Assembly: GCF_900109295.1 (NCBI RefSeq)
Contig: NZ_FOIZ01000002.1
Location: 496,001-560,000, forward strand
DNA from: Cognatiyoonia koreensis
Lineage (GTDB): Bacteria; Pseudomonadota; Alphaproteobacteria; Rhodobacterales; Rhodobacteraceae
DNA: 64,000 nt
Direction of reading: 5' to 3'
The notes beneath the pieces were generated by a model that was given only the letters and a program-made list of their open reading frames with translations, ran no database searches and was not told the origin of the DNA. Positions 1 to 64,000 of this stretch are shown one piece after another. Position numbers and translations under genes: made by a program. The stretch's first letter is position 1, and each line of letters starts with the position of its first letter.

Positions 1-135
1 CGGCTGCAAGCCTTTGTGGTTGACCATGCCAGCGGCTTTGTCGAGCTTGAGGTCAACCCGCTGATCTGCACCCCGCAATTCGCCATCGCCGCAGACGCGC
101 TTTGGAGCCAATCCATGCCGGAGGAAGACACATGA
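1..135 (+). CDS. Acyl-CoA synthetase (NDP-forming type), C-terminal fragment
   Basis: The window opens inside a reading frame whose last 44 residues are visible; it ends at TGA (133-135). The stretch VELEVNPLICTP matches the conserved C-terminal strand of ATP-grasp domains in NDP-forming acetyl/acyl-CoA synthetases, where an E-x-NP-L motif helps bind ATP and Mg. The stop overlaps the ATG of the following caiD-like hydratase (ATGA), so the two genes are translationally coupled. An acid-CoA ligase next to a CaiD-type hydratase fits carnitine/crotonobetaine or related acid catabolism. The substrate cannot be read from this fragment, and most of the gene lies upstream of the window. Confidence 0.6.
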   Translation, partial: RLQAFVVDHASGFVELEVNPLICTPQFAIAADALWSQSMPEEDT

Positions 136-914
136 CAAATCCAATCAAGACACAGCGCGATGGTGCGATCCTTCAGGTCACACTGGACCGTCCGAAGGCC
201 AACGCCATCGACTTGCAAACATCCCGCCGGATGGGCGATGTCTTTGCCAAATTTCGCGATGATCCGGATTTGCGCGTCGCCGTTATCACCGGCGCGGGTG
301 AAAAGTTCTTTTGCCCCGGTTGGGATCTGAAAGCGGCCAATGATGGCGATGCGGTAGATGGCGATTATGGAGTGGGCGGCTTTGGCGGATTGCAGGAATT
401 GCGCGGCATGAACAAGCCGGTGATCGCCGCAGTCAATGGCATTTGTTGTGGTGGTGGTCTGGAATTGGCGCTGGCGGCCGACATCATCCTTGCCGCGGAC
501 CACGCGACATTTGCGCTGCCGGAAATACGGTCGGGCACCGTCGCGGATGCTGCCAGCGTCAAACTGCCCAAACGTATCCCTTATCATATTGCCATGGAAC
601 TGCTGCTGACGGGGCGCTGGTTCGACGCACAAGAAGCCCATCTCTGGGGGATTGTGAACCATATCCATCCTGCGGCCGATCTGATGCATGCTGCCCGCGC
701 GATGGCCGATCTGATCGCGTCGGGTCCACCGCTTGTCTATGCCGCCATCAAGGAAATCGTGCGCGATGCCGAAGACAGCAAGTTTCAGGATGCGATGAAC
801 CGGATCACGAAGCGGCAGCTTGCCAGTGTGGATACGCTTTATTCCAGCGATGATCAGGCCGAAGGCGCCCGCGCCTTTGCCGAAAAACGCGATCCGGTCT
901 GGAAGGGGCGCTAG
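132..914 (+). CDS. caiD: Enoyl-CoA hydratase family, carnitinyl-CoA dehydratase (CaiD-like)
   Basis: A 260-residue crotonase-fold enzyme, the usual length for CaiD. Family features visible are the oxyanion-hole segments GAGEKFFCPGWDLKA and GICCGGGLELALAADI, and the active-site stretch LPEIRSGTVADAA. CaiD interconverts crotonobetainyl-CoA and L-carnitinyl-CoA. The C-P-G-W-D-L segment and the upstream CoA ligase favour CaiD over a beta-oxidation hydratase, but substrate assignment within crotonases is uncertain. An in-frame TTG at 102 is possible; ATG 132 is preferred because it overlaps the stop of the preceding gene. The 3' end overlaps the convergent methyltransferase gene by 4 bp. Confidence 0.8.
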   Translation: MTNPIKTQRDGAILQVTLDRPKANAIDLQTSRRMGDVFAKFRDDPDLRVAVITGAGEKFFCPGWDLKAANDGDAVDGDYGVGGFGGLQELRGMNKPVIAAVNGICCGGGLELALAADIILAADHATFALPEIRSGTVADAASVKLPKRIPYHIAMELLLTGRWFDAQEAHLWGIVNHIHPAADLMHAARAMADLIASGPPLVYAAIKEIVRDAEDSKFQDAMNRITKRQLASVDTLYSSDDQAEGARAFAEKRDPVWKGR

Positions 915-1540
915 ACCTTGGTGAAGGTCACGATCCGCGCCAGGTCCTGTCGATTCGGGGCGGCGGCGCGATCATCATAGATGCGCACGTCATGCGTTCT
1001 TAGATCCGCGATTTGTCCGGCCAATCCTTCAAATCCTGCAGCGAAGTCGGCGGCTTCGTGATGCTTTAGATTGACGGAGAGGGCGAAAACCGCTGCTGGT
1101 CGCGTGATATTCAGCAGCGGCAAAAGACCTTCGAATCCGACGTGTCCATGCGTAAAGGTTCCTGCACTGATGATACCGGCGTAATCCTCAGCACTGCCGC
1201 TGATCGGTTTCGTTACATCGGCCACCAGAATATTGCGATAAATCTGCTTGTTGCGCGCGACGTCCAGCATATCGACCGACAGATCAAGCGCGTCGATCGG
1301 GGTGACCCCCACACGGGCAAGCTGTTCTGCCACCAGCCCCGTACCGGCCCCGACATCCAGCACCGGACCTTTGCCGCCAGCCGCGACAAACGCGCGTGCG
1401 ACGACGTTGGGCAGTTGATACCCCTGTGAATCGCTGAAGCCGACATCGTAACTGTGCGCCCAATTTTCATAGAGCGCAGTGACATCCTGCGCTGTTTTCA
1501 GCGCATAGGCGTCATCCAGATTTGGCGTTTTTTCGGACAT
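911..1540 (-). CDS. Class I SAM-dependent methyltransferase
   Basis: A 209-residue Rossmann-fold methyltransferase. Motif I, VLDVGAGTGLVAEQL, lies near residues 60-74, and an acidic strand end (IDALDLSVDML) that would contact the SAM ribose follows. The N-terminal YENWAHSYD segment resembles small-molecule methyltransferases of the UbiE/methyltransf_11 or _25 type. The substrate cannot be determined. The gene is divergent from the SDR gene starting at 1596 (55 bp apart) and convergent with caiD. No signal peptide or membrane segment is present, so it should be cytoplasmic. Confidence 0.75.
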   Translation of the reverse strand: MSEKTPNLDDAYALKTAQDVTALYENWAHSYDVGFSDSQGYQLPNVVARAFVAAGGKGPVLDVGAGTGLVAEQLARVGVTPIDALDLSVDMLDVARNKQIYRNILVADVTKPISGSAEDYAGIISAGTFTHGHVGFEGLLPLLNITRPAAVFALSVNLKHHEAADFAAGFEGLAGQIADLRTHDVRIYDDRAAAPNRQDLARIVTFTKV

Positions 1541-1595
1541 GGCAGAAATCTATCACGCCCTTGCGCTTGCGCAATCCGTCCTGCACCTATGCGCC

Positions 1596-2459
1596 ATGGA
1601 AAATACACTTCTTTCGTTCGGGCACGGCTATTCGGCCAAGGCGCTTTCGCGGCTGCTGCTGCCGCAAGACTGGCGTGTGATCGGCACAACGCGCAGCGAG
1701 GACAAGCTGGCGTCGCTGATGCAAAGCGGGATTGAACCGCGCATCTGGCCGGGTGCCGATATGACCCCAGCCCTGAATGCCGCGACCCATATTCTTGTGT
1801 CAGCGTCCCCCGATGACGACGGTGATCCGGTTCTTGCAGCACTGCGTGATGAGATCGCCGCGCGGGCGGATCAGTTCGCATGGGTCGGATATCTGTCCAC
1901 CACTGGTGTTTACGGCGATCATGATGGCGATTGGGTGGACGAGAGTACCCCGCTGACGCCCACGACCAAGCGCGGCAAGGCGCGCGCGGACGCCGAAGCA
2001 CAATGGGCTGCCATTCCGGGCCTGCCGCTTCATATCTTTCGCCTTGCGGGCATCTATGGGCCGGGTCGCGGACCGTTTTCAAAGGTGCGAAACGGCACCG
2101 CCCGGCGGATCATCAAGCAAGGTCAGGTGTTCAGCCGCACCCATGTATCCGATATCGCGCGCGTGTTGGAAGCCTCGATCAGGAAACCCAATCCGGGGGC
2201 GGCCTACAACGTCTGCGACGATGATCCCGCACCCCCACAAGATGTCATTGCCTATGCTGCGGAACTGCTGGGCTTGCCCGTTCCCGAAGCAGTGGATTTC
2301 GAGTCCGCGGATATGTCCCCGATGGCTCGCAGTTTTTATGCTGAAAGCAAGAAGGTGCGAAACGACCGGATCAAGGATGAACTGGGGGTCAGGTTGCTGT
2401 TTCCGGACTATCGGTCCGGATTACAGGCGCTGTTGGCTGCGGAAGAAAGCGCCGGATAA
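1596..2459 (+). CDS. NAD(P)-binding SDR/epimerase-like protein (YeeZ type)
   Basis: A 287-residue atypical short-chain dehydrogenase. It opens with LLSFGHGYSAKALSRLL, a degenerate Gly-rich nucleotide loop typical of YeeZ/YlbE-type proteins. A YLSTTGVYGDHDGDWVDE segment near residue 100 carries the epimerase-like Thr-Thr-Gly-Val-Tyr signature, and FRLAGIYGPGRGP follows. The frame is open back to 1539, but ATG 1596 is the natural start because the Rossmann strand begins there. The last 71 bp overlap the convergent membrane-protein gene. The physiological substrate is unknown. Confidence 0.75.
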   Translation: MENTLLSFGHGYSAKALSRLLLPQDWRVIGTTRSEDKLASLMQSGIEPRIWPGADMTPALNAATHILVSASPDDDGDPVLAALRDEIAARADQFAWVGYLSTTGVYGDHDGDWVDESTPLTPTTKRGKARADAEAQWAAIPGLPLHIFRLAGIYGPGRGPFSKVRNGTARRIIKQGQVFSRTHVSDIARVLEASIRKPNPGAAYNVCDDDPAPPQDVIAYAAELLGLPVPEAVDFESADMSPMARSFYAESKKVRNDRIKDELGVRLLFPDYRSGLQALLAAEESAG

Positions 2460-3078
2460 GCCACGCCAGCGCGGCAAAGCCCAAGAGGAACACGATCGCT
2501 ACGCCGAAATTACTGGCATAGAACACCACCCGATCATCGAAGGTCAGATTGTTCAGGAACGGATAAGGCAATCCGGTGGTGACTGTTCCGCGCGGCGTGT
2601 CGTTCATGCGTTGCAAAACAAGTTCGCCCCACACAACGTAGATAGAGATCACGCCGAACAACCAGCCAAGTGCCGCAAACGGCCTGCGAAAACTGCGGTG
2701 GATGAACAAGGCGTCGATCCATTGCAGCAACGGTCCGGCAAGATGCAGGTACAATTCCAGATAGAGCGGCCCGATCTGCCCGTCGCTGGTCACGGACGCG
2801 GGGTCCGCGAAGAACAACCGCCAGTAAAGAAAGACGACCATTGCATTAATGACGGCAGTCATCGACACCATCCCATCAAAGCGGCGCGTCGTGCGTCCTT
2901 CTTCGCGCGCCATCATGCGGCTGGCACAGAAGAACGACAGGAACAGCGCCCAGACCGTCAGATACCGGAACGGTCCCGCGAATTCGCCGTAATCCCCCAT
3001 GACGATCATGCGCAGACAATAGCCCGCGGCCAAAAGAAACACGATCCAACGGTAGAGGCGAACGGGGTAGGTAGACAT
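2389..3078 (-). CDS. Six-helix integral membrane protein (Pr6Pr / FAR-17a-like)
   Basis: A 229-residue hydrophobic protein with about six predicted transmembrane helices (roughly residues 10-27, 38-55, 67-85, 104-125, 133-150 and 180-205). Conserved-looking polar residues occur in helix segments (FRYLTVW, LYLELYLHLAGPLLQWID, SIYVVWGE), a pattern I associate with the Pr6Pr/FAR-17a family of small membrane proteins. No enzymatic role is established for the bacterial members. The frame is open to 3231, but ATG 3078 gives the expected cytoplasmic N-terminus. Its 3' end overlaps the SDR gene tail-to-tail by 71 bp. Confidence 0.6.
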   Translation of the reverse strand: MSTYPVRLYRWIVFLLAAGYCLRMIVMGDYGEFAGPFRYLTVWALFLSFFCASRMMAREEGRTTRRFDGMVSMTAVINAMVVFLYWRLFFADPASVTSDGQIGPLYLELYLHLAGPLLQWIDALFIHRSFRRPFAALGWLFGVISIYVVWGELVLQRMNDTPRGTVTTGLPYPFLNNLTFDDRVVFYASNFGVAIVFLLGFAALAWLIRRFLPQPTAPVIRTDSPETAT

Positions 3079-3262
3079 GGCCGCAGACTGCGTCAGCGCG
3101 TACTGTTTCGTCCAGACTGACGATACGTCAGTCCGCGCATTTGGATCGCTGAAGAGGTCATCTGCCGATGAAACGGCACTGCTTTGCCATATCCGCGCAA
3201 TGGGCCTTGTAGCGCTGGGTCTGCACCACATATCAAAGCCAAGTTTGTCAAAAGGAATACCG

Positions 3263-4033
3263 ATGCGCCAACGCGTTGCCAGTCTGCTTGAAACATCCTG
3301 GGTCCGTTACGGGATCCTAGGGGTTATTCTGTTCAACGCGGCGATCCTTGGGCTGGAAACGTCCAAGCCTGTGATGGCGGTTGCCGGGGATTTGATCCTG
3401 TTTCTTGACGCGCTTTGTCTTGCGATCTTTGTGGTCGAGCTGCTGGCAAAGTTCTTTGCCTACCGGCTGTCGTTCTTCCGTAACGGGTGGAACGTCTTTG
3501 ATTTCGTGATTGTCGGCATCTCGCTTTTGCCCAGCGCGGGTGGATTGTCGGTCCTGCGGGCATTGCGCATTTTGCGCCTGTTGCGCGTGGTGTCTGTCGC
3601 ACCGTCATTGCGCCGCGTGGTCGAAGGTTTCGTGACCGCGCTTCCCGGTATGGGTTCGGTTTTCGTGCTGATGGGCATGATGTTTTACATCGGGGCCGTT
3701 ATGGCCACCAAGCTGTTCGGCGACAGCTTTCCCGATTGGTTCGGCACATTGGGCGACAGCGGCTATACACTGTTCCAGATCATGACGCTGGAAAGCTGGT
3801 CCATGGGGATCGTGCGCCCGGTGATGGAGGTCTATCCGTACGCTTGGGCCTTCTTCGTGCCTTTTATCCTTGTGACGACATTCGCGGTCGTGAACCTGTT
3901 GGTTGGTCTCATCGTCAATTCGATGCAGGATGCCCATCACGCAGAAGACAACGCCAATACGGACGCCTACCGGGACGAAGTGCTGGCCAAGCTTGATGCG
4001 ATTGAGCAGCGGTTGGATCGTTTGGGGCGGTGA
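3263..4033 (+). CDS. Voltage-gated sodium channel, NaChBac/BacNav family
   Basis: A 256-residue six-transmembrane channel subunit expected to form a homotetramer in the inner membrane. The S4 voltage sensor is clear: Arg99, Arg102, Arg105 and Arg108 at three-residue spacing within VLRALRILRLLRVV. The pore loop carries TLESWSM at 175-181, the selectivity-filter motif of sodium-selective bacterial channels (NaChBac has TLESWAS). A charged helix at residues 235-256 (EVLAKLDAIEQRLDRLGR) is the C-terminal coiled coil that assembles tetramers. ATG 3263 is preceded by AAAGGA, and an upstream extension to 3077 is unlikely. Such channels in marine bacteria are linked to sodium homeostasis, motility or pH response. 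Confidence 0.9.
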   Translation: MRQRVASLLETSWVRYGILGVILFNAAILGLETSKPVMAVAGDLILFLDALCLAIFVVELLAKFFAYRLSFFRNGWNVFDFVIVGISLLPSAGGLSVLRALRILRLLRVVSVAPSLRRVVEGFVTALPGMGSVFVLMGMMFYIGAVMATKLFGDSFPDWFGTLGDSGYTLFQIMTLESWSMGIVRPVMEVYPYAWAFFVPFILVTTFAVVNLLVGLIVNSMQDAHHAEDNANTDAYRDEVLAKLDAIEQRLDRLGR

Positions 4034-4094
4034 AGTTTGCTTATGCGGTCATTGCATGACTGCCGGAACATTTCTCGGATCGCCGGACGGGAAG

Positions 4095-4121
4095 CTGAAA
4101 CATGCCTTCTTATGTTTTCAG
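4095..4121. terminator. Weak hairpin between the convergent channel and dxs genes
   Basis: An imperfect inverted repeat (CTGAAACAT, 8-nt loop, ATGTTTTCAG, one bulged base) lies in the 149-bp gap between two converging genes. It lacks a clear U-tract on either strand, so intrinsic termination is only a possibility. Nothing else is recognisable in this gap. Confidence 0.25.
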
Positions 4122-4182
4122 TTGCACGGTCCGCAGACCCGCGTTGTACCGGCCAAACTTCCGTTAGAAGCGCCCAACAGGC

Positions 4183-6096
4183 CTAGGCCCGCTTTCCCAT
4201 TGTTACGACACCCATCACCTCGAGCACCTTCGCTTCGATATGTTCGGCGTTCAGTCCGGCGACTGCGTACATGTCGCGCGGGTTGGCCTGATCGATGAAG
4301 ATATCCGGCAGGACCATGGACCGGAATTTCAGGCCGTGATCGAACACGCCTTCGTCGGCGAGGAGTTGCGCCACATGGCTGCCGAAACCGCCGACTGCGC
4401 CTTCTTCGATGGTGATCAACGCCTCGTGCTCTGATGCGAGTTTGAGGATCAGTTCGCGATCGAGCGGTTTGGCAAAGCGGGCGTCCGCGATGGTCGGGGT
4501 GATCCCTTTCGCGGCAAGCGATTCGCAGGCTGCTTCGACTTCTTGCAGACGTGTCCCGAATGACAGGATTGCTACTTGCTTGCCTTCGCGGATCATGCGG
4601 CCCTTGCCGATTTCCAAAGGTGTGGCGTCAACCGGGATATCAACGCCGACGCCTTCACCACGTGGAAAGCGGAACGCGATTGGGCCGTCGTCGTGCTGTG
4701 CTGCGGTGGCGACCATATGCACAAGCTCGGCCTCGTCCGCTGCGGCCATCACGACGAATCCGGGCAGGTTCGCCAAGTAGGCGACATCAAATGCGCCTGC
4801 ATGGGTCGCACCGTCTGCGCCAACCAGACCGGCGCGGTCTATGGCAAAGCGCACCGGAAGCCGCTGGATTGCCACATCGTGTACGACCTGATCATAGCCA
4901 CGCTGTAGGAACGTCGAATAGAGCGCACAGAACGGACGCATCCCGCCAGCGGCAAGACCCGCGCTGAATGTCACGGCGTGTTGTTCAGCAATACCGACGT
5001 CAAAACAGCGCGAGGCGTAGCGTTCCATGAACTTGTTCAGCCCCGTACCATCGGGCATCGCCGCTGTGACAGCGCAGATGCGGCTGTCTTCGGCTGCGTG
5101 TTTCAGAAGACTTTCGGCAAAGACAGAGGTGTAGGACGGCGCATTGCTTTTCGCTTTTTGCTGTTCGCCTGTTACGACGTCAAATTTACCGGTCGCGTGT
5201 CCACGATCACGGGCAGCCTCTGCCGGAGCGTAGCCTTTACCCTTTTTTGTAATCGCGTGGATCAGGATCGGGCCAGTGGCCCGTGCCTTGACGGTGCGCA
5301 GCACCGACAGCAGTTGTTCCATGTCGTGACCGTCAATGGGGCCGAGATAGCTGAATCCCAATTCCTCGAAAAGGGTGCCGCCGACGGTCATGTGCTTGAC
5401 CATGTCCTTGGCGCGTTTGGCACCTTCGCGGAGAGGTTCGGGCAGCAGGGAAATTGCACCCTTGGCGGCGGCTTTCAATTCCTGAAACGGCTCGCCTGCG
5501 TAAAGACGCGACAGATAGGACGACATCGCTCCGACAGGGGGTGCGATCGACATATCGTTATCGTTGAGGATCACGATCAGCCGCTTGCCCAGATGGCCTG
5601 CGTTATTCATCGCCTCATAAGCCATGCCCGCCGACATCGCGCCGTCACCGATTACCGCAATTGCATCACCGCCCTGCCCGCCAAGGTCACGCGCAACCGA
5701 AAAGCCCAGTGCCGCCGAGATCGACGTGCTGGAATGGGCGGCGCCAAAGCAATCGTATTCGCTTTCGCTGCGCTTTGTGAAACCGGACAAACCATCCTTC
5801 ATCCGCAGGGTGCGGATGCGGTCGCGCCGTCCAGTCAGGATCTTGTGCGGATAGCACTGGTGTGACACGTCCCAGATGATCTTGTCCTTGGGCGCGTCAA
5901 AGACTGCATGCAAGGCTACGGTCAGTTCGACAACGCCAAGACCCGCACCCAAGTGACCGCCTGTCTCGGAGACGGCAGAGATCGTCTCGGCCCGCACGTC
6001 GTCGGCCAGCTGGTGCAACTCTGCATCGGTCAGAACTTTCATGTCTGCCGGCACAGTCACACGATCCAGAATGGGTGTTTTGGGACGCTCAGCCAT
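4183..6096 (-). CDS. dxs: 1-deoxy-D-xylulose-5-phosphate synthase
   Basis: A 637-residue thiamine-diphosphate enzyme that condenses pyruvate and glyceraldehyde 3-phosphate to DXP, the entry step of the MEP isoprenoid pathway. The ThDP/Mg motif begins with [18 protein letters not shown] at about 150-167. The central pyrimidine domain has [15 protein letters not shown] with the catalytic Glu, and the C-terminal transketolase domain is complete. ATG 6096 (MAERPKTP) is preferred over the in-frame extension to 6168 because family alignments start here. The gene is 10 bp downstream of ispA and closes a four-gene operon. Confidence 0.95.
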
Positions 6097-6106
6097 GAGG
6101 TGGCTC

Positions 6107-6979
6107 CTACTTCTTGCGGTGCAGAACGAACTGCGCCGCCGCGCGGAGTGTATCCGCATCTTTGCCATAAGGACTTAGCGCATCTTGCGCTGATTCCACC
6201 AGTTCCGCTGCGCGACGCTTCGCCCCATCAAGACCAAGAAGCGAAACAAAAGTGGCCTTTCCGGCGGCTTCGTCTTTGGATACGGCCTTGCCGACGGTCG
6301 CGGCGTCGCCTTCGACATCCAAAATGTCATCAGTGATCTGGAACGCGAGGCCGAGGGCGTCGCCATAGGTGCGCAAGGGTGTCAGTGACGCGTCAGCGAT
6401 GATTGGCCCGACGAGACATGACCAAGTGATAAGCTCCCCAGTCTTGCCTTTTTGCAGCGCCATGATGCCGTCGAGGTCGAGCGGGTCTGCAGCGCTTTCG
6501 GCTGCGATGTCGGCGGCCTGACCCCCGACCATGCCTTGCCCACCGGCGGCCCGCGCCAAGGACCAGAGCAAGGCAACTTGAGTCTTTTCCGAGAAATCGG
6601 CGCGCGCCAGCAGTTCGAATGCTTTGGCATGCAATGCGTCCCCCGCGAGGACGGCTGTTGCTTCGTCCCATTTCTTGTGGACAGTCGGTTGGCCCCGTCG
6701 CAGATCGTCGTCATCCATGCAAGGCAGGTCGTCATGCACAAGGGAGTAAGCGTGCAAGCATTCGATCGCCGCCGCTGGCATGACCGCCTGCAATGCGGGC
6801 ACACCGTGCAGACGCGCGCTTTCCATCGCAAGAAAGCCGCGCAGACCTTTCCCACCAACGACCGCGTAGCGCATTGCTTCGCCCAAGGTGACATTCAACG
6901 GTGTGTGTATCTCTGCTGCAAGAAATGACTGAACCGCAGTTGCTGCATCGGCCAAAGCAGCCTCGAAGTTCCTAGCCAT
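6107..6979 (-). CDS. ispA: Farnesyl/geranyl diphosphate synthase
   Basis: A 290-residue trans-isoprenyl diphosphate synthase. The first Asp-rich motif, [14 protein letters not shown], is at about 83-96 and the second, DDILD, at about 218. Small residues and a Tyr (HAYSLVHDD) just before the first motif fit short-chain (C15) products. It supplies farnesyl diphosphate for quinones, undecaprenyl phosphate and carotenoids. ATG 6979 overlaps the end of xseB by 8 bp, and dxs follows, so isoprenoid precursor and prenyl-chain synthesis are co-expressed. Confidence 0.93.
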
Positions 6980-7211
6980 CCAGCGGCGTCGTTCCGTTTG
7001 GCTGCCCATCCGGCGTTAGGGTGATCTTGGCGACTTTTTCTTCGGCTTCTTTCAGCTTCGCCTCGCAGCGCGCCTTGAGCGCAGCGCCGCGTTCGTAAAG
7101 CGCGATAGACTGATCCAGCGCGACGTCGCCGCGTTCCAGCTGGCCGACAACGGTTTCCAGCTCTTTCATCGCGTCTTCAAAACTCATCTCATCGACGTTT
7201 GGCGCGCTCAT
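6972..7211 (-). CDS. xseB: Exodeoxyribonuclease VII small subunit
   Basis: A 79-residue protein, the normal size for XseB. The family core is visible: FEDAMKELETVVGQLERGDVALDQSIALYERGAALKARCEAKL, of which the ELETVVGQLE and LYERG segments are most diagnostic. Several XseB copies bind one XseA to form the enzyme that degrades single-stranded DNA. xseA is not in this window. The gene overlaps ispA by 8 bp and the upstream deacetylase-family gene by 4 bp (ATGA). The xseB-ispA-dxs order is common in proteobacteria. Confidence 0.93.
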   Translation of the reverse strand: MSAPNVDEMSFEDAMKELETVVGQLERGDVALDQSIALYERGAALKARCEAKLKEAEEKVAKITLTPDGQPNGTTPLDG

Positions 7212-8131
7212 CCGGCAGCCTCCTTCAACACATTCACGTGCGCCCGTGCCGAGGCACCAAGCGCGGGCAAGTCATACCCGCCCTCCAACGCAGACACAAC
7301 GCGACCCTGGCAATGTTTCGCTGCCAGATCGCAAAGCTGCAGCGTCACCCAGGCAAAGTCATCGTCGACCAGGTTCAACCCCGCCAGTGGATCATCCTTA
7401 TGTGCATCAAAGCCTGCCGAGATCAGCAGGAATTCGGGAGAAAATGCATCAACTCGGGGCAGAACAACCCGTTCCATCACGTCCCGGAATGGTTTCGATC
7501 CATCCCCTTCCCGCAAAGGAACGTTCAGCACGTTGCCGACACCGGTTTCATGCGCGGCACCAGTGCCGGGATAAAGCGGCATCTGGTGCGTCGAGCAGAA
7601 CAGGATGCGGGCGTCGTCTTCGACAAGATCCTGCGTGCCGTTGCCGTGATGCACATCGAAATCAACGATAGCGATACGTTTTAGGCCGTGATGATCCAGC
7701 AGATACTTTGCGGCAATTGCCACGTTCCCGAAGAAGCAAAATCCCATCGCCGTTTCGCGCTCTGCATGATGGCCCGGGGGGCGCATGGCGACAAAAGCAT
7801 TGTCTGCTTCACCGGTCATCACCGCATCGACCGCACGGACGATGCCGCCGACGCCGCGAAATGCTGCTTCGAGCGTGCCGTCGGACATATGCGTGTCTGC
7901 ATCGAGCGCGCGCCAGCCCTGTTCCGGTGCAGCCGCGCGGATGGCGTTGATATGGGCCTGCGGGTGGGCGCGCAGGATATCGTCCTCTGAACCCTGCGGG
8001 GCCTTGAGGCGCAGCAGGTCGATGTCTTCCAAGGCGCCAAGTACGGCATCAAGCCGTGCTACCTGTTCGGGATGTCCCGGTGGCGTTACGTGGTCATAGC
8101 AGGCGGGGTGTGTGATCAGAGCGGTTGTCAT
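7208..8131 (-). CDS. Histone deacetylase-family amidohydrolase
   Basis: A 307-residue arginase/deacetylase-fold Zn enzyme. Family motifs are RPPGHHAE at 117-124 (tandem active-site His), DFDVHHGNGTQ at 157-167 (Zn ligands Asp and His), and SAGFDAHKDDPLAGL further on. Bacterial members deacetylate acetyl-lysine, acetylpolyamines or other small amides; the substrate here is unknown. It is the first gene of the operon with xseB, ispA and dxs, to which it is joined by a 4-bp overlap. A 66-bp gap separates it from petR. Confidence 0.88.
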   Translation of the reverse strand: MTTALITHPACYDHVTPPGHPEQVARLDAVLGALEDIDLLRLKAPQGSEDDILRAHPQAHINAIRAAAPEQGWRALDADTHMSDGTLEAAFRGVGGIVRAVDAVMTGEADNAFVAMRPPGHHAERETAMGFCFFGNVAIAAKYLLDHHGLKRIAIVDFDVHHGNGTQDLVEDDARILFCSTHQMPLYPGTGAAHETGVGNVLNVPLREGDGSKPFRDVMERVVLPRVDAFSPEFLLISAGFDAHKDDPLAGLNLVDDDFAWVTLQLCDLAAKHCQGRVVSALEGGYDLPALGASARAHVNVLKEAAG

Positions 8132-8197
8132 ACGTCCAACTCATCCAATCCGGACGGAAACTGCAATGGCTATTCTGACCGCGCCATGCGGCAAACG

Positions 8198-8899
8198 TCA
8201 CTCTGGCGCGAGCATGTATCCGGCACCGCGCACGGTTTGCAGATAGCGGGGCTGTTTTGGATCGACCTCGATCTTGCGGCGCAGACGGGTGATCTGAACA
8301 TCGACAGCGCGTTCCTGAGTCTGCCCACCTGACCTGCTCAACTCCTCGACAAGGCGGGCGCGCGTCATCGCCTCGCCCGGGGACGCCGAGAAGATGCGCA
8401 TCAGCTGGCTTTCCGTGGCGGTCAACCGCACCATGTCGTCGCCATTCCACATCTCGCCACGGGCGATATCATAGCGCACAGGCCCCATATGAAGGACCTT
8501 TGGGGCAATGGGGTCCGCTTCCACCTGAGGCACGCGGCGCAGGATCGCGTTGATGCGCAATAACAGTTCTTTCGGTTCGAACGGCTTGGCAAGGTAATCA
8601 TCAGCGCCGGATTCAAGGCCTTTGATCCGGTCATCCGTTTCGCCCTTGGCGGTCAGAAGTAGGATCGGGGTCGTGATCGTCTGGCGCAGATCGCGGCACA
8701 GGGAAATTCCGTCCTCGCCCGGCATCATCACGTCCAGAACGATCAGGTCGAATTCCAGACCTGCAAGGATACGGCGGGCATGGGCCGCGTCGCGGGCCCC
8801 TGACACAAGGAACCCGTTCCGGGACAGAAACTTTTGCAGAAGTGTGCGAATACGTTCGTCATCATCGACAATCAGCAGGTGGGCATCGTCTGCAATCAT
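8198..8899 (-). CDS. petR: OmpR-family response regulator PetR
   Basis: A 233-residue two-component regulator. The receiver domain has the acidic cluster Asp12-Asp14 (VDDDER) and phosphoacceptor Asp56 (LIVLDVMMPGEDG). The C-terminal winged helix contains RLTATESQLMRIFSASPGE and ERAVDVQITRLRRKIEVDP, which carries the recognition helix. Pairing with an upstream MarR-type gene matches petP-petR of Rhodobacter capsulatus, where the genes lie by the cytochrome bc1 (pet) operon and PetR was reported as required for growth. Here no petABC is adjacent. The start overlaps the petP stop (ATGA). Confidence 0.85.
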   Translation of the reverse strand: MIADDAHLLIVDDDERIRTLLQKFLSRNGFLVSGARDAAHARRILAGLEFDLIVLDVMMPGEDGISLCRDLRQTITTPILLLTAKGETDDRIKGLESGADDYLAKPFEPKELLLRINAILRRVPQVEADPIAPKVLHMGPVRYDIARGEMWNGDDMVRLTATESQLMRIFSASPGEAMTRARLVEELSRSGGQTQERAVDVQITRLRRKIEVDPKQPRYLQTVRGAGYMLAPE

Positions 8900-9402
8900 T
8901 CAGCTCTGTCCTTCATCGTCTCGTATGCGCCGCGCATATCGTCATCCATCATAGCTTCCAGCACCTGCCGGAATCCGACAACGGCCTCTGGCCCTGCCGC
9001 CCTATAGGCGCTGCGCATACGGTCACGCTGTGCATTAGAAAGCTCTCGCTCCAAGGCTGCCCCCGCTTCCGTAAGATGCAGATGTCGTTCACGTTTGTCA
9101 CGCGCCCCGACGGTTGAGGACACCAAACCGTCAGCAACCAGTGTGCGCAAGACACGATTAAGCGATTGCTTTGTAACTCCAAGGATGGCGATAAGGTTAT
9201 TGACCGTGGTGCCGGGACTGCGGTGAATGAAGTGGATGGCCCGGTGATGCGCCCGGCCATATGCCTTTTCCGAAAGGATACGATCCGGGTCGGCGGTGAA
9301 GCCGCGGTAGGCGAAAAACATCGCTTCGATTCCCTGCCGCACCTGTTCATCCGTCAGAAACAGTAGGCTTTGCCCGACCTGCGGTTGCGTATTTTGCGAC
9401 AT
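8896..9402 (-). CDS. petP: MarR-family regulator PetP
   Basis: A 168-residue winged-helix repressor-like protein. The segment GRAHHRAIHFIHRSPGTTVNNLIAILGVTKQSLNRVLRTLVADGLV forms the DNA-binding core, and RDKRERHLHLTEAGAALE is the MarR wing and following helix. ATG 9402 (MSQNTQPQ) gives normal MarR length; the open frame extends to 9651 but enters the divergent ilvE. It is the first gene of the petP-petR operon. A perfect 8-bp inverted repeat 39-63 bp upstream of its start is a candidate autoregulatory operator. Confidence 0.85.
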   Translation of the reverse strand: MSQNTQPQVGQSLLFLTDEQVRQGIEAMFFAYRGFTADPDRILSEKAYGRAHHRAIHFIHRSPGTTVNNLIAILGVTKQSLNRVLRTLVADGLVSSTVGARDKRERHLHLTEAGAALERELSNAQRDRMRSAYRAAGPEAVVGFRQVLEAMMDDDMRGAYETMKDRAE

Positions 9403-9440
9403 TTTCAAACCCCTTAGCTGAAGTTGACGCAAGAATATGT

Positions 9441-9465
9441 CAGCCTTGTTGACATTCCAAGGCTG
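9441..9465. promoter_or_regulatory. Palindrome in the petP/ilvE spacer, candidate PetP operator
   Basis: CAGCCTTG (9441-9448) and CAAGGCTG (9458-9465) form a perfect inverted repeat around a 9-nt centre. The centre begins with TTGACA (9449-9454), which with TAGCGA at 9472-9477 (17-bp spacing) could be the ilvE promoter. A MarR-type dimer bound here could act on both divergent genes. This is inference from position and symmetry only. Confidence 0.45.
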
Positions 9466-9553
9466 CATTGGTAGCGATTCACAGAAAATGCGTAACTTTA
9501 TGTCCGTTTCGGACCTATTCACGCAATAAATGCAAAATTGAAGGAGTGGTCCG

Positions 9554-10423
9554 ATGGCGGGCGCATATGATGATCGGGACGGTAAAATCTGGTTTGACGG
9601 CCAACTGGTCGAATGGCGTGACGCAAAGGTGCATATCCTGACCCACGCCATGCACTACGCCTCTTCCGTATTCGAGGGCGAGCGTTGCTATTCTGGCAAG
9701 ATATTCAAATCGCGCGAGCATTCTGAACGGCTGATCAAATCTGGTCAGCTGATCGACTTTGACATCCCCTATTCGGTCGATGAGATCGAAGCTGCCAAGC
9801 AGGCCGCACTGGATGCCAACGGATTAAAGGACGCCTATGTCCGCCCTGTCGCCTGGCGCGGGTCGGGTGAGGACATGGGCGTTGCAGCAGCACGCAATCC
9901 TGTCCATCTTGCCGTCGCGGTCTGGGAATGGGGCAATTACTATGGTGATGCCAAAACCAAGGGCGCCAAGCTTGATATTGCGAAATGGAAGCGCCCGTCG
10001 CCGGAAACGGCACCATCTCAGGCCAAGGCCGCCGGGCTTTACATGATCGCCACAATGTCCAAGCACGCCGCAGAAGCGAAGGGCTGTTCAGACGCGCTGA
10101 TGTTTGATTACCGCGGCTATGTGGCCGAATGCACCGGCGCGAACCTGTTCTTCGTCAAGGATGGTGAAGTGCACACACCCAAGCCGGATGCCTTTTTGAA
10201 CGGCATCACCCGTCAGACGGTGATTGGGATGCTTAAGGAACAGGGTGTCACCGTGCATGAGCGTGTCATCATGCCCGAAGAGCTGGAAGGCTTCGAGCAA
10301 TGCTGGCTGACAGGCACAGCGGCAGAGGTGACACCGGTCGGGCAGATCGGCGATTACAACTTCGAGGTCGGCGCGCTTGCGCTGGACGTAGCGTCGTCCT
10401 ACGAAAAACTGGTGCGCAGCTAG
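9554..10423 (+). CDS. ilvE: Branched-chain amino acid aminotransferase
   Basis: A 289-residue class IV PLP aminotransferase that reversibly transaminates Leu, Ile and Val with 2-oxoglutarate. Lys158 in SQAKAAGLY aligns with the PLP lysine of E. coli IlvE. Further signatures are GYVAECTGANLFFVKDG, NGITRQTVIGML and LTGTAAEVTPVGQI. ATG 9554 follows a good AAGGAG ribosome site at 9541-9546. It is divergent from petP, and its stop overlaps the convergent small ORF by 4 bp. Confidence 0.94.
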   Translation: MAGAYDDRDGKIWFDGQLVEWRDAKVHILTHAMHYASSVFEGERCYSGKIFKSREHSERLIKSGQLIDFDIPYSVDEIEAAKQAALDANGLKDAYVRPVAWRGSGEDMGVAAARNPVHLAVAVWEWGNYYGDAKTKGAKLDIAKWKRPSPETAPSQAKAAGLYMIATMSKHAAEAKGCSDALMFDYRGYVAECTGANLFFVKDGEVHTPKPDAFLNGITRQTVIGMLKEQGVTVHERVIMPEELEGFEQCWLTGTAAEVTPVGQIGDYNFEVGALALDVASSYEKLVRS

Positions 10424-10593
10424 GCCTTGTAGCCGCGGTCAATCCGCAGGAACGCTTTTACGCGTTGTTGCGCATGAGCCCGCGGTCTGCGCTGAAGATC
10501 AAGGGTCGCAGGCTTTGGTGTCGCGACCCGTTCAGCAGCGATCGCACGGGCGAGGTCGGTTTTGCGGGTATCTTCTGACTTGCGTTTTTGCAT
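10420..10593 (-). CDS. Small basic hypothetical protein
   Basis: A 57-residue, strongly basic, Arg/Lys/Ala-rich protein (MQKRKSEDTRKTDLARAIAA at its start). A consensus GGAGG lies 5 nt before ATG 10593, the main support for it being real. No domain is recognised. It has no signal peptide or membrane segment, and its composition would fit a nucleic-acid or ribosome-associated protein, but that is speculation. It converges on ilvE with a 4-bp overlap and ends 49 bp before the next minus-strand gene's 3' end. Confidence 0.5.
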   Translation of the reverse strand: MQKRKSEDTRKTDLARAIAAERVATPKPATLDLQRRPRAHAQQRVKAFLRIDRGYKA

Positions 10594-10642
10594 GATATCC
10601 TCCGATGTGGATGACAACCATACCACGAAATTACCCGTTGGT

Positions 10643-11563
10643 CTAACCGCCAAACTTGCCGGTAACGGCGCGTTGCCGCGCACGCTGCAGACCAAGGTGG
10701 CGTTCACGCAGAACAACAAGAATTCCAGCCGCAATCACGAGACTTGCGCCGATCAGCATTGGCGTCGTCGGCACTTCGCTGAAGACGAAATATCCGATAA
10801 ATAACGCCAGCAGCATCGAGGTGTAATCAAAGGGCGCGATCAGCGATGCCTCTGCATGGCGGTAACTGGTGGTGACAAGCATCTGTCCGACGCCCCCCAA
10901 GAGGCCGGCGAGGACCAACAGAGCGGCCACGTCCCAAGACGGCACGACCCACCCCCATGGCAATGTCAAAAGTGACATGATCGTGGACGTCACCGTGAAC
11001 CAGAACACGATTGTCGCCGTGCTTTCGGTGCGCACAAGTTTGCGGACCAGGACCTGCACCATGGCCACCGTCATCGCACCACACAGAACGACGATCACGC
11101 CAAGTGTTTCGGTCGAGTTCATCTTTGCGCCGAGCGACAAACGGGGCGAAATGACGATCAACACGCCAACCAGACCCAACGCGACTGCGCTGAGACGTAC
11201 GACGCCAACCGGTTCTTTGAGATAGACAGCGGCGATGATCACAACGATCAGTGGGGCCGCATAGCCAAGAGCGGTCACTTCGGGAAGCGGTAAAAGGGCA
11301 AGTCCGGTGAACCCCAATCCCATTGCAATGGTGCCAAGTATACCGCGCCACAAATGACCAAAAGGTTTCTGCGTTTTCCACCCGTTACGCAATTCACGGC
11401 GCATGGCGAGCCAGCCAAGGATGATTGGCATGGCAAAGAACGACCGGAAAAACACGGCCTGTCCCGGTGGCACACTGTCAGCGGTCGCCTTGATCAAGCT
11501 TGCCATGATCATGAAAACAGCGACCGACGAGACCTTGAACAGGATGCCACGCAAGGGCTGCAT
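10643..11563 (-). CDS. DMT-superfamily transporter, EamA type
   Basis: A 306-residue inner-membrane protein with about ten predicted helices arranged as two EamA repeats (around residues 8-140 and 150-285). Repeat signatures are visible in FFRSFFAMPIILGWL and, in the second half, ATSYRHAEASLIAPFDYTS-like sequence ending in GEVPT-type loops. EamA exporters move metabolites or amino acids, often by drug/metabolite proton exchange. The substrate is not predictable. ATG 11563 lies 2 bp past the stop of the upstream APP1 gene, so the two are probably co-transcribed. Confidence 0.85.
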   Translation of the reverse strand: MQPLRGILFKVSSVAVFMIMASLIKATADSVPPGQAVFFRSFFAMPIILGWLAMRRELRNGWKTQKPFGHLWRGILGTIAMGLGFTGLALLPLPEVTALGYAAPLIVVIIAAVYLKEPVGVVRLSAVALGLVGVLIVISPRLSLGAKMNSTETLGVIVVLCGAMTVAMVQVLVRKLVRTESTATIVFWFTVTSTIMSLLTLPWGWVVPSWDVAALLVLAGLLGGVGQMLVTTSYRHAEASLIAPFDYTSMLLALFIGYFVFSEVPTTPMLIGASLVIAAGILVVLRERHLGLQRARQRAVTGKFGG

Positions 11564-11565
11564 TA

Positions 11566-12522
11566 CTAGAAGTCCATGTCATCATAACTTGGCGCAACAT
11601 GCACAGGGATTCCCGCAGCGCGCAAGGCACTGATAGCGTGAGCATCCTGACGCGGCCCGGCTTGCCGCAAAATAACGCGGGCGATCCGGCCTGGATGGCG
11701 TTTCACGGCATCGGCATAGACATGCGCATCGTGCTGGCCGGTGTCGCCGATCAACACAAAGGGCAAGTTCGGGTTCGCCGCGAGAATGGTGTCAATGGCC
11801 TGTCCTTTGTGGTCACCATGCGTTCCGGTGATGAATTGCGTTTCGCTGATCCCGTAATCGCGCAGAAACATCGGTGCTTCGGGCAGTTGGGATTTCGACA
11901 TGATTTCACGCAGGAACGGATAGAAATTCCAAGGCGAAGAACTGACAAAGAACACCGGGCTCACAACCGTATTGAGCCGCGCCATCAGCCGGACTGCGTC
12001 TGGAAACACCAGTCGTGTCGCGGCATTTCCGGTCAATGAGGTCCAGATGTTGCGGGCCAAGGAATAGGCACCGGTCAGGATCATCGTGTCGTCGATGTCC
12101 GAAATGATCCCGTAGGACGCTGCCGTGTCCGGAATGATCACGGGACATTGCCAGCTTTTCTTGCCCAGCGTTACCGTGACGATCGTGCGGCCCGTTGCGT
12201 CACCGCGCGGCAGTTCCAGCGTGAAGTAGCCTTCTTCGTCGGTCCGCGTCATGACTTCGCCTGCGCTGACAATCACGTCGGCCATTTCGTCTGTGCGAAA
12301 CAAACCTATCATCGCGCGGAAGTTCGCAAATCGCGACTGATCCGGCCGCATCAACCGTTCCTGCCGCGTGGCCAGAACACGCCCGCGCACAATCAGATGC
12401 TGGGGCGTCGCATAGCCGACATAGGGCGTGATGCTTGGTTCTGCCTTGCTGGGGCGACGAAGCACATCCGTCCACCGTTCGATACGCGCCGCGATACGGG
12501 CGAGGAGCAGCTTGAAATTCAT
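11566..12522 (-). CDS. APP1-family phosphatase domain protein (DUF2183)
   Basis: A 318-residue protein with the HAD-like catalytic motif DIDDT at 142-146, FVSSSPWNFYPFLREIM and LIGDTGQHDAHVYADAV further on. These are the marks of the APP1 phosphatidate-phosphatase catalytic domain. The preceding ~130 residues form a beta-rich domain typical of bacterial homologues. Yeast App1 dephosphorylates phosphatidate; the bacterial substrate is not established. No signal peptide is visible. It overlaps the upstream sugar dehydrogenase gene by 4 bp (ATGA). Confidence 0.82.
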   Translation of the reverse strand: MNFKLLLARIAARIERWTDVLRRPSKAEPSITPYVGYATPQHLIVRGRVLATRQERLMRPDQSRFANFRAMIGLFRTDEMADVIVSAGEVMTRTDEEGYFTLELPRGDATGRTIVTVTLGKKSWQCPVIIPDTAASYGIISDIDDTMILTGAYSLARNIWTSLTGNAATRLVFPDAVRLMARLNTVVSPVFFVSSSPWNFYPFLREIMSKSQLPEAPMFLRDYGISETQFITGTHGDHKGQAIDTILAANPNLPFVLIGDTGQHDAHVYADAVKRHPGRIARVILRQAGPRQDAHAISALRAAGIPVHVAPSYDDMDF

Positions 12523-13694
12523 TCGGTTGGCGTCACTCGCAGGATACCGCCATCCGCCGCATCAAGCAGCGCAAGCAAGCTGCCATCGGGAAGCAATTCA
12601 ACGTCGCGCACCCGACCAACATCGGTCAAAAGACGTTCTTCGCCAACGACACGGCCGTCTTCCAGTTCAAGACGGACAAGACCGCCCGGACGCAGTGACG
12701 CGATGATCAGATCGCCTTGCCAAGGCGCGAAAGGTCCGTCGTAAAAGACCATGCCGCCGGGGGCGATCACCGGATCCCAGTAATAGACCGGTTGCTCCAT
12801 CCCTTCGGCGACCGCTTCACCACCGCCGACGGGGCTACCATTGTAATTGATACCGTATGAAATCGCAGGCCAACCATAGTTCTTGGCCGCTTCCGGTTTG
12901 TTCAGTTCGTCCCCGCCGCGCGGGCCGTGTTCGATTGTCCAAAGCGCGCCGCTGGCATCAAGGGCTGCACCCTGAATATTCCGATGACCATACGACCAGA
13001 CGGCGTCATCGCCATTTTCACCGACATAGGGGTTATCCATCGGTGCCAGCCCGTCCCACGTCACGCGGATCACCTTGCCGTAGGTAATGTTGATATCCTG
13101 CGCTTTGACAGCATCTTCGCGCACGGAGTGTTCGCCTGTGGTGATCCAGACCATGCCGTCGGGCATCGGGATGATCCTGCTGCCGTAGTGCATCGGGTTT
13201 TGCGACGGTGGCTGCTGAACGAAGATATCGCGCGCGTCAAGAATTTCGCCACCTTCAGAAAAAACCCCGCGGGCCGCTGCCGTCACAGTGCCGCCCGGCA
13301 CGCCTTTGGCGTAGGTCCAGTACACTGTCTGGTCATTTTCAAAATCATGAGAGAGCGCGACGTCCAACAAGCCGCCCTGCCCGCGATTATCGACTGTCGG
13401 CAGGCCGGCGATCTCTCCTGACACACCGCCGTCGGCACCAACCAGACGCAAACGACCGGGCCGCTCGGTCACCAGATAACGCCCATCGGGCAGGCGGGCG
13501 ATGCCCCAGGGATGTTCCAGTCCTTCGGCGAAGTTACTTACCTCGACGTTCGTTTTCGGCAATTGCGGGGCGCGGGTCTGATTTTCGAATGCCGGTTCGA
13601 AATTGGCGTTGGGTGGACCTTGTGGCACTTCGGCTGCGGCGCCTGTTGCCAGAATTGCGCTGAGGGTGGCAGCCTTGAATATCTTGTTCATCAT
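12519..13694 (-). CDS. PQQ-dependent sugar dehydrogenase family (soluble, YliI-like)
   Basis: A 391-residue periplasmic beta-propeller enzyme. The N-terminus is a signal peptide (hydrophobic ~6-20, cleavage likely after ATGAAA). Typical aldose-sugar-dehydrogenase segments are EHPWGIARLPDGRYLVTERPG, TTGEHSVREDA, YGHRNIQGAALD and EHGPRGGDELN, the last carrying a catalytic/PQQ-region His. Family members oxidise aldoses to lactones with PQQ and pass electrons to the respiratory chain. Two consecutive ATGs (13694, 13691) are possible starts after AGGATCAGG. It leads a unit with the APP1 and DMT genes. Confidence 0.85.
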   Translation of the reverse strand: MMNKIFKAATLSAILATGAAAEVPQGPPNANFEPAFENQTRAPQLPKTNVEVSNFAEGLEHPWGIARLPDGRYLVTERPGRLRLVGADGGVSGEIAGLPTVDNRGQGGLLDVALSHDFENDQTVYWTYAKGVPGGTVTAAARGVFSEGGEILDARDIFVQQPPSQNPMHYGSRIIPMPDGMVWITTGEHSVREDAVKAQDINITYGKVIRVTWDGLAPMDNPYVGENGDDAVWSYGHRNIQGAALDASGALWTIEHGPRGGDELNKPEAAKNYGWPAISYGINYNGSPVGGGEAVAEGMEQPVYYWDPVIAPGGMVFYDGPFAPWQGDLIIASLRPGGLVRLELEDGRVVGEERLLTDVGRVRDVELLPDGSLLALLDAADGGILRVTPTE

Positions 13695-13781
13695 CCTGAT
13701 CCTACTTGGCTTGGGGCTATGTAAGTGACGCGTTTCAGATGAACATAGTGCAGATTTCGCGCTAGCCGAGGTTGGCAGACG

Positions 13782-14825
13782 TCACAATCCCGTCTGACCG
13801 GACCGTAGTTTGTCCACAGCCCAGCGCGCAGCATCGGCAACTGTCGGGTCGGGATCAGCCAACTGCGTTTCTGCGACAGACATCAACGCGGGCAGCCCTG
13901 AATTTCCGATGGCATAAAGCACATTGCGCACAAAACGATCACGTCCGATCCGCTTTATCGGCGACCCGGAAAAACGTTCGCGGAACGCTGCATCATCCAG
14001 AACAGCCAGTTCTGCCAGAGGTGGGTCTTTCACGTCAGCGCGGGCTGCGTATTTCGCATCCCGTGCGGTTTCGGCGAATTTGTTCCACGGGCAAATAGCA
14101 AGGCAATCATCGCAACCGTAGATTCGATTGCCCATCAGACCCCGCAGGTCGTCTGCAACCGGTCCTTTGTGTTCGATCGTCAAGTAGGAAATGCAGCGCC
14201 GTGCATCCAGTTTGTAAGGCGCTGGAAAGGCGTTGGTCGGGCAGATATCGAGACAAGCGGTGCAGCTACCGCAATGGCCAACCTCTGGCGGATCGGGATC
14301 AAGCGGTACGGTCGTGAACATCGCGCCCAAAAAGAACCAGTTGCCCAGATCGCGGCCCAGCAGATTGGTGTGTTTGCCTTGCCAGCCAAGCCCCGCCGCC
14401 TGAGCGAGCGGTTTTTCCATGACCGGCGCGGTATCTACGAAAACCTTGATTTCCGCATCTGGCACTTGCGAGATGAACCAGCGCCCGACCCGCTTGAGCC
14501 GCTTCTTGAGGACGTCGTGATAGTCGCGGCCCTGCGCATAGACAGAAATGGCGGCCTTGTCCTTGTGCCCCAGCACAGCCAGCGGATCATGTGTCGGTGT
14601 GTAAGGTTCGGCGAACATCACCACTGATTTCGCTGCTGGCCAAAGTGCGGACGGATCGCCACGCCAGTGCATCCTATCGGCCATCCAGCCCATCTGCCCG
14701 TGGTAACCAGCATCAACGAACTGCTCTAGCGACTGCGCAAGCGACACGGCATCGGGGCGGCAAACCCCGATTTTTGCGAACCCTTCGGCACGGGCAAAAC
14801 TGTCGAGTTCGGTCCTTAGCGACAT
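13782..14825 (-). CDS. queG: Epoxyqueuosine reductase
   Basis: A 347-residue cobalamin- and Fe-S-dependent enzyme that reduces epoxyqueuosine to queuosine in tRNA, the last step of queuosine synthesis. Two ferredoxin-type clusters are encoded: Cys185/188/191/195 in [12 protein letters not shown] and Cys238/241/245 in CDDCLAICP, with Cys211 nearby. Asp131 in [13 protein letters not shown] is the conserved catalytic/cobalamin-region acid. A HEAT-like tail follows. It is a cytoplasmic protein and a single gene between the sugar dehydrogenase and GST genes on the same strand. Confidence 0.93.
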
Positions 14826-14849
14826 GACGCGCGTGGGTGGGATCCCCGC

Positions 14850-15515
14850 TTAGAAGTCAAGATCGGCATAGTGGGCAGGTTGCGGAAAACCGGGGACCTG
14901 ATCGGCCAGAAGGGAACGGAACGCTGGGCGGGATTTGATCTTGGCATACCAGTCTTTCACGACCTCGTGGCGGTTCCAGTCAACGTCGGAAATATAGTCC
15001 AGACATGACAACTGTGCCGCTGCCGCGAAATCGGCGAGCGTCATGTCGTTGCCGGCAAGCCAGCGCCGCTGGTCCAGAAGGTGGGCCATGTAATCAAGGT
15101 GGTACTTGACCGCGCGGGATCCTGCCTTGACGTTCGTGCTGTCGGGATAGCCGGTGCCCATCACTTTGCGGAACACGCGTTCACCCAACAGCTTGGCGGT
15201 GACTTCCTTGTAGAATTTGTCATCGAACCACGCAACGATCCGCCGCGCTTCGTACCGGCCTTCCGCGCCGTTTGGAAGAAGCGGCGGGGTCGGATGGCTA
15301 TCTTCGAGATATTCACAAATGGCCGTACTATCGGCCATTGTACGGTTGCCCATTTTCAGGACTGGCACCTTGCCAGCAGGGTTGCGGCGCAGGAAATCGG
15401 CATCCTGTTCCCAATACCGTTCCTCGACCAGTTCGACTTCGATTTTCTTCTCTGCCATGGACAGGCGCACTTTGCGCGAAAACGGAGACAGCGGGTAATG
15501 GTAAAGTCGGTTCAT
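14850..15515 (-). CDS. Glutathione S-transferase family protein
   Basis: A 221-residue GST-fold protein. The thioredoxin-like N-terminal domain has YHYPLSPFSRKVRLSMAEK with a Ser-Pro-Phe-Ser active-site region, GKVPVLKMG (cis-Pro) and MADSTAICEYLEDSHP (the glutathione-binding Asp-Ser). An all-helical C-terminal domain contains MTLADFAAAAQLSCLDYI, the N-capping box. It probably conjugates or isomerises with glutathione; the substrate is unknown. It begins 53 bp after the end of mtgA and ends 24 bp before queG begins. Confidence 0.88.
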   Translation of the reverse strand: MNRLYHYPLSPFSRKVRLSMAEKKIEVELVEERYWEQDADFLRRNPAGKVPVLKMGNRTMADSTAICEYLEDSHPTPPLLPNGAEGRYEARRIVAWFDDKFYKEVTAKLLGERVFRKVMGTGYPDSTNVKAGSRAVKYHLDYMAHLLDQRRWLAGNDMTLADFAAAAQLSCLDYISDVDWNRHEVVKDWYAKIKSRPAFRSLLADQVPGFPQPAHYADLDF

Positions 15516-15568
15516 GGGGGCAACTCACGTTGTGGCTGCATCTTCAATGCCGCATCCCGCGCGTGCGT

Positions 15569-16294
15569 TCAACCTTCGAAGCAGTCCGCCCGTCCATCGG
15601 CAAGGATCGTTGCGGCCCCATCCATGATACTGGCCGCGCGGCGTCGCTGGGTGGGTGTCGGATTTGACGCACTGCGGGTCTTGGGCGATGGCAAAACCAT
15701 CGCAAGCCGCGCCGCCTGACGTGGTGTCAGATCGGCAGCATCGACACCGAAATAATGTCGCGCCGCGGCCTGCACGCCGAACACGCCTTCATCGAATTCG
15801 GCGACGTTCAGATAAACCTCCAGCACGCGGCGTTTTGACCAGACAGCCTCGACCAGCGGGGTCCAGATGGCCTCTATTGCTTTGCGCATGTAAGATCGGC
15901 CATGCCAGAGATAGACGTTCTTGACGGTTTGCTGCGATATCGTCGATGCGCCACGATTGCTGCCTTCGTCGATTGCGGTCTGAATGGCGTCCACGTCCAG
16001 TCCCCAATGCAGACAGAAATTCGCATCCTCGGCGGCTACGGCGGATCGGGCCATCACGGGCGCGATATTTTCGAGCGCGACCCATTCCTGAGTGACACCA
16101 CCCAGTCGGCGGCTTTCGCTGGCCATGTAGATATTTGTAGGCGGGTTCACCACGGTGAACAAAAGCGTCACCAGCACGACGAATGCAAAGACCCCGAACA
16201 GGCCACGCCAGAGCAGGCGACGCAACCGTGCCAATAGGCTCGGTTTGGGCGGTGCTTTCTTGCGTGTTGTCTTTTTGGTCTTGGGTTTTGCCAT
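15569..16294 (-). CDS. mtgA: Monofunctional biosynthetic peptidoglycan transglycosylase
   Basis: A 241-residue GT51 enzyme anchored by one N-terminal helix (about 31-49) after a Lys-rich tail. The catalytic Glu89 is in AAEDANFCLHWGLD, and GASTISQQTVKNVYLW (115-130) is the second donor-site motif. It polymerises lipid II glycan strands in the periplasm and lacks a transpeptidase domain, as expected of MtgA. It stands 81 bp downstream of gltB, separated by the gltB terminator, so it likely has its own promoter. Confidence 0.93.
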   Translation of the reverse strand: MAKPKTKKTTRKKAPPKPSLLARLRRLLWRGLFGVFAFVVLVTLLFTVVNPPTNIYMASESRRLGGVTQEWVALENIAPVMARSAVAAEDANFCLHWGLDVDAIQTAIDEGSNRGASTISQQTVKNVYLWHGRSYMRKAIEAIWTPLVEAVWSKRRVLEVYLNVAEFDEGVFGVQAAARHYFGVDAADLTPRQAARLAMVLPSPKTRSASNPTPTQRRRAASIMDGAATILADGRADCFEG

Positions 16295-16344
16295 GCCACG
16301 TTAAGCCACGCCAATTTTGACATGGTCAAGGCAGGCTGATGGAA

Positions 16345-16365
16345 AACCCCGCGCAATGCGGGGTT
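16345..16365 (-). terminator. Rho-independent terminator of gltB
   Basis: Read on the minus strand, an 8-bp perfect stem (AACCCCGC / GCGGGGTT) with a 5-nt loop is followed directly by TTCC. It begins 10 bp after the gltB stop and is the cleanest simple terminator in this half of the window. Confidence 0.75.
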
Positions 16366-16375
16366 CTCACAACAG

Positions 16376-19300
16376 TTATTCGGCTGGAATGGCCGCCTCT
16401 TCCTCTGTCAGCGGAACCGGAAGGTGGATGAGCATTTCCTTTGGACAGATTTGCAGGAAGTTTGATTTCTCTACATCCCAGTGCTGCAGGATTTCCGTCG
16501 CCTTGCGGCTGCCGGTTTCTGCGGCATGGCGCTTGATCAATCCGTGAAGCTGGGATTCCCAGTGATCCACCGTTACCGGACAGGTTACCAGTGTTTCCAT
16601 ATTGATCAAAACGCCGGAAAGACCCTCGGGATCATAAAGATAGGCCATGCCGCCTGTCATACCCGCACCGAAGTTTGCACCGATTGATCCGAGGATCACA
16701 GCAACGCCACCCGTCATGTATTCGCAGCCGTTCGTACCGCAGCCTTCGATCACGACTTTCGCACCGGAATTACGCACGGCGAACCGCTCGCCCGCCCGAC
16801 CGGCGGCAAAGAGATATCCATCCGTCGCCCCGTAAAGGACCGTGTTGCCGATGATCGTGTTTTCGGAGGCCACAAGCGGACTTTGCATCTGCGGACGCAC
16901 GATAATCGTGCCGCCTGACAAGCCCTTGCCGACATAGTCGTTCGCATCGCCCGACACTTCCAGCTTCAGGCCCGGCACTGCGAAAGCACCCAGCGATTGC
17001 CCGGCCGAGCCGCGCAGCTTTACGGTCAGATGGTCTTGTTGCAGGTCGTTGCGCATGCCGAACCGGCTGACGATATGCGAGGACGTACGTGTCCCGACCG
17101 TGCGCAGTGTGTTTTGCACGGCGTATTCCAACTGCATTTTTTCGCCGTCTTTCAGGAAGCGGTCGGCGTCCTTGACGATTTGTGCGTCCAGCGTGTCATC
17201 GACAGGGTTGCGTGGACGATTGCGGTCGTACTTGATCTTGGCCGCACCATCGACAGTGATCAGCAAGGGGTTCAGATCAAGATCATCCAGATGTGCAGAA
17301 CCGCGTGACACCTGTGTAAGCAGGTCAGCACGCCCGATCACGTCATCCAGCGACCGCGCCCCGATTGAGGCGAGGATTTCGCGCACTTCGGTGGCGTAAA
17401 ACGTGATCAGGTTCACGACCTTGTCCGCGTTTCCAGTGAATTTCTGGCGCAGGCTTTCATCCTGCGTGCAGACGCCGACAGGGCAGGTGTTTGATTGGCA
17501 CTGACGGACCATGATGCAGCCCATTGCGATCAAGGCAGCGGTGCCGATGCCGTATTCTTCGGCACCCATCATCGCGGCCATGACGATATCGCGACCAGTG
17601 CGCAAACCACCGTCCGTGCGCAGCGTGATGCGTTCGCGCAGATTGTTCATCGCCAGGACCTGATGCGCCTCGGTCAGGCCCATTTCCCATGGCAGACCAG
17701 CGTATTTGATCGATGTCCCCGGGCTGGCACCCGTGCCGCCGTTGTGGCCCGAGATCAGGATCACGTCGGCCTTGGCCTTGGCAACACCGGCAGCAATCGT
17801 GCCGACGCCGGATGACGAGACGAGTTTGACCGTCACCTTACAACGCGGGTTGATCTGCTTGAGGTCATAGATCAGCTGGGCCAGATCCTCGATCGAGTAG
17901 ATATCGTGGTGTGGTGGCGGCGAGATCAGTGTCACGCCCTTGGTCGAATGCCGCAAGCGGGCAATCAGGTCTGTGACTTTCATCCCCGGAAGCTGACCAC
18001 CCTCGCCCGGCTTGGCACCTTGTGCGACCTTGATTTCAAGTTCTTCGCAATGGTTCAGGTATTCGGCCGTAACGCCGAAGCGGCCAGAAGCGACCTGCTT
18101 GATTTTTGCGGACGGATTGTCGCCGTTCGATTCAGGCACGAAATGCGCCGGGTCTTCGCCACCTTCGCCGGAGTCCGACTTGGCCCCGATCCGGTTCATT
18201 GCGACGTTCAGCGTTTTATGTGCTTCCGGGCTGAGTGCGCCCAGCGACATGCCAGGTGTCACGAACCGCTGACGGATCGATGTGATGCTTTCGACTTCTT
18301 CAATCGGGACCGGCTTGCCAAGCGGCTTGATTGCAAGCAGATCACGCAGGTGGATTGGCGGGTTGCTTTGCATGGACTTGCTGAACTGCTGCCACATCGC
18401 ATAGCTCGCCTTATTGCAGGCGGCCTGCAGCATGTGCATTGTCTGCGCTTCCCACGCGTGTTTTTCACCCGAGCGGCGCGCTTTGTAAAATCCGCCAATT
18501 GGCAGGATATCGGTGCCTTGCTTCCAGCCTTTCGCGTGTACGTCTTCCAGCTTTGTCTGGATACCATTTGTGCCGATCCCGGAGATACGCGACTGCATAC
18601 CCGGGAAATATTCGGCAACCATTGCGCGAGACAGACCCACCGCTTCGAAGTTCAGACCACCGCGGTAGGACGATAGAACCGAAATTCCCATCTTGGACAT
18701 GATCTTGAGAAGGCCTGCGTTGATTGCATCGCGATAACGGTTCACGGCCTCTGTTAGCGTCCCGTCGATCAGACCACGATTCAGCCGGTCGGCAATCGAA
18801 TCCTGTGCGAGGTAGGCATTCACGGTCGTTGCACCGCAACCGATCAATACGGCAAAGTAGTGCGGGTCGACACATTCCGCAGAACGGACGTTGATCGAAC
18901 AGAACGTGCGCAGGCCCTTGGCCGTCAGACCGGAATGCACCGCCGACGTCGCAAGGATCATCGGCATCGCGACGCGGTCCTCGTTCTGGTGCTGATCGGT
19001 CAATATCAGATGACCAGCACCTGAGCGCACTGCATCCTCTGCCTCTGACCGGATGCGCGCCAGGCCTTTGGACAGTGATCCGGCACCAGGCGTGAAAGTG
19101 CAGTCAATTATGGATACATTTTCCCCGAAATGCCGCAACATTTCATCAAATTCACCGTTGGCGACGAATGGACTATCCAGCACCAGGATTTCTGTCTGGC
19201 TACCGTCTTCGTCCAATACGTTCTTGAGATTGCCAAAGCGTGTCTTCAGCGACATAACCCTGCTTTCGCGCAGGCTGTCGATGGGCGGGTTCGTTACCTG

Positions 19301-20899
19301 CGAGAAGTTCTGGCGGAAGAAATGGCTGAGCGGGCGATAGGTTTTGGAGAGCACCGCACTGGGTGTGTCATCGCCCATAGAGGCGATCATCTCTTTCCCG
19401 TCTTCGGCCATCGGGGCCAGCACCTGTTCCAGTTCCTCCATGGAATAGCCGGCAGCAATCTGGCGCTTGCGCAAATCAGATGCTTCGAACAAAGCCTTCT
19501 CTGGCACGTCACGCGTCAGATCGTTTAGATCGACAACTTTTTCGACCCATTCGCCGAACGGCTGGGACGCTGCAAGCTTGTCCTTGATTTCGACATCATG
19601 GAACAACTTGCCCTCTTGCATGTCGACGGCAATCAGTTGACCCGGACCCAGCGCGCCCTTTTCGACGACACTTGCTTCGTCGATTGGCACCATGCCGACT
19701 TCGGACCCGGCGATTAGCAAGCCATCACCCGTCACGACATACCGCAGCGGGCGCAAGCCGTTCCGGTCAAGGCCGCCACAAACCCAACGACCATCGGTCA
19801 TGGCAAGCGCTGCGGGACCATCCCAGGGTTCCATGACCGCATTGCAGTAGCCGTACATATCCTGCCACGCCTGCGGCATCTCGACCGCTTGCTGAGACCA
19901 TGCCTCGGGAACCAGCATCGTTTTGGCCATCGGCGCATTGCGGCCGGCACGCACAAGAACTTCGAACACGGAATCAAGGGCGGCGGAATCCGACGAACCA
20001 CTTGATATGATCGGCTTGATATCATCGGCCATGTCACCAAACGCGCTGGAAGCCATGCGAATTTCGTGGCTGCGCATCCAGTTGATGTTGCCTTTGAGCG
20101 TATTGATTTCGCCGTTGTGCGCCAGCATGCGGAACGGCTGAGCCAGCTTCCACTGCGGGAATGTATTCGTGGAATAGCGCTGGTGGTAAATCGCGAAGGC
20201 GGATTCGAAACGTTCGTCCAGCAGGTCGGGATAGAATTCAGCAACCTGTTCGGCCAGCATCATGCCTTTGTAGATGATAGAGCGGCACGACAGCGAACAA
20301 ATATAAAGATCAAGCGCGCTCGCAGCTTTTTCGATGCGGCGGCGGATGATGTAGAGTTCACGCTCGAACTCTTCTTCGGTCATGTCCTTTTCACAGCGGA
20401 TCAGGATCTGTTCGATCTCGGGGCGGGTCGCGTTTGCCTTTGAGCCCAGAACATCGGTGTTCACCGGCACGTGCCGCCAACCATATATATAGTGTCCCAT
20501 CCGCAAAACTTCGGATTCCACGATCGTGCGGCAATGTTCTTGCGCACCAAAATCCGTGCGGGGCAGGAATACCTGACCGACAGCGACAAGCTTGTCCTCG
20601 CTCGGCTCATGCCCTGTGCGGCGAATTTGGTCGTAGAAGTAGGGCACCGGAATCTGGATGTGGATGCCCGCACCATCGCCCGTTTTGCCATCGGCATCGA
20701 CAGCGCCGCGGTGCCAGATCGCCTTGAGCGCATTGATCCCCTTTTCGACAACGCCACGCGATGGCGTTCCGTCAATCGAAACTACAAGGCCGACACCACA
20801 GGACGAATGTTCATCCACATCACGATACAGGCTGTTTTCGGCCATCCATTTGCGCTTTGCCTCTTCGGCAGCAACCCAGGTGGAATCATAGTTTGTCAT
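16376..20899 (-). CDS. gltB: Glutamate synthase (NADPH) large subunit
   Basis: A 1507-residue four-domain enzyme making two glutamates from glutamine and 2-oxoglutarate. A short propeptide precedes nucleophile Cys34 (EHSSCGVGLVVS), the class II amidotransferase active site. The central linker domain is followed by the FMN synthase barrel (KPGEGGQLPGMKV, SGHNGGTGASP) and Cys residues for a 3Fe-4S cluster (CIMVRQCQSNTCPVGVCTQ). The C-terminal beta-helix has repeated G-x-x-G-x-x-x-G strands. ATG 20899 has AGGAGAGG upstream. It is last in the gltD-unknown-gltB set. Confidence 0.97.
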   Translation of the reverse strand: MTNYDSTWVAAEEAKRKWMAENSLYRDVDEHSSCGVGLVVSIDGTPSRGVVEKGINALKAIWHRGAVDADGKTGDGAGIHIQIPVPYFYDQIRRTGHEPSEDKLVAVGQVFLPRTDFGAQEHCRTIVESEVLRMGHYIYGWRHVPVNTDVLGSKANATRPEIEQILIRCEKDMTEEEFERELYIIRRRIEKAASALDLYICSLSCRSIIYKGMMLAEQVAEFYPDLLDERFESAFAIYHQRYSTNTFPQWKLAQPFRMLAHNGEINTLKGNINWMRSHEIRMASSAFGDMADDIKPIISSGSSDSAALDSVFEVLVRAGRNAPMAKTMLVPEAWSQQAVEMPQAWQDMYGYCNAVMEPWDGPAALAMTDGRWVCGGLDRNGLRPLRYVVTGDGLLIAGSEVGMVPIDEASVVEKGALGPGQLIAVDMQEGKLFHDVEIKDKLAASQPFGEWVEKVVDLNDLTRDVPEKALFEASDLRKRQIAAGYSMEELEQVLAPMAEDGKEMIASMGDDTPSAVLSKTYRPLSHFFRQNFSQVTNPPIDSLRESRVMSLKTRFGNLKNVLDEDGSQTEILVLDSPFVANGEFDEMLRHFGENVSIIDCTFTPGAGSLSKGLARIRSEAEDAVRSGAGHLILTDQHQNEDRVAMPMILATSAVHSGLTAKGLRTFCSINVRSAECVDPHYFAVLIGCGATTVNAYLAQDSIADRLNRGLIDGTLTEAVNRYRDAINAGLLKIMSKMGISVLSSYRGGLNFEAVGLSRAMVAEYFPGMQSRISGIGTNGIQTKLEDVHAKGWKQGTDILPIGGFYKARRSGEKHAWEAQTMHMLQAACNKASYAMWQQFSKSMQSNPPIHLRDLLAIKPLGKPVPIEEVESITSIRQRFVTPGMSLGALSPEAHKTLNVAMNRIGAKSDSGEGGEDPAHFVPESNGDNPSAKIKQVASGRFGVTAEYLNHCEELEIKVAQGAKPGEGGQLPGMKVTDLIARLRHSTKGVTLISPPPHHDIYSIEDLAQLIYDLKQINPRCKVTVKLVSSSGVGTIAAGVAKAKADVILISGHNGGTGASPGTSIKYAGLPWEMGLTEAHQVLAMNNLRERITLRTDGGLRTGRDIVMAAMMGAEEYGIGTAALIAMGCIMVRQCQSNTCPVGVCTQDESLRQKFTGNADKVVNLITFYATEVREILASIGARSLDDVIGRADLLTQVSRGSAHLDDLDLNPLLITVDGAAKIKYDRNRPRNPVDDTLDAQIVKDADRFLKDGEKMQLEYAVQNTLRTVGTRTSSHIVSRFGMRNDLQQDHLTVKLRGSAGQSLGAFAVPGLKLEVSGDANDYVGKGLSGGTIIVRPQMQSPLVASENTIIGNTVLYGATDGYLFAAGRAGERFAVRNSGAKVVIEGCGTNGCEYMTGGVAVILGSIGANFGAGMTGGMAYLYDPEGLSGVLINMETLVTCPVTVDHWESQLHGLIKRHAAETGSRKATEILQHWDVEKSNFLQICPKEMLIHLPVPLTEEEAAIPAE

Positions 20900-20945
20900 G
20901 GCGGGGTCCTCTCCTGTGAAGGGGATCAGGTTTTGTTGCAATTAA

Positions 20946-21719
20946 TCAGTCGAGCGGCGTGAAAGACGACAGCATTACACCGCACCCATGTTTCGGGTTG
21001 GCGGATAGAAAGCCGGTTTCTCCGGGGAAGATGAATTCGACAGGACTGTCGTCCTTTTCGAAACTGTCAGTTGGCGTTGTCACAGTCCCGGTCCCGGCAA
21101 GAAACATGCGCCAGCGGCGGCTGATGAATTCATTGCCCTCAGCGCTCCAGAGTTCTGTCCCGTCGGGTGCCAGTGCGCGGATTTGGTACTTTGTTTCTTC
21201 GAGGTCGATCCCGTCGATGGTGATCGTCCGTCCAGTCAGCTCGTCCTGTCCGACATAGCGCGTGGTTCCGATCTCGTCCGAGAGCGTTTCGAAATCGAAC
21301 GTGTCCTTGCCTGTTATTGTTAGTTCAGTGAAGGACGCCGGATCGTTCTCTACTGGACTCAGGCGTTCGCTGTGTCCGGTAAACGGGTGATAACTGCCGA
21401 CCCACTGCGTTTCGCTGTTAATGCTGCCGATATAGGTCAGGCCGCGTTCGGTCAGGCTGACACGTTGCTGGTGACCTGCGGGATCGCCTTCACAGGTGAA
21501 GTGATGATCGACGGAACAGTCATTGCTTTGCACCGTGAGGAAGGCTGTGCAGCCTGCAGGCAGGCTGAAGATCGCTGGACCTTCCTGTCCGAATGACGTG
21601 GTCGCGAGCGTTGCAAAGCCTATCGAGAAGGCGACCAGAGCTGACATGCTGGCCAATCGAGATTGAGCCGTGAAATGCATTGTTTGCGCATGCGCTGCGT
21701 ATCGGTGGTGACGGATCAT
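20946..21719 (-). CDS. Secreted hypothetical protein between gltD and gltB
   Basis: A 257-residue protein with an N-terminal export signal: a hydrophobic stretch MSALVAFSIGFATLATTSFG around residues 26-45 and probable cleavage near GQ-EGP. The mature part is mostly beta-strand, with several Cys pairs (AGCTAFL, NDCSVDHHFTC, KHGCGVML), and looks like a small periplasmic barrel or lipocalin-like protein, but no family is recognised. ATG 21719 overlaps the gltD stop (ATGA). ATG 21680 is a shorter alternative that would give a more ordinary signal peptide. Its position implies co-expression with glutamate synthase. Confidence 0.65.
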   Translation of the reverse strand: MIRHHRYAAHAQTMHFTAQSRLASMSALVAFSIGFATLATTSFGQEGPAIFSLPAGCTAFLTVQSNDCSVDHHFTCEGDPAGHQQRVSLTERGLTYIGSINSETQWVGSYHPFTGHSERLSPVENDPASFTELTITGKDTFDFETLSDEIGTTRYVGQDELTGRTITIDGIDLEETKYQIRALAPDGTELWSAEGNEFISRRWRMFLAGTGTVTTPTDSFEKDDSPVEFIFPGETGFLSANPKHGCGVMLSSFTPLD

Positions 21720-23143
21720 TCTGCGGCCACCGTGGCTGCGGAGGAGATGTAGGACAGGATTGCATCGGCAGCGTCCCGTCCATCCTTGATTGCCCAAACG
21801 ACCAGTGATGCACCGCGGACGATGTCACCGGCGGCGTAAACACCTTCGAGACTTGTCGCGCCAGTCGTGAAATCAGCCTTGATCGTGCCCCAGCGGGTCA
21901 CCTCAAGACCTTCGACACCCCAAAGCTGTGGTAGATCTTCGGGTTCGAAACCAAGCGCCTTGATGACAAGATCAGACTCTTCGATGTAGTCCGCGCCTTC
22001 GATCAATTCGGGCGATTGCCGTCCTGTCGCGTCAGGCTGGCCAAGGCGCATTTTCTGCACTTTCACGCCACTGACAGCGTTGCCTTCAAAACCGGCAGGT
22101 GCCGAAAGCCAGACGAACTCGACGCCTTCTTCTTCGGCGTTCTGCACTTCGCGTTGCGAGCCGGGCATGTTGGCGCGGTCACGGCGATAAAGGCATTTCA
22201 CCGACTCGGCCCCCTGCCGGATCGCGGTGCGCACACAGTCCATTGCCGTATCACCACCGCCAATCACGACAACCCGCTTGCCAGCGGCATTTAACGTGCC
22301 GTCATCGAACTCTTCCACATCGTCGCCGAATGATTTGCGATTGCTGGCGGTCAGGTAATCGATGGCGTTCACGATCCCGTCGGCATCGCTGTCAGGCAGA
22401 TCGCGTGTCTTGTAGACACCAGTGGCGATCAGGATTGCGTCGTGCTTGCCGCGAATGGCGTCAAAAGACAGATCCTCGCCTACATTGCAGTTCAGGACAA
22501 ATTGCACACCGCCGTCCGTCAATTGATCCATGCGCTGCATGACGACGTCTTTTTCCAGTTTGAAGCCGGGGATACCGTATGTAAGTAATCCGCCACCACG
22601 GTCATAGCGGTCATAGACGGTGACTTGCACACCCTGACGGCGCAGTGCGTCGGCAGCAGCTAGACCGCCAGGACCGGCACCGATGATACCGACACTTTCA
22701 GAACGCTCTATGGCGGGACGGATCGGCTTGACCCAGCCCTCTTCGAACGCTGTATCGGTGATATATTTTTCGACAGACCCGATGGTCACGGTCCCATGGC
22801 CGGATTGTTCGATCACGCAGTTGCCTTCGCACAGGCGATCCTGAGGACAAATGCGACCGCAGATTTCCGGGAACGTGTTTGTGGCCTGCGATATTTCATA
22901 AGCTTCCTGAAGGCGGCCTTCGGCCGTCAGGCGGAGCCAGTCAGGGATGTTGTTCTGGAGTGGACAATGAGACTGGCAGTAAGGCACGCCGCACTGCGAA
23001 CAGCGGCTGGCCTGCTCTGCCGCCTTTTCACGGGCGTATTCGGCATAGATTTCCTTGAAGTCATCCTTGCGAAGATCAGGCGCACGCTTTTCCGGCATGT
23101 CCCGCTCTACAGAAATGAACTTCAACATTTTCTGGCCAGCCAT
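21716..23143 (-). CDS. gltD: Glutamate synthase small subunit
   Basis: A 475-residue FAD/NADPH-dependent subunit that feeds electrons to GltB. The N-terminal Fe-S domain has Cys48, 51, 56 and 60 (CSQCGVPYCQSHCP) and a second set in CGRICPQDRLCEGNC. The FAD-binding GAGPGGLAAADALRR and the NADPH-binding VIGGGDTAMDCVRTA follow. ATG 23143 with GGGAG upstream is preferred to the adjacent GTG 23146. It is the first gene of the unit with the secreted unknown and gltB, with a 152-bp upstream spacer. Confidence 0.96.
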   Translation of the reverse strand: MAGQKMLKFISVERDMPEKRAPDLRKDDFKEIYAEYAREKAAEQASRCSQCGVPYCQSHCPLQNNIPDWLRLTAEGRLQEAYEISQATNTFPEICGRICPQDRLCEGNCVIEQSGHGTVTIGSVEKYITDTAFEEGWVKPIRPAIERSESVGIIGAGPGGLAAADALRRQGVQVTVYDRYDRGGGLLTYGIPGFKLEKDVVMQRMDQLTDGGVQFVLNCNVGEDLSFDAIRGKHDAILIATGVYKTRDLPDSDADGIVNAIDYLTASNRKSFGDDVEEFDDGTLNAAGKRVVVIGGGDTAMDCVRTAIRQGAESVKCLYRRDRANMPGSQREVQNAEEEGVEFVWLSAPAGFEGNAVSGVKVQKMRLGQPDATGRQSPELIEGADYIEESDLVIKALGFEPEDLPQLWGVEGLEVTRWGTIKADFTTGATSLEGVYAAGDIVRGASLVVWAIKDGRDAADAILSYISSAATVAAE

Positions 23144-23218
23144 CACAATACTCCCGATGAAAGGTAGGTGAAGCAGACTTCTAAAACAGAGATGTTTGGA
23201 TGAAAAGGCAGCAATGCT

Positions 23219-23285
23219 GACCTATATACGAAAAAATTGTCCGATTTAGTCACGCTTGTCGGTTTTTTGCCCGAAAATAGGTCAG
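23219..23285. repeat. Inverted repeat in the gltD upstream spacer
   Basis: TGACCTAT (23219-23226) and ATAGGTCA (23278-23285) are perfect inverted copies 51 nt apart in the AT-rich spacer upstream of gltD. They could be a split operator or a long-range hairpin. Function is not established. Confidence 0.35.
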
Positions 23286-23295
23286 TACATGATAC

Positions 23296-24096
23296 CTATA
23301 ATTGCAAATAGGCCAGTGCAGCAAAGCCCACAACGATTCGCCACCACCCGAAAAGCGCGTATCCGTTGCGGGTGATATATCCCAAAACCGCCCGTACCAC
23401 GATCACGGCAGTGATGAATGCTGTCGCAAAACCGACTGCGATGTACCAAATGGCTGACAGATCAAGCACATCCCAGTTCTTGAGAAGATCGACAAATGTC
23501 GCGCCGAACATCACGGGCATTGTCAGGAAAAACGAAAACTCTGCTGCGGCCCGCTTGCTCACGCCCAATAGCATCCCGCCAACGATCGTTGCTCCGGACC
23601 GCGACGTGCCCGGCATTAGCGCTAGACACTGGAAAAGACCGATTGCAAAAGCCGTCCGTAACGGAACGGCCAGCGCGTCGTCATGGCGGACGGTCAGCTT
23701 GAGCCGGTCAACAAACAGCAGGATCACTCCGCCCACAATCAGCACGATCGCAATCGCAGACAGGCTGTTGAACAAGGTTTCCTTGATGAAATCATTCAGT
23801 GCAATCCCGAGCACGCCTGCCGGAATACAGGCCAGGATGATACTGACAAAGAACTGGCGCGCTTGCGGATCATGCGGCGTTCTTACGGCAACCCCCATAA
23901 GGCGCGTTGCATAAACCGAAAGAATGGCCAGAACCGCGCCAAGCTGGATGACGATTTCAAACGTCTTGGCCTTGCTTTCGAAGCCCAGAACCTCGCCAGC
24001 CAACAGGATGTGCGCGGTCGAAGATACGGGGATGAATTCGGTCGCACCTTCCAGCACGCCCAGCAACGCTGCGACCAGCGTTGTATTGCCGTCCAT
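23296..24096 (-). CDS. uppP: Undecaprenyl-diphosphatase
   Basis: A 266-residue polytopic inner-membrane protein (BacA/UppP family) that dephosphorylates undecaprenyl diphosphate to recycle the lipid carrier for peptidoglycan and polysaccharide synthesis. Two signature regions are present: LEGATEFIPVSSTAH (15-29) and PGTSRSGATI (around 165), which together form the active site. ATG 24096 shares its first base with the stop of the upstream gene (TGATG). The EPS locus downstream would also use this carrier. Confidence 0.95.
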   Translation of the reverse strand: MDGNTTLVAALLGVLEGATEFIPVSSTAHILLAGEVLGFESKAKTFEIVIQLGAVLAILSVYATRLMGVAVRTPHDPQARQFFVSIILACIPAGVLGIALNDFIKETLFNSLSAIAIVLIVGGVILLFVDRLKLTVRHDDALAVPLRTAFAIGLFQCLALMPGTSRSGATIVGGMLLGVSKRAAAEFSFFLTMPVMFGATFVDLLKNWDVLDLSAIWYIAVGFATAFITAVIVVRAVLGYITRNGYALFGWWRIVVGFAALAYLQL

Positions 24097-25079
24097 CAGG
24101 TATTCCGCAGGTTCTTGGCCGACTCTTTGATCTCGTTGTACTGGCCGGAGGGCCGGAAACGCCACAAGTAGTCAGGCAGGATCGCTTCCATCGCCGCCGG
24201 TTTGATGCCCAGCGCAGCGAAACCTTGCGCATCTTCGGACACAACATTGTTGATCCCCAGATTGATAACCTGATCTTTGGAGATCGGGGCCTTGACCAGC
24301 CCGAAGGACAGAAACTGCCCCGCACCAAAGACGGCGGCCATGATCCGTGCGGCAAAGAACGGAATATTCACGATAAGTCGCCGCCGCCGGATCACGTCCA
24401 GCATCAAGTGCATCAGTTCGCGGAAAGTGTGCACATCCGGGCCACCAAGTTCATAAACTCCGGCTGGAACATTGCCTTCCACTGCAAGTGCTGCCGCTGC
24501 GGCAACATCATCGACATAAACCGGCTGGAACCGTGTTTCGGCACCTACCACCGGCAGAACCGGCCCAAGCCGCGCCATGCTGCCAAAACGGTTGAAGAAT
24601 TCGTCTTCCGGGCCGAACACGATGGAGGGGCGCAAAATAACGGTGTCTTTCATATGCTCTTGCACGGCTGCCTCACCTGCGGCCTTGGTGCGCGCATATT
24701 CAGAGGGGCTGTCAGGGTCCGCGCCGATGGCCGAAATCTGGACCATCCGCGCCACGCCATGCTTGGCCGCAAGTCGTGCGATCCGTTCAGCGCCTTCAAT
24801 CTGCACGGATTCAAAAGTGTTCTTCCCGGCTTCGGCCAATAGACCGACGCAATTCACGACGACATCTGCCCCGTTCATCACAGCTTCGACGCTGGCGTCA
24901 TCGCGGATATTGCAGAACACAGGCTCTACCTGACCGACAGCACCATAGGGGCGCACGAACATCGCTTCGTTCGGGTTGCGCACGGCGACACGAATGCGCC
25001 AGCCCTGCTTGGCAAGACGACGGGCGATATAACGCCCGATGAAACCGGATCCGCCGAATATGGTGACAAGCTGGGACAT
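24096..25079 (-). CDS. Complex I NDUFA9-like NAD(P)-binding protein
   Basis: A 327-residue atypical SDR. The dinucleotide motif TIFGGSGFIGRYIARRLAKQG begins at residue 6 and matches the NDUFA9 subfamily; the region FARNPNEAM-like to VNCVGLLAEAGKNTFESVQIEGAERIA is also typical. In mitochondria NDUFA9 is an accessory subunit of complex I; alphaproteobacterial homologues have been suggested to act in quinone synthesis or complex I assembly. No nuo genes are in this window. It is coupled to uppP by a 1-bp overlap. Confidence 0.85.
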   Translation of the reverse strand: MSQLVTIFGGSGFIGRYIARRLAKQGWRIRVAVRNPNEAMFVRPYGAVGQVEPVFCNIRDDASVEAVMNGADVVVNCVGLLAEAGKNTFESVQIEGAERIARLAAKHGVARMVQISAIGADPDSPSEYARTKAAGEAAVQEHMKDTVILRPSIVFGPEDEFFNRFGSMARLGPVLPVVGAETRFQPVYVDDVAAAAALAVEGNVPAGVYELGGPDVHTFRELMHLMLDVIRRRRLIVNIPFFAARIMAAVFGAGQFLSFGLVKAPISKDQVINLGINNVVSEDAQGFAALGIKPAAMEAILPDYLWRFRPSGQYNEIKESAKNLRNT

Positions 25080-25172
25080 GGTCGTGCCTCTTTGCGAACG
25101 TTGTGTCGGGTTTACCTGCGCGCACCATTGCAGACAAGTTGAAAGGAAGCTTCAAAATCCCGCCGAATCCCG

Positions 25173-25201
25173 TTGACAGGGTGTCGATGCGTGTCTACAT
25201 C
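25173..25201 (+). promoter_or_regulatory. Sigma-70-type promoter of tRNA-Leu
   Basis: A consensus TTGACA (25173-25178) is followed after 17 bp by TACATC (25196-25201), 19 nt before the mature tRNA begins. The -35 box is perfect and the -10 box partial, as is common for stable RNA genes in this group. Confidence 0.6.
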
Positions 25202-25220
25202 CGCCGCTACTGACATCTGT

Positions 25221-25307
25221 GCCCAGATGGCGGAATTGGTAGACGCGCCAGCTTCAGGTGCTGGTGTCTGTATGGACGTGGAGGTTCGAGTCCTCTTCTG
25301 GGCACCA
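25221..25307 (+). tRNA. tRNA-Leu (anticodon CAG)
   Basis: An 87-nt class II tRNA with the 7-bp acceptor stem GCCCAGA/TCTGGGC, anticodon stem CCAGC/GCTGG, anticodon loop TTCAGGT (anticodon CAG, reading CUG), a long variable arm, the T-loop GGTTCGAGTCC, and an encoded CCA end. CUG is the main Leu codon in this genome's genes, so it should be a major tRNA. It sits alone between the divergent NDUFA9-like gene and the metallophosphatase gene. Confidence 0.96.
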
Positions 25308-25341
25308 GTCGGATCCTCCAAACAGGAACAGGTTGTCGGTC

Positions 25342-26070
25342 ATGCGCTTGCTCTCGCGATTGTTTGGTTTACGGACTTCGCCCGCTTTCCCGCCCGTTTC
25401 AGCCGATTCCCCTTTTTATGCCATTGGTGATATTCACGGGTCTTATCCGCTTTTGCAGGACTTGCTGAAACAGTGCGACGCGGGTCTGTTGCGCGTTTAT
25501 GTCGGCGACTATGTCGACCGTGGTGATGAAAGTGCGCAGGTTCTGCGCCACGTGATGGCGGATCAGAACGCGGTTGCACTTATCGGAAATCACGAAGCGA
25601 TGATGCTTGGCTTTATTGACGCGCCCGACAAAAAGGGATCGCGGTGGCTGCGTTATGGCGGGTTGCAGACGCTTGCGAGCTTCGGCGTTTCAGGTGTGAC
25701 TGAATCGGCGTCTTCGGCTGCATTGCAAACCGCCCGTGACGCGTTGGTTGCGGCGATGGGGGAAGAGATGATCAGTTGGCTGCGATCCCTGCCCACGTCT
25801 TACACGAATGGAAATGTCGCGGTGGTCCATGCCGGTGCAGACCCGCGCGAACCGATGTCCTTGCAGTCGGCCAATACGCTGATGTGGGGTCACCCTGATT
25901 TCGCGACCGTTGCGCGTACCGATGGCATCTGGGTTTTACACGGCCATACAATCGTTGATGACCCTTATGCCGCAGATGGACGGATCGCGATTGATACTGG
26001 CGGCTATGCCACGGGACGGCTGACAGCGGCTCATGTCAGCCAGAGCGGCGTCACCTTTGTGACGACCTGA
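25342..26070 (+). CDS. Metallophosphoesterase (PrpE/ApaH-like Ser/Thr phosphatase fold)
   Basis: A 242-residue PPP-type phosphatase. The metal-binding blocks are complete: GDIHG (29-33), GDYVDRG (55-61) and GNHE (82-85), with later His residues in AVVHAGADPR and LHGHTIV. The compact size matches bacterial protein phosphatases or Ap4A hydrolases; the substrate cannot be chosen from the sequence. ATG 25342 lies 34 bp after the tRNA, so read-through from the tRNA promoter is possible. The frame upstream to 25258 lies inside the tRNA and is not the start. Confidence 0.85.
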   Translation: MRLLSRLFGLRTSPAFPPVSADSPFYAIGDIHGSYPLLQDLLKQCDAGLLRVYVGDYVDRGDESAQVLRHVMADQNAVALIGNHEAMMLGFIDAPDKKGSRWLRYGGLQTLASFGVSGVTESASSAALQTARDALVAAMGEEMISWLRSLPTSYTNGNVAVVHAGADPREPMSLQSANTLMWGHPDFATVARTDGIWVLHGHTIVDDPYAADGRIAIDTGGYATGRLTAAHVSQSGVTFVTT

Positions 26071-26079
26071 CGCCAGACC

Positions 26080-26136
26080 GTAGAATTAATTCTACTTGCC
26101 GGCCAGATTTCGGCTTTTGAGATTGAGCATTCCGCG
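26080..26136 (+). repeat. Dispersed 57-nt repeat, copy 1, led by a 16-bp palindrome
   Basis: Begins with the perfect palindrome GTAGAATTAATTCTAC (26080-26095) and continues into sequence that matches 61655-61711 at about 44 of 57 positions without gaps. It starts 10 bp after a gene's stop codon. On the minus strand both copies can be read as LNL(K/Q)S(R/Q)NLA followed by a stop, which might be a decayed protein C-terminus. Confidence 0.5.
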
Positions 26137-26213
26137 TTTGCGTACGTGGGATTGTTGAAGAAACGCCCCTCAATAAGAAGACGTAGGGTAAGATACGAGT
26201 TGTATCGATCGGT

Positions 26214-27533
26214 TTAATTTGTGGTGCGTAGTACGACCTGCAACAGCATGCTTTGTAGATCCACGCGTGCATCGAGACGGTTACACAACAGAAACGTTCC
26301 AGCGAATTTGCGCTGCAAATAAAGCACATCGACAGGTAAGGTAGGGGGCACGAAGCCCTCTTCTGCCAAAACCATACCTTCCCGTTGTAGCTGATTGGCC
26401 AATGACGTGTCGCTAAAATCGAAGTCGTCCCTGATCGCTGAGAAGACAGTCATGATCATGTTTTGGATGATGCTTCGATGCTTTGGATCGCATTGATCGT
26501 CAAAAAATCCAATTTGCTGCGCGATGCGCCCAACTTCATCAATATCCCCGTCAAGCCCAGCGGTCATCAGCGCTCTGTACTGATCGATGATGGTGCAAGA
26601 TATCCTGCGCGTTGCGCCAAAGTCCAACAGGATGATCTTGCCGGTTTTCTGATCAAACCCATAGTTCGCGAAGTTCGGATCCGTCTGCATGACGCCGAAA
26701 CTAAAAAGCTCTTCAAGCAAGAGTGTAATGAGGTTGGATGCAACCTCGTTCCGCTGCTCTTGCGGGGCTGATTGCAAGTCTTCAATGGGGATCCCGTTCA
26801 CGAATTGCATTGCGAGGATCGCCGGGGTTGACCAATCCGCGTAGTGTTCGGGTACTGTGAAGGCGTTATTTTCTGCGAGCAACTGGCCGAATTCAGCCAG
26901 AAAAGCGCCTTCGCGGAGATAGTCAGTCTCTTCATGCAGTTGCTCGCGCGCGGCCTTGAGGTAGGGCGCAATGTCAAAACCCTTCGGGATCATGCCGGAA
27001 ATGCGTAGAAGCGCCCCCACATTGGCCACGTCGCTGTCGATACTTCTGGCAACGCCCGGATATTGCACCTTGATTGCCATCTCGCGTCCGTCTTTCAAAG
27101 TGGCCTGATGCACTTGCCCGATCGAGGCCGCCGCGATTGGTCTGACGTTGAATTTCTTGAATTGGGACAGCCAGCCAGCGGGCCAATTCGTATTCAGCAC
27201 CGACTTCAGTTGCGCCGGTGGCATGATGTGCGCGTCGTTGCGCAGACGTGCCATGACCTCGGCCAAGGCAGGAGGCAGAAATTCACCTGCGTCCATCGAC
27301 AGCAACTGGCCGATCTTCATGGCCGCGCCGCGCATCTTTGATAGCTCGTCCACAATTCGACCGATATTGCGCGGGGTCATAAGCAGGTTTCGCAGCTCTG
27401 GTCGCTTTCCTTTACTTAGTTCCGCCATCCCGCCAAGCGCCATGTTTCCCGCGACCCCGGCAGTCAGCGATCCCAGGCGAGATAGCCGCGCAATGCGGCT
27501 GGCGGGAACGGGAAGGGGGCGACTCTCCGACAT
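26214..27533 (-). CDS. ABC1 (UbiB/AarF-type) atypical kinase
   Basis: A 439-residue protein-kinase-like protein of the ABC1/ADCK family. The hallmark KIGQ (73-76, in AMKIGQLLSMDAGEF) replaces the kinase Gly-rich loop, AIKVQYPG carries the ATP-binding Lys, and LLDFGATRRI is the DFG-like metal site. It resembles the soluble ADCK3/4-like clade rather than UbiB with its C-terminal membrane helices. ADCK proteins support quinone synthesis. ATG 27533 is chosen over the long upstream frame, which would run into the EPS gene. It is divergent from the EPS export gene. Confidence 0.88.
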   Translation of the reverse strand: MSESRPLPVPASRIARLSRLGSLTAGVAGNMALGGMAELSKGKRPELRNLLMTPRNIGRIVDELSKMRGAAMKIGQLLSMDAGEFLPPALAEVMARLRNDAHIMPPAQLKSVLNTNWPAGWLSQFKKFNVRPIAAASIGQVHQATLKDGREMAIKVQYPGVARSIDSDVANVGALLRISGMIPKGFDIAPYLKAAREQLHEETDYLREGAFLAEFGQLLAENNAFTVPEHYADWSTPAILAMQFVNGIPIEDLQSAPQEQRNEVASNLITLLLEELFSFGVMQTDPNFANYGFDQKTGKIILLDFGATRRISCTIIDQYRALMTAGLDGDIDEVGRIAQQIGFFDDQCDPKHRSIIQNMIMTVFSAIRDDFDFSDTSLANQLQREGMVLAEEGFVPPTLPVDVLYLQRKFAGTFLLCNRLDARVDLQSMLLQVVLRTTN

Positions 27534-27677
27534 GTCGGTGTAACTAGTGTTCAATGCCGTGCCTGCAACTTCTGTGCGGCAGGTCCGCATCAATGGACAG
27601 CTATGGCAGTCGGTGGTATTTGGGATTGAGCAGTAGACAACCCATTCGGGGTGATTGCCCGTCTTTGGCGGATGATC

Positions 27678-27682
27678 GGAGG
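27678..27682 (+). promoter_or_regulatory. Ribosome binding site fixing a TTG start
   Basis: A perfect GGAGG lies 9 nt before TTG 27692. No ATG or GTG occurs near the lipoprotein signal peptide, so this site decides the start of the export gene. Confidence 0.75.
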
Positions 27683-27691
27683 ACTTTAAGG

Positions 27692-29044
27692 TTGCGAATA
27701 CTTGTAGTTGCGGCGCTTGCGCTTGGATTGGCGGGGTGCGGAACAGTTTATCGCACATCAGACGTCATTGCCGGAGAAACGGGTGCGACGAAGGTGCGGG
27801 TCGTGCCGATGACCGCGGAAACTGTAATTCAAGCAAACCGCTCCCCCTTTCAGCCGCAGACGCTCCCTGCAGTGTTTTCGCTCACAGCAGGCTCCGGATC
27901 TGGTTTGCGCGGGGCTGGCGCGCTTCCTGAACCACCATCAATTCCGGAAAACCGACCCAATAATCTTGAGCTGCGCTTGCCGCCGGCAATCGACCCTGGT
28001 CCTTACGAGGTGGGTATCGGTGATGTCGTACTGCTGTCGACACCCAGTTCGGGAAGTACGGTCGAGGAATTATCAGGCCTGCTGGCTGCGCAAAACGCGC
28101 GCCAAGGTTATACCGTGCAGGACGACGGTTCGATTAATATCCCGAATGTCGGACGGGTGCGCATTGCCGGTCTTACGATTGAAGACGCAGAAGCGGAGTT
28201 GTTTCAGAGACTCGTTGAAAACCAGATCGATCCGACGTTTAGCCTCGAGATCGCTGAATTCAATTCGCGCCGTGTCTCGATAGGCGGCGCGGTGGCGAAC
28301 CCGACTGTGGTACCCGTGTCTCTGACGCCTCTCTACCTTGAAGAAGCTCTGGCGGCGGCTGGCGGCATCACGGTTCAGGATCAGGATTTCGCGTCTATTC
28401 GGCTCTATCGTGAAGGAACACTTTATCAGATTCCGCTGAACCAGCTTTTTTCTCAGGCAGGTTTGACACGTACGCGGCTTTTGCCGGGTGACGCAGTATT
28501 TGTGGATACCGAATTTGAACTGGATCGAGCACAGGACTATTTCCAGCAACAAATCCTGTTAGTCGAAACACGCCAGCGTGCGCGTACGACTGCACTGCAG
28601 GAACTGCAACTTGAAGTGAACCTGCGGCGCGCTGACCTTGATGAAGCGCGGCAAAACTTTCGTGACCGGATCGACCTAGGTGCAGATAATAGAGACTATG
28701 TGTATTTGGCAGGGGAAGTTGGGACGCAATCCCGATTTGCGTTACCTTTCGAAAGCCGTGCGACTCTTGCAGATGCGCTGTTTGATGCGGGTAACGGGAT
28801 CGACACCGCGACAGGCGATGTATCGCAGATCTATGTATTGCGCGGATCAAAAGACCCTCGTGAATTCGGAGCTGTGACGGCATGGCATCTCGATGGACGC
28901 AGTGCGGGAAATTTTGCGCTTTTGCCCGCTTTCGAATTGCGACCAGATGACATCATATTCATTGCCCAGCAGCCAGTAACTCGCTGGGATCGCGCTGTTT
29001 CTCAGATTGTCCCGACTCTCGTCTCTGTAGGAAATCAACTGTAA
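27692..29044 (+). CDS. wza: Polysaccharide export lipoprotein, Wza family
   Basis: A 450-residue outer-membrane export protein. Starting at TTG 27692 it has a compact lipoprotein signal with lipobox LAGC, making Cys about residue 16 the lipidated residue. The polysaccharide export (PES) domain begins near DPGPYEVGIGDVVLLS and includes VQDDGSINIPNVGRVRIAGLT. SLBB-like beta-grasp repeats follow (VSIGGAVANPT and VYLAGEVGTQ), and the C-terminus ends in an amphipathic region. It should form the outer-membrane pore for EPS. It is the first gene of the EPS locus and overlaps manC by 1 bp (TAATG). Confidence 0.9.
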   Translation: MRILVVAALALGLAGCGTVYRTSDVIAGETGATKVRVVPMTAETVIQANRSPFQPQTLPAVFSLTAGSGSGLRGAGALPEPPSIPENRPNNLELRLPPAIDPGPYEVGIGDVVLLSTPSSGSTVEELSGLLAAQNARQGYTVQDDGSINIPNVGRVRIAGLTIEDAEAELFQRLVENQIDPTFSLEIAEFNSRRVSIGGAVANPTVVPVSLTPLYLEEALAAAGGITVQDQDFASIRLYREGTLYQIPLNQLFSQAGLTRTRLLPGDAVFVDTEFELDRAQDYFQQQILLVETRQRARTTALQELQLEVNLRRADLDEARQNFRDRIDLGADNRDYVYLAGEVGTQSRFALPFESRATLADALFDAGNGIDTATGDVSQIYVLRGSKDPREFGAVTAWHLDGRSAGNFALLPAFELRPDDIIFIAQQPVTRWDRAVSQIVPTLVSVGNQL

Positions 29045-30477
29045 TGACTGTTACGCCCGTCCTGTTGTGCGGTGGATCAGGGACCCGTTTGTGGCCTTTG
29101 TCGCGCAAAAGCTACCCCAAGCAGTTTGTCCCGCTTGTCGGTGATGAAACGCTTTTTCAAGCGACTGCAAAACGAGTGTCTCAAGGACGCTATGCGGCGC
29201 CATTGGTGCTCACAAATTCCGACTTTCGGTTTATCGTCACAGAGCAACTGGCAGAAATCGGTGTTGATCCAGGCGCAATACTGATCGAACCCGAAGGACG
29301 GAACACCGGGCCTGCGGTTCTTGCAGCTGCACTTTGGTTGGAAAAGTCCAATCCAGACACTGTGATGCTCGTGTCTCCATCAGATCACGTTATACCTGAT
29401 AGCGTCGCATTCGATGCAGCGGTCGCAATCGCACAAGACGCCGCTGCCGACGGTGACATCGTGACCTTCGGTATTACGCCAACCCACGCCGAAACCGGCT
29501 ATGGTTATCTTGAACTTGCATCACAGCCATCAGGTACAGAGGCCGTGAGCCTCACAAAATTTGTTGAAAAACCAGATGCAGCGAAAGCTGCCGCGCTGGT
29601 GGCGTCTGGAAAGCACCTTTGGAACGCTGGCATTTTTCTGTTTTCCGTTAAGACAATCATCGATGCGTTTCGCAAGCACGCGCCAGACCTGATGGAGCCT
29701 GTCCAGGCAGCTGTCGATGAAGCAGAAGCAGACCTTGGTTTTCTTCGTTTGGCGTCAGGGCCTTGGTCGAAAGCCGAAAATATTTCTATTGACTATGCTG
29801 TGATGGAACGCAGCAGTAACCTGTCGGTTGTTCCTTTTTCTGCGGGGTGGTCCGACCTTGGTGGCTGGGATGCGGTTTGGCGCGAGACAGGTCAGGATGA
29901 CCGCGGTGTCGCTGTTTCAGGTCGTGCAACGGCGATTGATTGCGATAATACGCTTTTGCGATCCGAAGATGACCGTGTGGAAGTTGTCGGGATTGGCTTG
30001 AACCACATTGTAGCGGTGGCCATGCCAGATGCCGTGTTGATCGCCGATTCTCGACGCGCGCAGGACGTCAAGCTTGCAGTGCAGTCCCTGAAAGACCGCA
30101 ATGCCGTTCAGGCCGAAGCGTTCCCGAAAGACCACCGGCCGTGGGGCTGGTTTGAAAGTTTGGTTATTGGCGAGCGTTTTCAGGTAAAACGGATCGTGGT
30201 TCATCCCGGAGCAGCGCTTAGCCTGCAAAGCCATCATCACAGGTCTGAACACTGGATCGTGGTTGAAGGAACAGCCAAGGTGACCGTTGACGAGACTGTA
30301 AAGCTCGTTTCAGAGAACGAGTCCGTCTATATTCCGCTAGGTGCTGTCCACCGCATGGAAAACCCAGGCAAGGTGCCAATGGTCCTGATTGAAGTACAAA
30401 CCGGCAGCTACCTTGGCGAAGACGACATCATTCGTTACGACGATGTTTACGCTCGTGGGCAAGGAGCCAAAGGCTAG
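29044..30477 (+). CDS. manC: Mannose-1-P guanylyltransferase / mannose-6-P isomerase
   Basis: A 477-residue bifunctional enzyme making GDP-mannose. The nucleotidyltransferase domain opens with the pyrophosphorylase signature LCGGSGTRLWPLSRKSYPKQF (key residues GGSGTRLWP) and has FVEKPDAAKA near residue 175. The C-terminal cupin (type II isomerase) holds the metal site in LSLQSHHHRSEHWIVVEG and VYIPLGAVHRMEN. Its place directly after wza indicates that mannose, or a GDP-mannose-derived sugar such as fucose, is part of the EPS. The 3' end overlaps the convergent LuxR gene by 4 bp. Confidence 0.93.
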   Translation: MTVTPVLLCGGSGTRLWPLSRKSYPKQFVPLVGDETLFQATAKRVSQGRYAAPLVLTNSDFRFIVTEQLAEIGVDPGAILIEPEGRNTGPAVLAAALWLEKSNPDTVMLVSPSDHVIPDSVAFDAAVAIAQDAAADGDIVTFGITPTHAETGYGYLELASQPSGTEAVSLTKFVEKPDAAKAAALVASGKHLWNAGIFLFSVKTIIDAFRKHAPDLMEPVQAAVDEAEADLGFLRLASGPWSKAENISIDYAVMERSSNLSVVPFSAGWSDLGGWDAVWRETGQDDRGVAVSGRATAIDCDNTLLRSEDDRVEVVGIGLNHIVAVAMPDAVLIADSRRAQDVKLAVQSLKDRNAVQAEAFPKDHRPWGWFESLVIGERFQVKRIVVHPGAALSLQSHHHRSEHWIVVEGTAKVTVDETVKLVSENESVYIPLGAVHRMENPGKVPMVLIEVQTGSYLGEDDIIRYDDVYARGQGAKG

Positions 30478-31112
30478 CCGTTGTGCGCGATTTGCAGATT
30501 CTGCATAGCCCAGACAGCTGCCTGCGTCCGGTTCGTGACGCCAAGTTTTCGAAATGCGGCTCTTAGATGCACTTTGACCGTCGCATCGCTGATACTCAGA
30601 TTATTCGCGATCTCTTTGTTTGATTGACCGAGGGATATGCCGACGAGAATTGATGTTTCCCGGTCAGTTAAATGGATCGGCAGGCTAAGTTGGCGCGGCG
30701 GCATCGTTACTTCGCGATAGTGTTCGACCGGTTGCGGACCCGCCGGAAACGCGGCAGCCTTGGCATCCTGATGAGCGGATTGTAGGGCTGCAATGACCTC
30801 ATCGGTTGAGGCCTGTTCAGTCACGACCGTATGCGCGCATTTGGCGAGACTGACGACTTTCTGCGTTTCCAGACCTTCGGTGACCATCACAACCACCTTG
30901 ATGTCAGGATGAAGGCTGACCTGCGTGCAGACCCAAGAGGGCAGTTCAGTGTCAGATTCTTGATATTGGATGAAGAAGACTTCTCCGGGATTGACCCGAC
31001 TAAGTCCATGGCAATCATCGTAAGCGCCTGATACTATGAGATTATTTTGTCGACAAGCGTAGACCATCAATTGGCGAAACGCGACATTTTCTGATACTAT
31101 CGTAACCGTCAT
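30474..31112 (-). CDS. LuxR-family transcriptional regulator
   Basis: A 212-residue regulator with an N-terminal receiver-like domain and a C-terminal LuxR helix-turn-helix (LTDRETSILVGISLGQSNKEIANNLSISDATVKVHLR, residues about 150-190). The receiver half begins TVTIVSENVAFRQLM and lacks a clear Asp pair and phosphoacceptor (positions read FFIQYQES), so it may be a phosphorylation-independent pseudo-receiver. ATG 31112 is chosen; TTG 31133 is an upstream option. It faces a second LuxR gene across a 514-bp spacer, in the middle of the EPS and RTX genes, and is probably a local regulator of them. Confidence 0.85.
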   Translation of the reverse strand: MTVTIVSENVAFRQLMVYACRQNNLIVSGAYDDCHGLSRVNPGEVFFIQYQESDTELPSWVCTQVSLHPDIKVVVMVTEGLETQKVVSLAKCAHTVVTEQASTDEVIAALQSAHQDAKAAAFPAGPQPVEHYREVTMPPRQLSLPIHLTDRETSILVGISLGQSNKEIANNLSISDATVKVHLRAAFRKLGVTNRTQAAVWAMQNLQIAHNG

Positions 31113-31626
31113 TTTGAACACATAACCCAGCAAATTGGTTAGCCCTCACGCGTCCGAGAGCGTAACCGGTACAACAATGAAATCGGGACGTTCTGCGCAT
31201 GTAATAGCAGTCGACCCATAGTGAAATTTGTAAATCTACAGTTAAAATCTGGCATTTTCTGCCCAGTTTAACAAGAAGCTGACCTAGGGACAGGCAACGT
31301 TTGCGCAACCATCTGTGCGCTACGTTGACGATATATTCAGATATGCCAGTAGGTTAACAAATTTTTTCCAAAGGGTAAAAAAATGCTGCACGATTAAAAT
31401 TTGCGCACGCTATGGTTGATTATTGATATAGAAATTCGCCTTTGAAGTATTCAAATATCCAAACGGCGTAATCCTTTCGATCTAGCTAATTCTGGCCGAA
31501 TCATACGCCAACAAGGGTGAGTCTAGTAGTCCTGCGGGCGTAAAACCCATGCGTCAGCGACAACCCGCGCCAAATTGGTACTTTACGTCATTGATAAAAA
31601 GTATTTCGACCGGGGGGAAGAAATCG
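31113..31626. other. 514-bp AT-rich divergent spacer between two LuxR genes
   Basis: This is the longest gene-free stretch in the window and is visibly more AT-rich than its flanks. No ORF has coding character. A possible promoter for the downstream LuxR gene is TTGCGC (31401-31406), 17 bp, TGATAT (31424-31429). Poly-A and poly-T runs around 31355-31390 suggest bent DNA. It is the natural control region for the EPS/RTX cluster. Confidence 0.5.
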
Positions 31627-32679
31627 ATGACAGCATTGAAGGCTGATGCCTTTTGCGCACCCATATCCGCGTATTCGAGTTGTTTGACGCGGACTGTTTC
31701 GGACCTGACATCCGATTGCGTCATTGTTCTTGACGCGAAACAACAGCGTATGCAGTTCGGGACTCATCCTGAAGGCGTAGGCATTGAGTTGCCTCGCCGC
31801 ATTACGCCGCACGCCGATACAAGCCACCACTCCGGGCGGTTCGCAGAGATAGACCTTTGCGCAGAAATGCGAGAACGACTGGCACAGTACAATGTCAGTG
31901 ACAACGACCGCCATGAATGGTTCGGATTTGGCGTGACACTAGCCGACGGCACCGCAGACGAAGCTTATCTTCGTCTTGATCCCTGTACGGATCGTGTTCT
32001 GGTCGCCTCTTTTCTTTCGACGATCTGGCGTATCTTGCGCGAAGACGTCCTGCAAGAACGCCAGCATAACGCAGAAGGTCCAGACGAAAGCGCTTGTGAC
32101 GATGCTTTGCTTTGGATGATCTCTCAGAAGATCGGTCTTGGCGTGATGGTAATGAATGCTGAAGGGCTGATGCTGCGCGCGAATGCTGCAGCGAAGGCGA
32201 TGCTGCTGTCGGGAGATGTTCTCCAACGCAGCAGCCATGGCATTATAGCACGCGACGATCTGCAAAGCCGCCTGTTTCGCGACGCCATCACGGAATGCTC
32301 TCATTCGGACGATCCCAACTTCGAAAAGGTGGTTTTGCTAGATTCAAGACAACACGGGCGTCGTGTCCCTGTGACGCTTGCGCGTTTCCGTCATGAAGGT
32401 AAGGCAACTGACCTTGTTACGGTACTCTTGCCAACGCCGCCTCAATCCGAAGCCGTGTTTCGTGTGGCCAAGAGCTTTGGACTGACGAAAGCCGAAGCTC
32501 GGATTGCTGCCCTGCTTCAGCTTGGCCTTTCAAACAAGGAGGTGTCCAAACAAGCGGGGCTGACTGAACAGTCCAGCTCCACCTATTGCAAGCGCGTGTT
32601 GAGCAAAATGAACGTGCACTCGCGTGCGGAAATTGCGCAATTGCTGACGTGGCAATCCAACTGTGGGGGCACAGGATGA
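31627..32679 (+). CDS. LuxR-type regulator with PAS-like sensor region
   Basis: A 350-residue protein ending in a LuxR helix-turn-helix (LTKAEARIAALLQLGLSNKEVSKQAGLTEQSSSTYCKRVL, about residues 288-327). The middle part (about 160-260), with LGVMVMNAEGLMLRANAAAKAML, resembles a PAS fold. The N-terminal 150 residues are of unknown type, so a small-molecule or redox signal is possible. ATG 31627 follows GGGGGAAG. The stop overlaps the next gene's start (ATGA), tying it to the small membrane protein and, beyond that, to the RTX gene. Confidence 0.82.
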   Translation: MTALKADAFCAPISAYSSCLTRTVSDLTSDCVIVLDAKQQRMQFGTHPEGVGIELPRRITPHADTSHHSGRFAEIDLCAEMRERLAQYNVSDNDRHEWFGFGVTLADGTADEAYLRLDPCTDRVLVASFLSTIWRILREDVLQERQHNAEGPDESACDDALLWMISQKIGLGVMVMNAEGLMLRANAAAKAMLLSGDVLQRSSHGIIARDDLQSRLFRDAITECSHSDDPNFEKVVLLDSRQHGRRVPVTLARFRHEGKATDLVTVLLPTPPQSEAVFRVAKSFGLTKAEARIAALLQLGLSNKEVSKQAGLTEQSSSTYCKRVLSKMNVHSRAEIAQLLTWQSNCGGTG

Positions 32680-33152
32680 ACCAGATGAATACCCCGAGCA
32701 CCGAAAATGCCGAGCCGACAAAGCCCGTTGCTGATCCGCTTGCTTCCCTTGTGGGAACCGGACCTGAAACGGTTGCGCGGCGCAAGGATATTGGTGAATT
32801 GCACAAGCGACTTGTCGCCATGATAACCACGGTTGGCACCGGTTTTGGGGAAGCCGAAGCCGCCCGGATCGAACGTGATCGCGCTGTTCTGTCGTCTCGT
32901 TTGGATGATGTGGAACGTGCTGTGAACAGCATGGAAGGTGCGTTGCGGATCGAGCTGGAGCCGATGTTGCGCAGTATTGTGGCCGATGCAACCGCCCAAC
33001 GACAGAGCCGTATCGGGACAAAAATTTTAAAATTTCTGGGTCTGGGCGTCATATTTGGTGGCGGTTTGGTTGTCGGCGGAATTTTTGCCGCAGAAGTATT
33101 ACAAATCAAAGACTTAGGAGTCGGATTTTTGACGAGATTTATGGGGAATTAA
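32676..33152 (+). CDS. Coiled-coil membrane protein of unknown function
   Basis: A 158-residue protein, not recognised as a known family. A polar Pro-rich N-terminus (1-40) is followed by a helical, probably coiled-coil region (about 45-115, IGELHKRLVAMI through LSSRLDDVERAVNSMEG). One glycine-rich transmembrane helix follows (about 124-145, LGLGVIFGGGLVVGGIFAA) and a short tail. There is no signal peptide, so a tail-anchored topology is likely. It is translationally coupled to the LuxR gene and lies 167 bp before the RTX gene, so it may serve regulation or secretion. Confidence 0.65.
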   Translation: MNQMNTPSTENAEPTKPVADPLASLVGTGPETVARRKDIGELHKRLVAMITTVGTGFGEAEAARIERDRAVLSSRLDDVERAVNSMEGALRIELEPMLRSIVADATAQRQSRIGTKILKFLGLGVIFGGGLVVGGIFAAEVLQIKDLGVGFLTRFMGN

Positions 33153-33319
33153 CGAGATTTTATCCCCTTTTGGGGGCATTTTCGCGCCCCCGAATCGGCT
33201 TTGTTTGAGAATAGCTGAACTGCAACTTTTGCAACGGCGAACCGGGGAAGCCGGAAAAGTAACGGGTTTTTGGGGGGTCTTGTTTGACCGACTGAGCCCA
33301 TAGATTGGAGTAATAGGTT

Positions 33320-35623
33320 ATGCCTAATGAATTTGTTCCGTGGGAAGAATGTGAACTTCCAGATTGTGAAGTCGATCTTTCCAAAGAGGGTGGTAATAAC
33401 GGTGTGACAGGAAGCGGTACCGTCGGCGACGATGCCGTCGATCTGCGTCTGCCAGGATCACCTGACAACTATGATGGCGGTGAAGGCGATGACTTCATAG
33501 TCGGCAACGCAAACAACAACGAGCTTGATGGCGAAGAAGACTGCGACACCATCTATGGTATGTCGGGTGACGACGCCATTTATGGCGGCGAGCACGACGA
33601 CGAACTGTGGGGTGACGATGGTCACGGCACCAACCCAGAAGGCAACGACTGCATCGAAGGTGGGTCCGGCAACGACATCATCCACGGTGAAGGCGGCAAT
33701 GATGGCCTAGATGGCGGCACCGGCAACGACGAGATTTATGGTGGCTGGGGTAACGACGGCATCGCTGGCGGTGAAGGCAACGACTATATCGAAGGTGGGA
33801 CCGGCGACGATATCATCCTTGGTGATGACGGTGACGAGTTCTCGTTGGATGATGGCAATGACCTTATCTACGCTGGTGACGGCAATGACTGTGTCGCTGG
33901 CGAAGGCGGCGATGACTGCATCTTCGGTGGAAGCGGCGACGACACGCTGTACGGTAACGAAGGTAACGACGGCATTTCCGGTGGCGATGGCGATGATCGT
34001 ATTTCTGGCGGTCTTGGCTTTGACGTAATCACTGGTAATGACGGCGAAGACGAAATCTTTGGCGACATCCGTCAGGGCAACGCCACTGATCTGGACCTGG
34101 GTTCCGACACTTGGGGTGGCGGAGACGTTGACGATTTCGTTGGTTCTGCAGACGTAATCTTTGCAGGCGCTGCCGACGACTATGTCGACGGTGGTGCTGG
34201 CGGTGACTGCCTCTATGGCGGATCCGGCATGGACCGCATGTTTGGTGGCCGCGGCGCTGACTACATGTACGGCGGTTCCGAAGATGACACATTGTCAGCC
34301 GACGAAGGCAACGACAAAGTCAGAGGCGGCTCCGGTGATGACTGGATCATGGGTCAATCAGGTGCTGACATCATCTATGGTGACTTTGGTGGCGAATTCA
34401 TCAAAGGTATCGAAGTTTCTGCACAAGACGAAAGCGATGAAGGCGGCGAAGGTTGCATCGAAATCCGTCGCGAGTTCGACGAAGGCGTCGAAGGCTGTGA
34501 CTTGATCTTTGGTGGGTCTGGTCGAGACAAGATCTATGGCGAGGGCAACCATGACTCTCTCTATGGTGGTACCGGCAAAGACACCATGTTCGGTGGTGAC
34601 GGAAACGACTACATGGAAGGCAATGGCGGCCACGACACCATGAAAGGTGAAGAAGGCGATGACACCATGCTTGGTGGCTATGGCCGAGACAACATGTCTG
34701 GCGGCAACGGAAACGACTACATGGATGGCGAAGCACACGACGACAACATGTCTGGCGGTGCTGGCAATGACGAAATGTATGGCGGCACGGGCAACGACAC
34801 CATGAATGGCGGCGATGACCACGACGCCATGTATGGTGGCGCTGGCAACGACGGCATGCTTGGTGGTTCCGGAAACGACTTCATGAGTGGTGGTGAAGGC
34901 AACGACAATATGAATGGCGAAACTGGCAACGACACCATGAATGGTGACGGTGGCAATGACGTTATGTTCGGTGCCAAAGGCTTCGACGTCATGTCTGGCG
35001 GCGACGGCAATGACGAAATGCATGGTGGTGCCGACGATGACCTTATGTATGGTGGCAACGACAAGGACACCATGTACGGCGACATGGGCGATGATGTCAT
35101 GGACGGCGGCAAGCAGAATGACGTCCTTTACGGCGGTGATGGTAACGACGACCTCTCCGGCGGCAAAGCCAACGATGACGTAAACGGTGACGCAGGCGAC
35201 GACGTCCTGAACGGTAACCAAGGGGATGACTTCCTTTGGGGAGGTGAAGGCGACGACGAACTGACCGGCGGTTACGGCAAGGACGTCTTTGAGGTTCACC
35301 TGACGTGGGATGGTGCAACGTTCACTTCGACTGATGGTGATGACGTCGTCTACGACTTCACCATGGCAGGTGACGCCGATGTGCTGACCTTCGTTATCAA
35401 AGACGAGTCCGGTGGTGTCAGCGCGACAGACGCATTCAATGCGCTGAACGCTGCAACAACGGTTGTCGATGATGGTGACACGCTCGTGTCGGTTGGCGGC
35501 GCGTCCATCGATCTGCTGGGTGTCGGCGGAGATCATCCGTTCAACTTCAGCTCGTTGGAACAGATCAACGACTTCTCGGATGGTAACTACCTCTACGAGG
35601 CCGTGGACATCGTGATCGTCTAA
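33320..35623 (+). CDS. RTX (hemolysin-type Ca-binding) repeat protein, type I secretion substrate
   Basis: A 767-residue, very acidic Gly/Asp-rich protein. From about residue 50 to 650 it is built of nonapeptide RTX repeats (GGxGxDxUx), predicted to fold as Ca-bound beta-rolls outside the cell. Two non-repeat insertions occur near 250-280 and 350-390. The last ~116 residues lack repeats and end in a hydrophobic EAVDIVIV, fitting a type I secretion signal. There is no N-terminal signal peptide. Nine Cys residues in the N-terminal half and a Met-dominated block at about 414-596 are unusual. It is followed by a terminator and its likely exporter genes. A matrix or surface role is inferred. Confidence 0.9.
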   Translation: MPNEFVPWEECELPDCEVDLSKEGGNNGVTGSGTVGDDAVDLRLPGSPDNYDGGEGDDFIVGNANNNELDGEEDCDTIYGMSGDDAIYGGEHDDELWGDDGHGTNPEGNDCIEGGSGNDIIHGEGGNDGLDGGTGNDEIYGGWGNDGIAGGEGNDYIEGGTGDDIILGDDGDEFSLDDGNDLIYAGDGNDCVAGEGGDDCIFGGSGDDTLYGNEGNDGISGGDGDDRISGGLGFDVITGNDGEDEIFGDIRQGNATDLDLGSDTWGGGDVDDFVGSADVIFAGAADDYVDGGAGGDCLYGGSGMDRMFGGRGADYMYGGSEDDTLSADEGNDKVRGGSGDDWIMGQSGADIIYGDFGGEFIKGIEVSAQDESDEGGEGCIEIRREFDEGVEGCDLIFGGSGRDKIYGEGNHDSLYGGTGKDTMFGGDGNDYMEGNGGHDTMKGEEGDDTMLGGYGRDNMSGGNGNDYMDGEAHDDNMSGGAGNDEMYGGTGNDTMNGGDDHDAMYGGAGNDGMLGGSGNDFMSGGEGNDNMNGETGNDTMNGDGGNDVMFGAKGFDVMSGGDGNDEMHGGADDDLMYGGNDKDTMYGDMGDDVMDGGKQNDVLYGGDGNDDLSGGKANDDVNGDAGDDVLNGNQGDDFLWGGEGDDELTGGYGKDVFEVHLTWDGATFTSTDGDDVVYDFTMAGDADVLTFVIKDESGGVSATDAFNALNAATTVVDDGDTLVSVGGASIDLLGVGGDHPFNFSSLEQINDFSDGNYLYEAVDIVIV
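33473..35290 (+). repeat. Tandem RTX-coding repeat region (27-nt period)
   Basis: The DNA repeats loosely every 27 nt, as GGTGGC-n-GGCAACGAC-type units encoding GGxGND. From about 34560 to 35105 most units carry ATG at the variable hydrophobic position. Drift between units is large, so this is an old tandem array rather than a recent expansion. Confidence 0.8.
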
Positions 35624-35643
35624 TCGATCGTCAGGAGACGAAG

Positions 35644-35680
35644 GGGCCCGCCAGCTCCAAAAAAAGTTGGTGGGCCCTTT
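35644..35680 (+). terminator. Terminator of the RTX gene
   Basis: A 13-bp stem, GGGCCCGCCAGCT (35644-35656) against AGTTGGTGGGCCC (35665-35677), with an A-rich 8-nt loop and TTT after it. It lies 20 bp after the RTX stop and would insulate the exporter genes from it or reduce their expression. Confidence 0.8.
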
Positions 35681-35797
35681 CTAGCCCTGGCTCGATGATT
35701 TCGAACTGGTCCCCCGGCCGTGGTCGCAATGACTTGAGCTAGGGTGCCTCAATATTAAAGATTGAGATTTTGTGAGTAAGTCCGGGGGGACAAGCAA

Positions 35798-37552
35798 ATG
35801 AGAAACAGGAAGGTCTTCGACGGCCAACGCGGGTTAGTCCTCGCAATATTCATAACCAGCATGTTCGTGAACATCCTGATTCTAACGGCACCCCTCTATA
35901 TGCTCCAGCTATTCTCGAAGGTGATGACCTCGGGAAGTCTGACAACTCTCGCTGCTCTCACGATTGGGGCAGCGATTGCACTTTTCTTCTACTTTACGTT
36001 TGACTGGCTGCGCCAACGGTTGGCCTCCCGGCTTGGGGCCCGCCTTGAAGTTGCCCATGGCCCGACAGTGATGTCAGGTCTGGTCGATGACCGCGAACTG
36101 TTCGATGCCGTTGGCAACCAGCCTGTGCGGGATCTTCAGGAGCTGCGCGGTTTCGTGACCAGCCCTTATTTCACGGCCCTTCTCGATGCACCGTGGTCCA
36201 TCATGTTTGTGGCGGTCATTTTTATGTTCCATCCGCTTTTGGGCTTTGTGGCGCTGGCTGGCATCCTGACCTTGCTGGCACTGGCAATCATGAACGAGCT
36301 GACCAGCCGCAACGTGAACAAACAAGGATCGGCAACAGCACAGAAAGCCAACCGCACGGCGGATGAGGTGTTTCGCAACGCCGACGTTGCTCGATCGATG
36401 GGCAAGACCCCTGCCCTGATCAAACGCTGGCGCGCAGAAGCCCTGAACGCCGTCGACTACGCCAATACAGCCAACAACCGGATTTCGTTCAGCACCTCCA
36501 TCGCCAAGTTCGTACGCATGGGTCTGCAAATCGCAATCATGGGCACAGGCGTTATTCTGGTGTTGCGCAACGAATTGTCGCCCGGCCTGATGCTGGCCGC
36601 CTCGATCCTGTTGGGTCGCGCAGCAGCCCCGGTCGAGCAGGCGATTTCCGGGTGGAGCGCATTCCTGCAAGTCCGCCAGTCCGTGCAACGGCTGAATTTC
36701 CTGTTTGCCCGCCGCGCCGCAACCAAAGACCTGATGGAACTGCCAGCGCCCGAAGGTTACCTGGCTGTTGAGGATGCGACCGTGATTGTGCCGGAACACC
36801 AGCAACCGCTTGTCTTTGGCGTTGATTTCCAGCTCAAGCCGGGCATGTCGCTGGGCCTGATCGGTCCCAGTGGTGCCGGCAAGACGACGCTGGCCCGCGC
36901 GATTGTCGGGTTACAACCTTTGACCCGCGGCTTCATTCGCATCGACGATTCCGCGCTGACCGACTGGCCTGTTGAACAGATTGGCCAGTACATCGGCTTT
37001 TTACCACAGCGGGTCGAACTGTTCGCTGGCACCATCGCTGAAAATATTGCGACGATGGACCCCGACGCAGCCCCGTCCCTGATTGTTGAGGCAGCGAAAA
37101 CCGCGCAAGTCCACGACCTGATCCTGAGTATGCCAAAGGGATATAACACTGACGTCGGCCAGATGGGTGAACGCCTGTCTGCCGGACAGCGTCAGCGGAT
37201 CGGTCTGGCCCGCGCCTTTTATGGCGATCGCAAACTGATTGTGCTGGATGAACCTAACGCGAACCTTGATCCCGATGGCGAACAGGCGCTGGCCCGTGCA
37301 ATCGGTACGGCGACAAGTCGCGGTGCAGTTGTCGTGATCGTAACCCACCGTCACAACATTTTGCGCCAACTGACGCATGCCGGTATGATGCAAGGTGGGC
37401 GTTTGGTGAAATTTGGTCCGTCCAAAGACGTTCTCAACGCGGCAACCACACCAATTGCCGAAGCAGCAAAAGCCGATGGGTCAAATGTCACCATGTTCCG
37501 GCGGCATTCGGGTGCGCAAACACAAGCAAAAGTAGTGGGAGAAAGCTCATGA
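35798..37552 (+). CDS. Type I secretion ABC transporter (permease/ATPase)
   Basis: A 584-residue PrtD/HlyB-type exporter. The N-terminal half has membrane helices (around 20-60, 140-180 and 250-300) and no C39 peptidase domain. The ATPase has Walker A GPSGAGKTT, signature LSAGQRQRIGLARAF and Walker B LIVLDEPNANLD. Proteins of this type export RTX proteins in one step with an HlyD adaptor and a TolC-like channel. It overlaps the adaptor gene by 4 bp and follows the RTX gene after a terminator and a 174-bp gap, so it is almost certainly that protein's exporter. Confidence 0.93.
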   Translation: MRNRKVFDGQRGLVLAIFITSMFVNILILTAPLYMLQLFSKVMTSGSLTTLAALTIGAAIALFFYFTFDWLRQRLASRLGARLEVAHGPTVMSGLVDDRELFDAVGNQPVRDLQELRGFVTSPYFTALLDAPWSIMFVAVIFMFHPLLGFVALAGILTLLALAIMNELTSRNVNKQGSATAQKANRTADEVFRNADVARSMGKTPALIKRWRAEALNAVDYANTANNRISFSTSIAKFVRMGLQIAIMGTGVILVLRNELSPGLMLAASILLGRAAAPVEQAISGWSAFLQVRQSVQRLNFLFARRAATKDLMELPAPEGYLAVEDATVIVPEHQQPLVFGVDFQLKPGMSLGLIGPSGAGKTTLARAIVGLQPLTRGFIRIDDSALTDWPVEQIGQYIGFLPQRVELFAGTIAENIATMDPDAAPSLIVEAAKTAQVHDLILSMPKGYNTDVGQMGERLSAGQRQRIGLARAFYGDRKLIVLDEPNANLDPDGEQALARAIGTATSRGAVVVIVTHRHNILRQLTHAGMMQGGRLVKFGPSKDVLNAATTPIAEAAKADGSNVTMFRRHSGAQTQAKVVGESS

Positions 37553-38925
37553 CACGCGCTGTAGCACCCCAAGCCAAGGCAACGGATGTCGGTTTTTCAG
37601 ACACGATGCCCAAGAAAACGAACATGCCGGAACCAAAACTCGGAATCAGCGGACTCGTGTTTACAATGCTGATCCTGATCGTTGCCCTTGTCGGTGGGAT
37701 TGGCACCTGGGCCGTCACAGTTCCGATGCGAAGTGCGGTTGTTGCATCAGGAAAATTCGAAGTGCTGGGCGACCGATTGATCGTGCAGCATATGGATGGC
37801 GGCATCGTTAACGAAATTAACGTCAAGGATGGCGATATCGTTGCTGCGGGTGACGTAATTGCCAAGTTGGACTCGACCCGATCAACGGCGTCCCTTGGTA
37901 TCCTGAAAGGTCAACTTGCCAGTGCGCTTGCCGAAGGGGCAAGGCTGGAGGCTGAGTTTACCTGGGCAGATACAATGACATTGCCCAACGCGTTGGAGCA
38001 GATGATTGAAGAAGAGCCGTTGCTTGCCAAGACGGTTGCACTTCAGAACGAAGTTCTGGCGGCCAATCTTGATAACGTCTCGGGTCAGATCCAGATTTTG
38101 GAGAACCGGATCGGACAGCTGCGCGGTCAGGACGAAGGCACAACGCGCCGCCTCGAAACACTTGAACAGCAGCTTGCGTTGGCGACAAGCGAGCTTGAAG
38201 GTCAGGAAAAGCTTTTTGATGAAGGGCTGATTACAAAGCAGCGCTATCTTGAAATGCTGCGCGATCAGACAGCGATCTTGGGTGAAATCCAAATCATCGA
38301 AAGCGAGCGCCAGACAACGCTGCAGCAAATCTCTGAACAGGAAGAGCGCATCTTGCAGGTTCGTCGTGACTGGATGACCCAGATCAGCGAACAACGCCAA
38401 GCAAATGAAGCCGAGGTGTTTGACCTTGAGCAACGTGTCTTTGCTATCGCAGATCAGCTGAAGCGCCACACAATTCTGGCCCCAGTCGATGGTCGGATTG
38501 TTGAATCAACGATCAATACGCTTGGCCAGGTCATCGAAGCTGGTCAGCGCCTTGTCGAAATTGTGCCAACAGATAGCGAGTTCGTCGTCGCTGTGAGCAT
38601 TCTACCGCAGGACATCAATGAGGTGCGTGAAGGCGGTGAAGCCAGAATTCGACTGACCGCTTACAATTTTCGCACCACGCCCACGATACTCGGGGACGTG
38701 ATCTATGTTGCCCCGGATGTGACCGTCAACAACGAAACTGGCGAGCAATTCTATCGTGCACATATCCGTGTGCATGAAGACGAGCTTGCCGCTTTGACAC
38801 AAGTCGAGGTCCAGCCAGGAATGCCCGCACAAGCCATGCTGACCACAGGTGAGCAGACTTTGGCGGACTATTTGCTTGCTCCGGTTATTGGTGGATTTGA
38901 AACCGCGCTGGTTGAAGCAGAATAG
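37549..38925 (+). CDS. HlyD-family type I secretion adaptor
   Basis: A 458-residue membrane fusion protein. One N-terminal transmembrane helix (about 35-57) is followed by a lipoyl-like half (VQHMDGGIVNEINVKDGDIV), a long coiled coil (about 115-300, rich in Leu/Gln/Glu) and the second lipoyl half (HTILAPVDGRIVESTINTLGQVIEAGQ). The C-terminal beta-barrel ends with VQPGMPAQAMLTTGEQT. It would link the inner-membrane ABC protein to an outer-membrane channel. No TolC homologue is in the window, so the channel must be encoded elsewhere. Confidence 0.93.
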   Translation: MTRAVAPQAKATDVGFSDTMPKKTNMPEPKLGISGLVFTMLILIVALVGGIGTWAVTVPMRSAVVASGKFEVLGDRLIVQHMDGGIVNEINVKDGDIVAAGDVIAKLDSTRSTASLGILKGQLASALAEGARLEAEFTWADTMTLPNALEQMIEEEPLLAKTVALQNEVLAANLDNVSGQIQILENRIGQLRGQDEGTTRRLETLEQQLALATSELEGQEKLFDEGLITKQRYLEMLRDQTAILGEIQIIESERQTTLQQISEQEERILQVRRDWMTQISEQRQANEAEVFDLEQRVFAIADQLKRHTILAPVDGRIVESTINTLGQVIEAGQRLVEIVPTDSEFVVAVSILPQDINEVREGGEARIRLTAYNFRTTPTILGDVIYVAPDVTVNNETGEQFYRAHIRVHEDELAALTQVEVQPGMPAQAMLTTGEQTLADYLLAPVIGGFETALVEAE

Positions 38926-39035
38926 CGCGCGCGATCCTTGCCGGATTGGTCAAAAATCGAACAATTGCTTGCGTTTTGATGCAAAGTTCCTGACACGGTG
39001 AGCGTGACAACCGTTTCTTGGTGGACCCGCACTGC

Positions 39036-40151
39036 ATGATAGTGACGAACAACAGTTGCCTGCGGATGCTTGCCATTACTGTGCGTGCTGATATCGGCGG
39101 CGGTCCTGAACATCTTTTTCAGCTTGGGTCAAACTTCAGTGCGGATGTCGATCTATTGATCGCCTGCCCGAACGAACCCCCTTATTGGGACCGCTTCACA
39201 AGCATTGTCGGCCCGCAAAACATGACGGTGATACCCCATCGCGCGTTCAGTTTCAGCGTCTTGTTTCGCCTCGCCCGCTATATTCGTGCGCGAAAGGTGG
39301 ATGTTATTCATTCACATGGAAAGGGTGCTGGACTTTATGGCCGCGCCCTAAGCTTGCTGACTGGTGCCAAAAGCCTCCATACATTTCACGGGCTGCATGT
39401 CGGCGAATACGGGCCCGCCAAAAAGTGGATGTATCTGACACTGGAACGTCTCATGGGATTACTGACAGCGGCCACAATCACTGTATCGGAGAGTGAGCGC
39501 CGGGCGATCCTTGCCCATGGACTGGTGACGCCTACGAAATTGTATCTTGTTCAAAATGGCGTCGTCGTGCCCGAAACATTACGGCCAGAGGTGAAGAACG
39601 ATATTCTGCGTATCATCGCAGTCAGCCGGTTCGACTTTCAAAAGAACGCTGACCTGCTGATCGATATCGCTGCAGGATTGAAGAAGACTGGGAAACCTTT
39701 CCACCTTACAATCCTGGGGCAAGGCGAAGGCTATGATGCAATCGCCACGCGTATCGTGCAAGAAGGATTAACCCAGAATTTGACCTTGGCAGGGCCCCAC
39801 TCCACGCCCCGTGATGTCTTTCGAAAAAACCATTTCTTTCTTTCCACATCTCGTTGGGAAGGTATGCCTCTGGCCGTTCTCGAGGCGATGTCGGAAGGGC
39901 TCTGTCCTGTTGTTACGCGGGTAAACGGACATGTCGACTTGATCGATAGCGGGACGAACGGCCTTTTGTTTGAAACGGCTGAGGAAGCGGTCGAGGCACT
40001 TGTCAGCACTTCTGCGAATGAACGTAGCCGCATGGGCGATTGCGCACGCCAAAATGTTGCCGAAAATTACGCCGTCTCGCGCATGGCCGCAGCGACCGAG
40101 AGCATTGCAGCAAGCCTTGTGAGCAAACAAGCGGTCACACCTCATGCCTGA
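39036..40151 (+). CDS. Glycosyltransferase family 4
   Basis: A 371-residue GT-B enzyme. The N-terminal half has AITVRADIGGGPEHLFQL, the acceptor-side loop of GT4 enzymes, and the C-terminal donor domain has AVSRFDFQKNADLLID and STSRWEGMPLAVLEAMSEG, where the Glu pair of the E-x7-E type contacts the nucleotide sugar. It is predicted to be cytoplasmic and membrane-associated, adding one sugar to the lipid-linked EPS unit. The start is uncertain: ATG 39036 is used, but TTG 39018 and ATG 39066 are possible. It overlaps the next transferase by 8 bp. Confidence 0.85.
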   Translation: MIVTNNSCLRMLAITVRADIGGGPEHLFQLGSNFSADVDLLIACPNEPPYWDRFTSIVGPQNMTVIPHRAFSFSVLFRLARYIRARKVDVIHSHGKGAGLYGRALSLLTGAKSLHTFHGLHVGEYGPAKKWMYLTLERLMGLLTAATITVSESERRAILAHGLVTPTKLYLVQNGVVVPETLRPEVKNDILRIIAVSRFDFQKNADLLIDIAAGLKKTGKPFHLTILGQGEGYDAIATRIVQEGLTQNLTLAGPHSTPRDVFRKNHFFLSTSRWEGMPLAVLEAMSEGLCPVVTRVNGHVDLIDSGTNGLLFETAEEAVEALVSTSANERSRMGDCARQNVAENYAVSRMAAATESIAASLVSKQAVTPHA

Positions 40152-41277
40152 ACGTTCTGATCAGCCGCAGAAAGTTGCCATCGTGCACTACTGGCTTGTC
40201 AGTATGCGCGGCGGCGAGAAGGTTCTGGAAGAAATCTGCAAGCTGTTCCCTGACGCAGATATTTTTACTCATGTCGTAGATCGCCAGAGGATTTCTGACA
40301 CGATCCTGTCGCACAAGATAACCGAGACTTTCATTGGGCGCCTGCCATTCGCAAAACGGCTTTACCAGAAGTATCTTCCCTTCATGCCGCGTGCGTTAGA
40401 GTCAATTGATCTGTCGGGATATGATCTTGTGATTTCGGCAGAGGCTGGACCAGCGAAAGGTGTTATCTGCGACCCGGATGCGCTGCACGTCTGCTATTGT
40501 CATTCGCCAATGCGATACCTGTGGGATCAATATCATATCTACAAGAACCAATCAGGCATTCTTACGCGTACATTCCTAAGTCTTTTGGCACCGCGACTGC
40601 GTTTGTGGGACGCTGTGGCGGCAAATCGGGTTGACCTGTTTATCGCAAATTCCGCGTTCGTTGCGCGCCGGATCAAGAAAACGTGGCGACGCGATGCGAC
40701 CGTCATCCATCCACCCGTAGATTTTCAGGCGTTTGCGAGGAATGATGATCTTGAGAGTGACGATTTCTACCTCTGTGCCGGCGAATTGGTCAGCTACAAA
40801 CGGCCAGATCTTATCGTTGACGCATTCAACAAGTCCGGCCGTAGACTCGTTGTCATTGGTGAGGGTGGTGCAGAGAAAATGCTTCGCGCAAAGGCTGCAT
40901 CCAATGTGACTTTTCTTGGACGCGTCGATTCACAGACGCTCAAAGACCATTACGCGCGGTGTAAGGCCCTCGTTTTTGCGGGTGTGGAGGACTTTGGTAT
41001 TGTCCCGCTCGAAGTGATGTCCTCTGGGCGACCTGTCATTGCATACGCCAAAGGTGGTGCGACAGAAACGGTCATTGATGGGAAGACCGGCGTGCTGTTT
41101 GACAAACAAACGGTTGACGCAGTCAACGATGCGATTTCACGAGCCGAAACGATAGATTTTGATCCCAAAATCATCGCTGAGCACGCGAAGAGATTCGATG
41201 GTCCAATTTTTCAAAGTGCCTTGCGCAACTTCATCGAACGGGCTTGGTCCGCGCATCGCGCCAAGATCTCGCGATGA
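40144..41277 (+). CDS. Glycosyltransferase family 4, WbaZ-like mannosyltransferase
   Basis: A 377-residue GT-B enzyme. The opening HYWLVSMRGGEKVLEEICKLFPDADIFTHV and the central CYCHSPMRYLWDQYHIY are typical of the WbaZ subfamily, which adds mannose from GDP-mannose. The donor site includes CAGELVSYKRPDLIVDAF and AGVEDFGIVPLEVMSSGRP. Together with manC in the same locus this points to a mannose residue in the repeat unit. The start overlaps the previous gene by 8 bp and the stop overlaps the flippase start (ATGA). Confidence 0.85.
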   Translation: MPERSDQPQKVAIVHYWLVSMRGGEKVLEEICKLFPDADIFTHVVDRQRISDTILSHKITETFIGRLPFAKRLYQKYLPFMPRALESIDLSGYDLVISAEAGPAKGVICDPDALHVCYCHSPMRYLWDQYHIYKNQSGILTRTFLSLLAPRLRLWDAVAANRVDLFIANSAFVARRIKKTWRRDATVIHPPVDFQAFARNDDLESDDFYLCAGELVSYKRPDLIVDAFNKSGRRLVVIGEGGAEKMLRAKAASNVTFLGRVDSQTLKDHYARCKALVFAGVEDFGIVPLEVMSSGRPVIAYAKGGATETVIDGKTGVLFDKQTVDAVNDAISRAETIDFDPKIIAEHAKRFDGPIFQSALRNFIERAWSAHRAKISR

Positions 41278-42539
41278 TCAAAAAGACATTTCAAACTATC
41301 GGTATAAGGCTCATCGGAACCGCCGCCACCTTCGCGCTTAGTGTGTTCGTGGCACGTGGTCTTGGCCCAGACGGTGCTGGATATTTTTTTTACGGCCTTG
41401 CGGTGATGGTTGGGGCGGCGACGCTTGGCAGACTTGGTTTGACAGAAGTCGCGGTAAGATTTGTTTCAGCGAATACAGGTCCGGATAATGCCGCAGGAGC
41501 GTATGCAGTAACGGCGCTTGCGATCGTTGCTATTCTAAGCATAGCAGTCGCGCTGTTTGTCTGGATACTTGGGCCAGTTGTGATGACCTATTTCAACCCG
41601 AACGGAGCCGCATTTGGTTTGGCCATCGCCCAGTTAGCCTACGCGATCCCCGCAGTGGCCATGACAGTCGTGCTTTGTGGGGTTCTGCAGGGGTACCGTC
41701 GCCCCGTCACCGCATCGTTTCTCGAAACAGGCTTCGTTCCGCTTCTGGTCCTTCTTGGTGCGATTACGCTGAAGACAGACAATTTGTCCTCATTCATTGG
41801 CTTATACGTTGGGGCAAGTATGCTAGGGCTTATTTGCGCTACTGTTCTTGCAATGCGGCAGGCAGGACCTGGGGCGATGTTGTCCGCGAACAAGGCACGG
41901 GAATTGGTCCACGCCGGGCATCCGCTGCTTAGCGTGAACATGATGGGGTACATCATTCGTTTCGCCCCGCTTCTTTGTCTCGGAATATTTGCGACACCTT
42001 CAGATACGGGCGTCTACGCCATTGTCATTCGTTTGGGATTGATTTTCGGGATTATTCTGCAATCCCTTAACAATGTACTAAGGCCCGCGTTTGCAGTTGC
42101 CCATCAGACCGGAGCGCTCGTGGATTTGCAGCGTCAGATTCAGTCCGGCGGACTTTTCCTTCTTGCAATTGGCCTGCCGCTGATCGCTGGCACAATGTTT
42201 TTCCGCCAACCGATCCTTTTGCTGTTTGGTCCTGAATTTGTAGGCGGAGGGTTGGCGCTTGTTATTCTTCTCCTTGGTCAGACCGTAAACCTCATCACAG
42301 CCTCATCAGGGGCGATTTTGGCGATGACCGGAAACGAACGGACGTTGCGCACATATACCTTCATCACCGCGCTCCTGTGCATTCTGCTATCCGTTGCGCT
42401 GATTCCGCCTTTCGGTCTGATCGGGGCTGCGTCGGCAACTGCGCTGACAATTGCATTGCAAGGCTTACTTGCCGCGGGCGGCGTCTATCGCAAAGTCGGC
42501 GTTTGGCCATTTGTCTCATTTCAGTCTATCCAACACTAA
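41274..42539 (+). CDS. wzx: Polysaccharide flippase, Wzx-like (MOP superfamily)
   Basis: A 421-residue polytopic membrane protein with about 12 predicted helices. The N-terminal GIRLIGTAATFALSVFVARGLGPDGAG matches the first helix and loop of polysaccharide flippases (a family-typical LGPxxxG). It would flip the undecaprenyl-linked oligosaccharide to the periplasm. It sits between the glycosyltransferases and the sulfotransferases. ATG 41274 overlaps the preceding stop. Sequence similarity in this family is low, so it is named from topology and context together. Confidence 0.85.
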   Translation: MIKKTFQTIGIRLIGTAATFALSVFVARGLGPDGAGYFFYGLAVMVGAATLGRLGLTEVAVRFVSANTGPDNAAGAYAVTALAIVAILSIAVALFVWILGPVVMTYFNPNGAAFGLAIAQLAYAIPAVAMTVVLCGVLQGYRRPVTASFLETGFVPLLVLLGAITLKTDNLSSFIGLYVGASMLGLICATVLAMRQAGPGAMLSANKARELVHAGHPLLSVNMMGYIIRFAPLLCLGIFATPSDTGVYAIVIRLGLIFGIILQSLNNVLRPAFAVAHQTGALVDLQRQIQSGGLFLLAIGLPLIAGTMFFRQPILLLFGPEFVGGGLALVILLLGQTVNLITASSGAILAMTGNERTLRTYTFITALLCILLSVALIPPFGLIGAASATALTIALQGLLAAGGVYRKVGVWPFVSFQSIQH

Positions 42540-42541
42540 CC

Positions 42542-43471
42542 ATGACCACACCGCACGGACCACATTTCCTCGGAATTGGCGCTCAACGCGCCGGAACGAC
42601 GTGGGTACATCAAATGCTGTTCGGAAACCCAAGTGTGTGGTTACCACCGATCAAGGAATTGCATCATTTCGATTTATTCGACCAATCCGGCAATCTGATC
42701 AGTGATCGATTGCACGACCATCGTGCATCACGCATACGCGCTTGGGCGAAGCAACCGTGGCACAAAGAAATGCGCAATCCGTTCAGGCCAGAGGGGCGGG
42801 AGCGGTTCGCGGACGTCTGGGCGATGGCCCGGTACGAACTTACGACAGTATTAAGCAAACCAACTGTCACCAACTATCTGAAGCTGTTCGAGAATGCTCG
42901 GAGACGCGGACGGATCGCGGGTGAAATCACACCTGCCTATGCAACGCTGAAACCTCATCAGGTTGCCGAAATCAAGGACGCGGTTGGACCCGACTTGAAA
43001 GTTTTCTTCATCTTACGCGATCCGATTGACCGTATGTGGTCGCATGCAACCAAACATTTCGTGCGGACAAGAGGCAAACGCCCCGGCGAAGTCGATCACG
43101 CAGACTACCTCGCGTTCGTGAAAAGCGTACCGTGCCAGATCAGGACGGATTATGCGACGACGCTTGCCACGTGGCGAAGCGTATTTGGAGATGCAAACGT
43201 CCTGACCTGCTATTTTGACGATATTCGAGACGCACCTCAGGATCTGCTTGATCAGATCGAAACGTTTCTTGGTGTACCCAGCGACAGGCGACGACCGCTG
43301 CTGCCAGCCAACAATTCCTACCGCAACAAGGACGACGGTATTCCCCCAATGCTGCGCCCATGGCTTTCCCATTTCAGCATGCAACAATGTATGGCGTTAG
43401 CAGAACGTGATCCGCATCCGCATATAATGCGGTGGATGGAACGCGCCAAAGAGATGGCGCAGAATGTTTGA
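42542..43471 (+). CDS. Sulfotransferase 1 (PAPS-dependent)
   Basis: A 309-residue cytoplasmic sulfotransferase. The 5'-phosphosulfate loop is GIGAQRAGTTWVHQML (about 10-25), and the 3'-phosphate site is FILRDPIDRMWSHATKHF (about 158-175) with the conserved Arg-Asp-Pro and downstream Ser. The C-terminal PANNSYRNKDDGIPP resembles heparan sulfate/NodH-like carbohydrate enzymes. It probably sulfates a sugar of the EPS unit before flipping. It starts 2 bp after the flippase stop and overlaps the second sulfotransferase by 8 bp. Confidence 0.9.
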   Translation: MTTPHGPHFLGIGAQRAGTTWVHQMLFGNPSVWLPPIKELHHFDLFDQSGNLISDRLHDHRASRIRAWAKQPWHKEMRNPFRPEGRERFADVWAMARYELTTVLSKPTVTNYLKLFENARRRGRIAGEITPAYATLKPHQVAEIKDAVGPDLKVFFILRDPIDRMWSHATKHFVRTRGKRPGEVDHADYLAFVKSVPCQIRTDYATTLATWRSVFGDANVLTCYFDDIRDAPQDLLDQIETFLGVPSDRRRPLLPANNSYRNKDDGIPPMLRPWLSHFSMQQCMALAERDPHPHIMRWMERAKEMAQNV

Positions 43472-44471
43472 TTATTGCTTCATATCCTACATCAGCCGAT
43501 CAGGGTCTACGCTGCTCGCGCATCTGCTAAGCGATCGATTTCAGGTCTGCGTCACACCAGAAGGGTCGTTTCCAGCAGAAATGCTTGGTGTTAACGGCTT
43601 TGCACCAGTTGAACTTAAAACCGCAGCCAGCGCGGCAAGTTATCTTGATGCACTTACAAGCGTGTCAAAACTCGCGTCTTGGAATATCGAACCAACGATC
43701 ACGAACTCATTGCCGGTAGATGGCGTTACGATCTTTCAGGGCTTGCTTCGTCAATACCGCGACACCTTTTTCCCCAGTGACCAAATGATCTGCTACAAGG
43801 GCGATCCAGTCATGCCATGGGAGATCACCAAGGCCCTGTCGTACCACCGATCGGCGGGCGCGATCGTTATTCTGCGTGATCCAAGGGCCATTCTACATTC
43901 ACAGTTGAACGCAGCGTATGCATACCGTGGCGGGAAGTTCAGCCATGCCGTTGCGCAAAACGCACGCGAATGGGCTCAAATGGTATCAGCCATTGAAGCG
44001 CTGGCCGACGATCCCCGAGTTCATGTTGTGCGATATGAAGAACTGGTGACTGACACGGACGCTGCACTTGCCAAGTTGGCGGCATTTCTAGAAGTGCGAT
44101 GCCGCGATAAGGCGCAGGAAAGGGGCTTTGCTGACACAATCGCTGATGAAGAGCGGCACTTGCATGTGCGCGCAACCGAAGCTCCTGACGCATCCCGATT
44201 GGACGCATGGCGCACGACGCTTGATCCGCGCAAGCAGGCATTGCTGGAACAGTTGATCGGAGAACAGATGCGACGCCATGGGTATCAACCTGACGCACCT
44301 ATTTCAATTAGCCGCCTTTCTGTTTGGGGGTCCGTCGCACTGGACTATTTCGCGAAACTGACGCAGGCAGCACGCCGTCACGGAAAAACATCTGTAACTA
44401 ATCCGCACTATTTTTTACAAAAGGTAACAGCACGTTTGAAGCCGCGACAAAGTGGGGACGCGGATGGTTGA
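43464..44471 (+). CDS. Sulfotransferase 2
   Basis: A 335-residue sulfotransferase-fold protein, only distantly similar to its neighbours. The phosphosulfate loop is ISYISRSGSTLLAHLLSD (7-24), and the 3'-phosphate motif is VILRDPRAILHSQLNAAY. It has a central VHVVRYEELVTD segment typical of Stf0-like enzymes. Substrate unknown, presumably a different position or sugar from that of the first enzyme. Overlaps of 8 bp on both sides place it in one transcript with the other two sulfotransferases. Confidence 0.88.
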   Translation: MFDYCFISYISRSGSTLLAHLLSDRFQVCVTPEGSFPAEMLGVNGFAPVELKTAASAASYLDALTSVSKLASWNIEPTITNSLPVDGVTIFQGLLRQYRDTFFPSDQMICYKGDPVMPWEITKALSYHRSAGAIVILRDPRAILHSQLNAAYAYRGGKFSHAVAQNAREWAQMVSAIEALADDPRVHVVRYEELVTDTDAALAKLAAFLEVRCRDKAQERGFADTIADEERHLHVRATEAPDASRLDAWRTTLDPRKQALLEQLIGEQMRRHGYQPDAPISISRLSVWGSVALDYFAKLTQAARRHGKTSVTNPHYFLQKVTARLKPRQSGDADG

Positions 44472-45306
44472 CTATACGTTAGTCTACATTGGCCCAATCG
44501 GATTTAGCGGTTCGACTTTGCTGGATGTCGCCTTGGCCCAAGGCGATGATGTATTTAGTATGGGCGAGGTCTTTCAGATCGCTGAGTGGATGCGCGAAAA
44601 CCACCTTTGCACCTGTCGCAAACCTATTGGCGAATGCGCCTTCTGGCCAGGTGTCTTGAAAGACATCACGCCAAACGCGTTGGCGACACCGGCAGGCATC
44701 GGGCGTGAGGATTTAAGAGCACGTACCATCTCAACAGATGAAGAAACATCGCGATACGTCGCAGCGCATTGGGATCTCATAGATAGGGTCGCCGAAGCTT
44801 CTGGTGCTCGATTGATTATTGATGGGTCAAAGCATCTTTGGCGATTGAAGCTTTTGGCCGATGCGAGGCCGGACAAGATCAAGTTCATCCAGCTTTGTCG
44901 CGATCCTTTGGCCGTGATGCAATCAGCGAAGATACCAAAGGCGCGATTAGCTGTTTCGAGCACTGCGATGACCAAACCAAGTTCTGGCTTGCGAACGCTT
45001 ACAAAGTGGATTTTGTCGCATCGTGCAGCTCGCCAGTTTGCTGATCAAAATAGGATTCCACGATTATCTGTGTCGTACGACAGGCTGACACACGAGCCAG
45101 AAAAGTCCTTATCGGCAATTTGTGACTGGATCGGCATGTCCTACGATCCTGCAATGTTAACGCTCAAAACCCCGGACCTTCACAATATTGCTGGAAGTCG
45201 GTGGCGACTGACCAAGGATCAATCCACGATCTCTCCCGCGTCAGATACGGGTCGGAACAGCTTGATTTCTAAGACTGCGACGGCTCTGGCGGGTCTTTCT
45301 CGATGA
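44464..45306 (+). CDS. Sulfotransferase 3
   Basis: A 280-residue sulfotransferase. The loop IGPIGFSGSTLLDVALAQ (10-27) binds the phosphosulfate, and LCRDPLAVMQSAK supplies the 3'-phosphate site. A Cys-rich segment, HLCTCRKPIGECAFW (about 50-64), is typical of this subgroup and may bind metal or form a disulfide. ATG 44464 overlaps the preceding gene by 8 bp; the GTG at 44452 is a less likely start. Overlap with the following GT2 gene is 4 bp. Confidence 0.87.
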   Translation: MVDYTLVYIGPIGFSGSTLLDVALAQGDDVFSMGEVFQIAEWMRENHLCTCRKPIGECAFWPGVLKDITPNALATPAGIGREDLRARTISTDEETSRYVAAHWDLIDRVAEASGARLIIDGSKHLWRLKLLADARPDKIKFIQLCRDPLAVMQSAKIPKARLAVSSTAMTKPSSGLRTLTKWILSHRAARQFADQNRIPRLSVSYDRLTHEPEKSLSAICDWIGMSYDPAMLTLKTPDLHNIAGSRWRLTKDQSTISPASDTGRNSLISKTATALAGLSR

Positions 45307-46181
45307 CTGCACCTCTATTCAGTCTCATCTTGTGTACGGTAGCTTCAGACCGGCGCGTGGCGGAAATAGAACGGCTGCTCTCTTCGTTGATGCAGCAATC
45401 CTGCAGCGACTTTGAAGTTGTCGTCGTAGACCAAAACGATGAGTTTGACCTGTCAATCCTATTGGCACCGTTTCAGGACAAACTGAGCATACATCATATA
45501 ACGTCGCCAAAGGGGCTGTCTCGCTCGCGCAATCGCGGCATGGCTGTTGCGACAGGCCAGTTCTTCGCATTTCCGGACGACGATTGCTGGTACGCACCAG
45601 ATGTACTTTCGCGGGTCGCAGCTTTCTTCGCAAATAACCCAAGCTCTGCGGGTCTTCACGGAAAAGGGTCCGATCCGCAAACAGGTTTGGACATGGCCCG
45701 TTTTGACAAACGGAAAATGGATATGACCCGGGAGACTGCTTTCGAGATGTCGGTATCCTGTGCAATGTTCTATAGGTCTGGTGCTATCCGTGATGTTGGC
45801 GGCTTTGACGAAACGCTGGGACTTGGCAGTGGAACGCGCTGGCGTGGCTGCGAAGACTACGACCTTCCAATTCGCCTAGTTGATCTTGGCCATAGCATTC
45901 ATTACGACCCAACGCTTGTTATCTATCACCCTTGCCCTGCTGTTAGCTATGACAGTGCTACAATCGCAAGGGCGAAAGACCAATCGCCAAGTTTTGGGTA
46001 CCTCTTGGGAAAGCACGGCTATGCCAAGAGGGTCGCTTTGGCGAAACTTGGGCGACCGCTGGGCGGCGTTGTTTTGTCGATGTTGTCAGGTAAGTTCGGA
46101 AAGGCACGTTTCCACTTGGCAGCACTCATCGGACGCGCAAATGGCTATCTAGCCGGTCGCAGAGAAAGGACACCAGACTGA
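45303..46181 (+). CDS. Glycosyltransferase family 2
   Basis: A 292-residue GT-A inverting enzyme. The N-terminal SLILCTVASDRRVAEIERLL and VVVVDQNDEFD bind the nucleotide, and FAFPDDDCWYAPDVL holds the metal-binding Asp cluster. Acceptor-side features include MSVSCAMFYRSGAIRDVGGF and RGCEDYDLPIRLVD (the catalytic Glu-Asp region). It adds a sugar to the EPS unit on the cytoplasmic face. The gene overlaps the third sulfotransferase by 4 bp and is followed by the polymerase. Confidence 0.9.
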   Translation: MTAPLFSLILCTVASDRRVAEIERLLSSLMQQSCSDFEVVVVDQNDEFDLSILLAPFQDKLSIHHITSPKGLSRSRNRGMAVATGQFFAFPDDDCWYAPDVLSRVAAFFANNPSSAGLHGKGSDPQTGLDMARFDKRKMDMTRETAFEMSVSCAMFYRSGAIRDVGGFDETLGLGSGTRWRGCEDYDLPIRLVDLGHSIHYDPTLVIYHPCPAVSYDSATIARAKDQSPSFGYLLGKHGYAKRVALAKLGRPLGGVVLSMLSGKFGKARFHLAALIGRANGYLAGRRERTPD

Positions 46182-46182
46182 C

Positions 46183-47454
46183 GTGATCATTCGGCAATCG
46201 CATATGATGATGGCGCTCACGTTCTCGATCGCGTTCAGCCAAGTCGTTGAAATGCAGGTCAGCATCGGCGGCCCTACCGTCTCTCTTGACGAACTGCCAC
46301 TGCTCGCCTGCGCTGGCATCCTTTTGCTGTCCGGAAAGATCGGGCGGGTGTCGGGACTACTGCTTGCTTTCGGGTTAATCGAATTGGGAGTCCGGTCGAT
46401 CTACCCGCTCGTAAACGGGCAAATAGTGCCTCTGATCTCGGAAGTAATTAAGCTCGTCATTCTGTTGGCTGTTTACGGGACCTTGGCGAATAATGCCAAA
46501 GACGATGTGGATAGTTCGTTTGCCCTGTTAGCGCGATACTGGGTAATTCTCGCTGTCATCAGTGCGGGTGTCATTCTGCTTCAGTCTGCAGATCTGTTGC
46601 CAAAGCAAGCGCTGGTCCAAGGATCCATCAAGACATTCCCACGGCCCACAGGTATCCAGAACGACCCGAATTTTGCCGCGAACTCACTTGCCTTAGCGGT
46701 CTTGTTTCTCAAAATGTTGCGATTGAGACCGCTTTATCAGAACGGGTTGATCGGTCTGATGCTGATAGCAATATTCCTGACCGAGTCACGTATGGGGCTA
46801 GTTCTTGCGGTCTTTATTCTGACGTACTGGTGGTTGATCAGTTGGCGAATATCGAGCCTCAAAGCTGTACGATCGCGAGTCCTTGGCACGCTTTGCATTA
46901 TCGCGGTGGTTGCCGTCGGGTCATTCACTCTCGCCCAAAGCGATCGCAACTTCAGGGTATTTGAACGCTTCTCATCAATAGTTGCAACGCTTGAGGCAAC
47001 GACACTCCTTAGCCTCGAACGCACCCGCGGGCTGCAACGGGAATCCGCTCAGGAACGTCTCATCCTTGCGTATGCAGGATACCGGGTCTGGCGAGACAAC
47101 AAATTAATTGGCGTTGGTCAGGATAGGATCGCGCAGGAATTGCGGATTACCGCCGGCATCGAAAAATCGACGCATAACGGATACATCGACCGAATGATGA
47201 TTGGCGGTGTGTTTGGAATTTTGTTCGTGGGATTCGTGGCCTATCTGCTGCTTTTGTCGACCCGCCTCCGCTTACGGCAGTCGAAAAATCACACCATCTT
47301 AGGCGTGAAAGTACTGCTTCCAACCGTATGTATTGCGTCAATGCTGTTGAACGTATCGTTCTGGCCGGTACTTACGATGCTCGCAGCGTGTCTTGCGTCA
47401 CAGAATGTCAGCTTGCGTATCAGGCGATCGGCACCAGCCGCTCAATTGGTGTAG
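46183..47454 (+). CDS. wzy: O-antigen ligase / Wzy-like EPS polymerase
   Basis: A 423-residue membrane protein with about ten predicted helices and a large periplasmic loop (about 270-330) holding FSSIVATLEATT and GVGQDRIAQELR, then STHNGYIDRMMIGG, a pattern of the Wzy/WaaL family (His in the H-N-x-Y region). It would polymerise EPS repeat units in the periplasm. The start is GTG 46183, 1 bp after the GT2 stop; ATG 46204 is an alternative. Its 3' end overlaps wzc tail-to-tail by 13 bp. Confidence 0.85.
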   Translation: MIIRQSHMMMALTFSIAFSQVVEMQVSIGGPTVSLDELPLLACAGILLLSGKIGRVSGLLLAFGLIELGVRSIYPLVNGQIVPLISEVIKLVILLAVYGTLANNAKDDVDSSFALLARYWVILAVISAGVILLQSADLLPKQALVQGSIKTFPRPTGIQNDPNFAANSLALAVLFLKMLRLRPLYQNGLIGLMLIAIFLTESRMGLVLAVFILTYWWLISWRISSLKAVRSRVLGTLCIIAVVAVGSFTLAQSDRNFRVFERFSSIVATLEATTLLSLERTRGLQRESAQERLILAYAGYRVWRDNKLIGVGQDRIAQELRITAGIEKSTHNGYIDRMMIGGVFGILFVGFVAYLLLLSTRLRLRQSKNHTILGVKVLLPTVCIASMLLNVSFWPVLTMLAACLASQNVSLRIRRSAPAAQLV

Positions 47455-49592
47455 TACTTCGTTCCGTAAGCGGAGTAGCTTCCGTACTTACCGCCATATC
47501 CATAGCGCTTCATACCCTTTTCGCTAATCTGGCTGAGAACCAGACCGGTAATGCGCTGATTTGAGTTATGAAAGAGTCGCATAGCCTCTTCGACCAGCTG
47601 CCGATTTGTGCTGTCCCATTTGACAGAAAACAGGATTGCGTCAGCAACTTGTGAAATGATCCTCGCATCAGGCACAACCAAAACGGGCGGAGTATCTATG
47701 ATGATTACATCGTATTTCGCCCTCATCTCTTGTATCAGGGCTTTGAATTTATCAGACGAGAACAAGTCGGCAGCGTTGAGTGAGGATTTGTCGCCGGCGA
47801 GCACGTCAGCACCGAAACTTTCAGGGCGATAAACCGCTTCTTCAAGCGTGATGTCCCCGGCAAGAACAGAAACGATACCTTTCTTGGGCATATCCTGAAA
47901 ATACTCGTTCAATGTTCGTCGACGGATGTCGCCTTCTACAAGAAGTACAGATTTGCCAAGCCCGAGGAGGTTTTGCGCGAGGGCAAGCGAATTGGTCGTC
48001 TTTCCTTCACCCGGGATGGAAGAGGTCGAGACAATGATTTTCGGTGGATTGTCGACGTTTGACAGCATGACAGACGTGCGAAGGTTTCGCACGGCTTCTG
48101 CAGCCGCAGAGGTGGGTTTTTCCGCAAGATACGTCAGCACCTTGATGCGACGGCGAGCCGGAATAAGCGGAATTTGCCCCATCACGGTATAGCCTGTGAA
48201 CGCTTCCAGATCACGCGCTGTGCGGAAACTGTTGTTGCGCGCCTCGCGGTAGAGAACCCAAGCCGCCCCAACCAATAGCCCGAGGATTGTCGATAGTACT
48301 AGGATCAGTGGCTTGCGTGGTTCGGCTGGAGCATTTGGGATGATGGCGTGAGAAAGGATGCGGCTGTCTGCTTGCTGAATACCTTGCTGTGCAGAAGTTT
48401 CCTTCAGCCGGGTTAGGAAGTACTCGTAAAGCAAACGGCTTGCCTCAGCCTCGCGGGTAAGCTGCTGAAGCTTGATAAGGTCTTCACCTTGTCGCTCTAA
48501 CTGCGCATCGAGTTCCATCTCTGATGCAAGCAACGCGGCAAGTTGCTGATCCGCCCTTAGGAGTTCCAACCGAGCACGATCAACGACAAGACCGAAACGA
48601 GTATCGAATGCAGTCCGAATTGCATCGTCGGACTCGGCCCTTTGCGCGAATCTGGAAAGCTGCGTGTCATTCGCAATTCGAACCTTGTCGTCAACAGTTA
48701 CGGCGTTTTCGAGGCTGGTCAATCGTGCCTGAGCCGTGACGCGCGCTGCTTCGGCGGATCCGATCCGATCACGCAGCTCCTTTATCTGGCGCTCTAATCC
48801 CTGCAACCCTTCGATCGACACAAGGTCGGTAGATGCACTGAAGTCCTTGACCGCCGCCTCCGCCTCTTCAAGTTCAAGCTGAAGCTCGGAGACCCTGTTG
48901 CTAAGCCAGGTCGTGGCCTGTTCGGTTGCTTCGAATTTCACTTCGATCTGGTTGAGGATATAGAGTTCGACAATCGTATCGGCGATCAGGGCTGATTTTT
49001 CGGCAGACTCCGTTTCGACCGTAATCTGGAACACGAGGCTGAGCGGCACGTTCCGAATTGTAACCTTGTCGAGAAGGCGGGTCACCACGCCATCGCGTTT
49101 GCGTACCACAGCCTGCTCTGCGGGAAGAATGACACGCTGCTCGGGCAGTCCGATCAATTCGCGAACATATGTTTCTGCACGTTCGAACACGGTTTCAGGC
49201 TGAAGCGCCTTGTTGAATTCCGGGTCGTTCACCAAATCCAGACGATCGACGACCTTTCCCATAAGATCGCGGGCACGCAGTACCTCGACCTCGGAATTAA
49301 CTTCCGTCGTATCACCGGAGATTCCGCCTACTACACTTTGCAGATCGACGATCTGATCCTGATTGGTTTCGAGGATGACAACTGTTGTGGCGCGATACAG
49401 CGGCGTGGCAAGTGAAAATACGTAATATGCAGCAATGGAGATCGCGATGATTGTGACAAACGCGATCGTCCACTTGCCCCGCCAAAGCGCAGCAAGCAAT
49501 TCGCCAAGGTCAAGAATTTCCGTGTCGGATTTTTCGGAACCAGTTGCGTTTGCCCCTGCAATGGGCTGCTTGCTCGTTATGCTGTCTGACAT
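47442..49592 (-). CDS. wzc: Polysaccharide co-polymerase / tyrosine autokinase, Wzc family
   Basis: A 716-residue protein with a Wzz-type chain-length domain and a BY-kinase domain. Two transmembrane helices (about 40-60 and 430-450) bracket a long periplasmic coiled coil. The kinase has Walker A IPGEGKTTNSLALAQ, Walker A' VLLVEGDIRR and Walker B YDVIIIDTPPVL. The C-terminus is a Tyr cluster (YGYGGKYGSYSAYGTKYY) for autophosphorylation. It controls EPS chain length with wza and wzy. No cognate phosphatase (Wzb) is present in the window. ATG 49592 lacks a strong ribosome site. Confidence 0.94.
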   Translation of the reverse strand: MSDSITSKQPIAGANATGSEKSDTEILDLGELLAALWRGKWTIAFVTIIAISIAAYYVFSLATPLYRATTVVILETNQDQIVDLQSVVGGISGDTTEVNSEVEVLRARDLMGKVVDRLDLVNDPEFNKALQPETVFERAETYVRELIGLPEQRVILPAEQAVVRKRDGVVTRLLDKVTIRNVPLSLVFQITVETESAEKSALIADTIVELYILNQIEVKFEATEQATTWLSNRVSELQLELEEAEAAVKDFSASTDLVSIEGLQGLERQIKELRDRIGSAEAARVTAQARLTSLENAVTVDDKVRIANDTQLSRFAQRAESDDAIRTAFDTRFGLVVDRARLELLRADQQLAALLASEMELDAQLERQGEDLIKLQQLTREAEASRLLYEYFLTRLKETSAQQGIQQADSRILSHAIIPNAPAEPRKPLILVLSTILGLLVGAAWVLYREARNNSFRTARDLEAFTGYTVMGQIPLIPARRRIKVLTYLAEKPTSAAAEAVRNLRTSVMLSNVDNPPKIIVSTSSIPGEGKTTNSLALAQNLLGLGKSVLLVEGDIRRRTLNEYFQDMPKKGIVSVLAGDITLEEAVYRPESFGADVLAGDKSSLNAADLFSSDKFKALIQEMRAKYDVIIIDTPPVLVVPDARIISQVADAILFSVKWDSTNRQLVEEAMRLFHNSNQRITGLVLSQISEKGMKRYGYGGKYGSYSAYGTKYYTN

Positions 49593-49671
49593 CACAATAG
49601 GATTTGCACTGCTCGTCTTGTACGGGACTGCACATCTCTAGCGCAGACAGCACAGCTTTGACAGCGGCTAA

Positions 49672-50358
49672 TTATCGTCCGGTCCGACCAAAGATCGCGC
49701 TGGCGGTCTTTATGATAAGGAGACAATCCAGACGAAACGAAATCTGGTGACTGTAAAGAATGTCGAACCGTACGCGCTCATCATAGCTTGTGTCGTTGCG
49801 TCCAGATGTCTGCCAAAGGCCGGTTATGCCGGGCGTCAGTGACAGGTACGTCGCTTTTCCATGCCGGTACCGGAGCAGTTCATCCGCGATAACAGGCCGC
49901 GGTCCGACAAAGCTCATCTCTCCTTTGAGGACATTCCAAATTTGTGGAAGTTCATCCAAGCTGGTTGAGCGTAGAATGCGGCCGAAACGCGTGACGCGCG
50001 GGTCGGTTGTAAGTTTCTGCGAACTCGCCCATTCAGCTGCAGCTTCGGGATTGTCCTTTAGATAAGTCGTCAGCTTCTCTTCTGCATTGGCAACCATCGA
50101 GCGGATCTTCCAGCATTGAAAGCGCACACCGTTCTTGCCGATGCGTTCATGACCATAAAAGCCAACACCGCCATCCCGAACGGTCAACACCCAAAGCATG
50201 AAAATCACAGGAATAAGAAATGGTAGCAGGAGTATCGCAAACACGATGTCGAACGCCCGTTTACCGAAAGCCGTGTAGAAACCATCACCCTGCCCTGCAG
50301 CTTGCGCGACATAGAATTCGCCAGTTGCGGACAAGGAATCGCTGTTCTCGTGTTTCAA
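49672..50358 (-). CDS. EPS priming sugar-phosphate transferase (ExoY/WbaP type)
   Basis: A 228-residue initiating glycosyltransferase that loads the first sugar-phosphate onto undecaprenyl phosphate. One membrane helix (about 35-60) follows FGKRAFDIVFAILLL. The catalytic domain has WKIRSMVANAEEKL, TRFGRILRSTSLDELPQIWNVLKGEMSFVGPRP (key ones RSTSLDELPQ, GPRP) and SLTPGITGLWQTSGRND. The start is inferred as TTG 50358, preceded by a G-run; the frame extends to 50391. It is upstream of wzc on the minus strand and probably co-transcribed with it. Confidence 0.88.
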   Translation of the reverse strand: MKHENSDSLSATGEFYVAQAAGQGDGFYTAFGKRAFDIVFAILLLPFLIPVIFMLWVLTVRDGGVGFYGHERIGKNGVRFQCWKIRSMVANAEEKLTTYLKDNPEAAAEWASSQKLTTDPRVTRFGRILRSTSLDELPQIWNVLKGEMSFVGPRPVIADELLRYRHGKATYLSLTPGITGLWQTSGRNDTSYDERVRFDILYSHQISFRLDCLLIIKTASAIFGRTGR

Positions 50359-50804
50359 ATTAACCCCCCCGGGAACCAAGACCCTTAACAATCAAAATCT
50401 CACAAAGTACTTTTTGGAACGTAAATTCTTACTCAGTCGATAAATTTCATTTAACACACTTACAATTAGCAGATTTCTTTCGAATCAGAAATGGCAAGAT
50501 GATGCCTCATAAAGGGGTTTTTTGTGCCTATTTAGTGGTCGTTATCCAAGAAAAGTCTACTTTTGTAACAATCAGCAAAGCCTAGACATATGATTCGTCC
50601 GAATCACCCGCAAGAAGTGCGAGTCTCGGCCCCTCGGTCGGGCACTGGTAATGTGCAGCCTCTGTAGCTTTCTGATGTGCATGTCCTTTCGGGATAATCT
50701 GTCGTTGTCGAGAGGAATATTGGCCCATTGCTCCATGCAATCGATCCTTGGCCATCAATCGATTGAAAAATACAGGCAGCCAGGAAACCCGCCTGTGCAG
50801 GTCG
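50359..50804. other. 446-bp spacer between the sulfatase operon and the priming transferase
   Basis: AT-rich sequence with no coding character. It should hold the 3' end of the sulfatase transcript and the promoter of the priming-transferase gene, both read on the minus strand. The palindrome CAATCGATTG is at about 50757-50766, with a second CAATCGAT about 20 bp before it. TTGTAA followed after 17 bp by TATCGA on the minus strand (around 50435-50465) is a possible promoter. No clear terminator is seen. Confidence 0.45.
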
Positions 50805-53042
50805 TCAGGTGTCGATCACGACAGAAGCTTCAAGATCGGATATCGTGATCTTTGCTGCTGAATTCACCATAACGGATCGACCCTTGTGCCACATCAGGAT
50901 CGAATGATCCGTAATCTGGCGGTACTCTGGCGTAGCATTCCATGCGGTCAGATTGATTTCTTCACCGATCTCCCAATCCGTGATCTGGCAGGAACCGGCA
51001 CGTCCGATGATGAACGTGTCCTTGCCCTGTCCCCCGCTCATGATGTCATCGCCTAGGGATATCAGCGTATCCTTGCCCTGACCACCGAACATTGTATCGC
51101 GCCCCGGACCGCCGATGATCAAGTCATCCCCCATGCCCCCATCAAGATAGTCGTCACCAGACCCGCCATCCAGCGTGTCCGCGTTTTCGCCGCCATAAAG
51201 CTGGTCGTCACCGGTGCCGCCATACGCAGACGACTCACCGATGATGATGCTGAGATGATCGTCCCCGGCTCCACCATAGATGCCCGCGCCCGAGCGTGCG
51301 GTCAGCGTGTCGTTACCGTCATCACCATATCCGACGGCCTCGGGGCCGCTGACGTGAACTTCGTCATCGCCATGCCCACCGTAAAGCGTCGATTTGTTCG
51401 GACCCGTCATGATATCGTTGCCACCATAGCCATAGCCAACGTAAGACCGCTGCGGTCCGTCCACGCGGTTATCAAGATTGTTAAGGTGGATTTCCGGCAT
51501 CGTCGGCGCACGCTTGACGGCAAGGAACAGGTTTTCGATCCCGTCTGGAAGCGTATAAGTCGTATCGCCCTGCCAGCCGCCCAGATAGATCGTGTCGTTA
51601 CCGCCATCGTCCTTGATTTCGACGTCGGCACCTTCCCACAGAAAATAGGAATCGTCGCCCGTGCCGCCATGCACGCTTGCGCCGGCCTGCAGTGCATATT
51701 GCAGCGCCTCGGCAATCGGCGGCAGCACGTCGGACGTGTGGAAAAGCCCGTTGCGCGCGCTTTCGACCACCAGTCGGTTGCGCATGTCTGCAATCAATTC
51801 CGCCTCGTCGATCAGGTTCTTTGACTGCTGCGGATCGGCCACGACGTTGTAAATTTCTTCGTCGCCATTGGGATAGAGAATATAGCGGTAATCCCCGGCA
51901 CGAATACCAGTCGCGCCATAGACTGACGACAAGGCCCCGCGTTTTTCGTATTCGCCGGGCTGGTCAGGCAACAAGGGGCGCAGGGATTGCGATTGAATGC
52001 GTGCCGGAATGTCTTCGCCAATCAGATCAAGACATGTTGGAAAAATGTCCATCAGGGTGACGGGTTCGTCGACTTCGCTGCCTTTGGTCTGACCGGGCAT
52101 CTTCACGATCAGCGGTGTACGCGCCGCTTCTTCCCAAAGCGTGAACTTGCCCCAAACATCGTGATCACCGACGTGGTAACCGTGATCTGACACAACAACG
52201 ACAGCTGTATCCTTGTCCTTGCCGCTGGCTTCCAGCGCGTCCAGAAAACGGCCGATGTGATGATCGACATGGGTGATGCAGGCCAGATAGGCACGCACGT
52301 GGTGCTGCCACGCCTCGAAATCTTTGCCAGGCCAGACGGTGCCGTCGCCCATGAACTGTTCCGCATAGGTGGTCGGCCGCGGCAAATCACCAAGCGCCCA
52401 GCTGGTCGGTTCTTCTATCAGCGTGCGGTCATAGCGTTCGTAACACCACTTGGGCGCGATGTAGCGGGTATGAGGATGCTGGAACCCCAACATGACCGTC
52501 CAAGGTTTATCTTCGGGTAGACGCTCCAGCGCGTCGATCCCATATTGCGCCACGCGATAGTCATAAAAGTCTTTATCATGTCCTTCGATCCCCTCGATCC
52601 CGAGAGGCGATTCAAAATAGACCTCGCGATCTTCCGGCGCGGCCTGCGTCGGAAAGAAAAGCCCCCGCGGCATGACTTCGTGGTGCATTTGCCGCTGCTG
52701 ATGAACGGGCTGCGGGTAATAGCCGTGCATGATCTTGCCCGCATGGACAACGTAATGCCCTGCCCGTTTGATGACGGATGACAGGTTATCTCGCGTCGGG
52801 ATGAACTGATACCATTCCTGCCCATGGTTGGAATGGACACCGGATTCAAACGGGCTCCAGCCTGTCATTGCAGATGCACGCGACGGACCGCAAATAGGGA
52901 TAAAGGCGTAGGCTGCGTTGAATACCGTCGCGGTTTCGCAAAGCTTGTCGAGGTTCGGGGTTTGGATGGGCTGACCAAACGTATTCCTGAACAGGCGATA
53001 CGTGAACAGATCGTCAATGTAGATCAGTGCAAGATTAGACAC
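50805..53042 (-). CDS. Sulfatase with C-terminal RTX domain (iduronate-2-sulfatase-like)
   Basis: A 745-residue fusion. Residues 1 to about 440 form a type I sulfatase: metal ligands Asp10-Asp11 (IYIDDLF), the formylglycine motif CGPSR at 51-55 (Cys51 is the residue to be oxidised), Lys103 in HAGKIMHG, His189/His191 in FQHPHT, and Asp286-His287 in SDHGYHVGDH with Lys299 after it. The SDHG and GK-FTLWEEAARTPLIV pattern resembles iduronate-2-sulfatases. From about 480 to 680 RTX repeats follow, then a tail fitting a type I secretion signal. There is no signal peptide. GTG 53042 is chosen because it overlaps the upstream stop by 8 bp; the frame is open to 53108. Confidence 0.9.
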   Translation of the reverse strand: MSNLALIYIDDLFTYRLFRNTFGQPIQTPNLDKLCETATVFNAAYAFIPICGPSRASAMTGWSPFESGVHSNHGQEWYQFIPTRDNLSSVIKRAGHYVVHAGKIMHGYYPQPVHQQRQMHHEVMPRGLFFPTQAAPEDREVYFESPLGIEGIEGHDKDFYDYRVAQYGIDALERLPEDKPWTVMLGFQHPHTRYIAPKWCYERYDRTLIEEPTSWALGDLPRPTTYAEQFMGDGTVWPGKDFEAWQHHVRAYLACITHVDHHIGRFLDALEASGKDKDTAVVVVSDHGYHVGDHDVWGKFTLWEEAARTPLIVKMPGQTKGSEVDEPVTLMDIFPTCLDLIGEDIPARIQSQSLRPLLPDQPGEYEKRGALSSVYGATGIRAGDYRYILYPNGDEEIYNVVADPQQSKNLIDEAELIADMRNRLVVESARNGLFHTSDVLPPIAEALQYALQAGASVHGGTGDDSYFLWEGADVEIKDDGGNDTIYLGGWQGDTTYTLPDGIENLFLAVKRAPTMPEIHLNNLDNRVDGPQRSYVGYGYGGNDIMTGPNKSTLYGGHGDDEVHVSGPEAVGYGDDGNDTLTARSGAGIYGGAGDDHLSIIIGESSAYGGTGDDQLYGGENADTLDGGSGDDYLDGGMGDDLIIGGPGRDTMFGGQGKDTLISLGDDIMSGGQGKDTFIIGRAGSCQITDWEIGEEINLTAWNATPEYRQITDHSILMWHKGRSVMVNSAAKITISDLEASVVIDT

Positions 53043-53814
53043 GCGACGGACTTTCGACGTAGATCTCGGTAAAGTAGCGATCAAGCAATTCCAGCGCATC
53101 GCCTTCACTCAGAATGTCCGTGTCAAACGCCAACATTTCAAGAAAGTGGCCGCGCCAAGACCGTGGTGCAGAAGGTGTTGGCGCATCTGGTTTTTCTGCA
53201 ATCTGATCCGCAGCGAACACGACGCTGCAAGGTTGTTCGTGCGGATTCTCAAAAGCCACTTCGCCAATTTCGCCGGTCTTGGTCAAATCACGCACGCGAA
53301 ACCTGACTTTGCCGTCTGACGCAGATAGAATCGCAAGAAAAACGCCGGCGGCGTCCCATTCTGCCGGCCCTTCCAGAATATCCTGACCATTGTGCTTCAC
53401 GATGTAGCGATCGGCCTGACGTAACAGACGAACGCTCTTTTGCTTGCTGCAAATCGCGAACAAGGTCTGTGGTGAGTTAATCAGCGCTTCGAGATCGCAG
53501 ACAGCAGCAAGACTGAAACAAGAACCGTCAAGATTGGTGTCCACGCCAAGGTAGTCAAGAACATCGCGTTCATGAAAGGCTGCCGGAAAGCCCGCAGTTT
53601 CGGACAATTGCGGGCCCATGCTGAATTCCGGTGCCCGCAGCGCAAGGTTGCCTGCACGGGGGCGAATTTCAACGATACTCTCGTCCACGACCTCCAGATC
53701 GGGAGAGTCCACCGTGCACCATGTCAGGCACTGTCCAGTCGCGTTCATCTGGCCGCTGTAGTCCGTCAAGTTCAGCCCCAACCCCGGTGCCGGTCCGTCG
53801 ATCCTGATGGTCAT
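53035..53814 (-). CDS. LamG/concanavalin-like protein in sulfatase operon
   Basis: A 259-residue protein without a signal peptide. The region from about 85 to 255 reads like a LamG/concanavalin-A-like beta-sandwich: alternating hydrophobic strands, GSCFSLAAVCDLEA, and a final LEMLAFDTDILSEGDALELL helix-strand typical of LamG modules. This is pattern recognition, not a confirmed hit. ATG 53814 has AGGGGGC upstream and begins 9 bp after the end of the first operon gene. It may bind sugars in the same polysaccharide that the sulfatase attacks. Confidence 0.55.
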   Translation of the reverse strand: MTIRIDGPAPGLGLNLTDYSGQMNATGQCLTWCTVDSPDLEVVDESIVEIRPRAGNLALRAPEFSMGPQLSETAGFPAAFHERDVLDYLGVDTNLDGSCFSLAAVCDLEALINSPQTLFAICSKQKSVRLLRQADRYIVKHNGQDILEGPAEWDAAGVFLAILSASDGKVRFRVRDLTKTGEIGEVAFENPHEQPCSVVFAADQIAEKPDAPTPSAPRSWRGHFLEMLAFDTDILSEGDALELLDRYFTEIYVESPSRV

Positions 53815-53823
53815 GAACGCCCC

Positions 53824-55542
53824 CTAAATCCTGAATTCAAATGCAAACGCGTAGCGATGCAACGTCTTTCCGGTGACAGACCTCGCGGACCAGTCATCGC
53901 GCATATCACCACCACTGCAAAACAATGAACCGGACAGGTCAAAAGACGCCTCGATGTTGTCATAGGCATAGCGGATGCGACCGTTTTCCGGCACTCCGGT
54001 CAAGACAACCCGCAGGCGGGTCAGGTCTTCAGTGACGGGATCGGGTACAATTTCCCACCCTTCGATTTCAATATCGTTGTCGCTGATGAGCGATAGCCCG
54101 TGCGTCGGTGCAACCAATGCATGGCCTTTCATGACCTCAAAATCAATCGTGACCACATTGCCATCACGTTCGGCTAGAAACGCGAGCGGAGGCAGCCAAT
54201 CCTTCGTTGCCAAGCCGTCCAGCTCGGCAAGCATTGTCATGCTTTCGGGAGTGACCTGAACCAAACTACCCGCGCGGCGTTCACACCAATAGATCGGCGC
54301 AACAAGGACAACAGGCAGCGCGCCGCGTTCTACGAATGCTTTGGGTGTTTGCAGAACAGATGCGTAGTCAGCCCTGAACGCATCACCGACCGGCTGGTAC
54401 AGATTGATCTGGCGCGCGCCGAGGCTTTGCGCGATCTCACCACAAAGGGTCAAAAGGCGGGCAGCATAATCGGAACTGTCTTCGGTTGCGCCTTGCAGGA
54501 TGCTTACAGTTTGCACCGCCGGATGGCGACCGTAAGGTTCCAGTGCGCGACGAAACTGCGGAATGGTTTCGATCAAATTGCGCAGTCCAGCGCCTTGCGT
54601 CAGTTCGTTCAGTTCTGCACCCATGACCGTTTCGGCGCGTACGCCATGCCAGTGCTTGGGGCCGCGGCAATGGCGCAAATAAGTATCCGCCGCAGTAGAG
54701 GCAAAACCGCGACTGGGTCGCTGAATATCATCAGCGTCACGCAGCTTTTCTTCGCCATTCAGTCCCGCCTGACCGCCTTCATCGTTGAAGGTCAGGATAT
54801 GTGTGAAATGGTCGATCTCGACCGATGGCGACGTGTCGGTGAATTCATCTCCGAAGACAAGGCGCAGCAACACTTCGCGATGGGCATTTGCCCATGGATC
54901 ACCTGGACCATAGCGAAGGTATTCCCGCGCCGTCGGACCCCAGATATGCGCATTGAAATACAGCGTATCGCCGTCTTTCCGCACGTTCCATGCATCGAAA
55001 TCAGGAACCATCTCCGGTCCGACAGGACGGCCACCGGGAACATTGAACCGGGCGGCGATGTCCGCCAATGCGTCTTCGGACAACCGCAGATCAATGAGGC
55101 CAGACTGGTCGACGCCTGCGACAATTTCATCCCCAATGGATATTAGTGGTAACGCATCGCCGCGACCGAGCCGCACCGCATCGCGAGGTAATTCATGTTC
55201 AGGCAAGACGCGGGCCAAATCAGCTATCGTGCTGGGGTGAAGCCGCGCAACAAGTCGCCCAGATGCATCGATACTGACGACACTTTCGCCGCCCAATGTC
55301 ACGAGCGACGGTGTATCACCGCGTCGAAGTTTGGCCTCTGCACGCGTTTGATACCGTTCGGTAATCTCCTGCGATGACCAGTTTTCCCCAGCGCTGAGGC
55401 GCCAGTATAAACAGATGCGTTCCGCCCCAAGAAACACGACAAGTCCAACCGTATCCGGCATGTCGGCAAGCGCACCATCCACATCCGCGACGTCCGCCAG
55501 AATGCGGATATGAGGCGGGATGGAAGCGTCGGCCTTAGTCAT
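53824..55542 (-). CDS. Large protein of unknown function, first gene of sulfatase operon
   Basis: A 572-residue protein (ATG 55542; TTG 55572 is possible). No family is recognised. The N-terminal ~190 residues are beta-rich with repeated short motifs (LVTLGGESVVSIDASGRLVARL, LPLISIGDEIVAGVDQSGLIDLRL), suggesting two related repeats. The middle has THILTFNDEGGQAGLNG. The C-terminal ~280 residues have features seen in SGNH/sialate-esterase-like proteins: SILQGATEDSSDYAARLLTL and a final RIRYAYDN...GGDMRDDW pattern. A GDSL serine block is not visible, so this is weak. It has no signal peptide. A role with the sulfatase is inferred from the operon. Confidence 0.5.
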   Translation of the reverse strand: MTKADASIPPHIRILADVADVDGALADMPDTVGLVVFLGAERICLYWRLSAGENWSSQEITERYQTRAEAKLRRGDTPSLVTLGGESVVSIDASGRLVARLHPSTIADLARVLPEHELPRDAVRLGRGDALPLISIGDEIVAGVDQSGLIDLRLSEDALADIAARFNVPGGRPVGPEMVPDFDAWNVRKDGDTLYFNAHIWGPTAREYLRYGPGDPWANAHREVLLRLVFGDEFTDTSPSVEIDHFTHILTFNDEGGQAGLNGEEKLRDADDIQRPSRGFASTAADTYLRHCRGPKHWHGVRAETVMGAELNELTQGAGLRNLIETIPQFRRALEPYGRHPAVQTVSILQGATEDSSDYAARLLTLCGEIAQSLGARQINLYQPVGDAFRADYASVLQTPKAFVERGALPVVLVAPIYWCERRAGSLVQVTPESMTMLAELDGLATKDWLPPLAFLAERDGNVVTIDFEVMKGHALVAPTHGLSLISDNDIEIEGWEIVPDPVTEDLTRLRVVLTGVPENGRIRYAYDNIEASFDLSGSLFCSGGDMRDDWSARSVTGKTLHRYAFAFEFRI

Positions 55543-55724
55543 GGGGGAATGTATAGTGATCTTTGCGGACAAGAGTATAGATACCTCTTTCAGAAATCGG
55601 AATCTGACTCATATACGGCTAGAAGAAAGCGATGTTTCACGTCGATTTTTGTCGGTTTTGCTTGAGGCCAGACTAAATCTGCCACAAACAGGTCAGACCT
55701 CAGGCCTTTAGATCAGGAGTTCGC

Positions 55725-58586
55725 GTGTCCCTCTTCCTTATCGTTGCCTTGCCCTTTTTGGGCGCGTTGCTTCCCGGATTGATGTATCAGGCCGGACGTC
55801 AGGCCTGTGCTTCAGTCACGTTCACCGTCACGCTCGCCGCGTTCATCGGATTGCTGACCAATCTCCCGGCAGTTTGGTCGGGACAGGTCGTGCAGGCCGG
55901 GGTCGACTGGATACCGTCGCTGGGGCTGAACGTAACGTTCATGCTGGATGGACTTGGGTTCTTTTTCGCGCTGCTGATCCTGGGGATCGGCCTTCTGATT
56001 ATCACCTACGCACGCTATTACCTTGCCCGCGAAGACAACATGGGCGAATTCTTTACCTATCTGCTGTTGTTTCAGGGCGCGATGGTGGGGATTGTCCTAT
56101 CGGACAACATCCTGCTTTTATTGGTATTCTGGGAGCTGACGTCGCTTTCTTCCTTCCTATTGATTGGGTATTGGAAACATCTGCCTGCTGGTCGCCAAGG
56201 TGCCCGAATGGCGCTGACCGTGACAGGCATGGGTGGGCTGGCCATGATTGGCGGGATGCTGATCCTTGGGCAGATCGTCGGGAGCTATGACCTGTCGGTC
56301 ATACTGCAAAATCGCGAAATCATTCAGGAATCGCCGCTTTACCTTCCAGCGCTTATCTTGATCCTGATGGGTTGCTTCACGAAATCCGCGCAGTTTCCGT
56401 TCCATTTCTGGCTGCCGCATGCGATGGCAGCACCGACACCTGTTTCGGCCTATTTGCACTCTGCAACCATGGTAAAAGCGGGGATCTTCTTGATGGCCCG
56501 AATGTGGCCCGTTCTTTCAGGGACGCCGGAATGGTTTTATATTGTAACGACCGCTGGGCTCATCACGATGGTGCTGGGTGCGGTCATTGCGCTGTTTAAG
56601 CATGATCTGAAAGCGCTGCTTGCCTTTTCAACGGTCAGCCATTTGGGGCTGATAACCATGTTGCTGGGAACCGGCACCGCCTTCGGCGCGTTTGCCGCCG
56701 TATTTCACATTTTGAACCATGCAACGTTTAAAGCCGCGCTCTTTATGTCAGCCGGGATCATCGATCACGAAACGAAAACCCGCGATATTCGGACTCTTGG
56801 AGGTCTACGTTTCCTTATGCCGATCACCTTTGTGATCGCAACGTTGGCCGCGCTTTCCATGGCGGGGATACCTTTCCTGAACGGATTCCTGTCCAAGGAA
56901 ATGATGCTAGAAGAAATGGAACATACATACCTCTTCGGTCCCGAATGGCTTGTTCCAGCACTCGCGACATTCGGTTCTCTGTTTTCTGCAGCTTACTGTT
57001 TCCGATTGATTTCTCACACATTTCTTGGGCCGCGGCGGAAACCTGAAAGCTATCCCGCCAAACCGCACGATCCCAGTTTTGGCATGTGGGGCCCTCCTGC
57101 CCTTCTCGTCGTACTTGTGGTGATCATCGGCTCTGCGCCGTTCCTTGTCGAAGATTTCGTCAAGCTGGTTACGGCATCCGTCCTTGGCCTCGCAGCTGAG
57201 GTGCCAGACAAGCACATCAAGATCTGGCACGGTCTTGTGCCAGCGCTTTACATGTCGATCATTGCGGTGATCGGCGGTCTTGCGGTGCTGGCGCTGTTCA
57301 CGCCGCTGTCAAAGGCATGGGAGGCAACGCCAAGGCCCGAAGCAAAAACGATCTTTGACGCTGTCATTGCTGCGTTTGTAAAGCTTGCCCGCGTCCTGAC
57401 GCATCCGCTGCATGATGGCGCGTTCTCGCGATATGCGTCAATCTTTGCCATCACCGTAATCGGAGCGGGCTATTTTGCTTGGTCGACAGGCACCACGGGC
57501 ATGGCCACGCGCGTAATGCAGCCGCCAGATCCGGTAGCCATTGCGGGCTGGCTGATGCTTGTGGCAGCCACACTTGGCCTTGTTTTTCTACATCGCAATC
57601 GTCTTCTGGCGTTGATCCTCATCGGTATCGTCGGATTGATGGTTTCAGTTGGTTTTGTGTACTTCAGCGCGCCGGACCTTGCGATGACCCAAATCACGGT
57701 CGAGGTGGTGACAATCATCCTGTTACTACTTGCGCTTAATTTCCTACCCAACCGCACGCCGATCGAAAGCAGCGTCCTGCGCAGAACGCGCGACGGGATC
57801 ATCGCCGTCGCAGGCGGTCTTGGTGCGATGGCATTGTCGTATCACTATCTACTGCGCGATGCCGTCGCGACACCAATCAGCGAATTCCACCTTGCGAATT
57901 CCTACAAAGGCGGCGGCGGGACGAATGTAGTGAACGTGATCCTCGTTGATTTCCGTGGCTTTGATACCTATGGGGAGATAATCGTCCTTGGGATTGCTGC
58001 CCTGCTGATCTTTGCGCTGACAGAAACTCTGCTTAGCAGCAATGTTCGCGCCAGATTGCTGAACCGCCTGCCGGACCAGCCGCGTGCAGGCGACCGGCAT
58101 CCAATGATGATGGTTGTTTTGACCCGCGTGCTGATGCCCGTCGTCCTGCTTGTCGGATTCTACGTTTTTCTGCGGGGTCACAACGAACCGGGCGGTGGTT
58201 TCATCGCAGGCCTGGTCGTGTCGATTGGCGTGGTGATGCAATACATGGCCTCTGGCTACAAATGGGCGAATGACAGGCTGCGCTATCCATATCATGGAAT
58301 TATCGGTGCCGGCGTTCTGGTGGCCGGTTTCACGGGTATCGGGTCATGGTTCGTGTCCAAACCATTCCTGACATCCGATTTCACATACGTCCGTATCCCG
58401 CCATTCCAGGAATTCGAACTTGCCACTGCGGCGCTTTTCGATGTGGGCGTATTCCTTGCGGTTGTGGGCGCGGTGATGCTGTCGCTTGATAGTTTCTCGC
58501 GGCTTGCCCGCACAGCAGAAACAGAAGATCCCGAACACCCGATGGATATCGACCCATCCCGCAAAGACACGCAGGAGGCAAACTGA
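55725..58586 (+). CDS. mrpA: Mrp/Pha Na+/H+ antiporter subunit A fused to subunit B
   Basis: A 953-residue polytopic membrane protein. The first ~600 residues are NuoL-like (TATMVKAGIFLMAR, AFSTVSHLGLITMLLG), with proton-channel Lys and Glu residues. The MrpA tail includes FYFSAPDLAMTQITVEVVT and VDFRGFDTYGEIIVLG. After about residue 800 comes an MrpB domain (VLTRVLMPVVLLVGFYVFLRGHNEPGGGFIAGL), so A and B are one polypeptide, as in rhizobial PhaA. GTG 55725 is preceded by AGGAG. It starts the six-gene operon and is coupled to mrpC by TGATG. Confidence 0.95.
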   Translation: MSLFLIVALPFLGALLPGLMYQAGRQACASVTFTVTLAAFIGLLTNLPAVWSGQVVQAGVDWIPSLGLNVTFMLDGLGFFFALLILGIGLLIITYARYYLAREDNMGEFFTYLLLFQGAMVGIVLSDNILLLLVFWELTSLSSFLLIGYWKHLPAGRQGARMALTVTGMGGLAMIGGMLILGQIVGSYDLSVILQNREIIQESPLYLPALILILMGCFTKSAQFPFHFWLPHAMAAPTPVSAYLHSATMVKAGIFLMARMWPVLSGTPEWFYIVTTAGLITMVLGAVIALFKHDLKALLAFSTVSHLGLITMLLGTGTAFGAFAAVFHILNHATFKAALFMSAGIIDHETKTRDIRTLGGLRFLMPITFVIATLAALSMAGIPFLNGFLSKEMMLEEMEHTYLFGPEWLVPALATFGSLFSAAYCFRLISHTFLGPRRKPESYPAKPHDPSFGMWGPPALLVVLVVIIGSAPFLVEDFVKLVTASVLGLAAEVPDKHIKIWHGLVPALYMSIIAVIGGLAVLALFTPLSKAWEATPRPEAKTIFDAVIAAFVKLARVLTHPLHDGAFSRYASIFAITVIGAGYFAWSTGTTGMATRVMQPPDPVAIAGWLMLVAATLGLVFLHRNRLLALILIGIVGLMVSVGFVYFSAPDLAMTQITVEVVTIILLLLALNFLPNRTPIESSVLRRTRDGIIAVAGGLGAMALSYHYLLRDAVATPISEFHLANSYKGGGGTNVVNVILVDFRGFDTYGEIIVLGIAALLIFALTETLLSSNVRARLLNRLPDQPRAGDRHPMMMVVLTRVLMPVVLLVGFYVFLRGHNEPGGGFIAGLVVSIGVVMQYMASGYKWANDRLRYPYHGIIGAGVLVAGFTGIGSWFVSKPFLTSDFTYVRIPPFQEFELATAALFDVGVFLAVVGAVMLSLDSFSRLARTAETEDPEHPMDIDPSRKDTQEAN

Positions 58587-58933
58587 TGGAGCTTCTTGTC
58601 GCGTCAGCAATTGGAATCCTTACGTCAGCAGGATTGTACCTTGTGTTCCGGCTGCGCACTTTCCCCGTAATTATCGGGGTGTCGCTGCTGACTTATGCAG
58701 TGAACGTGTTCCTGTTTGCATCTGGGCGATTGACAGTTGGTGCGCCGCCGATCCTACGGGACGGAGTGTCGATATATACCGATCCTCTGCCGCAAGCACT
58801 TGTGCTGACGGCCATCGTTATCAGCTTTGGCATGACTGCCGTTGTCGTGATGGTTGGGCTGGGGGCGTTTCTTGGGTCTGACGACGATCATATCGACGAG
58901 CCGAAGGCCGAAATCGCGGAGGAGGCGGAATGA
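58586..58933 (+). CDS. mrpC: Mrp antiporter subunit C
   Basis: A 115-residue, three-helix NuoK-like subunit. GLYLVFRLRTFPVIIGVSLLTYAVNVFLF is the family core, and DPLPQALVLTAIVISFGMTAVVVM carries the conserved loop and final helix. It joins the membrane domain of the antiporter. Start TGATG shares a base with the mrpA stop; the 3' end overlaps mrpD by 4 bp. Confidence 0.94.
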   Translation: MELLVASAIGILTSAGLYLVFRLRTFPVIIGVSLLTYAVNVFLFASGRLTVGAPPILRDGVSIYTDPLPQALVLTAIVISFGMTAVVVMVGLGAFLGSDDDHIDEPKAEIAEEAE

Positions 58934-60471
58934 CCCACTGGATCATCTTTCCCGTTATTCTTCCCGCGATCCTTGCACCCTTTATCGTGCTGGCCGCCCG
59001 ATACCACATCGGTATCCAGCGTGTCTTTTCAATCGTGGGCGTTTTGGCGCAAATCGTCATCTGCACAAGCCTTGCGTGGCAGTCATCCGACGGGACGATC
59101 ACCCTTTATCAACTTGGTGATTGGGCGGCACCCTTCGGGATTGTTCTGGTTGGTGACAGACTATCCACGATGATGGTGCTGCTCACCGCGGTACTTGCGC
59201 TTTTCGTTTTGCTTTACGCGATAGGCTCGGGCTGGGATGAACGCGGGCGGCATTTCCACGCATTGTTCCAGTTCCAACTGATGGGGATCATGGGCGCATT
59301 TCTGACAGGTGACCTTTTCAACCTGTTCGTCTTTTTCGAAGTCCTTTTGATCGCGTCGTACGGGCTCATGATCCACGCAGGCGGCAATGAAAGACTGCGG
59401 GCGGGCGTACAATACGTAATGTTCAATCTGCTCGGATCGACGCTTTTCCTTTTTGCCCTCGGTTCAATCTATGCGGAAACCGGCACGCTCAACATGGCCG
59501 ATCTAGCGCAACGGGTCACCATGGTTAGTGCGTCAGAGACAGTCGGCATTCGCATCGCAGCCGTGCTTCTACTGCTGGTGTTTGCCATCAAGGCCGCAGT
59601 CGTTCCGCTGCACTTTTGGCTACCCTCATCTTACGCTGAGGCTCCTCCTCCCGTTGCGGCGCTTTTCGCAATTATGACAAAGGTCGGTGCCTACGCCATC
59701 ATCCGGGTCTACACGTTGGTATTTCATCCAGACCTCGATGTGACTGCCGGACTGCAGACGACCTGGCTTTTGCCAGCTGCACTCTTGTCGCTCGCGGTTG
59801 GGATGGTGGGTGTTCTTGCGGCTAAGAAGCTGGACCGCCTCGTGGCATTCTCTGTGATCGGCTCAATGGGAATGGTGCTGGTGGCGATTTCGCTGTTCAC
59901 GGCGTCCAGCATCAGCGCTGCGCTTTATTACATCGTGCATTCGACTCTGGCTGGTGCTGCTCTGTTCCTCATTGTCGATCTGGTCAAAGCAAGCCGAGAA
60001 AACCTTGAAATCAAGGCACAGCAACCTGTTGCTGGCGCGGCGCTGACATCGGCGATGTACTTCACCGCTGCCATCGCCATGGCTGGTCTCCCGCCTCTCT
60101 CTGGCTTTGTTGGAAAGCTGATGATCCTCGAATCCGCTTTTGAGAACAATCATATGACTTGGATCTGGGCGATTATTCTTGGAGCGTCATTGATCAGTGT
60201 CGTCGGTTTCGCGCGCGCGGGTTCAACACTGTTCTGGAAGGCGAAGACAGTGGACGTTTCAAGTGCCTCGCCGCCCCCGGCTGTTTTGTCTTACGTTGCA
60301 GTGGGGGGGCTTTTGACCCTGTTGATTGCGCATACCGTTCTAGCAGGTCCGATCAAGGACTATATGAACGCGACTGCAGGACAGCTATTTGCACCGCAGC
60401 CTTATATCGACACCGTGCTTGGAACCCCTGGCAAGCTGTCAGATGGCGGCAAGAAGGAAGGAGACCACTAA
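58930..60471 (+). CDS. mrpD: Mrp antiporter subunit D
   Basis: A 513-residue NuoM/NuoN-like membrane protein with about 14 helices. MGAFLTGDLFNLFVFFEVLLIASYGLMIHAGG carries the conserved Glu (FFEVL) used in proton movement, and AIKAAVVPLHFWLPSSYAEAPPPVAALFA the conserved Lys. With MrpA it forms the proton/sodium pathway. Followed 1 bp later by mrpE. Confidence 0.95.
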   Translation: MTHWIIFPVILPAILAPFIVLAARYHIGIQRVFSIVGVLAQIVICTSLAWQSSDGTITLYQLGDWAAPFGIVLVGDRLSTMMVLLTAVLALFVLLYAIGSGWDERGRHFHALFQFQLMGIMGAFLTGDLFNLFVFFEVLLIASYGLMIHAGGNERLRAGVQYVMFNLLGSTLFLFALGSIYAETGTLNMADLAQRVTMVSASETVGIRIAAVLLLLVFAIKAAVVPLHFWLPSSYAEAPPPVAALFAIMTKVGAYAIIRVYTLVFHPDLDVTAGLQTTWLLPAALLSLAVGMVGVLAAKKLDRLVAFSVIGSMGMVLVAISLFTASSISAALYYIVHSTLAGAALFLIVDLVKASRENLEIKAQQPVAGAALTSAMYFTAAIAMAGLPPLSGFVGKLMILESAFENNHMTWIWAIILGASLISVVGFARAGSTLFWKAKTVDVSSASPPPAVLSYVAVGGLLTLLIAHTVLAGPIKDYMNATAGQLFAPQPYIDTVLGTPGKLSDGGKKEGDH

Positions 60472-60472
60472 G

Positions 60473-60976
60473 ATGTTGTCACGCGCCTTCTACTGGATAT
60501 TTCCGCACCCATTCCTGACGATCCTGTTGGCAGTCGTCTGGACGCTGCTGCAGAACCAGGTGTCCGCGGGTATGGTCGTCTTTGGCATCATCCTGGGGAT
60601 CATTCTGCCGAAGCTGACATCAGTGTGGTGGCCGGACCGACCCACCGGTTTCCGGGTTGGAAAGATGACAAGTTACGCAATCATGGTCCTTTGGGACATC
60701 ATGGTCGCAAATGTACAAGTCGCATGGATCGTTCTGACCGTGCCGAACGCCAAACTGAAACCGGCATGGATCGTTGTGCCGCTCGACCTCAAGCAACCCG
60801 AAGCGATTACCATGCTGGCGGGGACGATTACTCTGACGCCCGGGACTGTGTCGGCGGACCTCTCTGACGAGGGCCACAGCCTCCTTGTGCATGTCCTGCA
60901 TACCTTTGATCCCGACGGCGTCAGAGACGACATCAAGAACCGCTACGAGGCACGTTTGAAGGAGATTTTCGCATGA
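60473..60976 (+). CDS. mrpE: Mrp antiporter subunit E
   Basis: A 167-residue subunit with two or three N-terminal helices (about 15-50 and 65-95) and a soluble tail. AGTITLTPGTVSADLSDEGHSLLVHVL is the family signature in the tail. ATG 60473 is chosen over the frame opening at 60389, which overlaps mrpD. The 3' end overlaps mrpF by 4 bp. Confidence 0.93.
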   Translation: MLSRAFYWIFPHPFLTILLAVVWTLLQNQVSAGMVVFGIILGIILPKLTSVWWPDRPTGFRVGKMTSYAIMVLWDIMVANVQVAWIVLTVPNAKLKPAWIVVPLDLKQPEAITMLAGTITLTPGTVSADLSDEGHSLLVHVLHTFDPDGVRDDIKNRYEARLKEIFA

Positions 60977-61260
60977 CCTTCGCAGACACACTTATGCAAT
61001 ATGCATTGATTGCTGCATTTATTGTGGTGGCGCTTGGGCAGATCATGTCGATGATCCGCCTCGTGATCGGGCCTGATACAGGGGACCGAATTCTTGCGCT
61101 TGATACGATGGTGGTGAATGCCATCGGAATGATCGTACTGCTGGGAATTGCACAAGGCATCCAGATCTATTTCGAAGCAGCGATGATCATCGCAATGCTC
61201 GGCTTTGTATCGACAGTTGCTTACGCACGATTTGTCCTAAGGGGGGACATCATCGAATGA
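60973..61260 (+). CDS. mrpF: Mrp antiporter subunit F
   Basis: A 95-residue three-helix subunit. RLVIGPDTGDRILALDTMVVNAIGMIVLLG is the conserved core, with the Asp in GDRILALD. It overlaps mrpE and mrpG by 4 bp each. Some MrpF proteins also export bile salts in other bacteria; here the operon context points to the antiporter. Confidence 0.93.
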   Translation: MTFADTLMQYALIAAFIVVALGQIMSMIRLVIGPDTGDRILALDTMVVNAIGMIVLLGIAQGIQIYFEAAMIIAMLGFVSTVAYARFVLRGDIIE

Positions 61261-61658
61261 TTGAAACCATCGGGACATATGCAACGGCGTTCTGGCTAAT
61301 TGTCGGTGCGGGCTTTGCGCTGGTCGGCGCAATCGGAATTCTGAAGTTCAATGACGGCATGACACGGCTGCATGCACCGACAAAAGTCGGCACTGTGGGG
61401 GTCGGTGCACTTTTGCTGGCGTCGATGATCCACAGTTTTACCATTGGAGCGGGATCATTCCACGAATTGCTGATCATGTCGTTTCTCTTTGTGACAGCAC
61501 CGATTTCCGCAAATTTCATCGCTAAAGTGCACATTCACAAAAAATCATGCGATACACCACCACCCCCACCACGCGACGACACGTGGTCGACCCTGAACAC
61601 GCCAGCAGACCAACAACTGGCACCACAGGCAGAAGAAACAGACAAAGTGAGACTGTAG
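61257..61658 (+). CDS. mrpG: Mrp antiporter subunit G
   Basis: A 133-residue three-helix subunit. LVGAIGILKFNDGMTRLHAPTKVGTVGVG is the MrpG signature. The last 35 residues are an unusual polar, Pro-rich tail (DTPPPPPRDD). It ends the operon, so the set A(+B), C, D, E, F, G is complete. Its stop codon lies inside the second copy of the 57-nt dispersed repeat. Confidence 0.93.
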   Translation: MIETIGTYATAFWLIVGAGFALVGAIGILKFNDGMTRLHAPTKVGTVGVGALLLASMIHSFTIGAGSFHELLIMSFLFVTAPISANFIAKVHIHKKSCDTPPPPPRDDTWSTLNTPADQQLAPQAEETDKVRL

Positions 61659-61711
61659 CATCAACTATTGTTGTCGGCCAGATTTTGGCTTTGGAGGTTG
61701 AGCACGACGCG
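61655..61711 (+). repeat. Dispersed 57-nt repeat, copy 2
   Basis: Matches 26080-26136 at about 44 of 57 positions in the same orientation. The best block is GGCCAGATTT(C/T)GGCTTT. It starts at the mrpG stop codon. The rest of the gap to 61925 shows no coding character and nothing else I recognise. Confidence 0.5.
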
Positions 61712-61925
61712 CAAGTCAATGATTCCAGCGGCCCGATGGTCGATTTGCGCGTTACCATGCGGCGGGATGCGACGGCGGCCGCATTGACTACAATCAACCA
61801 GATATCCTTGGTTAGTTCGCGTTTATCGAAGGCATCTTGAACACTGCATTACCTTTGGAGGTGAAAGGGCCGGCGACTGTACTCATTCGACCAACGCAAC
61901 GGTGCCATTTGAGCGCTCTGCAACG

Positions 61926-62279
61926 TCAGGAATGTGTCAGTCCGCGTTTTCTGTAAAAGGTCAAAGTGGGACCGTAATCCTCAAATCTTTCGACAATGAA
62001 GGATTTGTCTAACCGCTCTCGCCACGCCGCTTCGATCTCATCCGCAATGTCGTCATAGATCTCTTCTGGGTAGTCATTGAGCGAAGCTATATCATAAACA
62101 TGAAGATGATTTAGAAGCCGCTCAATTTCATGCGGTGGCAGGCCTTCTTTGAACCAGCGGTCTATGTTCCGATCATCAGTGATGTCTGCGTTCAAAAATA
62201 GTCCGCGGTACTCGCGGACACTGATATTTTTCGCCTTTTCGATATAAGTCTTGAAGACTTCGTCGAATGTCTCGGTCAT
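61926..62279 (-). CDS. Probable immunity protein of the RHS toxin
   Basis: A 117-residue acidic, mostly helical protein without signal peptide or membrane segment. No family is recognised. Its start overlaps the end of the RHS toxin gene by 4 bp (ATGA) on the same strand, the usual place for a polymorphic-toxin immunity gene, and an acidic, small, cytoplasmic protein fits that role. The assignment is from position and size, not from homology. Confidence 0.7.
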   Translation of the reverse strand: MTETFDEVFKTYIEKAKNISVREYRGLFLNADITDDRNIDRWFKEGLPPHEIERLLNHLHVYDIASLNDYPEEIYDDIADEIEAAWRERLDKSFIVERFEDYGPTLTFYRKRGLTHS

Positions 62280-64000
62280 GGAAGCTCGCTTGGGAACGCT
62301 GGTCGTACATCCGATCGCTTGTTTGCGAACACGTTCCCATTAGGTGCCGTATTCCTATCCCAGTGGACGACGTGAGGTGTGGAAACGCCACCGTGCGCGG
62401 CACCTGTGATATCCACTCTATGCGATGGCAGACCATCGGTTCCCCAAACCTGATAGTGGGTGACGTTGCCGTTTGCATCAGCCCGATACATCACGGTATT
62501 TGGTGCTTGTTGTGTCGTCGGGAAACGACCTTGGTGTTGCGTTCCGACTGTGGTGACATCCGCTCCGGCAACTGGTGGCTTTGCGAACCTTCCGCGCGTA
62601 TCTCGCCATCTACCAGCGTTGTGATCAAACCGTACGCATCCAGCCAAGCCGAGCGGATCAATCCAGGTATTAGGGTCAGAGACATATCCCTGCGGTCTTG
62701 TACCGCCTTCAAGTCCAATTGGATCAGGCGTCAGATACTGCGTCGCCTCTGGGTCGTAGTAACGGAACCGATTGTAATGCAGTCCGCTTTCCTCGTCGTA
62801 CCACTGCCCTTGGAACCTGATATTGCAGGTCAACGGAGCGTGGTCATCGTTTGCGGCCTTGGGCGTTTTCCAGACTTGCTGATCCTGGATATCGCCCCAC
62901 AGTCCGATCCGGGCGCGCCATGCTGCGCGCTTTCCGTCCTCGGTGACAAGCTCGCGTGGGGTGCCAATATGGTCGGTGACGACATAGTAAAGCTCGTCGC
63001 CTAAGATCTTTGCCACGGGCAGGAATGTACCAGGTTCATAAACCCATGACTCGGCCTGATCCCATGCGATAGTTCCGTCGGCGTAGACAGGCGCTTCGGC
63101 AGCGATCTGGTCACCATCCCACTGATAGGCACGGCCTGCTCCCGGCGGCAGATACCCCGGTGCGTCAGATTCTTCGGATGCACCAGCGACCAGCTTCAGG
63201 CGGCGGATCCGGCGACCAAGCGCGTCATAGCCATAGGCCCAAACAGCGCCATCTGGTGTGGTCAAGCGCACAAGCCTGCATTCGCCATCCCACTGCATTG
63301 CCCAGGTCTTGGGCCGAAAGCCGGGTTCCTCGACCCGTTTTTCAATGACGCGCCCACAGGCATCGTAGCGATAAAAGGCACGGCCCCGTGACAGCACACG
63401 GCCACCAGGGGACGACTTGACGTCATCCTGTCCTTTTGCCGTTTGAATGGCGGTGATGTTTTTGGTGGCGTCATAGGCAAAATGAGCCCGCGCAACTTCG
63501 TACCCGGATTTGTCAATGTGCTGCGTCGCGCTAACCTGACCGCGCGGATCATAGCCCATGCGCGTTTCACCCCAGCGGGCATCTGTAATCCCGACGGCAC
63601 GCCCCGCCTTGTCCCAGTCATAACTGCGATAGGCCCGAGCCACAGCACCATAGCTTGCGTCATAGCGCGTCGAGACCGAAACCATTCCCTGGCGTGCATC
63701 ATTGGGTAGTTGGTCGATATGCCCCACAATCTGCGTTTTGAGCTGCGCATTGGGCGTATAACCCTGCGCCATTGCAAAGCCTGCCGCGCTTTGGCGCAAC
63801 ACTTCAAGTCCGCGTTTGTCATACTGAAAACGCAAAGAGTCGTGCCCGGAAACCCGCAGGTCCTTCAGCAAGCCACCATTTGAATAGCTGCTTTCCAGGG
63901 GCAAAACATCACCTGAGCGTGCAATGCGAAGGCCTGATGATGCGGCATAGTCCGATTTGACCTCGCGCCCATTCAGCTTTTCCGATTTCACGCGGCCGAG
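62276..64000 (-). CDS. RHS-repeat polymorphic toxin (5' part beyond window)
   Basis: The visible 574 residues run to the window edge; the N-terminus is missing. YD-type RHS repeats (LVRLTTPDGAVWAYGYDALGRRIRR and others) wrap the shell. The core motif YNRFRYYDPEATQYLTPDPIGLEGG is followed by WIDPLGLAG, the conserved cleavage site that releases the toxin. The last ~120 residues (coding about 62279-62638) are the toxin tip: RWRDTRGRFAKPP, then YRADANGNVTHYQVWG, HRVDITGAAHGG and TPHVVHWDR. The His/Asp-rich pattern suggests a nuclease-type toxin and resembles 'polymorphic toxin type 24', but I am not certain. Delivery (often type VI secretion) is not encoded here. Confidence 0.88.
   Translation of the reverse strand, partial: LGRVKSEKLNGREVKSDYAASSGLRIARSGDVLPLESSYSNGGLLKDLRVSGHDSLRFQYDKRGLEVLRQSAAGFAMAQGYTPNAQLKTQIVGHIDQLPNDARQGMVSVSTRYDASYGAVARAYRSYDWDKAGRAVGITDARWGETRMGYDPRGQVSATQHIDKSGYEVARAHFAYDATKNITAIQTAKGQDDVKSSPGGRVLSRGRAFYRYDACGRVIEKRVEEPGFRPKTWAMQWDGECRLVRLTTPDGAVWAYGYDALGRRIRRLKLVAGASEESDAPGYLPPGAGRAYQWDGDQIAAEAPVYADGTIAWDQAESWVYEPGTFLPVAKILGDELYYVVTDHIGTPRELVTEDGKRAAWRARIGLWGDIQDQQVWKTPKAANDDHAPLTCNIRFQGQWYDEESGLHYNRFRYYDPEATQYLTPDPIGLEGGTRPQGYVSDPNTWIDPLGLAGCVRFDHNAGRWRDTRGRFAKPPVAGADVTTVGTQHQGRFPTTQQAPNTVMYRADANGNVTHYQVWGTDGLPSHRVDITGAAHGGVSTPHVVHWDRNTAPNGNVFANKRSDVRPAFPSELP

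Follow-up and report, generated by a model that had tools for sequence, protein, structure and literature searches.

The window, i.e., the whole stretch of 64,000 nucleotides of Cognatiyoonia koreensis DNA analyzed here, carries three closely packed genes, termed A, B and S, that follow each other in this order on the minus strand (55542 to 50805, ORF reading of the window). Together with the genes toward the lower coordinates they make up the following arrangement:

53824..55542, minus strand: gene A, 572 aa, SGNH-esterase-like predicted fold and C-terminal beta domain
53035..53814, minus strand: gene B, 259 aa, LamG/concanavalin-like predicted fold
50805..53042, minus strand: gene S, 745 aa, S1-type sulfatase domain (residues ~4-450), RTX repeats, then a tail of ~65 aa
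46183..50391: Wzy_C-family polymerase/ligase (plus), Wzz/tyrosine kinase (minus) and initiating sugar transferase (minus), polysaccharide assembly, adjoining the trio
42554..45306, plus strand: three sulfotransferase-family genes (Pfam)
35798..38925, plus strand: type I secretion ABC protein (PrtD-type) and HlyD-type adaptor, both over cut-off, candidate exporter of S
33320..35623, plus strand: RTX protein separate from S, 767 aa, same polysaccharide region

The tight operon described in the first-pass annotation was reproduced from the coordinates, with a gap of 9 bp between A and B and 8 bp shared by B and S, the latter starting with GTG. In the ORF list S comprises 767 aa, with a start farther upstream than the GTG that gives 745 aa, while A starts with ATG at 55542, an alternative TTG at 55572 being possible. 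Scans for promoters and terminators stayed near chance (3 against 3.3; 8 against 5.9). Downstream of S, the initiating sugar transferase, Wzz/tyrosine kinase and Wzy_C-family genes are followed by glycosyltransferase-like genes (assigned by eye) and, farther away, by the sulfotransferase genes, the exporter pair accompanied by an RTX protein of its own, and a Poly_export gene. This gene content places the trio at the edge of an apparent sulfated-polysaccharide locus, whose three sulfotransferase-family genes probably provide the sulfate on which S would act. An antiporter-like operon (also assigned by eye) diverges upstream of the trio. As the flanks consist of polysaccharide and antiporter genes, with no phage or tail genes beside the trio according to reading and Pfam, a position inside a prophage is ruled out.

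S matches the Pfam Sulfatase family PF00884 with an E value of 1.9e-41 and 142.8 bits (cut-off 25) and has its motif residues in place, namely Asp10-Asp11, Cys51 within CGPSR (51-55), GKIMHG, QHPHT, SDHG (285-288) and WGKF. These comprise the full set of metal-binding and catalytic residues that we take to characterize S1 sulfatases (Cys in CxPSR, DD, GK..H, HPH, SDHG and K), in agreement with the complete Cys-type site read from the DNA earlier. The RTX tail was likewise correctly recognized: PF00353 is matched with an E value of 2.1e-15, and S contains nine GGxGxD nonapeptides, of which eight lie in the stretch 555-678, whereas in 1000 shuffled versions of residues 451-745 the mean was 0.23 and the maximum 3.

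Neither A nor B contains RTX repeats or matches any family of Pfam or NCBIfam, even with the threshold relaxed to E 1. Searches against structure and domain databases, as proposed in the first-pass annotation, thus yielded no domain family for the two proteins but did provide folds and a pair of structural counterparts. The predicted models, which are of modest quality (pLDDT 61 for A and 67 for B), show an SGNH-esterase-like fold resembling a phage tailspike subunit for A, while B is matched best by another chain from that tailspike structure (chains o and p of PDB 9vyh, gp14-gp15 of the Pseudanabaena cyanophage Pan3). Judged from these models, the two proteins are similar to a pair of phage tailspike subunits. 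At the sequence level the link to Pan3 finds no support (hhalign probability 1.6% for A and 0.3% for B). LamG and SGNH folds are common folds. The earlier description of B as LamG-like agrees with the fold of its model, though Pfam gave no match. Sequence searches of the PDB gave no match at E 1 for A and three at E 0.19-0.31 for B, and Pfam returned nothing useful for 19 A-like proteins and Laminin_G_3 for three of 16 B-like proteins (best E 0.013). In A, the triad Ser and His are absent, with GDE in place of GDS/GQS and no DxxH when motifs are placed against Pan3 by eye. None of 11 aligned rows (window, L020 and P0002-P0010) has GDS/GQS at the catalytic position; nine carry GDE and the A protein of L020, a prophage locus described below, carries GDH.

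Among 5.8 billion proteins (E 0.001), A found nine matches besides itself, B four and S 782, of which 120 were listed, and full-length relatives reach identities of up to 69% (A), 62% (B) and, among the matches listed, 86% (S). In profile searches, an A-like gene was detected in 26 of the 394 genomes sampled from the family and in 36 of the 390 sampled from the order; the own genome is part of both samples, 13 A-positive genomes are common to them, and all order matches fall into the same family. Of the 48 other A loci, 44 have an RTX sulfatase gene after A. Three of the four exceptions (L049, L052, L055) are contig ends and one (L080) is a real absence. A B-like gene was recognized in 35 of the 48. 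Because loci of the first (family) sample contributed in part to the profiles for B-like and polysaccharide-clade A proteins, the second sample is the independent part of this count; there, S is present in 22 and B in 19 of 23 loci. Comparison of profiles related the window A family to its A-like relatives with a probability of 99.9% (E 1.6e-37) and the window B family to the B-like ones with 88.5% (E 2.7e-6). Three plasmids bear the cassette, two with all three genes and that of Thioclava FTW29 with A and S only; a plasmid search with A returned one record (Aliiroseovarius M344), and a search of GTDB contigs one locus. The gene order A-B-S is therefore conserved in related genomes and plasmids, the outcome for which the first-pass annotation had suggested looking, and a strain-specific accident is ruled out.

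A polysaccharide homologue above 60 bits to at least one of 13 query proteins occurs at 36 of the 48 loci (6-20 kb) compared to one of 20 control stretches, chosen arbitrarily at 20 kb from the same genomes. The trio locus L042, situated among glycosyltransferase genes, supplied six of the 13 queries, and each of the 36 positive loci was matched by at least one of these six; two of the six lack a Pfam family, and L046 was matched by those two alone. With the L042 queries alone none of the 20 controls was positive, the single control match (L109) stemming from window queries. No homologue of the window's polysaccharide genes scored above 60 bits at any of the 48 loci. Other settings occur as well: on a plasmid of P. 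liaowanqingii (L043) the trio adjoins GH16 and sugar-uptake genes, and on another plasmid (L044) the cassette is set among amine and amino-acid genes. In Thioclava FTW29 and G305 a gene for the formylglycine-generating enzyme (FGE) neighbors the cassette.

A tree of S proteins, calculated by a quick method from 59 of 140 sequences and one outgroup and featuring long branches, placed the window in a starred clade of 18 together with the L020 prophage sulfatase, separate from both a polysaccharide-cluster clade of 15 rows and a clade including the FGE-linked loci. The large polysaccharide-cluster clade has an altered site with CAPCR and GKxD, so function may differ between clades and one role cannot be assumed for all. 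In this tree of a subset, most of the 48 relatives belong to S clades other than that of the window, and their context bears on the window only indirectly. As to the clade of the window itself, visible contexts or architectures other than the window's are confined to phages (L020 and P0009).

In L020, a prophage of Paracoccus aminovorans HPD-2, A-B-S lies within the tail gene cluster, where it separates the baseplate, tail-protein and tail-fiber genes from the sheath, tube-like and tape-measure genes. For the tube-like gene, PHROGs gives the name head closure. This is the one case of the whole trio in a prophage, as L041 in IMG/VR is the same phage. L041 was also the only IMG/VR match to the S profile, and neither the A profile nor P0009 found any there. 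A search of INPHARED yielded no A match at E 0.01 and, for S, 25 records, none covering 80% of it, with 21-29% identity in the 20 listed. The N-terminal part of P0009 (934 aa) matches 13 Rhizobium/Sinorhizobium phage records, four of them annotated as tail or tail-fiber and nine as concanavalin A-like, and a domain of P0009 shares 42% identity with window A across 475 aa.

No signal peptide is evident in A, B or S. To this extent the first-pass annotation stands, with the qualification that the measure used was a crude hydropathy window: maxima within residues 1-60 were 1.92 (A), 0.59 (B) and 1.69 (S) compared to 2.27 and 2.47 for two presumed signal-bearing L042 proteins, values from which A and S are only weakly separated. 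With respect to type I secretion, the genome encodes two PrtD-type exporters over cut-off, one of them 12 kb from S. This PrtD/HlyD pair has its own RTX protein beside it and, at a threshold of 150 bits, the exporter has no homologue at any of the 48 loci of 6-20 kb. Of the earlier proposal, type I export of S remains plausible in view of the RTX tail and the exporters present, but not that of A and B, which lack RTX repeats. Alternatively, S could be a plain type I RTX exoenzyme that scavenges sulfate or carbon from sulfated glycans of algal or other foreign origin, with A and B as accessory binders and a tail likeness limited to fold. The RTX repeats, the nearby exporter and the P. liaowanqingii trio beside GH16 and sugar-uptake genes agree with this, and excerpts of a 2010 review already count a predicted RTX sulfatase (PMC3034196). 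We nevertheless regard it as rather unlikely, because A and B have neither evident signals nor RTX repeats, glycosyltransferase-type neighbors occur in 36 of the 48 relatives and the A-B-S order is also found in a prophage tail.

An unlikely explanation is that the trio forms the spike of a particle (phage, tailocin or host gene transfer agent, GTA) that is made in the cytoplasm, released by lysis and pierces kin polysaccharide. It accounts best for missing signal peptides and also for cytoplasmic maturation, and it conforms with the phage contexts of L020 and P0009. Of 26 A-positive genomes, 22 including the own one contain the GTA marker PF13547, a count confined to A-positive genomes that may be background. 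In the excerpted text of PMC13420450, the GTA tailspike TspA is described as degrading biofilm. On the other hand, none of the 48 loci has a homologue of any of 13 proteins from the L020 phage, the one phage type queried, and window A aligns only to residues 475-934 of P0009 and 112-647 of L020 A, i.e., it is devoid of an extra N-terminal attachment part such as these two proteins possess.

With regard to maturation of S, the own genome (3.65 Mb, 99.99% complete) contains S and three further PF00884 genes, one of them for a choline sulfatase (892 bits to TIGR03417, Cys motif present), while searches for FGE (PF03781) and the anaerobic counterpart anSME (TIGR03942) gave zero matches each and the Thioclava FGE protein found none at E 0.01. 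In a genome of the same genus that lacks an A-like match, FGE is matched by a sequence with an internal TAG, and in the Paracoccus genome of the L020 prophage there is only a weak FGE match (E 4.2e-7). FGE, anSME and GTA counts cover the 26 A-positive genomes of the first sample (two below 90% complete), with 23 added later lying outside them. FGE was matched in 13 of these 26, in eight of them below 1e-25, anSME exceeded the cut-off in two others, and 11 have neither; weaker radical-SAM matches below cut-off occur in six of the 26, four of these among the 11. As neither enzyme was recognized in the genome, the oxidation of Cys51 assumed in the first-pass annotation is only putative and S may be poorly active. 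Yet, unmodified choline sulfatase turns over slowly according to excerpts of PMC6189696, so a missing FGE need not mean an inactive S. A decaying relic of a phage tail module, devoid of present function, would conform with the lack of FGE and with phages as the only clade-mates of visible context or telling architecture; it is improbable given three open frames, conserved motif residues in S and full-length relatives at the identities listed above. A cytoplasmic trio editing or checking polysaccharide intermediates during synthesis would suit the absence of evident signal peptides and the adjoining biosynthesis genes but is very improbable, since RTX folds require millimolar calcium, which the cytoplasm does not provide.

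The combination of tailspike-like subunits, a sulfatase, packed genes and a polysaccharide setting fits a complex that binds a sulfated surface polymer and desulfates it. We therefore prefer to view the trio as a tailspike-type polysaccharide-targeting complex, a reading to which we assign a probability of about 0.5. A, as a pseudo-esterase scaffold, and B, with its lectin fold, would bind the polymer, from which S would remove sulfate esters, the substrate most likely being a sulfated surface polysaccharide of the neighboring cluster or of close kin. S, with its calcium-dependent RTX folding, would leave by a type I exporter, and A and B might be carried along with it or be released by lysis; complex formation, substrate and these export routes are what we infer from the comparisons above. 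The trio would be related to phage tail-fiber tips and be kept outside any phage here. What had been termed a secretion or surface unit of unknown type thus stays an operon with an RTX sulfatase and can, on the basis of folds, the L020 tail and the polysaccharide loci, now be addressed as a tailspike-related desulfating cassette. Found in surface-sugar clusters and a phage tail, it probably grips and desulfates sulfated bacterial polysaccharide. A wider proposal is possible though doubtful: Rhodobacteraceae may keep domesticated tailspike complexes of pseudo-esterase, lectin and RTX sulfatase in surface-polysaccharide loci as self- or kin-editing machines, swap them with phages and, in many species including this one, activate the sulfatase without a known formylglycine-generating enzyme.

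If true, phage tailspike tips and host polysaccharide-editing enzymes would constitute one exchangeable toolkit, with a hint of how Rhodobacteraceae and the phages infecting them deal with sulfated slime. The genome would also offer a compact system, with two Cys-type sulfatases and no FGE or anSME found, for hunting an unidentified formylglycine route; the same gap exists in E. coli, whose formylglycine-making machinery is stated as unidentified in excerpts of PMC6189696. Among the matches listed in literature searches, no paper deals with an RTX sulfatase with tailspike partners.

Relations to several known systems are apparent. With choline sulfatase (TIGR03417) and arylsulfatases, S shares CxPSR, DD, GK..H, H-P-H, SDHG and K and it scores 172 bits with TIGR03417, but this is far below the family cut-off of 433, and it differs by its RTX C-terminus and two partner genes. 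We know of no link to phages for the Rhizobium PrsDE glycanase/Rap system. There, the EPS glycanases PlyA and PlyB are exported by PrsDE, together with Rap lectins, which is similar in that a polysaccharide-processing enzyme and a calcium lectin are combined with type I export; in the excerpts, however, the enzymes are glycanases described as non-RTX, with Ra/CHDL domains, and the lectins are themselves exported (PMC9298526, PMC3034196). TspA is likewise made by Rhodobacterales, phage-derived, calcium-dependent and active on biofilm matrix, but it is trimeric, contains a beta-helix domain and has a Glu/Asp site, and the excerpted text mentions neither sulfatase nor lectin nor SGNH (PMC13420450). 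The Pan3 tailspike differs from the trio in that gp14 keeps GQS and DFVH, which window A does not, in the absence of an annotated sulfatase after gp15 and in lacking detectable sequence similarity to A and B. Furthermore, gp14 is longer than A at its N-terminus, the extra part presumably serving in virion binding. Gene order and fold pair, on the other hand, are those of A-B, an SGNH-type spike with a lectin-fold partner, and the cassette is a variant combining known kinds rather than a categorically new system.

The sulfatases with RTX repeats (S) that form the polysaccharide-cluster clade, a large clade apart from that of the window's own S, differ from the latter in their motifs. In S of L042, a locus among glycosyltransferase genes, and of most of the loci L045-L100, CAPCR stands in place of CxPSR, and GKxD occupies the position of GKIMH in the window protein. 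The S1 active site of these RTX sulfatases is altered, and what they catalyse may differ. Around one trio locus, L045, three more ORFs (1330-7050 and 14357-16036) match the S profile with 142-265 bits, scores in which sulfatase and RTX parts are not separated.

Genes for the formylglycine-generating enzyme (FGE), the sulfatase maturase, adjoin a gene for a 310-aa protein beside two loci encoding relatives of S and of the predicted pseudo-esterase A:

L044 (plasmid locus), 4742-7619: FGE gene and 310-aa protein
L069, 6358-8658: FGE gene and 310-aa protein

The 310-aa protein is annotated as 'phosphoadenosine phosphosulfate reductase', a Pfam search with it gave no match, and homologues (>40 bits) occur at 16 of the 48 trio loci compared; at L069 a match to this protein falls on the A ORF itself. 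While the window genome yielded no FGE match, the same-genus genome G249 contains one (C13, 83307-84212; E 3.1e-57) with a TAG within the matched frame.

Two further regions of the window were recorded:

33320-38925: RTX protein (767 aa, 18 RTX stretches counted), with PrtD-type ABC exporter and HlyD adaptor directly 3', within the polysaccharide cluster
62276-63991, minus strand: RHS core protein, partial, at the window's end
61926-62279, minus strand: small ORF following it, conceivably, as a guess, the RHS protein's immunity gene

Among phages, the sulfatase part of S was matched in 25 INPHARED records, most from human faeces (identity 21-29% among the 20 matches listed), and PHROG 19870, functionally unannotated, matches S with 1.3e-48.
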